From the NCBI GenBank assembly GCA_002898795.1, contig BEIG01000030.1, forward strand, positions 1 through 32,953: DNA of 32,953 nt, given 5' to 3'. Every line of letters starts with the position of its first letter. The stretch's first letter is position 1. Under the pieces are notes generated by a model that did not search any database, was not told the origin of the DNA, and saw only the letters and a list, made by a program, of their open reading frames with translations. Source of the DNA: a bacterium HR30. GTDB taxonomy: Bacteria > Desulfobacterota > Binatia > HRBIN30. Positions 1 through 32,953 of this stretch are shown here, in pieces. The position numbers and the translations under genes are program-made.

Positions 1-104
1 AAAACTTCGACGTCTTCCGCCAGCGGGTTACCTTACCACGGTATCAGAAGGTTTCGCTGGCACTTGCTGCTTGGGGTCGTTCGCAGTTGCAGCGGCCCGT
101 TTAG
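1..104 (+). CDS. hpnD: C-terminal fragment of probable HpnD (squalene/phytoene synthase-like protein), truncated by window edge
   Basis: Frame starting at base 3 reads NFDVFRQRVTLPRYQKVSLALAAWGRSQLQRPV* (stop 102-104), resembling an HpnD C-terminus; it lies 9 nt upstream of hpnE. Confidence 0.6.
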   Translation, partial: NFDVFRQRVTLPRYQKVSLALAAWGRSQLQRPV

Positions 105-113
105 ACCGAAGGC

Positions 114-1499
114 ATGCCACCCTCTGCTCTCTCGCGACACTCTTCGCAACACGATGCGCCGACTGTGATCATTGGCGGCGGCATCGCTGGACTTGCCGCA
201 GCGGTGGAGCTTAGCCACCGCGGCCAACGCGTACTCGTGCTCGAGGCCCGCCAGCGTTTGGGTGGTCGGGCGGCTTCGTTTCGCGAACCAACGACAGGCG
301 ACGAGGTCGATAACGGCCAACACGCCATGATGGGTTGCTACCACCATACGCTCAACTTCCTCGAGCGCATTGGCGCTTCGAAGAAACTCGTTTGGCAGGA
401 TCGCCTCCGGGTGCCTTACGTCGACCTGGCTTCGGGTGAGCGCGCCACCTTGTGTGCGGGGGGCGGACCCAGTCCGTTCCACGTTGCCCATGGGATCGCT
501 CGTTTTGGCCTCTTGCCCCGGCGTATGCGATTCGAAGCCTTACTCGGAGGCGTTCGGATTTACCTCCTGCGGCAGCGCCGCGATCCATTGCTTCAGCGGA
601 TCACCATCGAGGATCTTTTGTGCCTGTGCGGACAACGGTCGCTCACCCGCCAACGAGTTTGGTATCCCATCGCGGTCGCTACCCTCAATGAGTGGCCGAG
701 CCGTGCTGCGGCAGCACCCTTCGCGGAAGTTGTCGCCCGTGCCTTTTTCGGTTCCCAACGAGATGCACAATTTGTTTTCCCTCGTGCACCTCTAAGTCAG
801 CTTTACGTGGACGACGCACGCGCGTTCATCGAAGGCCACGGCGGGGTGATACGGACTGGGGCCGTCGTGCAGCGGCTGTTGTGTCAGGAGGAACGAGTCT
901 ATGCCGTTCAGCTCCGCGACGGAACCATGCTCCCTGCGGCTCAAGTAGTCTGCGCAGTTCCGCCTGACCACGGCCGACGGCTCTTGCTAGAACACGGCAT
1001 AGACATCCCAGAGGCTGCATACTCACCCATTGTGTCCCTCCACCTTTGGTTCGACCAACCACTGGGACTGCCTCCCTTTGTCGGTTTGCTCGGCGGCCAC
1101 GCGCAATGGGTGTTCGACCGGCAAAACTTGTGGGCTAACCCGATGGCGCAAACGAGCGGGTACCCGTACATCGCGAGCGTCGTTATTAGCGCAGCGCACG
1201 AGGAAATCTCCTTCTCAGACCGCCAACTGGAAGATGCTGTGCTGAACGAACTTTTTCGTGCGTTTCCAGCCCTTCGCGGGATCCGGCTCAGGCATGTCAT
1301 CGTCATACGGGAGAAGCGGGCTACACCGTCGCTCACACCGTGCTTCGAACGCCGGCGCCCGGCTACCCAGACGAAGATCAAAAACCTGTTCCTGGCCGGG
1401 GATTGGGTGGCAACCGGCCTACCCGCTACCATCGAAAGCGCGGTTGCCAGCGCGGTTGCGGCAGCCAACGCGGTTGTCCTCCGGCGAGAAAGGGCATAG
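114..1499 (+). CDS. hpnE: Squalene-associated FAD-dependent desaturase / hydroxysqualene dehydroxylase HpnE
   Basis: N-terminal dinucleotide-binding motif VIIGGGIAGLAAAVEL...LEARQRLGGRAASF; C-terminal LFLAGDWVATGLPATIESAVASA typical of HpnE; context with hpnG and hpnH. Confidence 0.9.
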   Translation: MPPSALSRHSSQHDAPTVIIGGGIAGLAAAVELSHRGQRVLVLEARQRLGGRAASFREPTTGDEVDNGQHAMMGCYHHTLNFLERIGASKKLVWQDRLRVPYVDLASGERATLCAGGGPSPFHVAHGIARFGLLPRRMRFEALLGGVRIYLLRQRRDPLLQRITIEDLLCLCGQRSLTRQRVWYPIAVATLNEWPSRAAAAPFAEVVARAFFGSQRDAQFVFPRAPLSQLYVDDARAFIEGHGGVIRTGAVVQRLLCQEERVYAVQLRDGTMLPAAQVVCAVPPDHGRRLLLEHGIDIPEAAYSPIVSLHLWFDQPLGLPPFVGLLGGHAQWVFDRQNLWANPMAQTSGYPYIASVVISAAHEEISFSDRQLEDAVLNELFRAFPALRGIRLRHVIVIREKRATPSLTPCFERRRPATQTKIKNLFLAGDWVATGLPATIESAVASAVAAANAVVLRRERA

Positions 1500-1500
1500 G

Positions 1501-2292
1501 ATGCAAGGGTTGATGCTTCCGGTCGCCGTGTTCGCTGCCCTGCCCTGGGAGTGCAAGTGCGTGTTACCCGCTCTGCGCGGTGTTCGGCGGGGGAAAAGCG
1601 GTGCATTCAAGTGGTGGGAAGGCAATGCGGGGCCTTTTCGCGTCCGCTTGGTCCAAACTGGAATTGGCATAGAGCGAGCAACAAAGGCCACCAACACGGT
1701 TCTCACTGAATTCCCGTGCACGCTTGTGGTCAGCACAGGCTGCGCCGGTGGGCTCACCGCAACCCTCGAAGTGGGCGCCCTCGTGATCGCCAGCGAGATT
1801 GTTTGTGGCGTCACTGGTTCGGTGTTTTCGGTAGCAGAGCCCGTGGTTGCCTCCTTCGCCGAGGCGACAAACGGAAGTGGTCTCAAGTATGTGATTGGCC
1901 GCCAGCTTTGCGTCAGCAAACCGCTCGCGTCGGTGGCAGCGAAGCAACAAGCCGCCATCCGCTTTCAAGCCCTCGCTGTGGATATGGAAAGTGCCGCCGT
2001 CATGCGGGAGGCCGCCAGGCGGGGGATTGCCTTTGCCAGTGTGCGCGCAGTTCTCGATCCTGCGCTGAAAGAACTGCCGCCCACTGACGGGCTCGTAGAT
2101 CCTGCAAGTGGGCGCGTGCGGCCTGGCAGCTTGCTTCGGCAGGTCATTCGTGGAGGTCCTGCAAGGTGGCAGGAGTTGCACGAACTTTACAACTGGGTGC
2201 AATTCGCGCAAAGCACGTTAACACGTTTTTATGGCCGGTGGTTCGCGTCGCGTTCCACCCCAACTTGGAGTTCGTCTGCAGGGCAAAGTTGA
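1501..2292 (+). CDS. hpnG: Hopanoid-associated phosphorylase HpnG (adenosylhopane nucleoside phosphorylase)
   Basis: ATG at 1501 directly after the hpnE stop (the longer ORF call from 1258 is an upstream extension). MQGLMLPVAVFAALPWECKCVLPAL...STGCAGGL...VDMESAAVMREA is typical of nucleoside phosphorylases. Confidence 0.85.
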   Translation: MQGLMLPVAVFAALPWECKCVLPALRGVRRGKSGAFKWWEGNAGPFRVRLVQTGIGIERATKATNTVLTEFPCTLVVSTGCAGGLTATLEVGALVIASEIVCGVTGSVFSVAEPVVASFAEATNGSGLKYVIGRQLCVSKPLASVAAKQQAAIRFQALAVDMESAAVMREAARRGIAFASVRAVLDPALKELPPTDGLVDPASGRVRPGSLLRQVIRGGPARWQELHELYNWVQFAQSTLTRFYGRWFASRSTPTWSSSAGQS

Positions 2293-2313
2293 GTCGACGG
2301 GAGGTTCGGAACG

Positions 2314-3342
2314 ATGCGTTTTCCCTTGCACATCACCACGGACATGTTGAAGTGGCAGCTCAAAAATTGGTGGCGTGGCAACAAACGTTACCCCTTCGTG
2401 CTCATGTTGGAGCCACTACACACTTGCAACTTGGCTTGCATCGGTTGCTCGCCGGAGCGGTACAACGGAGACCTAAAGGACCGCCTTCCTCTGGACGAAT
2501 GTCTGCGCGCGGTCGACGAGTGTGGCGCGCCCGTTGTGTCGATCTGCGGTGGCGAGCCAACCATCTACCCGGAGTTGCCGGAGCTGGTCGAGGGGATTAT
2601 CGCGCTCAAGCGTCACATTTACCTGTGCACGAACGGCATCTTGCTCGATCGCTTCTACCAACGATCCAGGCCGCACAAGCGATTATCGATCAATGTTCAT
2701 CTCGACGGGCTTCGTGACACACATGACTACGTGGTGAATCGCAAGGGCGTGTTCGACAAGGCCATTGCCATGATTAAGGAAGGCAAGCGCCGAGGCTACT
2801 CCGTGTGTACCAACACGACCATTTACCGCGAAACCGACATGAACGAGATTGAGGCGATGTGCCAGTTGCTCACGGAACTCGGCGTGGACGGAATTCTGCT
2901 CTCCCCTGGTTACCACTACGAGGCTGTGGAAGGGAACCACTTCCTGTACAAAAACGAGATCCACGAAAAATTCCAACGCGTGCTGGCGTTGGCCGACAAG
3001 TATCCGGTTTCGTCGACACCACTGTTTCTCGAGTTTGCAGCAGGGCGACGGGACTACCCCTGTACCCCGTGGGGCAACCCAACCCGCACCCCTAAGGGCT
3101 GGAAGGGTCCTTGTTACCTCATTGCTGGAAACTACTACCCAACGTGGAAGGAGTTCTGGAACGGCGTCGACTGGCGGTATTGGGAATCGCGCCAGGATCC
3201 CCGCTGCCAAAATTGCCTCATGCACTCAGGCTTCGAACCCTCGGTGATCCGAAAGCTGGGAGAGAACCCGCGCGATGTGTGGACGATGATCAAGTGGAAC
3301 TTCTCCAATCCCCCGAAGCCCGCGCAGGCGGCCCAACACTAG
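2314..3342 (+). CDS. hpnH: Radical SAM protein HpnH (adenosylhopane synthase)
   Basis: CNLACIGC (CX3CX2C) radical SAM cluster motif; MRFPLHITTDMLKWQLKNWWRGNKRYPFVLMLEPLHTCNLACIGC and the CxxCLMHSGFE C-terminus match HpnH. Confidence 0.93.
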   Translation: MRFPLHITTDMLKWQLKNWWRGNKRYPFVLMLEPLHTCNLACIGCSPERYNGDLKDRLPLDECLRAVDECGAPVVSICGGEPTIYPELPELVEGIIALKRHIYLCTNGILLDRFYQRSRPHKRLSINVHLDGLRDTHDYVVNRKGVFDKAIAMIKEGKRRGYSVCTNTTIYRETDMNEIEAMCQLLTELGVDGILLSPGYHYEAVEGNHFLYKNEIHEKFQRVLALADKYPVSSTPLFLEFAAGRRDYPCTPWGNPTRTPKGWKGPCYLIAGNYYPTWKEFWNGVDWRYWESRQDPRCQNCLMHSGFEPSVIRKLGENPRDVWTMIKWNFSNPPKPAQAAQH

Positions 3343-3381
3343 AATCGCCGGGAGAGCGCACAGGCTTTTTCCCGACTGCGA

Positions 3382-3411
3382 GAACGCTGATCAGCCACGA
3401 ACGCTGATCAG
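3382..3411. repeat. Short tandem direct repeat GAACGCTGATCAG x2 (17-bp period)
   Basis: GAACGCTGATCAG at 3382-3394 and 3399-3411, separated by CCAC, in the hpnH/KUP convergent intergenic region. Confidence 0.8.
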
Positions 3412-3517
3412 TTAGGCAAAAGTACTGCCGGCCTCATGTGCGTGTCGTAGACCGAAGCTGCCGCAGCGCCTGGCACTCAAAGCTACTCCTGGCCGCGTCG
3501 GAGCGTCCAGCCCAGGC

Positions 3518-5461
3518 TCACAATTCCAGTTGAGCCCCGAGCTCTACCACCCGGTTCACCGGAATTTCGAAAAACGCTGCTGCGGATGGGGCGTTGCGCG
3601 CCAAGAGGATGTACAAACGTTTTCGCCATTTAGCCATGCGCGCTCGTCCGGTGGGCAGCAGGGTTTCCCGTCCCAGGAAGAACGTCGTAGTCATCAGATC
3701 GAACGCCAGCCCTTTTGCCTGGCAGAGCCGTAACACGTGCCGGATTCGCGGCATCTCCATAAATCCGAAGTGAGCAATGATGCGGTAAAAGCCCTGCCCC
3801 AACTCTTTCACTTCGATTTTTTCCTTGTCCGGCACCTCCGGTCGCTTTTCCGTGAGGATCGACAATAGCACCACCCGTTTGTGCAGCGTTTTGGTGTGTT
3901 TGAAGTAGTGCAGAAGGATGGCCGGCATCCCCTTTGGAGTCGACGTCATCACCACAGCCGTGCCGTCCACGCGAACCACGCGCTGGTTTTGTACGTCGGC
4001 CAGGAAAGCCTCTTCACTCACGCTACCCCGTTCCAACAGGGCTGCAACTTCGCTTCGCCCTCGCTTCCACGTGGTAAGCACCGTGAAGACGACCACCCCA
4101 ACAGCCAAAGCAAACCAGCCACCGTGTGGAAGCTTGGCCAGGTTGGCCAGAAGAAAGGAAAGATCGAACAGGAGGAACAATGCTGCAGCCCCAACCCCGG
4201 TAAGCAGCGACCACGACCAAAGCTGGCGGGTCACAGCATAGAACAGTAGCGTCGTCGCGGTCATTGTTCCCGTCACCGCCAAACCATACGCTCCGGCGAG
4301 GGCGCTGGAACTTTGAAATCCCAGCACCAGCATTAAGCACAACGCTCCCAAGGCCACGTTCACCTGAGGAATGTAAATTTGGCCCGCTTGCTCCTCCGAG
4401 GTATGGATGATGTTGAACCGTGGTAAGTAACCTAACTGTGAGGCTTGGTGCGTGAGGGAAAATGCTCCGGAAATGAGCGCCTGCGAGGCAATAATCGTCG
4501 CCACAGTAGCCAGGCCAACCAGCGGGTAGAGCATCCAAGAGGGCGCGAGTTCAAAAAACGGGTGGCTCACCGCACTACCCTTGGCAAGCAACAACGCGCC
4601 TTGGCCAAAATAGTTCAGCAACAAAGCCGGGAATACCAGGCCGTACCACGCGAGCCGGATGGGACGCCGCCCGAAGTGTCCCATGTCAGCGTACAAAGCC
4701 TCGCCGCCGGTGATGCATAGCACGACCGAGCCTAAGACGAGAAAGCCTTGCAATCCGTTGCGACTGAAAAACTCGATTGCATGCCACGGATTGAGCGCCG
4801 CCCAAATCCACACCTCCGCATGCGGTTGCTTGAAAATCGCACGGAGGCCTAAGATGCCGATTACCAAGAACCAAACCAACATTGCCGGGCCGAACACCGC
4901 GCCGAGCCCCCCGGTGCCATGCCGCTGAACTGCAAACAACAGCAACAAAATTCCGGCAGCGATGGGGACCACGTAGGGCTCGAATGCATGGGTGGCTACG
5001 TTGAGTCCCTCGACAGCCGACAAAACCGAAATTGCCGGCGTAATGATTCCGTCTCCATATAGGAGCGCCGCACCGAACAACCCGCAAGAAACCAACACCG
5101 AGCGTCGTAAGGGCAAATGGCTCTCTCGGGGCATCACCAACGCTAGCAGTGCTAGAATTCCCCCTTCCCCCTCGTTGTCGGCGCGCATCACAAACACCAG
5201 GTACTTGATCGAAATCACTACCGTGAGCGACCAAAACACGAGCGACAACACCCCCACGACGTTCTGTGGCGTGATCGCGACCGCGTGCGGCCCCACGAAG
5301 CACTCGCGCACCGCATACAGAGGCGAGGTACCAATATCGCCGAAGACGACACCTAAAGCCGCGAGGGCTAAACCCAGTACCGCAGACTGCCGAGCAGCCT
5401 CTTTGGTTCCCGTGGTCGTGTCAGCAATAGCTGTATCCGACTGCGCGGTCTTGGTTTCCAT
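3518..5461 (-). CDS. kup: KUP-family potassium transporter
   Basis: LALAALGVVFGDIGTSPLYAVRECF...EGGILALLAL...DGIITPAISVLSAVEGL are KUP/Trk hallmark sequences. Confidence 0.95.
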   Translation of the reverse strand: METKTAQSDTAIADTTTGTKEAARQSAVLGLALAALGVVFGDIGTSPLYAVRECFVGPHAVAITPQNVVGVLSLVFWSLTVVISIKYLVFVMRADNEGEGGILALLALVMPRESHLPLRRSVLVSCGLFGAALLYGDGIITPAISVLSAVEGLNVATHAFEPYVVPIAAGILLLLFAVQRHGTGGLGAVFGPAMLVWFLVIGILGLRAIFKQPHAEVWIWAALNPWHAIEFFSRNGLQGFLVLGSVVLCITGGEALYADMGHFGRRPIRLAWYGLVFPALLLNYFGQGALLLAKGSAVSHPFFELAPSWMLYPLVGLATVATIIASQALISGAFSLTHQASQLGYLPRFNIIHTSEEQAGQIYIPQVNVALGALCLMLVLGFQSSSALAGAYGLAVTGTMTATTLLFYAVTRQLWSWSLLTGVGAAALFLLFDLSFLLANLAKLPHGGWFALAVGVVVFTVLTTWKRGRSEVAALLERGSVSEEAFLADVQNQRVVRVDGTAVVMTSTPKGMPAILLHYFKHTKTLHKRVVLLSILTEKRPEVPDKEKIEVKELGQGFYRIIAHFGFMEMPRIRHVLRLCQAKGLAFDLMTTTFFLGRETLLPTGRARMAKWRKRLYILLARNAPSAAAFFEIPVNRVVELGAQLEL

Positions 5462-5826
5462 CCTGGCCTCACCTAGGACTTATTCCATCGCAGGCCTTTA
5501 GCCCCGCGCTGTGGACGCAGACCCCTTTGACCCGTCTATTCCATCCCCACCACGGTAGGCGCATCCCCGGTTACCGACATCAAAGAAAAAAGAAGAGCTA
5601 ACTGCGCTGCTCATGAGTGCTCCCTGGGCCTCTCTCAACACCTGGGTCGACGCCGAAGCCTAGCCAACCCACTTCACCAATCAACGAGGAACACCGTGGC
5701 TGGCACCTTGGAGTGCTAGACAACTTATTTCTTGACAACCGTTGCCAACCTGTCGTAAACGGGTTGGGCGCGAGGGAGAGATTTAAGGTTTTTCTACGGA
5801 GCAACGTGACTGCCGTGGGGGTCGCT

Positions 5827-8730
5827 ATGAAAATGACCAAAGGATTTGTGGGGTTCGCTGTTGCGGGAGCCATGGGGATGGCCTTGTCCCTGGGAGCCGG
5901 TATCCCCGGTGTGGCACACGCGCAAAGCTGCACACAAGGGCTGTTTGCAAACAAGTGCATTCCGGGCGGTGGGTCGAAAGGAACTGACTGCCATTTGGAG
6001 TGGCTCGTGCAAACGATGCAGATCCCAGAGTCACCGAAGTTCACGGGCTCCGGGCTACCGAAAAACAAGTATCTCTGTTACGAAGGCGATCCCCGGTGCG
6101 ACATCGACCCCGACCTGAACAACAAGAGTTGCACCGTACCGGTGCAACTCTGCATCAATAACGCCGACCCGCGTTTTGCTGGGTCGTGCATTCCGTCAGC
6201 GCTTGCGCTGTTCGAGGTGAAAAAGCCCTCGGCAACCAGCCTCGATCCGGCAGACGTAGCTAACCTTGCAGCATTGGAGTCGGCAGCAAGCTCCGGGTTC
6301 GGGCTCACCGTGATGCGGAGGAACACGCCAACGACTTCGGGAGGCTCGAACTCGTCTCCAAACCTCTGCGGCGCACCAGTTCCCATTGTCGTTCCCCTAA
6401 AGACAACTGCTTCGGGAACAATTCGCCCGGGAACGCGGGCACTTCGAGTCATGGCGAAAACCACGACCGGGCTTATCGACCCCGATACGTTGAAAATTCA
6501 ATGCTTGCCGAGCACCTGTGGCAACGGAATCGTCGAGGCGGATCATGAAACCTGCGACGACGGGAACCGTGCCAATGGCGACGGCTGTAACCAGGGTTGC
6601 CAAAGAGAGCTGCCCTCTCCCACCCCGACGCCGACTCCAACGGTCACTGCCACCGCAACCAATACCGGTACGCCAACGGTAACTCCAACGCCAACCGTAA
6701 CGGACACGCCAACCCGTACTCCTACGGAAACCAAAACCTTCACACCGACGCGAACGCACACACCAACCCATACGCCAACGATCACACACACGCCGACGCG
6801 AACCCTGACCCCCACCTGGACGTGGACCCCAACCCGCACCCCAACGCCCACGAATACCCCCACCTCTACGAACACACCCACAGTAACCCATACACCAACG
6901 GTAACCCCCACACCCACCAATACCCCCACACCGACCGCGACCTTTACACCGACACCTCCTCCAGAAATTTATCTGGATTCACCCGCACACGGTGTGTTCA
7001 CCACCGCGAGCACGGCCACCGTCACCGGGCACGTGGTCAACCCAGTGGCTGGCCAGGTAGTTAAGGTCAACGGCGTGACCGTTTGTTCAGGGCCGTGCAC
7101 CAACTTCAGTTACAACATGCCTCTCGATGCGGGGCTTATCTTCAACCCAGTGCTCGCGGAGTTGACGGTTCCATCTACCGGCTTCAAAGCGCGCGACCGG
7201 CGTGTGATCATTCGTGGTCAATCGGTGGCGGACGGCGCATTTTCTACCAATGCTTTGGGCTTGCGCATCAACGACTCTGGCTTCGACAAGCTCGAACCGA
7301 TTATCCAGAGCATGATTCCGCTCGACCTGGCCGAACTGCTGCCTCCGGGAATGTTGATCACCGACGACGACATCTGTGTGGCTAGTCTCTTCGGAGCCTG
7401 CCTCGGCGGAATCGACAAGGTTTATGTATGTAACCCACCGGGTGCTGGTTGCGCACCTGGAGATCGTCCGTCCATCTCCGGCTTCACCATCAACATCGAC
7501 TCGCAAAGCGGCTACGTCCAACTCGATATTACGCTGTACAACGTGCGGCTCCGCCTGTGGATTGTTGGCTACGGAGTCGTCCCGGACTGCGCTTTACGAG
7601 TTACCGCGAACTGGGCATTGATCCGCGGAAATTACACCCTTGCGCCGGCGTCGCCCGACCCAAGCTACCTCGACGTCAATCAACAGGGTGACGTCACGGT
7701 AACGTTCTCGAGTTTCAATGCTTCGATCGAAGGCGGCTTTGCCTGCGACATTCTCGATGCCTTGGCCCCGTTGTTCGTTGATCTCGAGCAAACCGCCCGC
7801 GAGCAATTGGTGAACTACCTGCGCGACCCGGATGGTCCCGGACCGCAGGATTCGGTGATCGCCGACGCTATGGAGACAGCCTTGTCTCAGCTCTCGATTG
7901 CCGGGGCGATTGGCGGTGCCCTCGGTGTGCAACTCGACGCGCCGTTCAACTTTGTCGCCCCTGACAATCAAGGCGTCACGTTCGGGATCAATGCGCGGAT
8001 TATGTCGACCGATAAGCCCGCGTATACACCGGATCTCACCGCTTCCTTACACGTGCCTGAAGCTTTCCCTTCGTATGGCACCACCACACCGGTACAAAAC
8101 TTGCCCTACCACATGGCCATCAGCCTCGGCACTTCGGCGATGAACCAGTTGCTGAAGGCCCTGACCGAGGAAGGAATCTTGAACATCGACATTAGCCAGA
8201 TTGACCTCGGCTCCGGTCCGGTGGACATCACTTCCGACCTCTTAGCCCTGTTCTTGCCTGAGTTCGGTAACCTACCCTCTGGTACGCAGCTCACGATCCG
8301 CATCGAGCCAACGATCGCACCGGTGCTCACTGGTAACCTCGGACCCAACCCAGGAGACTTGGCAGAGCTAAAACTCGCCCATCTGTTGATCTCGATCTGG
8401 TCGCGCGATCTTTCCACGCTGTACCTACGGGGTGCCGTCGACGCGCGCGCTGGATTGCAGCTCAACTACGTGGCCGCAACCAACTCCATCAGTTTCGCGA
8501 TCAGCAACATCAACCCGAGCGATGTCAGGACGGTTGTGCTGCAAAACGCTGTCGGCGTGAACGAAAACGACTTACAGTCGATCATTCCGCAACTCGTGCA
8601 GCAGTTCCTGCCGTCGCTTGCGGGTGGGCTCGGATCGCTCCCGCTCCCGTCGCTACTCGGGTTGCAGCCAGTGGGCGTGGAGCTGTCGCGTCTGGGTCAG
8701 GTGATCACCGTCTTCGTGAACTTCCAGTAA
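5827..8730 (+). CDS. Secreted multidomain protein: signal peptide, DUF4215-type Cys-rich repeat, Thr/Pro linker, Ig-like domain, BPI/LBP-like (TULIP) C-terminal region
   Basis: Start at 5827 gives [34 protein letters not shown], a signal peptide; [29 protein letters not shown]; long (T-P-x) linker; C-terminal pattern [29 protein letters not shown]...LPSLLGLQ. Confidence 0.85.
6125..6151. repeat. Perfect inverted repeat (12-bp arms, 3-nt loop) within the surface-protein CDS
   Basis: AGAGTTGCACCG-TAC-CGGTGCAACTCT. Confidence 0.9.
6610..6960 (+). repeat. Degenerate Thr/Pro-encoding repeat region (about 115-aa linker)
   Basis: Translation [52 protein letters not shown]...[11 protein letters not shown] is a run of ACNCCNACN-type codons. 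Confidence 0.9.
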
Positions 8731-8752
8731 CTGTATCCGCCTGAGCGAGCGC

Positions 8753-8793
8753 AAAACGGCGAAGGGCTCGGAAAACCCTTCGCCGTTTTTTTT
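8753..8793 (+). terminator. Rho-independent terminator
   Basis: AAAACGGCGAAGGG-CTCGGAAAA-CCCTTCGCCGTTTTTTTT: perfect 14-bp stem followed by a T run, just after the stop at 8730. Confidence 0.95.
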
Positions 8794-8858
8794 GCCGTCC
8801 ACCAAGCCGACGACGGGGGCGGAATAAAATTACGGTTTTCTGCGTCATCATACGTTGC

Positions 8859-9404
8859 ATGACCAATATTGTTTTGGATTCGTTGCAGGGGTGGGACGAG
8901 CAGGCAACCAACCCGGTTCGGCCTCAAAGTCCTAACGTTTCCGGCCAAGTGTCGGCAAACTTCATCACGCACGAGCTTCTCCTGCCTTCGCAATACTTCA
9001 CCCCCGCGTCGGAGCGCCTTCTGTCACCGGAGCAGCGCCTCATGTTGGCGATTTTGGAGGACGCTGTGTACACCGTGCTCAAGTATGCGGGGACGCGGAA
9101 TCGTCGGACGCAAAGGCTCGTGCGAGATGCGGAGCGCTGGATGGCATTGAGCGACCGCTCGTGGCTGTTCTCCTTCGAAAATATTTGTGCCGTTCTTGGC
9201 CTCGAAGCTGAAGCGGTCCGCGCGCGCCTGCGCCGCTTGCAGCTTCGTGCAGAGCGGCTCGGATCGACGGGCCTAGCAAAACTCGCCAACCAGCACCGCG
9301 TCGTTGGACGGCAGCATCGGGTGGTCCTTGCACCTTCCATCCGGCGCCGACTCCGTGCCCAAGAAAAGGCACGCGCGGCCCGGCAGCAGCGGTCTAAAAG
9401 CTAA
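8859..9404 (+). CDS. Conserved protein of unknown function
   Basis: ORF after the terminator; central LEDAVYTVLKYAGTRNRRTQRLVRDAERWM...WLFSFENICAVLGLEAEAVRARLRRL resembles hypothetical proteins I recall from deltaproteobacteria-like genomes (WPFSFENIC..LGLD). Confidence 0.7.
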   Translation: MTNIVLDSLQGWDEQATNPVRPQSPNVSGQVSANFITHELLLPSQYFTPASERLLSPEQRLMLAILEDAVYTVLKYAGTRNRRTQRLVRDAERWMALSDRSWLFSFENICAVLGLEAEAVRARLRRLQLRAERLGSTGLAKLANQHRVVGRQHRVVLAPSIRRRLRAQEKARAARQQRSKS

Positions 9405-9508
9405 CCGCCCAAGACCATAACCCGCCTCCCAGCCGGCACCTTGACCAGGATCCCCCTATGCTGTTGCATACCCTTGCCCTGACCCGTCGGGGAAAGGAGG
9501 GTTACAGC

Positions 9509-10591
9509 ATGGGGAAGCGACTTCCGAACGGAAAACGGACCGCAACGCTGACCTTGGTGTTGCTGGCAACGGTGGGTTGTGCCCAGCGCGCACATCATTA
9601 TTCAAATTCAACGGCCAATCCCCAAGCCAACCACGAGCTGCGCTTCGGGTTGATGACCCCAACCGACGGCGCTCGCTACGAAGACATCGTGCGCGCCTGG
9701 CGCGAAGCCGAAACGCTCGGCTGGGACAGTGCCTGGCTTAACGACCACTTTATGCCTGTCTTTGGGGACCCAGATCGCAACCAGTACGAGGCGTGGACAT
9801 TGCTCGCGGCACTGGCCACGCAAACAGAGCGCATCCGCATTGGCGTACTGGTTACCGGCAACACCTACCGCAATCCTGCTCTTTTGGCCAAAATGGCCGC
9901 CACGGTCGATGAAATTTCCCGGGGCCGCCTCGACCTCGGCATTGGTGCTGGCTGGTATCGCAAAGAGCACTTTGCCTACGGATTTCACTTTGGGACAGAG
10001 CGCGAGCGGGCCGAACGCTTAGCTGAGGCGCTCCAGGTACTGAACCTGTTATGGGGCGAGAAGCATCCAACGTTCCGCGGAAAGTACTATACCTTGTACC
10101 AGGCACCGTTCGCCCCGCGAGGCGTGCAGTCACCGCGTGTGCCGATCATTGTCGGCGGGCAGGGGAAAAAGCGCATCGTTCCGCTGGTGGCCCGCTATGC
10201 CGACGGTTGGAACGCCCCCGTGCAAACGGACGCCAAGGGATTTGCCGAGCGCGTGGAGCTCATACGACGTGAGTGCCAACGCATCGGGCGACATGACTGT
10301 CCGAAGCGCTTCTCTAAGATGTTCGCCCTGGTCACCATTTCTCGAGTACCGCTTGTCGGACCCGCGGTGCGCACTGGTGCCCGTTTGCTGCCCCAGGTCG
10401 ATGCAGCTACTGCTTGGCACCTTCTCGCCGGCTCTCCGGCAGATATTGCGGAGCAAATTGCACCGTTCGTGCGCGCAGGCTGTAACGAAGTCATCGTGAG
10501 CTTCCTTCCGCCATTCGATTCGGAAACCATCCGGGCCTTTACCACCGAAGTCATTCCCCGAGTACGCGCTCTGCAAGCTCCGCCTACATGA
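9509..10591 (+). CDS. LLM-class (luciferase-like, probably F420-dependent) oxidoreductase with putative lipoprotein signal peptide
   Basis: ATG 9509 preceded by GGAAAGGAGG (9491-9500). MGKRLPNGKRTATLTLVLLATVGCAQ then LRFGLMTPTDGARYEDIVRAWREAETLGWDSAWLNDHF...GRLDLGIGAGWYRKEHFAYG, typical of LLM F420 enzymes. Confidence 0.85.
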   Translation: MGKRLPNGKRTATLTLVLLATVGCAQRAHHYSNSTANPQANHELRFGLMTPTDGARYEDIVRAWREAETLGWDSAWLNDHFMPVFGDPDRNQYEAWTLLAALATQTERIRIGVLVTGNTYRNPALLAKMAATVDEISRGRLDLGIGAGWYRKEHFAYGFHFGTERERAERLAEALQVLNLLWGEKHPTFRGKYYTLYQAPFAPRGVQSPRVPIIVGGQGKKRIVPLVARYADGWNAPVQTDAKGFAERVELIRRECQRIGRHDCPKRFSKMFALVTISRVPLVGPAVRTGARLLPQVDAATAWHLLAGSPADIAEQIAPFVRAGCNEVIVSFLPPFDSETIRAFTTEVIPRVRALQAPPT

Positions 10592-10680
10592 GGCCGGCCC
10601 TGCCCGAGCGACATCCGACCCTCTTGCTGCACACAGGCGTCTAGGTAGCCTAGCGAGCAAATTTGTTCTGGGGAGCACCC

Positions 10681-11862
10681 ATGGATTGGAACGTCGGTTC
10701 GACAGAGCGGATGATTCGCGACACTTTTCGCGCGTATTTTGAGGAGCAGCTCGAACCACTTGTTCCCGCAATGGAGCGAGGAGAGCAGTTGCCCTACCCG
10801 TTCATGCGGCGGATGCACCGGGAGCTCGGCCTCGATACGTTCCTTAGATCTGCGGTGTCGAACCCCGAGGCGGCCGGAGCATCGGTAACAGCGGCCGGCG
10901 ACGAGCACGTCACCCGCTATGCCCGGACCACGTTTTCGGTCGAGATGGCTCGAGTCAGCCCCTCGTTCGCTTTGAGTTATGGCGCGAGCGTAGGGCTGTT
11001 CGGCGCAAACGTGGCCAAGCGTGGCACCCCGGAGCAAGTAGCCCGTTATGCGTTGCCGGTGATCCGCTGCGAGCTCGTGGGTTCGTGGTGTCTGACCGAA
11101 CCGCAAGCCGGAAGCGATGCCCTGGGCGGGATGCAAACGAGGGCTCGTTACGAGGGCACGCATTATGTGCTTCGGGGCTCCAAAACGTTCATCACAAACG
11201 CTCCATACGCCGACGTTTTCCTGGTTTACGCACGCGTCGAAGGCGGTCCCCTCGACGGCTCCATTCAGGCCTTTATCTTGGAGCGTGGGATGCCAGGTCT
11301 CAGCACCGGAGCACCGATGAAAAAAATGGGCATGCGGGGCTCGCCTACAGGCGAAGTTTTCCTCGAAGACGTGCGTGTGCCATCGGAACAACTCCTCGGA
11401 GGCGGAGTACGACAACGGGATCACGTGAAATCCAGCCTGGCCCAAGAACGACTCGGGCTAGCCGCCTTGTCCTACGGGATTGCCGAGCGCTGTTTCGACA
11501 TTGCCCGTAACTACGCCAAACAGCGACAGCAGTTCGGCCAGCCAATTGCCAACTTCCAGCTCGTGCAGCAACGCCTAGCACGAATGTACGTTGCCTTGAG
11601 CAACGCCCGGCGCTTCGTGTACGCTGATTACTACAGCGACCGCGCGCTGTCAGAATCCGTTGCCGAGATCTGCGCGGGAAAGCTTTACTGCGCCGAGGTT
11701 GGCACCTTTGTCGCCTTCGAAGCGATCCACATCCTCGGCGGCTACGGGTACATGGAAGAATATACTGTCGAGCGGCTCGCACGTGACGCCAAGTTGATCG
11801 AGCTGGGCGGTGGTACAACCGAGATGCAAATCCTCACCATCGCTCGCGAGATTTTGCGCTAG
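10681..11862 (+). CDS. Acyl-CoA dehydrogenase
   Basis: CLTEPQAGSDALGGMQTRA, GSKTFITNAPYADVFLVYAR, RQQFGQPIANFQLVQQRLARMY, GGYGYMEEYTVERLARDAKLIELGGGTTEMQ. Confidence 0.92.
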   Translation: MDWNVGSTERMIRDTFRAYFEEQLEPLVPAMERGEQLPYPFMRRMHRELGLDTFLRSAVSNPEAAGASVTAAGDEHVTRYARTTFSVEMARVSPSFALSYGASVGLFGANVAKRGTPEQVARYALPVIRCELVGSWCLTEPQAGSDALGGMQTRARYEGTHYVLRGSKTFITNAPYADVFLVYARVEGGPLDGSIQAFILERGMPGLSTGAPMKKMGMRGSPTGEVFLEDVRVPSEQLLGGGVRQRDHVKSSLAQERLGLAALSYGIAERCFDIARNYAKQRQQFGQPIANFQLVQQRLARMYVALSNARRFVYADYYSDRALSESVAEICAGKLYCAEVGTFVAFEAIHILGGYGYMEEYTVERLARDAKLIELGGGTTEMQILTIAREILR

Positions 11863-11879
11863 CCTCGGTTAGCCCCTCT

Positions 11880-11899
11880 CCGCGACCCATCGCGGTTTT
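11880..11899 (+). terminator. Probable rho-independent terminator
   Basis: CCGCGA-CCCA-TCGCGG-TTTT 18 nt after the acyl-CoA dehydrogenase stop; short stem and short T tract. Confidence 0.55.
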
Positions 11900-11949
11900 C
11901 ACCAGACCTACTTTCTCCCGGATGCACTTCGGGGTAAGAAGCCCAAGTT

Positions 11950-13140
11950 ATGGAACTCAATCCATTTTCTTACGAGTTTCATGAGAATCCTTACCCGGTG
12001 TACGCGTGGCTCCGCGAGCACGCCCCCTTGTACTACAACCCGCAGCTCGACTTTTACGCTCTCTCCCGGTTCCAGGATGTGTGGAGCGCATTGTTGGATT
12101 GGCGCACGTACAGCTCCCGTGAAGGGGTTACGCTCGAACGCATCGATACGACGCTGTTCGAAGCTACGCCCATGATGATTTTCATGGACCCGCCCAAGCA
12201 CGACCGCTTACGGCGTTTGGTGAGTTCGGCATTCACTCCTCGCCGGATTGCTGCCCTGGAACCTTTTGTCCGCGAACTCTGCGAGAAACTGTTGGCCAGC
12301 TTGCGTGCCCATGGCGGAGGGGATTTCGTTTCCGAGTTTGCGGCGCCGCTTCCACGAGAAGTGATCTTTACCCTGCTGGGCGTCCCCAGCGAAGACCGGG
12401 TACAACTTCGGGAGTGGATGGATCGCGCACTCGAACGCGACCCCGATACTCCGGCCATCCCAGCACGCGCGATCGAGGCGAGCATGAACTTGATTCGTTA
12501 CTGGTTCCAGCTCCTGGACACGCTGCGTCGTCGGCCAAACGACGGTTTGATCTGTGCGCTTTTCGACGCTGAGATCGATACGGACGACGGCGCGCGCACC
12601 CGGCTCACCGACGGCGAGATCGCGGGGTTCTGCGCACTGCTAGGCGCCGCAGGAAACGAAACGGTCACCCGCCTCCTCGGTAATGCCGCCGTGCTTTTCC
12701 ATCGACACCCCGAAGCTTGGCAGCTTCTCTGCCAAGAACCCCAACGCATTCCTCGAGCATTGGAAGAAGTCCTCCGTTACTGGCCACCTTCCCAATACCA
12801 AGCCCGAACGGTGACCACCGATGTGGAATGGTACGGAACGACGGTTCCCGCAGGGGCACGGATCCTGTTGTTGAATGCCGCGGCCACGCGCGACCCGCGT
12901 GCTTTCGCGGATCCCGACCGCTTCGACATCGAACGGCAGATTCCTTTGCACCTGAGCTTCGGTTACGGCATCCACTTCTGTCTGGGCGCCTCTCTTGCCC
13001 GGCTCGAAGCCCGTGTGGCCATGGAAGAATTCGCTCGCTCCTTTCCCCGCTTCGAGGTCGACGAGGCCCAGTGTGTTCGCGCCCACATGAGTAACGTGCA
13101 CGGCTTCGACCACGTGCCCTTCCGCGCAACCTCACGCTAA
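11950..13140 (+). CDS. Cytochrome P450
   Basis: I-helix GAAGNETV, ExxR in ALEEVLRY, heme-binding FGYGIHFCLGASLARLEARVA. Confidence 0.95.
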   Translation: MELNPFSYEFHENPYPVYAWLREHAPLYYNPQLDFYALSRFQDVWSALLDWRTYSSREGVTLERIDTTLFEATPMMIFMDPPKHDRLRRLVSSAFTPRRIAALEPFVRELCEKLLASLRAHGGGDFVSEFAAPLPREVIFTLLGVPSEDRVQLREWMDRALERDPDTPAIPARAIEASMNLIRYWFQLLDTLRRRPNDGLICALFDAEIDTDDGARTRLTDGEIAGFCALLGAAGNETVTRLLGNAAVLFHRHPEAWQLLCQEPQRIPRALEEVLRYWPPSQYQARTVTTDVEWYGTTVPAGARILLLNAAATRDPRAFADPDRFDIERQIPLHLSFGYGIHFCLGASLARLEARVAMEEFARSFPRFEVDEAQCVRAHMSNVHGFDHVPFRATSR

Positions 13141-13368
13141 CGCGCTAGACTAGCCTCTCGTTCGCTCCACGCTCGCACCGCACGGCCCCCGCACACCCGT
13201 TTCGCGGCCCGTCGCGCTTCCGTTTCCCAGCTCGTGATCCCATCGGAGCACGGATCTCTTTGCAGCCTCCCCGCCCCTCGTTAGACCGCGAACCTCCTGG
13301 CGTCGTTGTGTTCCCTCCGAGCGGATGGCCTAACCGAGCGACGCTGCTGGCTCGCTCCATCGACGCAG

Positions 13369-13396
13369 TTGACAGAAGGGCGACCCTTGGTATTGT
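13369..13396 (+). promoter_or_regulatory. Sigma70-like promoter of the first tetR/efflux operon
   Basis: TTGACA (13369-13374), 16-bp spacer, TATTGT (13391-13396). Confidence 0.6.
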
Positions 13397-13398
13397 GG

Positions 13399-13427
13399 AA
13401 CGGACTAGTCCGTTTCGAAATATCGAA
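13399..13427. promoter_or_regulatory. Candidate TetR operator(s) overlapping the predicted transcription start
   Basis: Perfect 16-bp palindrome AACGGACTAGTCCGTT (13399-13414) abutting TTCGA-AATA-TCGAA (13414-13427); ATG at 13430. Confidence 0.65.
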
Positions 13428-13429
13428 CT

Positions 13430-14062
13430 ATGGCAGGACGGAAGAAAAGCCAACAACTTCGCGAGGCGATCGTGCGGGGCGCGGCCGAGGTGTTCTCCAA
13501 GCACGAATTTCACGAAGTGCTTACGGACGATATCGCCGCGCACGTGGGCGTTGGCAAAGGGACTCTGTACCGGTACTTCCGATCTAAAGAAGAGCTCTAC
13601 CTCGCGGCCATTGGCGACGGGCTGCGTGAGCTGCACGCGTCGGTAACCGCCGTGCTGGCCCAGCCTTCACCGCTGGTGCCGACCATCGAACGGCTTGCGC
13701 ACACGCTCATCGATTACTTTTGGGACAAACGCGACTTCTTCGTCTTGATGCATCGCTTGGAGCCAAAGCTCAAGGCAAAAGAGCGAGCGGAATGGCGGCA
13801 GCGTCGCGACGAAATCGTGGACATGCTGCGACGCCGTATCGACCAAGCCGTGCAGCGTGGAGAAATTCCCCGTGTTTCATCCCGCGTGGCGACCGAAGCA
13901 TTGCTCGGGATGATCCGCGGTGCCTGCGTCTACCGCCAAGGCAGTGATCGGCCGCAGGAAGTAGCTCGTACGATTTCTCGCCTATTCCTCTCCGGACTTT
14001 TGGGAGGGGAGTCGCGCAGCCAAAGCCCCGCCCCGCGCCAGGTCGTCACTGCTCGCCGCTGA
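13430..14062 (+). CDS. TetR/AcrR-family transcriptional regulator
   Basis: HTH: REAIVRGAAEVFSKHEFHEVLTDDIAAHVGVGKGTLYRYFRSKEELYLAA; heads an efflux operon. Confidence 0.93.
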   Translation: MAGRKKSQQLREAIVRGAAEVFSKHEFHEVLTDDIAAHVGVGKGTLYRYFRSKEELYLAAIGDGLRELHASVTAVLAQPSPLVPTIERLAHTLIDYFWDKRDFFVLMHRLEPKLKAKERAEWRQRRDEIVDMLRRRIDQAVQRGEIPRVSSRVATEALLGMIRGACVYRQGSDRPQEVARTISRLFLSGLLGGESRSQSPAPRQVVTARR

Positions 14063-14071
14063 GGAGAAATT

Positions 14072-15163
14072 ATGCAGCATTTTTACGGTCTTTTGCTCTT
14101 CATTTTGCTTGTTTTTGCAAATGGCTGCGGCCGCGCCGGCGGAACGGAAAGCGCTGCTGCCACTCGAAGGGAAACTGCAGTGCGAGGAGTCGTCGTGAGG
14201 GTGGCCAGGGCCGTGGAGCGACCGGTGAAGCGAACGGTCAACTTCGTCGGCACCTTGTACGGCCGGGAAGAGGTCACCATCGCCAGCCAAGTGGAAGGAC
14301 AAGTGGAGCGTATCCACGCTGACCTGGGCGACGTGGTTACCGAAGGGGCTGTGCTATTGGAAATCGACGACGACGCGTGGCGTGCCAGGTTGCGAGAAGC
14401 CGAGGCCAATTTGGCCAAAGTCCGGGCCGACGAGGAGCGAGCTCGCCAATTGGTTCAGGAGAACGTCATCTCGCCGCAAGAATACGAGGCTCGAAAAACG
14501 GCCGCGCAAATGGCCGAGGCTCAAAGGGATCTCTTGCAGGTCACGTTACGCCACGCCCGCGTAACCTCCCCCCTCAGTGCAGCCGTGGCGCGCCGCTTCG
14601 TTTCTGTTGGCGAGTACGTCAGAGCCGGAACCCCGCTTTTTACTTTAGTCGTGCTAGATCCGCTGAAGCTACGCGGGGACGTGCCAGAACGGTTTGCTCC
14701 CGACTTGGCACCCGCGCAGCCCGTAGAGGTTCGAGTCGACGCCTACCCAAGCGAAATTTTTGCGGGATCGCTGGCACGCATTAGCCCGGCTTCGAATCCC
14801 CAGAACCGCTCTGTCACCGTTGAAGCCACGGTTGCCAATTCAGGCGGCAAGCTCAAGCCCGGTTTTTTCGCCAATGCGGCCATTGTCACCAAAGTTGACA
14901 ACCGGGCGGTCTGCATCCCGCAAGAGGCGGTGATGTCCTTTGCGGGTGTCCAGCGCGTCTTCGTCGTCACTGCCGGAAAGGCGGAGGCCCGTGAAGTCGA
15001 GACTGGCCGTCGCCTGCCCGACGGTTTGCTCGAAGTATTGCGCGGGGTCAACGCTAACGAGATTGTCGCGATATCCGGGTTGAGCAAGCTGGACACGGGT
15101 GTACCCGTCGAAATCGACGGCGACGTGGAGGAACCGGGGACAGCGAGCGCGGGGGATCTATGA
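14072..15163 (+). CDS. RND efflux periplasmic adaptor (MFP), probable lipoprotein
   Basis: LLLFILLVFANGC lipobox-like signal; lipoyl/hairpin GTLYGREEVTIASQVEGQVERIHADLGDVVTEGAVLLEID; SD-like GAGGAG upstream. Confidence 0.9.
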   Translation: MQHFYGLLLFILLVFANGCGRAGGTESAAATRRETAVRGVVVRVARAVERPVKRTVNFVGTLYGREEVTIASQVEGQVERIHADLGDVVTEGAVLLEIDDDAWRARLREAEANLAKVRADEERARQLVQENVISPQEYEARKTAAQMAEAQRDLLQVTLRHARVTSPLSAAVARRFVSVGEYVRAGTPLFTLVVLDPLKLRGDVPERFAPDLAPAQPVEVRVDAYPSEIFAGSLARISPASNPQNRSVTVEATVANSGGKLKPGFFANAAIVTKVDNRAVCIPQEAVMSFAGVQRVFVVTAGKAEAREVETGRRLPDGLLEVLRGVNANEIVAISGLSKLDTGVPVEIDGDVEEPGTASAGDL

Positions 15164-18100
15164 AGCTCGTCGAGATTTGCATCCGCCGCCCCGTGGCGGC
15201 CACCATGGGAATCGCATTCCTGGTGGTCCTGGGGCTGTTTTCCTACCGGCACTTGTCGGTCGATTTATTCCCAAACATCGACTTTCCGATCGTCGTCGTG
15301 AACACAACGCTCAAGGGGGCGAGCGTGGAGGAGATGGAGTCGAACGTCACCAAGGTCATCGAAGAAGCGGTGAACACCATCGAGGGTATCGAAGAGTTGC
15401 GTTCGACGACCAAAGAAGGCCTCTCCCACGTCGTCGTCATCTTCCACCTCGAGCGCAATCGGGAAGCGGCGGTGCAGGATGTGCGCGACAAAGTGGCCGC
15501 GGTGACGGCAAAGCTTCCCGCAGGCACGGATCCGCCCGTTGTGATGAAGTTCGATGTGGAGGCTTCTCCGATTCTGTCCATCGCCGTCGCTGGCAAGCGA
15601 AGCCTGAAGGAGGTCACGGAGCTTGCGCGTAAGCTGATTAAGGAGGATTTGGAAACTCTGCCCGGCGTGGGCTCGGTCACCCTCGTGGGGGGACTCGAAC
15701 GAGCCATCAACATCGAGATCGACCCGCAGCGGCTTGCGGCGTATGGGCTCTCGATCAATCAAGTTCGCGCCGCCTTGCGGGCGCAAAACGTGGAGCTCCC
15801 GAGCGGCCACGTCGACCAAGGCAGTAAGGAGCTCACGCTGCGCACAATGGGGCGCATCGAGCGAGTGGACGACTTTCGTCAACTGATCATCGGGAATGTG
15901 CAAGGCCGGCCGGTAACCTTGGGAGACGTAGCCACCGTCGTCGATGGTTTCGTCGAACCGCGCACGATGGCCCGTCTCGACGGCAACCCTGCCGTGAGCT
16001 TGCTGGTGCGGAAGCAAAACGGCCAAAACACGGTCGACGTCATCAAACGAATCAAGAGCCGACTCCAGGAGCTGCAGGCGGTACTTCCGAGTGACGTTCA
16101 CATGCAGGTCGTGCGGGACCACTCGCGGTTCATCGAGCGGTCCATCGAGGAAGTGCAGTTTCACCTCGTGCTGGCTGCGGTGTTGGTGAGCCTTACCGTG
16201 CTCCTGTTCATCGCCAACTGGCGCGCCACGCTCATTGCAGCAGTGGCAATCCCTACCTCGATTATCGCCACGTTCACCCTCATGCGGTGGCTCGGGTTCA
16301 CCATCAACAACATCACCATGCTGGGGCTGGTGTTAGCCACGGGCATTGTCATCGACGATGCGGTGGTCGTGCTGGAAAACATTTTCCGTTACGCGGAAGA
16401 AAAGGGGTTGCCACCGCGCGAGGCAGCGGCTGCAGCCACGAAAGAAATCAGCCTCGCGGTCATGGCGACCACCCTGTCCCTGGTCGTGATTTTCCTTCCC
16501 GTGGCCTTCATGGAAGGCCGGGTGGGCCGCTTTTTCAACAGCTACGGGGTGACCGTGGCCTGTGCCATTATGGTCTCGCTGCTGGTGTCGTTTACCTTGA
16601 CCCCCATGCTTTGCGCCCGCTTCCTCAAGGTCTCGCCTCGCCACGGGGGAAGCAGTCGACAGCGAACATTTTACGCCGCCATCGATCGCGGCTATGGGGC
16701 GTTGCTGCGCTGGTCTCTGCAGCACCGGTGGGTGATCGTGGTGGGGTCGCTGCTAACGGTAGCCGCCACCGTTCCGTTGTTCCGCATGGTGGGGAAAGAT
16801 TTTTTGCCCCAGGACGACCAAAGCGAGTTCGAAGTGATTGTGCAGACACCCGAGGGCTATAGCTTGGCGCGCACGGATGCGACCATGCGAGCGCTCGAGG
16901 CGAAGTTACGCGAGCTACCGCACATCGAGCACTTGCTCACAACCATTGGCGACGCCACTGGCACCTTGCGTGCGGGCGAAGGACCCGTGACCGAGGCTTC
17001 GATTTACGTCCAGCTTACGGACTTGCGGCACCGTAAGGAGTCCCAGTTCGAATTGATGCAACGGGCTCGGGAAATCTTGGCAACGTTTCCCGACCTGCGT
17101 GCAAGCGTGCAAAACATCAACCTGTTCATGGGGGGCGGCCAGCGTTACACCGAGATCGAGCTTGACCTCACAGGGCCGAGCTTGACCAAGCTAGAAGAAT
17201 ATTCGCGCCGCCTGATGGCAGGGATGCGTCGGATCCCAGGCATTGTGGACGTGGACACAACCTTATCCGTCCGCCAGCCAGAGCTACGCGTGCACATTCA
17301 CCGGGAGAAAGCCGCTGACCTTGGTCTACGCGTAGAAGACATCGCGACCACGCTCCGGACCTTTGTCGCTGGCGAGGTGGTGACCAAATACAAAGAGGAC
17401 CAAGAGCAGTACGACGTGTGGCTGCGCGCGCGCGGCCCGGATCGAGTGGACGCGCAAACCCTGGGCGACCTGAGCATCGCTACACCGTCCGGTTCTCTCG
17501 TAAAGCTCTCGAACGTCGCCACCCTCAAGGAGGAACTCGGCCCCGCGCAAATTGACCACTTCCGGCGGCAACGGAAGGTCACGATTGTGGCGAACCTGGA
17601 AAATCTCCCCCTGTCCGAGGCCATTGCGCATATCGAGAAGATTCTGACGAGCTTGGATCTGCCCCCAACTTACAAGGCCGAATTTAGCGGTCGCGCCAAA
17701 GCCCTTGGCGAAACTGGCTCGAACTTCGCCGTGGCGTTCGTGCTGAGCTTGGTGTTCATGTACATGATCCTGGCGGCGCAGTTCGAAAGCTTGCTCCACC
17801 CGATTACGATTCTGCTCGCGCTACCCCTGTCGGTACCCTTTGCCCTGCTGTCACTCTGGCTGTTGGGGGAAACGTTGAACATCTACAGCGTGCTTGGTCT
17901 TTTCATGCTTTTCGGCATCGTCAAAAAGAACGGAATCTTGCAAATCGACTACACCAATACTCTTCGGGCACAAGGCATCGAGCGAGACACCGCCATTCTC
18001 GAAGCCAACCACGTTCGCTTGCGCCCAATTCTCATGACCACCCTGATGCTCATCGCGGGCATGATCCCCATCGCCCTGGGTCAGGGACCCGGATCGAGTA

Positions 18101-18294
18101 CGCGCGCCTCGATGGCCAAAGTGATCATCGGCGGGCAAGCGCTTTGCCTCCTTCTTACCCTGCTTCTCACCCCGGTAGCCTATTCTTTGTTCGACGATCT
18201 AGGCAAAGCCCGGGTGCTGCAAACGCTGGTGCGTTGGGTGCGAGCGCGCGGCGACCAGATCCTTGGCGTGGCAAACGGACGAGCAAAAGCGTAA
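15160..18294 (+). CDS. RND efflux permease (HAE1/AcrB family)
   Basis: MKLVEICIRRPVAATMGIAFLVVLGLFSY, TGIVIDDAVVVLENIFRYAEEKG (Asp-Asp proton-relay motif); ATG overlaps the MFP stop (ATGA). Confidence 0.95.
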   Translation: MKLVEICIRRPVAATMGIAFLVVLGLFSYRHLSVDLFPNIDFPIVVVNTTLKGASVEEMESNVTKVIEEAVNTIEGIEELRSTTKEGLSHVVVIFHLERNREAAVQDVRDKVAAVTAKLPAGTDPPVVMKFDVEASPILSIAVAGKRSLKEVTELARKLIKEDLETLPGVGSVTLVGGLERAINIEIDPQRLAAYGLSINQVRAALRAQNVELPSGHVDQGSKELTLRTMGRIERVDDFRQLIIGNVQGRPVTLGDVATVVDGFVEPRTMARLDGNPAVSLLVRKQNGQNTVDVIKRIKSRLQELQAVLPSDVHMQVVRDHSRFIERSIEEVQFHLVLAAVLVSLTVLLFIANWRATLIAAVAIPTSIIATFTLMRWLGFTINNITMLGLVLATGIVIDDAVVVLENIFRYAEEKGLPPREAAAAATKEISLAVMATTLSLVVIFLPVAFMEGRVGRFFNSYGVTVACAIMVSLLVSFTLTPMLCARFLKVSPRHGGSSRQRTFYAAIDRGYGALLRWSLQHRWVIVVGSLLTVAATVPLFRMVGKDFLPQDDQSEFEVIVQTPEGYSLARTDATMRALEAKLRELPHIEHLLTTIGDATGTLRAGEGPVTEASIYVQLTDLRHRKESQFELMQRAREILATFPDLRASVQNINLFMGGGQRYTEIELDLTGPSLTKLEEYSRRLMAGMRRIPGIVDVDTTLSVRQPELRVHIHREKAADLGLRVEDIATTLRTFVAGEVVTKYKEDQEQYDVWLRARGPDRVDAQTLGDLSIATPSGSLVKLSNVATLKEELGPAQIDHFRRQRKVTIVANLENLPLSEAIAHIEKILTSLDLPPTYKAEFSGRAKALGETGSNFAVAFVLSLVFMYMILAAQFESLLHPITILLALPLSVPFALLSLWLLGETLNIYSVLGLFMLFGIVKKNGILQIDYTNTLRAQGIERDTAILEANHVRLRPILMTTLMLIAGMIPIALGQGPGSSTRASMAKVIIGGQALCLLLTLLLTPVAYSLFDDLGKARVLQTLVRWVRARGDQILGVANGRAKA

Positions 18295-18332
18295 AAGCCT
18301 CGAACCTCTGGGCGTGGAAGGAGGGGAAGGAT

Positions 18333-20099
18333 ATGAGGCAAGCAGCCTACAACCTAATCGGGCTCAGCGTGGCCCTGGCCGTAGCCGTTTCCCGCACCGC
18401 CGCGGAACCCATCGACCTTCGCCAAATTTCGGCGCCAACGTTGCGCGCCGTCGAAACTCTCGAGCAACTGCCTGGTATCGGAGAGGTTCTACGCGATCAG
18501 TGGAGTGGAGAACTGCCGGCGGATGCCCAAGAAGCGGAAACCGACTTATCGCATTACGGCTTACTACTCGAAGCCAAGATGCAACCAACGACTTTGGCCC
18601 AGTGCATTGCGCTCGCACTGCAAAACAACACGGGCTTGCAAGTCCAGCGGCTCAACCCGATCGCCGCAAGTGCCGAGGTCCGGCGAGCTCGTGCCATCTT
18701 CGATCCGCGCTTTTTCGCGAACTTGACGCGCGATCGAGCCACGCAGCCCGCCACGACCTTTCTGTTTGCCGGCGGCTCCCCTGTGCTCTTCAACCAAAAC
18801 TTTACCCTGAATGCTGGCATCCGCAAAACCTTACTGACCGGCGGACAAATCTCGGTTCAGTTCAGCAACAACCGCAGGCTCACTAATCCCTCCCTCGCAA
18901 ACCCACTGGTGCCTTTGTACACGACATCCCTGAGTTTGAACCTCGTCCAACCACTCCTGCAAAACTTTGGTTGGCGCTATGCCCTCCTTCTGGTCGACAT
19001 CGCAAGCGCGGCACAGGAAGCGGCTTACCACCAGTACGTTGCCGCGATCACGAACTTGGTTGCACAAGTGGAGCGCGCCTATTGGGGCCTGGTGCTCGCC
19101 AAGGAAAACGTGCAGGTGCAGGAACGAGGGCTGGAACTCGCCAAAGAGATCCTTCGGCAAAACGAAGGGAAGTACAAAGTAGGGGCCCTTCCCCACGCTG
19201 CAGTGCTCGAAGCGCAAGCCAACGTAGCAAGCCGTGAGGCTGCTCTGATTCGGGCAAGGAACGCGGTCGTGGTGGCTCGCGACCAGTTGCGTGCACTGAT
19301 CAACGCCAAGACAGAAGATCAGTCCGCCCTTGTCATGCTCGACCCGGAGGATCGTCCCACTGTGGAGCCCTACCTGACCGATTTGAAGACGAGCCTCGAT
19401 CGTGCCCTGCAACAACGGCCCGAGTTAGCAGCCGCACGCATGGACGTTCACGCAAAGGGGTTGCAGCGGAAAGTCGCGCAAAACCAACTGCTGCCCCAAC
19501 TGAACCTAGTCGGGGGTATCGGGGTAAACGGCCTAGCGGGAGCCGAGCAGCGGGTGCTGTTTGGCGATCCCCCGCAGCCTGTTCGCGTCAACCCGTCTTA
19601 CGTTGGCGGTTACGGCGATGCCCTCGGTCTCCTACCTGACGGGCGGTTTTACAACTACGCCGTCGGTGCCACCATCGAAGTGCCCCTGGCCAACGCTCAG
19701 TCCAAGGCAGCCTATGCGCAGTCGAATATCAGCTTCCAGCAGTCACGCTTGAACCTGCAACAGCTTCAGGAAGCAATCACCCTCGAGGTCAAAACCGCGT
19801 TGGCGAACTTGGAAAGCGACCTAAAGGCCATCGAGGCCACACGAGCTGCACGATTGGCGGCAGAAGAAAACGTGCGCAATCAAAGGGCACGCTACGAGGT
19901 AGGCTTGGCGACGACCAAAGACTTGCTGGACTACACCGAACAGCTAACGCGGGCGCAGTTTGCCGAAGCCGAAGCCCTGGTCCGCTACAACACAGACCTT
20001 GCCGAACTTCGCCGCGTGGAAGGCACACTGTTGCAAGCACGAAATGTCGTCGTGGAACCTCTGCATACGGAAAAGCCTTCCTGGTGGGCGCGGTTTTAG
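18333..20099 (+). CDS. TolC-family outer membrane efflux protein
   Basis: MRQAAYNLIGLSVALAVAVSRTAA signal-like start; paired coiled-coil/beta repeats typical of OEP proteins (TLAQCIALALQNNTGLQVQRLNP, RYEVGLATTKDLLDYTEQLTRAQ). Confidence 0.9.
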   Translation: MRQAAYNLIGLSVALAVAVSRTAAEPIDLRQISAPTLRAVETLEQLPGIGEVLRDQWSGELPADAQEAETDLSHYGLLLEAKMQPTTLAQCIALALQNNTGLQVQRLNPIAASAEVRRARAIFDPRFFANLTRDRATQPATTFLFAGGSPVLFNQNFTLNAGIRKTLLTGGQISVQFSNNRRLTNPSLANPLVPLYTTSLSLNLVQPLLQNFGWRYALLLVDIASAAQEAAYHQYVAAITNLVAQVERAYWGLVLAKENVQVQERGLELAKEILRQNEGKYKVGALPHAAVLEAQANVASREAALIRARNAVVVARDQLRALINAKTEDQSALVMLDPEDRPTVEPYLTDLKTSLDRALQQRPELAAARMDVHAKGLQRKVAQNQLLPQLNLVGGIGVNGLAGAEQRVLFGDPPQPVRVNPSYVGGYGDALGLLPDGRFYNYAVGATIEVPLANAQSKAAYAQSNISFQQSRLNLQQLQEAITLEVKTALANLESDLKAIEATRAARLAAEENVRNQRARYEVGLATTKDLLDYTEQLTRAQFAEAEALVRYNTDLAELRRVEGTLLQARNVVVEPLHTEKPSWWARF

Positions 20100-20410
20100 A
20101 ATTCCGGGCACATTCCGCTCGAAGTTGTGAAAAGTCGCTGTCGAGGTTGCGCCTTGACCTGCGCCATCACGGGCCCGACGTGAGCAGCGGCAGCAACCCG
20201 CACTGCGAAAGGCCAGGCTTCCGCGCCATCGAGCAGCTCCTTCCTGGCACAAGCCAGTTCTTCGAACGGTTTCAAGGTGCCGAACGCGAATGACCTGTGA
20301 AGCTTTCCTGCAGCGCGGATTCGAGCACTTGCTTGACCGTGTGTAGCTCCCGTCTCAGCGCGCCTTGACCCACCGCGTGCGCGCCGGTACTTAGTGAACC
20401 CACGAGTCAC
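20096..20410 (-). pseudogene. Possible decayed small gene remnant (speculative)
   Basis: Minus-strand frames give helical, protein-like segments in different frames: GALRRELHTVKQVLESALQESFTGHSRSAP* followed by LKPFEELACARKELLDGAEAWPFAVRVAAAAHVG. Confidence 0.25.
20365..20393 (+). promoter_or_regulatory. Sigma70-like promoter of the second tetR/efflux operon
   Basis: TTGACC (20365-20370), 17-bp spacer, TACTTA (20388-20393). Confidence 0.5.
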
Positions 20411-20413
20411 TAA
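20391..20413. promoter_or_regulatory. Candidate TetR operator abutting the start codon
   Basis: Inverted repeat TTAGTGA-N9-TCACTAA immediately before ATG 20414 and overlapping the predicted -10. Confidence 0.65.
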
Positions 20414-21088
20414 ATGGCGGCCACGAAGACGTCCACCGCTACGCGCACAACCGCTCCCTCGCCGACACCTCGCGGTCGGCCACCGACTCCGGGTTTACGA
20501 GAACACATCCTCGCCGCCGCCGTTCGCGTGTTTGCCAAGCATCCCTTCCACAAGGTTCGCGTCGAAGACGTGGCTTTGGAAGCTGGTGTCGCGAAGGGCA
20601 CGGTGTACCGGTACTTCACGAACAAAGAAGAAGTTTATCTCGCCTCACTGTTCCAAGGCATCGACGGACTCCAAGAAGAACTCGACCGAGTGGCTGCCGC
20701 TGAACCAGATCCGGTGCAACGGCTGGGTGCCCTCGTGAAATCCCTGTTGGAGTTCTTCTGGGGGCGCGACCTGTTCTTCCTCCTTCTGCATCGTAACGAG
20801 GAGGAGCGTAATGCACCCCACGTTCGTGCCTGGCTAGTTCGTAGGCAGCAGTTCGCCCGACTCATCGCCCGTACTCTGCAGGAAGGGATTGCCGCGGGAA
20901 GGATCCGCCGCGTCAACGTCCGCCTGGCCACCGAAGCCTTGCTCGGCATGCTTCGCGGGGTTCACCGTTACCGTGGGCCGGGAGATACCCCTGAGGAGTC
21001 CGCCAACGTTGTTGTGGACGTGTTTCTTCACGGAGTGCTGGCTCGCAGCCCGTCAAAGAGCCCGGTTCTGTTCCGGAGGAAACCGTGA
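20414..21088 (+). CDS. TetR/AcrR-family transcriptional regulator, related to the TetR at 13430
   Basis: LREHILAAAVRVFAKHPFHKVRVEDVALEAGVAKGTVYRYFTNKEEVYLAS HTH; C-terminal LATEALLGMLRGVHRYR parallels VATEALLGMIRGACVYR of the first TetR. Confidence 0.93.
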   Translation: MAATKTSTATRTTAPSPTPRGRPPTPGLREHILAAAVRVFAKHPFHKVRVEDVALEAGVAKGTVYRYFTNKEEVYLASLFQGIDGLQEELDRVAAAEPDPVQRLGALVKSLLEFFWGRDLFFLLLHRNEEERNAPHVRAWLVRRQQFARLIARTLQEGIAAGRIRRVNVRLATEALLGMLRGVHRYRGPGDTPEESANVVVDVFLHGVLARSPSKSPVLFRRKP

Positions 21089-22392
21089 AGTTGGCTAGCC
21101 ACATCGTTCTGGGTTTGTGCATGTGCGCCGTGGCCTCGGCGCAAGAAAGCAAGTCTCTCGAGGAGTGTGTCGAGCTCGCACTCCGCCACCATCCTTCGCT
21201 CCAAGCTGGGGCTGCACGCGCAGCCGCTGCGCAAGCTCGCGTTCGCCAAGCAGCATCGGCATACCTGCCCCAAATCGACGCTACCTATGCCGCTAACCGC
21301 CGTAGCACGAGCGTGGCGGCACGGACCGGAACAACCCTGGGCACCGCCACACAAACGTTCAACTTCTTCAATACCGGTGTCAGTTTCAGCCAACTGCTGT
21401 TCGACTTCGGGCAGGCATTTCACGCTATCGAGTCTGCGCAAGCGCAAGCCGAAGCTTCGAGCGCAGATTTAGAAACCCAACGGCAGCAGGTGGTCTTTGG
21501 GGTCAAGCAGGCGTACTTCACCTTGCTCACCGCTCAGCACTTGCGGGACGTTGCTGCCGAAGCCGTACGACGCAGCGAGAAACACCTGGAGCTAGCCAAA
21601 GGACGGTACGACGTGGGCTTGGCTCCCAGGCTCGATGTCACAAGGGAGCAAGCGCAGCTCGCGGCAAACCAACTCGATCTTTTGCGGGCGGAGCACAATG
21701 TCCGCTTAGGTTACGAAACCTTGCGTAATGCGATCGGACTGGAGGCTCCTGTGAGCTTCACTTTGCAGGATGTGCCCCTTACGCCACCGCCCTTGGCGGA
21801 CGAAGAGACGCTCATCAAACGCGCGTGGGAGAACCGACCGGAACTGCGCCGCCTGACGGCACAAATTCGCGCCGCGGAACAGGATCTCTTAGCGCTCGAG
21901 CGCAATCACCTCCCGGTGATTACCGGAGGGGGGCAGTATCAATGGTCGGGAGCAGTCTTCCCTTTGCAACCAAACTGGAACGTCGGTGCCGCTGTCACCC
22001 TGCCGCTGTTTCGTGGCGGACTCACCGTCGCCCAAATCGAGGCGGCGAAGCAAAGCCTCGTGGCCCTGGGACACGATGCGGATACTTTGCGCCAGAGCAT
22101 CGCCCTCGAGGTGCGGGAAGCACTGTTGCGTTACCAGGAAGCGGCAAAGAGCATTCAGGTGTCGCGACAAGGAGCGGAACAAGCACGGCAAAACTTGGAG
22201 CTGGCGGAAGGACGTTATGCCACTGGCGTGGGGAGCATTATCGAGGTCACCGACGCACAAAGCACGTTCGTCACCGCTAAGGCTCAAGAGATCCAAGCGC
22301 TTTATAGCCACCATCTGGGCGTTGCTGCTCTAGAAAAGGCCATCGGTGCCCGGATCGAGGAGCCAAAGGTTTCTTCGATGCAATGGGAGTGA
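21085..22392 (+). CDS. TolC-family outer membrane efflux protein
   Basis: GTG start overlaps the tetR stop (GTGA). MKLASHIVLGLCMCAVASAQ signal; SLEECVELALRHHPSLQAG...GRYDVGLAPRLDVTREQAQLA typical of OEP. Confidence 0.9.
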   Translation: MKLASHIVLGLCMCAVASAQESKSLEECVELALRHHPSLQAGAARAAAAQARVRQAASAYLPQIDATYAANRRSTSVAARTGTTLGTATQTFNFFNTGVSFSQLLFDFGQAFHAIESAQAQAEASSADLETQRQQVVFGVKQAYFTLLTAQHLRDVAAEAVRRSEKHLELAKGRYDVGLAPRLDVTREQAQLAANQLDLLRAEHNVRLGYETLRNAIGLEAPVSFTLQDVPLTPPPLADEETLIKRAWENRPELRRLTAQIRAAEQDLLALERNHLPVITGGGQYQWSGAVFPLQPNWNVGAAVTLPLFRGGLTVAQIEAAKQSLVALGHDADTLRQSIALEVREALLRYQEAAKSIQVSRQGAEQARQNLELAEGRYATGVGSIIEVTDAQSTFVTAKAQEIQALYSHHLGVAALEKAIGARIEEPKVSSMQWE

Positions 22393-22395
22393 ACA

Positions 22396-23526
22396 GTGTG
22401 TCCGCGAATCCGTAGACAACTCGTTTTATTTGCTGCGATCGTTTCCTTTTTCCCCGCGTGCCGCTCCGCAGGAGTTGACCCTACAGGCAAATCGTTGCCG
22501 GCCCCGGTCAGCATTGCCGAAGTGACGCAGAAGGAGGTTTTTCGCAAGGTCAAGGCGATCGGCACCGTGGAGTCGTACCACGTGGTCCGTTTGATGCCTC
22601 AGGTGGATGGGCAGCTACTCTCAGTCGAAGTTCGGGAAGGAGATTTTGTCCAAGCGGGAACTCTTCTCTTTCGCATCGATCCGAGGCCGTTTGAGAACAT
22701 GCTGCGACAACGCGAAGCCAATCTTCAGCGGAATCTGGCGGATTTGCGTGTGGCGGAAGCAGAGGCAAAACGGCGTGCGGCACTTTTCGAGCAAGGTTTC
22801 GTATCGGCGGAAGAAAACGAGCAAGCACAAGCGCGGGCGCAGACGTTGCGCGCCGCAGTAGAGGCCGACCGCGCCGCCATCGAAGATGCACGGCTCCAAC
22901 TCTCGTACTGCTCGATTTACGCGCCCATTTCCGGCCGGATGGGGCAAGTGCTGGTGCATCCGGGTAATATCGTCCGCAAAAACGAAACGATTTTGACGAC
23001 GTTGCAGCAGATGCACCCCATTCGTATTGCCTTCACGGTGCGCGAGGCAGAATTGCCTCAGGTCCTCAAACAAGCGGAGCGGGAAGCCCTCGTTGCACTC
23101 GCGTATCCAGCGGAGGACGGGGCATCCACCATGCGCGGCCACGTGGAGTTTATCGACAACCAAGTCGATCGTTCCACAGGCACAGTGCTCCTCAAAGCCC
23201 GGTTCGACAATACCTCGGAACTCCTCTGGCCCGGGCAGTTTCTCCCAGTGGAACTTGTGATCGACAAGGTCGAGCGAGCACTCGTGCTCCCGCGGGTCGC
23301 TTTGCAAGCAGGGCAGGAAGGGCCCTACGTGTTTACCTTAGAAAACGAGAACACGGTACGCGTTCGGCCGGTCAGGATTGCGTTTGAGTTGGCCAACGAC
23401 GTGGTCGTGCAATCCGGTGTTCGCGCTGGCGACTGGGTCGTTACCGAAGGGCAATTTCGGCTGTCGGATGGGGCAATCGTGGAAGTCAAGCGTCGCCAAC
23501 CGGCTGCTGCTGCGCCGCAGTCGTGA
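22396..23526 (+). CDS. RND efflux periplasmic adaptor (MdtA-like MFP)
   Basis: GTG start 3 nt after the TolC stop; VRLMPQVDGQLLSVEVREGDFVQAGTLLFRIDPRPFENMLRQREANL; APISGRMGQVLVHPGNIV. Confidence 0.9.
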   Translation: MCPRIRRQLVLFAAIVSFFPACRSAGVDPTGKSLPAPVSIAEVTQKEVFRKVKAIGTVESYHVVRLMPQVDGQLLSVEVREGDFVQAGTLLFRIDPRPFENMLRQREANLQRNLADLRVAEAEAKRRAALFEQGFVSAEENEQAQARAQTLRAAVEADRAAIEDARLQLSYCSIYAPISGRMGQVLVHPGNIVRKNETILTTLQQMHPIRIAFTVREAELPQVLKQAEREALVALAYPAEDGASTMRGHVEFIDNQVDRSTGTVLLKARFDNTSELLWPGQFLPVELVIDKVERALVLPRVALQAGQEGPYVFTLENENTVRVRPVRIAFELANDVVVQSGVRAGDWVVTEGQFRLSDGAIVEVKRRQPAAAAPQS

Positions 23527-23536
23527 GATCACCCCG

Positions 23537-26500
23537 ATGAACGTCTCGGAACTGTTCATTCGCCGTCCTGTGGCCACCACCTTGCTGATGGCGGCTTTGG
23601 TGGCCTTTGGTGCACTCGGCTACCGCTCGTTGCCGGTCAGCGACCTACCCAACGTGGATTTCCCAACCATCCTCGTTTCGGCAAGTCTTCCTGGGGCCAG
23701 CCCCGAAACGATGGCCTCCGCCGTTGCCACACCGCTCGAGCGGCAGTTCTCGACGCTTTCGGGTCTCGAGTCCATGAACTCGGTCAGTTCGCTCGGCACC
23801 ACACAGATCACGCTGCAGTTCGATCTCAGCCGCAACATCGACGCTGCCGCCCAGGATGTGCAAGCGGCAATTGCGCGAGCAGCCCCATTGCTTCCGGGCG
23901 ACATGCCCTCCCCTCCAACGTTTCAGCGGGTGAACCCGGCGGATCAACCGATTTTGTTTCTGAGTTTAACGTCCGCCACCTTGCCTCTGTGGCAACTCGA
24001 CGAGTTTGGCCAAACGCTCCTGGCGCAGAGAATCTCCATGGTCAGTGGGGTCGCGCAGGTGTTGGTGTTCGGCTCGCAGAAATACGCGGTGCGTGTGAAA
24101 GTCGATCCGCGGCAGCTTGCCAGCCGTGGTCTCGGCATCGACGAGGTCGAAGCCGCGATCCGCGCCGCCAACGTCAATCTGCCCACCGGCATCCTGCAAG
24201 GTCCGGAGCAACGTTTTACCGTGCAAGCGACCGGGCAACTGACTGCCGCCGAGCAGTACGAACCAGTGATCGTTGCCTATCGCAACGGTGCTCCCGTGCG
24301 TTTGGGCGAAGTTGCCGAGGTGATCCCTGGTGTAGAGGACGATCGCGCAGCGTCGTGGTACGGAGACGGAAAGCGTCGCCAACGAGCGATTGTCCTTGCG
24401 GTACAGCGGCAACCAGGCACGAACACGGTGGAAGTCGCCACTGCCGTCAAGGCGCTTCTGCCACAGCTTCGGCAGTTCCTGCCCCCGGCCGTAGAGTTGC
24501 ACATCCTTTTCGACCGCTCCGAGTCCATTCACCGGTCGGTGCACGAAGTGCAATTTACAATGATGCTGGCGCTGGTTTTGGTCGTACTCGTCATCTTCCT
24601 CTTCCTTCGCGACCCCTCGGCCACGGTGATTCCGAGTCTAGCCCTACCGGTGTCGTTGGTGGGTACGTTCGCCTGGATGTACCCCCTGGGCTACAGCATC
24701 GACAATCTATCGCTCCTAGCTCTCACGCTATCCATTGGTTTCGTTGTCGACGATGCCATCGTGATGCTGGAAAACATCGTACGCCACCGCGAGGCCGGCG
24801 AACCTCCTTTTCAGGCAGCCATCGAAGGTGCCCGGCAAATTGGGTTTACGATCGTCTCGATGACGTTGTCGCTCGTAGCCGTCTTCATCCCGGTGTTGTT
24901 CATGCCGGGCATTGTGGGCCGGCTGTTTCACGAGTTCGCCGTAACCATCTCGATCGCGATTTTGCTTTCCGGAGTTGTGTCTCTCACGCTCACGCCCATG
25001 CTTTGTAGCCGCTTCCTCCGTCATCGACCTCAAGGCGCGGCGTCCGGGTGGCAAGGCGTATTCGAACGCGCGTTCGCCGTGGCTCTATATTGGTACGAGC
25101 GAAGTTTGCGAGCCACCTTGCGCTGGCGTGGCTGGATTTTTGTCCTGTCCCTTGCCTTGCTCGCTGCCACCTTGTGGTTGTTCGTTCGAGCGCCCAAAGG
25201 ATTCATCCCCAACGACGACATTGGGTCGATTTTTGCGGTGGTCGAAGCAGACCAAGGTGTGTCGTTCGATGCCATGCGGCAGTACCACACCGCAGTGGCC
25301 GACATCATCCGCGCGGATCCAGCGGTTCGGGTCCTGTCCGCAAGCCTCATCGGCTCCAACGCCGCGGCGGGAAGCACCGTCAACCAAGGGCGCATGTTTA
25401 TCTTTTTGAAGCCACGGTCAGAGCGGGAGCCGATTTCCGTCGTGCTCGCCCGCTTGCGCCAAAAAACCTCGGGGATCCCGGGAGTGCGCGTCTTCTTGCA
25501 AGAAACGCCGACCATTCGCATTGGCGGCCAACTCACGAAGAGCCTCTACCAGTTCACCTTGCAAAGCCCCGACACGCAGGTGTTGTATGCCGCCGCCGAG
25601 AAACTCGAAGGGGAACTGAAAAAATTGCCCGTGCTCCGCGATGTCACGAGCGACTTACAGTTGCGGAACCCGTATTTGGATGTGGTCATCGATCGTGATC
25701 GGGCAACAGCTCTTGGCCTCACCGTGGAACAAATCGAAACCGCCTTGCACGCGGCGTACGGCGACCGCTGGATCTCGACGATTTACGCACCGAACAACCA
25801 GTATCGTGTGATCCTCGAAGTCGCGGACGCCTTTCAAACCGACCCAACGGAGCTGCCCTGGTTGTACCTGCGCTCGCAGCATGGGGCGCTGGTTCCGCTA
25901 ACAACAGTGGCACGCCTCGAGCGGCGGTACGGCCCCCTGACCGTGAACCACCTAGGCCAGCTTCCCGCAGTGACCATTTCCTTCAATCTCGCCGGTGGCG
26001 CCTCTCTGAGCGAGGCGGTCCGTGCCATCGAACAAACCGCTCAAGTGCACCTACCCGCTGGTGTGACGACAACATTCCAGGGAGCCGCTCAAGCGTTTAC
26101 GAGTTCCCTCGCTGGGATGTGGGCACTTCTGGTGGCAGCGGTTTTGGTGATCTATCTCGTGCTCGGAATTTTGTACGAAAGCTTCTTCCACCCGATTACG
26201 ATTCTGTCTGGTTTGCCCTCGGCAGCGTTCGGTGCTCTCGTGGCCCTCGAACTGTTTGGAATGGAACTCAACATCTATGGCTTTGTCGGCATCATTTTGC
26301 TGATCGGCATCGTCAAGAAGAATGCCATCATGCAAATTGACTTCGCTCTCGACGCGCAGCGCCACGAGCACAAGAGCCCCGTAGAGGCGATTGTCCAGGG
26401 CTGTCTCGTCCGCTTCCGGCCAATCATGATGACCACCATGGCCGCGCTTTTCGGTGCGCTACCCATCGCTCTAGCCGCCGGCGGCGGAGCTACTTCGCGC

Positions 26501-26671
26501 CGGCCCTTGGGCGTGGCCGTAGTCGGCGGACTGCTGTTCTCTCAGCTCGTGACCTTGTATCTGACACCTGTGTACTACACCTATCTCGAGTCGTTCTCGA
26601 GTTGGTTACGCGGCGCCCGAAAGGGAGAGCAGGCGAATCCAGAAATTTTATTGGGAACGCATCGTGGTTAG
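23537..26671 (+). CDS. RND efflux permease (MdtB/C-like, HAE1 family)
   Basis: ATG 23537: MNVSELFIRRPVATTLLMAALVAFGALGYRSLPVSDLPNVDFPTILVSASLPGASPETMASAVATPLERQ; LSIGFVVDDAIVMLENIVRH. Confidence 0.95.
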   Translation: MNVSELFIRRPVATTLLMAALVAFGALGYRSLPVSDLPNVDFPTILVSASLPGASPETMASAVATPLERQFSTLSGLESMNSVSSLGTTQITLQFDLSRNIDAAAQDVQAAIARAAPLLPGDMPSPPTFQRVNPADQPILFLSLTSATLPLWQLDEFGQTLLAQRISMVSGVAQVLVFGSQKYAVRVKVDPRQLASRGLGIDEVEAAIRAANVNLPTGILQGPEQRFTVQATGQLTAAEQYEPVIVAYRNGAPVRLGEVAEVIPGVEDDRAASWYGDGKRRQRAIVLAVQRQPGTNTVEVATAVKALLPQLRQFLPPAVELHILFDRSESIHRSVHEVQFTMMLALVLVVLVIFLFLRDPSATVIPSLALPVSLVGTFAWMYPLGYSIDNLSLLALTLSIGFVVDDAIVMLENIVRHREAGEPPFQAAIEGARQIGFTIVSMTLSLVAVFIPVLFMPGIVGRLFHEFAVTISIAILLSGVVSLTLTPMLCSRFLRHRPQGAASGWQGVFERAFAVALYWYERSLRATLRWRGWIFVLSLALLAATLWLFVRAPKGFIPNDDIGSIFAVVEADQGVSFDAMRQYHTAVADIIRADPAVRVLSASLIGSNAAAGSTVNQGRMFIFLKPRSEREPISVVLARLRQKTSGIPGVRVFLQETPTIRIGGQLTKSLYQFTLQSPDTQVLYAAAEKLEGELKKLPVLRDVTSDLQLRNPYLDVVIDRDRATALGLTVEQIETALHAAYGDRWISTIYAPNNQYRVILEVADAFQTDPTELPWLYLRSQHGALVPLTTVARLERRYGPLTVNHLGQLPAVTISFNLAGGASLSEAVRAIEQTAQVHLPAGVTTTFQGAAQAFTSSLAGMWALLVAAVLVIYLVLGILYESFFHPITILSGLPSAAFGALVALELFGMELNIYGFVGIILLIGIVKKNAIMQIDFALDAQRHEHKSPVEAIVQGCLVRFRPIMMTTMAALFGALPIALAAGGGATSRRPLGVAVVGGLLFSQLVTLYLTPVYYTYLESFSSWLRGARKGEQANPEILLGTHRG

Positions 26672-27866
26672 AAAGCTGGCCATTCTCTCGGTCGTCGCTG
26701 CCGTTGCCACCGGCGCTGTTTACGCTGCGTGGAAGGGATTTTCGCGCGAAGAACGAAGCCTCTACAAAACTGCTGAGGTGGACCGTGGCGATGTCAGAAC
26801 CACCGTGACCGCCACCGGCACCGTCAATCCGGTCACCACCGTGCAGGTCGGCACGTACGTGTCGGGCCGGATCATTGCGATCGACGTGGATTTCAACTCG
26901 CCAGTGCAACGCAACCAACGGGTTGCCAAGATCGATCCGGCACCATTTGAAGTCAAAGTGCGGAAGGCAGAAGCAACGCTCGCGAACGCGCGTGCAGCAT
27001 TAGCCAAAGACTTGGCCACCCTTGCACTGAAGGAACTCACCTGGAAACGCTACCACGAGTTGTTCGAAAGAGAACTCATTGCCCGCGCGGATCTCGATCA
27101 GGCCCGAAGCGAGTACGAACAAGCACGGGCACAGGTGGAGTTAGACCAGGCAGCAATCCGGCAAGCTGAAGCGGATTTGGCCGAAGCGCGCATCAATCTG
27201 CAATACACGGACATCGTCTCTCCGGTCGACGGCATCGTGGTCTCGCGCAATGTCAACGTGGGCCAAACGGTGGCCGCCAGCTTTCAGACGCCCACCTTGT
27301 TCCTCATTGCCGACGACCTGACGAAGATGCAAGTCAACACGGCTGTCAGTGAGTCGGACATCGGGCTCGTACACGAGGGGCAGCAGGCTTCGTTCACGGT
27401 CGATGCTTACGGGGACCGCCGCTTTCAGGGAACGATTGTGCAAGTGCGCAACGCGCCCACCACGGTGCAAAACGTGGTGACCTATGACGTGGTCATTGCC
27501 GTCGACAACCCGGATCTCGCGCTCAAGCCTGGGATGACCGCCACCGTTACGATCGTGACCGCCGAGCGGCGTAACGTCGTGCGAGTGCCGGCACGGGCGC
27601 TGCGCTTTCATCCGGAAGGCGTCACCAGCGAGCAAGCAAGCGCTCGATCTCCGCTGACAGGAAGTCACCGTGTTTGGGTACTGCGCGAGGGCCGCCTAGT
27701 CCCAGTGGATCTGGAACTCGGCCTTCAAAGCGAGACTCATGCTGAAGTTCTCCGCGGCGATGTCTCCCCAGGGGAGCAGGTCGTCGTGGCCATGGAACGG
27801 CGGGGCTCAGAAAGCGGCACCACAACTGGCCTGAGGCCCCTTCCCGGCACGGTTCGTTTCCGTTGA
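26664..27866 (+). CDS. macA: MacA-like periplasmic adaptor (MFP)
   Basis: GTG start overlaps the RND stop; TAEVDRGDVRTTVTATGTVNPVTTVQVGTYVSGRI...RVAKIDPAPFEVKVRKAEATL; followed by MacB-type ABC genes. Confidence 0.87.
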   Translation: MVRKLAILSVVAAVATGAVYAAWKGFSREERSLYKTAEVDRGDVRTTVTATGTVNPVTTVQVGTYVSGRIIAIDVDFNSPVQRNQRVAKIDPAPFEVKVRKAEATLANARAALAKDLATLALKELTWKRYHELFERELIARADLDQARSEYEQARAQVELDQAAIRQAEADLAEARINLQYTDIVSPVDGIVVSRNVNVGQTVAASFQTPTLFLIADDLTKMQVNTAVSESDIGLVHEGQQASFTVDAYGDRRFQGTIVQVRNAPTTVQNVVTYDVVIAVDNPDLALKPGMTATVTIVTAERRNVVRVPARALRFHPEGVTSEQASARSPLTGSHRVWVLREGRLVPVDLELGLQSETHAEVLRGDVSPGEQVVVAMERRGSESGTTTGLRPLPGTVRFR

Positions 27867-28576
27867 GAAGCCTCGTGCGACGGCCGCTGATCCGGATCGA
27901 GAATCTGTGGAGGGTTTATACCAACGGTGCAGTGGAGGTGCCGGCGCTACGGGGGGTGTCGATCGTCATCGAGCAAGGAGAGTTCGTGGCCGTGATGGGT
28001 GCTTCGGGGTCGGGCAAGTCGACGTTTTTGAACATTCTCGGTTTTCTCGACCGACCGACACGCGGAAGATACCTCTTTCGCGGTCGCGATGTCACGGCAC
28101 TCAGCGCTGACGAGCGAGCCGAAATCCGCAACAGGGAAATTGGATTTGTCTTCCAAAGCTTCAACTTGCTTCCCCGGGCCACAGTAGTGGAGAACGTGGA
28201 GCTCCCCTTGTTTTACGGGCCGCTTCCCTATGCGGAGCAACGACCTCGGGCGCTCGCGGCGTTGGCCGCCCTTGGGCTTTCGGACCGCGCTTTTTCCTAC
28301 CCGAATCAACTGTCCGGTGGCCAGCAACAAAGGGTTGCGATTGCCAGGGCGCTCGTGACCGAACCCTCGCTCTTGTTGGCCGACGAACCCACAGGCAATC
28401 TGGATTCGGTCGCAGGCAAGGAGCTAATGGAACTTCTCGTCCGTCTCAATGTGCAACAAGGGCTGACCGTCGTGCTCGTCACCCACGAACCCGACATCGC
28501 GGCGTATGCGCAGCGAGTCGTACACTTCCGCGACGGCCTCATCGTATCGGACCAACCTCGGGGAGTACACCCATGA
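27863..28576 (+). CDS. macB: MacB-type ABC transporter ATP-binding protein
   Basis: TTG start overlaps the upstream stop; Walker A GASGSGKST, signature LSGGQQQR, Walker B LLLADEPTGNLD. Confidence 0.95.
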   Translation: MRSLVRRPLIRIENLWRVYTNGAVEVPALRGVSIVIEQGEFVAVMGASGSGKSTFLNILGFLDRPTRGRYLFRGRDVTALSADERAEIRNREIGFVFQSFNLLPRATVVENVELPLFYGPLPYAEQRPRALAALAALGLSDRAFSYPNQLSGGQQQRVAIARALVTEPSLLLADEPTGNLDSVAGKELMELLVRLNVQQGLTVVLVTHEPDIAAYAQRVVHFRDGLIVSDQPRGVHP

Positions 28577-29805
28577 AGCTCTTCCGAATGACCCTTCGGG
28601 CAGCATTGGTAGCGCTCCGACGCAACAAGCTTCGCTCGGCTTTGACCATGCTCGGAATCATCATTGGCGTGGCGGCCGTCGTTGCCATGGTGAGCATTGG
28701 CCAAGGGGCCACGGCGGCCGTGCAAGCTCAGATTCGCAGCCTAGGAACGAACTTGCTGATGGTGATCCCCGGGGCTACCACGGCAGCAGGGGCGCGCTCC
28801 GGCTGGGGTGGTGTTTCCACGCTAACCGTCGGCGACGCCCGGGCAATCGAGCGGGAGTGTTCCGCGGTTGCAGCAGTGACGTACCTCCGGCGGCAAGTGG
28901 TGCAAGTCGTCCACGCAGATCAAAATTGGTCGACGGTAGCCCAAGGCACAACCAGTACGTTCCCCGTAGTGCGGGAGTGGAACGTAGCACGGGGCCGGTT
29001 TTTCACGGCCCAGGAGGAAGAGGGCGCGGCGCGCGTAGCCGTGATCGGACAAACCGTCGTGGATCAACTGTTCGGTGTGGGACAAGATCCCATCGGCGCG
29101 ATCATCCGGGTACGCAACGTCGCGTTCGAGGTCATTGGGGTTCTCGAAGCCAAAGGCCAAACCACTTGGGGGCAAGACCAAGATGATGTCCTCGTCCTTC
29201 CCTTTTCCACAGCCGAAAAGCGCGTGTTTGGAACCCAGCTCTTCAACGTGGTCGATATGATCTTTGTTTCCGCCCGTTCAACGGCCGACATTCCCGAAGC
29301 AGCCAAGCAAATCCGCGCCTTGCTACGGCAGCGACACCGCATTCCTACGGGAGAGGACGATGATTTTACGGTACGCTCTCTCGACGACATGGCTCGGGCA
29401 TCGGAAACGGCGAGCCGGGTGATGACCAACTTGCTTTTCGCCGTGGCGTCCATCTCCCTGATCGTCGGCGGCATTGGCATCATGAACATCATGCTGGTCT
29501 CCGTAACCGAACGAACCCGAGAAATCGGGTTACGCATGGCCGTTGGAGCCAAGCCTCGCCACGTTCTACTCCAATTTCTCACTGAGGCTGTTGTGCTGAG
29601 CGCTGTCGGGGGCGGCATCGGGGCCTTGGTGGGAATCATTGGGTCCCTCCTGATCGCCCACCTCGGCGGATGGCCAACTCTGCTCTCCCCCGTAGCCGTG
29701 GCCGGGGCCCTTTTGTTTTCCGCCGCTGTGGGCATTTTTTTCGGCTACTACCCTTCGTGGAAGGCTTCGCGCCTCGAACCCATCGCTGCGTTGCGGTACG
29801 AGTGA
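28573..29805 (+). CDS. MacB-type ABC transporter permease (FtsX/MacB core domain)
   Basis: ALRRNKLRSALTMLGIIIGVAAVVAMVSIGQGA N-terminus; C-terminal GGIGIMNIMLVSVTERTREIGLRMAVGAKPRHVLLQFLTEAVVLS. Confidence 0.95.
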   Translation: MKLFRMTLRAALVALRRNKLRSALTMLGIIIGVAAVVAMVSIGQGATAAVQAQIRSLGTNLLMVIPGATTAAGARSGWGGVSTLTVGDARAIERECSAVAAVTYLRRQVVQVVHADQNWSTVAQGTTSTFPVVREWNVARGRFFTAQEEEGAARVAVIGQTVVDQLFGVGQDPIGAIIRVRNVAFEVIGVLEAKGQTTWGQDQDDVLVLPFSTAEKRVFGTQLFNVVDMIFVSARSTADIPEAAKQIRALLRQRHRIPTGEDDDFTVRSLDDMARASETASRVMTNLLFAVASISLIVGGIGIMNIMLVSVTERTREIGLRMAVGAKPRHVLLQFLTEAVVLSAVGGGIGALVGIIGSLLIAHLGGWPTLLSPVAVAGALLFSAAVGIFFGYYPSWKASRLEPIAALRYE

Positions 29806-29836
29806 GCCTCCCGCCCCGCGTGTGACGAGGAGGCTC
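29804..29836. terminator. Possible terminator between convergent genes
   Basis: GAGCCTCC...GGAGGCTC 8-bp arms overlapping the permease stop, followed by GTCTTTAT (weak T tract). Confidence 0.4.
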
Positions 29837-29840
29837 GTCT

Positions 29841-30239
29841 TTATCGAATGAGCTGCATGCCGAAGAACACGTGCGCGGCTGCGATCAACATGGTCAAAGC
29901 ACCGACCCACGGGTGAAGTTGGCGGACCAATACGAGATGCATGAACGGCCGAGAGCAAAACAGTAGTAACAACAGACATACCAGTAACGTCCCAGAGCGG
30001 AAGTGCACGGAAGAAGCAGCAGTGAGATCCGAACGCACCGACCAGACCATCAAAACGCCCCCTGCGTGCGCAAGCAGGGCAGCGGCACAAACCCACGGAC
30101 CCAAGCGCGCGTGGAGTTGACGAGCTTCGCGACACCTCAGGCTCGACCCCCTGCCTCGAAGGCCAAAGTGACCCAGAATAAAAACAAATCCCACGACTAC
30201 CGCGCCAAAAATCGGATGAGCGTACGCTAGCCAACCCAT
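29841..30239 (-). CDS. Small His-rich integral membrane protein (DUF4079/cytochrome b561-like)
   Basis: About four hydrophobic segments with recurrent His: YAHPIFGAVVVGFVFILGHFG, LLAHAGGVLMVW, LHPWVGALTMLIAAAHVFFGMQLI. Confidence 0.6.
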   Translation of the reverse strand: MGWLAYAHPIFGAVVVGFVFILGHFGLRGRGSSLRCREARQLHARLGPWVCAAALLAHAGGVLMVWSVRSDLTAASSVHFRSGTLLVCLLLLLFCSRPFMHLVLVRQLHPWVGALTMLIAAAHVFFGMQLIR

Positions 30240-30654
30240 GCTTCCATCAATGTCGAGTGGGAAAGACTTCTACCGGTCTAACAAACAAATGGGGATGGGA
30301 GGGATACCGGACCGAAACTAACTCCTCGCGAGGAACGAACCGGAGGGGTCTGAATCCTACGGTCCGCAACCATGGCTCACACCGCCGCGGCAGCGGTGCC
30401 TTGTAAGCTTCACGTCGACGCTCAAAAAGCGAGCTCACCGAGGTTGGTGGCTCCGAGAGTCCTTGCTTGCTCCCAAGCGAGGGGGTCCACCGACAAGGCT
30501 CCACGGGGACGCTCCAGAACCTTGGGTCGCCGTCAAGGCAGTACACGGTTGAGACGAACAATGCGGACAACAACGATTGCCTCTGAAGTGCCGCTCGTGT
30601 ATCGTAAAAACCGCAAATTGGGGGAAGCGAGCAGGGGAAATTCCGGGGGCAGCC

Positions 30655-31602
30655 ATGGCAGAAGCACTTCGGCGTACGCGGCGAAAACGGGCAATTCGTA
30701 AGCATACTGGACTTTTCAAACCGCGCACCCGCTTAGACGGAGCGATCCGTAAACTCGAAGATGCACTGACTCGAGACTGGAAGCAAGTTGCCCGGCAAGT
30801 ACACGAGTTCGCTTCACGTTTCCACGACTACTCACCGTTCAACCGCTGGCTCATTTTCTCTCAGCGGCCGGATGCAACTCTGGTCAAGGGCCGCAAACAG
30901 TGGCTCGAGGAACATGGGCGAGTGGTACGCAAGGGAGCTCGCGCCATTCACATCTTGGCACCAAAGCTGAAGCCGGGCCAGATAGGCCGGACCGGTTTTT
31001 TTCAAACGGTCAAAGTCTACGACGTGTCCGATACGGAGGGACCTCCTTTCGAAGTCCCGTATTTGGGCCAGATCGTAGATCAAGGCAAACGGGCAGCCCA
31101 GCTTCTTGGAATGCTGGAGAATTGGGTCCGCCGAAGCGGCCTCGAGCTGAAGTACGAACCACCCCCAGCGCTCAATGAACTGGTGTGGGGAGCCACCAAC
31201 GGCATTATCATTTGGATTCGCCCCGATCTGAAAACAGCGGAACGCCTAGCCGTCCTTGCCCACGAGATCGCTCATGTGAAACTCCATTTTCGGACGAAGG
31301 ATCGTGGACATGGCCTTTTTGTCGATTTTGTCGAGCGACTGCGCCAGGCCCTTGTTCAAGAGCTCGAGGCGGAGCTCACCTCGTTTCTGCTGCTGGAAAT
31401 GTTCGGCATCGATAGTTCCCGCAGTGCTGCAGTGTACTTGAATAGTTGGGAAGCAAGCGCGGAGAAGGTTCGAGCCCGCGCGGAGCGTTGCTTTCTTGTG
31501 GCATGCTCCGTCCTGCGCGAATGCGAACAAAAGCGTTACCGGAAGGTGATCGACAAAGGCCAGAGCCGCATACCTTCCGAAGCGCGTGCGGCTTTACTCT
31601 AG
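30655..31602 (+). CDS. ArdC-like ssDNA-binding domain / zinc metalloprotease (antirestriction-type) protein
   Basis: ArdC_N-like YSPFNRWLIFSQRPDATLVKGRKQWLEEHGRVVRKGARAIHILAPK plus HEIAH zinc motif (LAHEIAHVKLHF). Start could be 30577; ATG 30655 preferred. Confidence 0.8.
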   Translation: MAEALRRTRRKRAIRKHTGLFKPRTRLDGAIRKLEDALTRDWKQVARQVHEFASRFHDYSPFNRWLIFSQRPDATLVKGRKQWLEEHGRVVRKGARAIHILAPKLKPGQIGRTGFFQTVKVYDVSDTEGPPFEVPYLGQIVDQGKRAAQLLGMLENWVRRSGLELKYEPPPALNELVWGATNGIIIWIRPDLKTAERLAVLAHEIAHVKLHFRTKDRGHGLFVDFVERLRQALVQELEAELTSFLLLEMFGIDSSRSAAVYLNSWEASAEKVRARAERCFLVACSVLRECEQKRYRKVIDKGQSRIPSEARAALL

Positions 31603-31641
31603 TTGGCAAAGGCCCCACTCCGGTGTCCCCGTACATTCCCA

Positions 31642-31655
31642 CACGCCTAGGCGTG
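31642..31655. repeat. Perfect 14-bp palindrome
   Basis: CACGCCTAGGCGTG, intergenic between the ardC-like gene and the alcohol dehydrogenase. Confidence 0.7.
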
Positions 31656-31880
31656 CAAGGCGATTGACGGCACGCGGAATGGAGTGCGGGCGATCGATTC
31701 AGCATCCGGTGGGCGTTCACGAAAGACGCCGCTCAGCGCGAGCGACCACCCTTTCGCTTTCAACTCGAGCAAGGTTCAGCAAGGCTGCCAAAGAATTTCC
31801 AAAGTTGCGGCCGCACCTGAATCAGGATCTAATTCTCGCACGCCCCTTGCCGACGGCCGGTTCCGTCCTCAGCTCCTGAT

Positions 31881-32953
31881 TCACTGGCCACTCCCTGCTG
31901 CATCTGGAAACGTAAACAATACTTTCACGGCCCGGTGAGTACCTTGGTCGTAGCAAGCCAAGAACGCGCGCTTGTACTCATCGAGGCGGAAGCGGTGGGT
32001 AATGATGGGGGTACAGTCCAGCCCGTACCGCCGCACGATTTCGAAATACCATTCCATCGCATGCTGCCGGCGCCCTTCCCACTCCTCCACTCCAAACGCA
32101 TTCGATCCCACCAGGGAAATTTCCTTGAAGTACAGCGGTGTCCACTCGAACCGCTGCGGCATCTCCACTCCAGTGACCACGATTGTGCCCCGGCTGCGGG
32201 TAATCCGCACACCCACCTCGATGCTCTCCGGAGAGCCCACGGAATCGTAGACCACGTCGACCCCGCCATCGAGCATCGGTAACCCCCGCCAGGGCCGCCA
32301 TACCTCGCTGCCCGTCAGCTCCGCCACCCGCTCCACAATGCCCAACCGCGGCCGCCAGGGAATGACTTCGAGCGCACCCAAGCGCCGCGCCAATTCCATT
32401 TGATGGGGGAAACGAGCAATCGCCCAGATTCGGGTCTTCGGAAAAAGGGTCCGCAAAATCGCAATGTTCAGCAGCCCGAGGGTTCCGCAGCCATACACTA
32501 GGGCGGTTCCGTCTGTAGGGGGCGGGTGACGTAAGGTGGCGTGCAACGAAACCGAGAATGGGTCAGCGAGTACGGCGGTGTCAAACGACACGTCTTCGGG
32601 AATGGCGATCAGTTGCGAGAAGTGGGCGGGAACGAACTCCGCAAAGCCACCAGTGGCCTCGCAGCAATTGCCGTGGTGAATTCCCGGAGGCAAGGCGCCG
32701 CGCACGAAGTTGAGACACTGAGCGTAGTCGCCCGTAGCGCACCATCGGCAGGGCGGATCGATTCCGCGCGGCCCGCACGACAACCATGGGTTCAGCACTA
32801 CGCGCCGGCCAAGCCAGCTTTGCTCGACGCCGGGGCCAACGGCATCCACGTATCCCACCACCTCGTGGCCGAGAACCTGAGGAAACGAGATCACGGCCGT
32901 CATGGGGTTGTCCCACGCCCCTTTCAGGAACACTTGCCTGTACTCACTGCCGC
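31881..32953 (-). CDS. Zinc-binding alcohol dehydrogenase (MDR superfamily), N-terminus beyond window
   Basis: LGHEVVGYVDAVGPGVEQSWLGRRVVLNP, structural-Zn Cys cluster CGPRGIDPPCRWCATGDYAQC, VYGCGTLGLLNIAIL; the frame stays open to the window edge (GSEYRQVFLKGAWDNP). Confidence 0.87.
   Translation of the reverse strand, partial: GSEYRQVFLKGAWDNPMTAVISFPQVLGHEVVGYVDAVGPGVEQSWLGRRVVLNPWLSCGPRGIDPPCRWCATGDYAQCLNFVRGALPPGIHHGNCCEATGGFAEFVPAHFSQLIAIPEDVSFDTAVLADPFSVSLHATLRHPPPTDGTALVYGCGTLGLLNIAILRTLFPKTRIWAIARFPHQMELARRLGALEVIPWRPRLGIVERVAELTGSEVWRPWRGLPMLDGGVDVVYDSVGSPESIEVGVRITRSRGTIVVTGVEMPQRFEWTPLYFKEISLVGSNAFGVEEWEGRRQHAMEWYFEIVRRYGLDCTPIITHRFRLDEYKRAFLACYDQGTHRAVKVLFTFPDAAGSGQ

Follow-up and report, generated by a model that had tools for sequence, protein, structure and literature searches.

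A secreted stalk protein of Binatia with a putative tandem TULIP head of the BPI/LBP/CETP type

Gene layout and modular architecture

The locus described here lies in a 32,953-nucleotide stretch of the bacterium HR30 genome (hereafter, the window). A single open frame on the forward strand spans positions 5617-8730, with a probable start at 5827 or 5833, and encodes a multidomain protein with the following layout:

5827..5925, + strand: start (ATG at 5827 or 5833) and a signal-peptide-like stretch that ends in AHA/QS and has no lipobox, identified by eye from the translation
5926..6510, + strand: Cys-rich N-module common to other secreted proteins of this genome (best identity elsewhere in the genome, 53%)
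6511..6609, + strand: single myxo_disulf repeat (TIGR02232 / DUF4215; TIGR02232 E 5e-10)
about 6613..6957, + strand: Thr/Pro-rich stalk, recognized from the sequence
6961..7227, + strand: Ig-like domain, with a weak match to Glucodextran_B (PF09136) at 6961-7134 (E 1.9e-4, below the cut-off of that model)
7228..8010, + strand: N-half of the head, BPI-N-like (putative TULIP 1; profile match to BPI-N only)
7825..7851, + strand: loop DPDGxGPxD within the N-half, conserved in an alignment of 48 sequences
8011..8727, + strand: C-half of the head, BPI-C-like (putative TULIP 2; match to BPI-C and PF02886 only)

The head accounts for the C-terminal 500 residues (7228-8727; 500 codons followed by the stop). 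The original prediction placed a BPI/LBP-like lipid-binding module at 7227-8730 on a secreted Thr/Pro-stalk protein. This forward-strand segment is real except that its first in-frame base is 7228, so that the start was given one base out; the quoted peptides are all present, in order, in the forward frame that ends at 8730. The description as a secreted stalk protein with an Ig-like domain also holds, with the signal-peptide-like start, the stalk and the weak PF09136 match all preceding the head. An Ig-like domain is found directly upstream of the head in most of the homologs inspected. The head is a conserved coding domain and not a chance frame because it retains 90-92% identity in genomes of the same genus, and identity falls to about 23% across 48 homologs, all of which are open frames.

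Copies of the N-module with the adjacent myxo_disulf repeat (5926-6609) are encoded at no fewer than five further sites in the genome (contigs C14, C18, C27, C76 and C157), and the proteins that share this combination have different stalks and C-terminal parts; the myxo_disulf repeat is found in 17 places in all. In homologs of the protein, tandem Cys-rich or EGF-like repeats occupy the position of the Thr/Pro stalk. The picture is that of a display system with exchangeable heads, among which the one analyzed here would be the putative lipid-binding head. One homolog, a bacterial protein (L089, 9597-13160, - strand), has a stalk of seven EGF-like repeats and ends in a BPI-like head, and three others (L009, L030 and L031) carry about 300 additional residues after the head, with DCGG-motif repeats and a Cys-rich terminal domain.

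Distribution of the head

As a single sequence, the head has no match in Pfam or the PDB, and NCBIfam, searched with the whole protein, names only the myxo_disulf repeat and leaves the head unnamed; hence the BPI-like character of the head could not be confirmed from one-sequence searches. A BLAST search over 59 relatives yielded 36 copies of the head in 23 genomes. A profile built from 27 copies detected it in 32 of the 152 Binatia genomes, none of which has more than three copies; searched over a 398-genome draw of the phylum, the profile matched no genome among the 381 from other classes. The alignment used throughout (A4) includes 48 copies with identities to the window sequence from 91% down to 23%, and both halves of the head are full length across Binatia. 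The closest named record is a Candidatus Binatia MAG (92% identity over the head).

Among bacterial phyla, the family profile was searched within this one; across 85,488 species genomes, a pattern search with the single head sequence, which reaches close relatives only, returned one locus. No match to the head was detected in plasmids (tblastn) or in viral contigs (family profile). The BPI/LBP/CETP C-terminal domain model PF02886 has no match in the genome that contains the window, and its two matches in the rest of the phylum are weak, each with internal stop codons.

Relationship to the BPI/LBP/CETP proteins

The family profile, in contrast to single sequences, links the head to a specific group of known proteins. 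When the A4 profile was compared with 177,635 distinct PDB sequences, BPI came first (1ewf, E 0.0073; 1bp1, E 0.0084), the next, unrelated match having an E-value of 0.83; the match to BPI consists of two stretches in the right order and with the right spacing. A smaller family profile already ranked BPI first (E 0.17). Among 24,736 Pfam models, against which each member was searched, PF02886 (LBP_BPI_CETP_C) drew matches from a larger number of members than any other model (9 of the 48; best E 0.0038), in a shared register in which model positions about 38-235 correspond to residues about 280-490. No member reaches the curated cut-off of this model (23 bits, compared with a best score of 17.1), and the window sequence itself has no match.

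Comparison of the family with an alignment of BPI, LBP and CETP (A3, whose letters agree with the PDB entries) using hhalign gave a probability of 79.7 and a P-value of 1.5e-5 over 356 columns that run through both domains. The score of 49.7 compares with at most 29.6 in 200 shuffles of A3 and 17.0 for the reversed alignment. The N-half pairs only with BPI-N and the C-half only with BPI-C, so that the head has two distinct domains arranged as in BPI; internal similarity between the two halves is not detectable, which is also the case for BPI itself. Aligned globally, the family spans almost the whole of BPI, starting with RINDSGFD paired to RISQKGLD; the score is 45.4, and the highest among 100 block shuffles is 17.2. 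Random halves of the family retain the signal. BPI, LBP or CETP used alone as a template gives a weak match. In the opposite direction, a BPI profile run blind over 197 natural ORFs (300 residues or longer) from the neighborhoods placed family members in the top eight positions; the window sequence was outside the top 20. The tests overlap in the data that they use and are therefore not independent of one another, but their registers agree.

Taken with the shuffle, reversal and natural-sequence controls, the family-profile evidence supports the original suggestion of a secreted, stalk-borne tandem TULIP of the BPI/LBP/CETP type. The head is most likely a bacterial tandem TULIP of the BPI type, and lipid binding may be expected from this kinship. 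The LBP/BPI/CETP family (PF01273 and PF02886; BPI 1bp1/1ewf, LBP 4m4d, CETP 2obd) has the same order of two different halves and is colinear with the head over both domains (500 residues in the head, about 455 in LBP/BPI/CETP), with a common RIxxxGLD start and common motifs in the C-domain. The identity is about 15%, the scores lie below the Pfam cut-off, and the head differs from the eukaryotic proteins in being acidic, in its cysteines, in its location on a stalk behind an Ig-like domain, and in being bacterial.

Comparison with known bacterial TULIP proteins

The original prediction held that the bacterial TULIPs were limited to the P47/OrfX type. That view is out of date: P47, OrfX2, YceB (DUF1439), DUF4403, DUF2140 and DUF2993 have all been described in bacteria (PMC6791001). 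In P47 and OrfX2 the domains are packed next to each other; YceB, DUF2140 and DUF2993 have one TULIP domain (PMC6791001). None of these five surfaced in the Pfam scan of the 48 members.

DUF4403 (PF14356) is a bacterial tandem TULIP similar in length to the head; it is described as pseudo-dimeric and reportedly resembles BPI along its entire length (PMC6791001). Nevertheless, the head cannot be assigned to DUF4403: no member matches PF14356, hhalign with six DUF4403 proteins scores 19.3, at the level of the null, and DUF4403 was not found in the 59 relatives. The similarity of DUF4403 to BPI/LBP/CETP (score 34.4 over 53-68 columns) is weaker and shorter than that of the Binatia family (49.7). 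By profile score, the Binatia family is thus provisionally nearer to BPI/LBP/CETP than DUF4403 is, a ranking that is provisional because the DUF4403 alignment is small (six sequences from the same phylum).

The limited literature searched contained no stalk-borne TULIP family closer to BPI/LBP/CETP. On bacterial BPI-like proteins, it consisted of the work of Levine (PMC6791001) along with animal and botulinum papers; nothing relevant was found on lipid transfer in combination with gene transfer. Bacterial TULIPs, including the tandem, BPI-like DUF4403, are thus already known, and the stalk-borne family closer to BPI/LBP/CETP would add a new branch to them.

Cysteines, charge and the conserved loop

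Three pairs of cysteines are discernible in the head family. C50 and C58 are both present in 43 of the 48 members, C121 and a cysteine near 171-173 in 47, whereas an insert cysteine near 261 and Cys 315 are either both present (24 members) or both absent (24 members). From this pattern, the pairs look like three disulfides distinct from the Cys135-Cys175 bridge of BPI; no member of the family has a cysteine pair at both of these BPI positions.

Both halves of the head are acidic in every member measured. The N-half has a median pI of 4.1 and a median net charge of -24 (range -40 to -12), compared with +13 for BPI, +2 for LBP and -5 for CETP; the window sequence has 2 lysines in this half, compared with 24 in BPI. 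The cationic tip of the BPI N-domain is not kept in the family. The DPDGxGPxD loop (7825-7851), located between two predicted helices of the N-half, resembles calcium-binding loops and is possibly a calcium-binding site.

Proposed function and alternatives

The protein is probably exported and displayed on a stalk, with the C-terminal 500 residues representing a bacterial, distantly related version of the BPI/LBP/CETP type, in which two different TULIP domains in tandem would form two apolar pockets. These pockets would hold the apolar part of a lipid; the N-module and the stalk would keep the protein at the cell surface or in the periplasm, where the head could capture or hand over apolar molecules. 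In view of its strong acidity, the head is more likely to take a neutral or weakly polar ligand, in a CETP-like use (a neutral lipid, wax or long-chain hydrocarbon), than to grip anionic LPS as BPI does. Considering this acidic surface together with reports of alkane and fatty-acid metabolism in Binatota, which are noted for alkane and methanol use (PMC8262859), capture of such a lipid or hydrocarbon is the most likely use, although the choice of ligand is a guess.

The best of the alternatives is that the same fold serves as a structural or adhesive surface domain, its apolar groove being only a core, so that the protein would be an adhesin or a matrix protein and not a lipid carrier. Such a role fits the presence in this genome of several Cys-rich stalk proteins with exchangeable heads, among them this one, and the fact that no conserved operon partner, in lipid metabolism or otherwise, was found outside the genus. 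However, those known BPI/LBP/CETP relatives for which structures have been solved bind lipid, and both halves of the head are kept full length across Binatia; a purely structural role is rather unlikely.

A different beta-rich surface fold, with BPI-like patterns that arose by chance or convergence, is improbable. This explanation draws on the fact that every single sequence falls below threshold and on the AlphaFold models, which, being built from the window sequence and one homolog (L001, 92% identical, two sequences only), are unusable (pLDDT 29.6 for the whole head and 33.9 for the C-half). It is at odds with the shuffle, reversal and natural-ORF controls, the domain-specific pairing and the end-to-end colinearity, and with the ranking of BPI as the top PDB match independently of Pfam.

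The original prediction named hopanoids and LPS as possible ligands, and neither proposal fares well. Upstream of the head gene, HpnE (E 4.6e-121), an HpnG-like protein (below the cut-off) and HpnH (E 1.5e-114) are encoded in a row on the same strand (114-3342, +), and the same order of hpn genes is present at two loci from the same genus, which could suggest a hopanoid carrier that acts with their products. Such a carrier is, however, very unlikely: between the hpn genes and the head gene lies kup, encoded on the opposite strand, the linkage is absent outside the genus, and HpnH shows no association with the head, being present in 18 of the 32 genomes that encode the head and in 71 of the 120 that lack it. 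BPI- or LBP-like binding of LPS, for which the kinship to these proteins and a host that is probably a diderm could speak, is equally hard to credit in view of the strongly acidic, lysine-poor N-half.

Evolutionary implications

Tentatively, Binatia might hold a bacterial lineage that is sister to the eukaryotic BPI/LBP/CETP proteins and nearer to them than DUF4403 and the other bacterial TULIPs are, in the form of an exchangeable lipid-capturing head on surface stalks, perhaps employed in the uptake of hydrocarbons or neutral lipids; this scenario is possible, albeit on balance doubtful. If true, the tandem BPI architecture has an identifiable bacterial counterpart. A bacterial origin of the TULIP superfamily has been argued by Levine, largely on the basis of DUF4403 (PMC6791001). 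The Binatia family bears on the origin of the BPI/LBP/CETP proteins in that it resembles them over both domains and, by the profile test, more than DUF4403 does. For an uncultured phylum, it also provides a candidate for a lipid-binding head that modular stalks would present at the surface.

Other genes in the neighborhood

Secreted, long, Cys-rich proteins with a similar C-terminal domain are encoded near the head gene at five loci from three families (L073, L075, L076, L077 and L085). This recurrent neighbor looks like part of the general secretome. In the window itself, the region 13430-29805 (+ strand) contains a TetR-regulated run of RND adaptors, RND pumps, TolC-like proteins and a MacA/MacB-like exporter, of which the RND, TolC and MacB assignments were made by eye.
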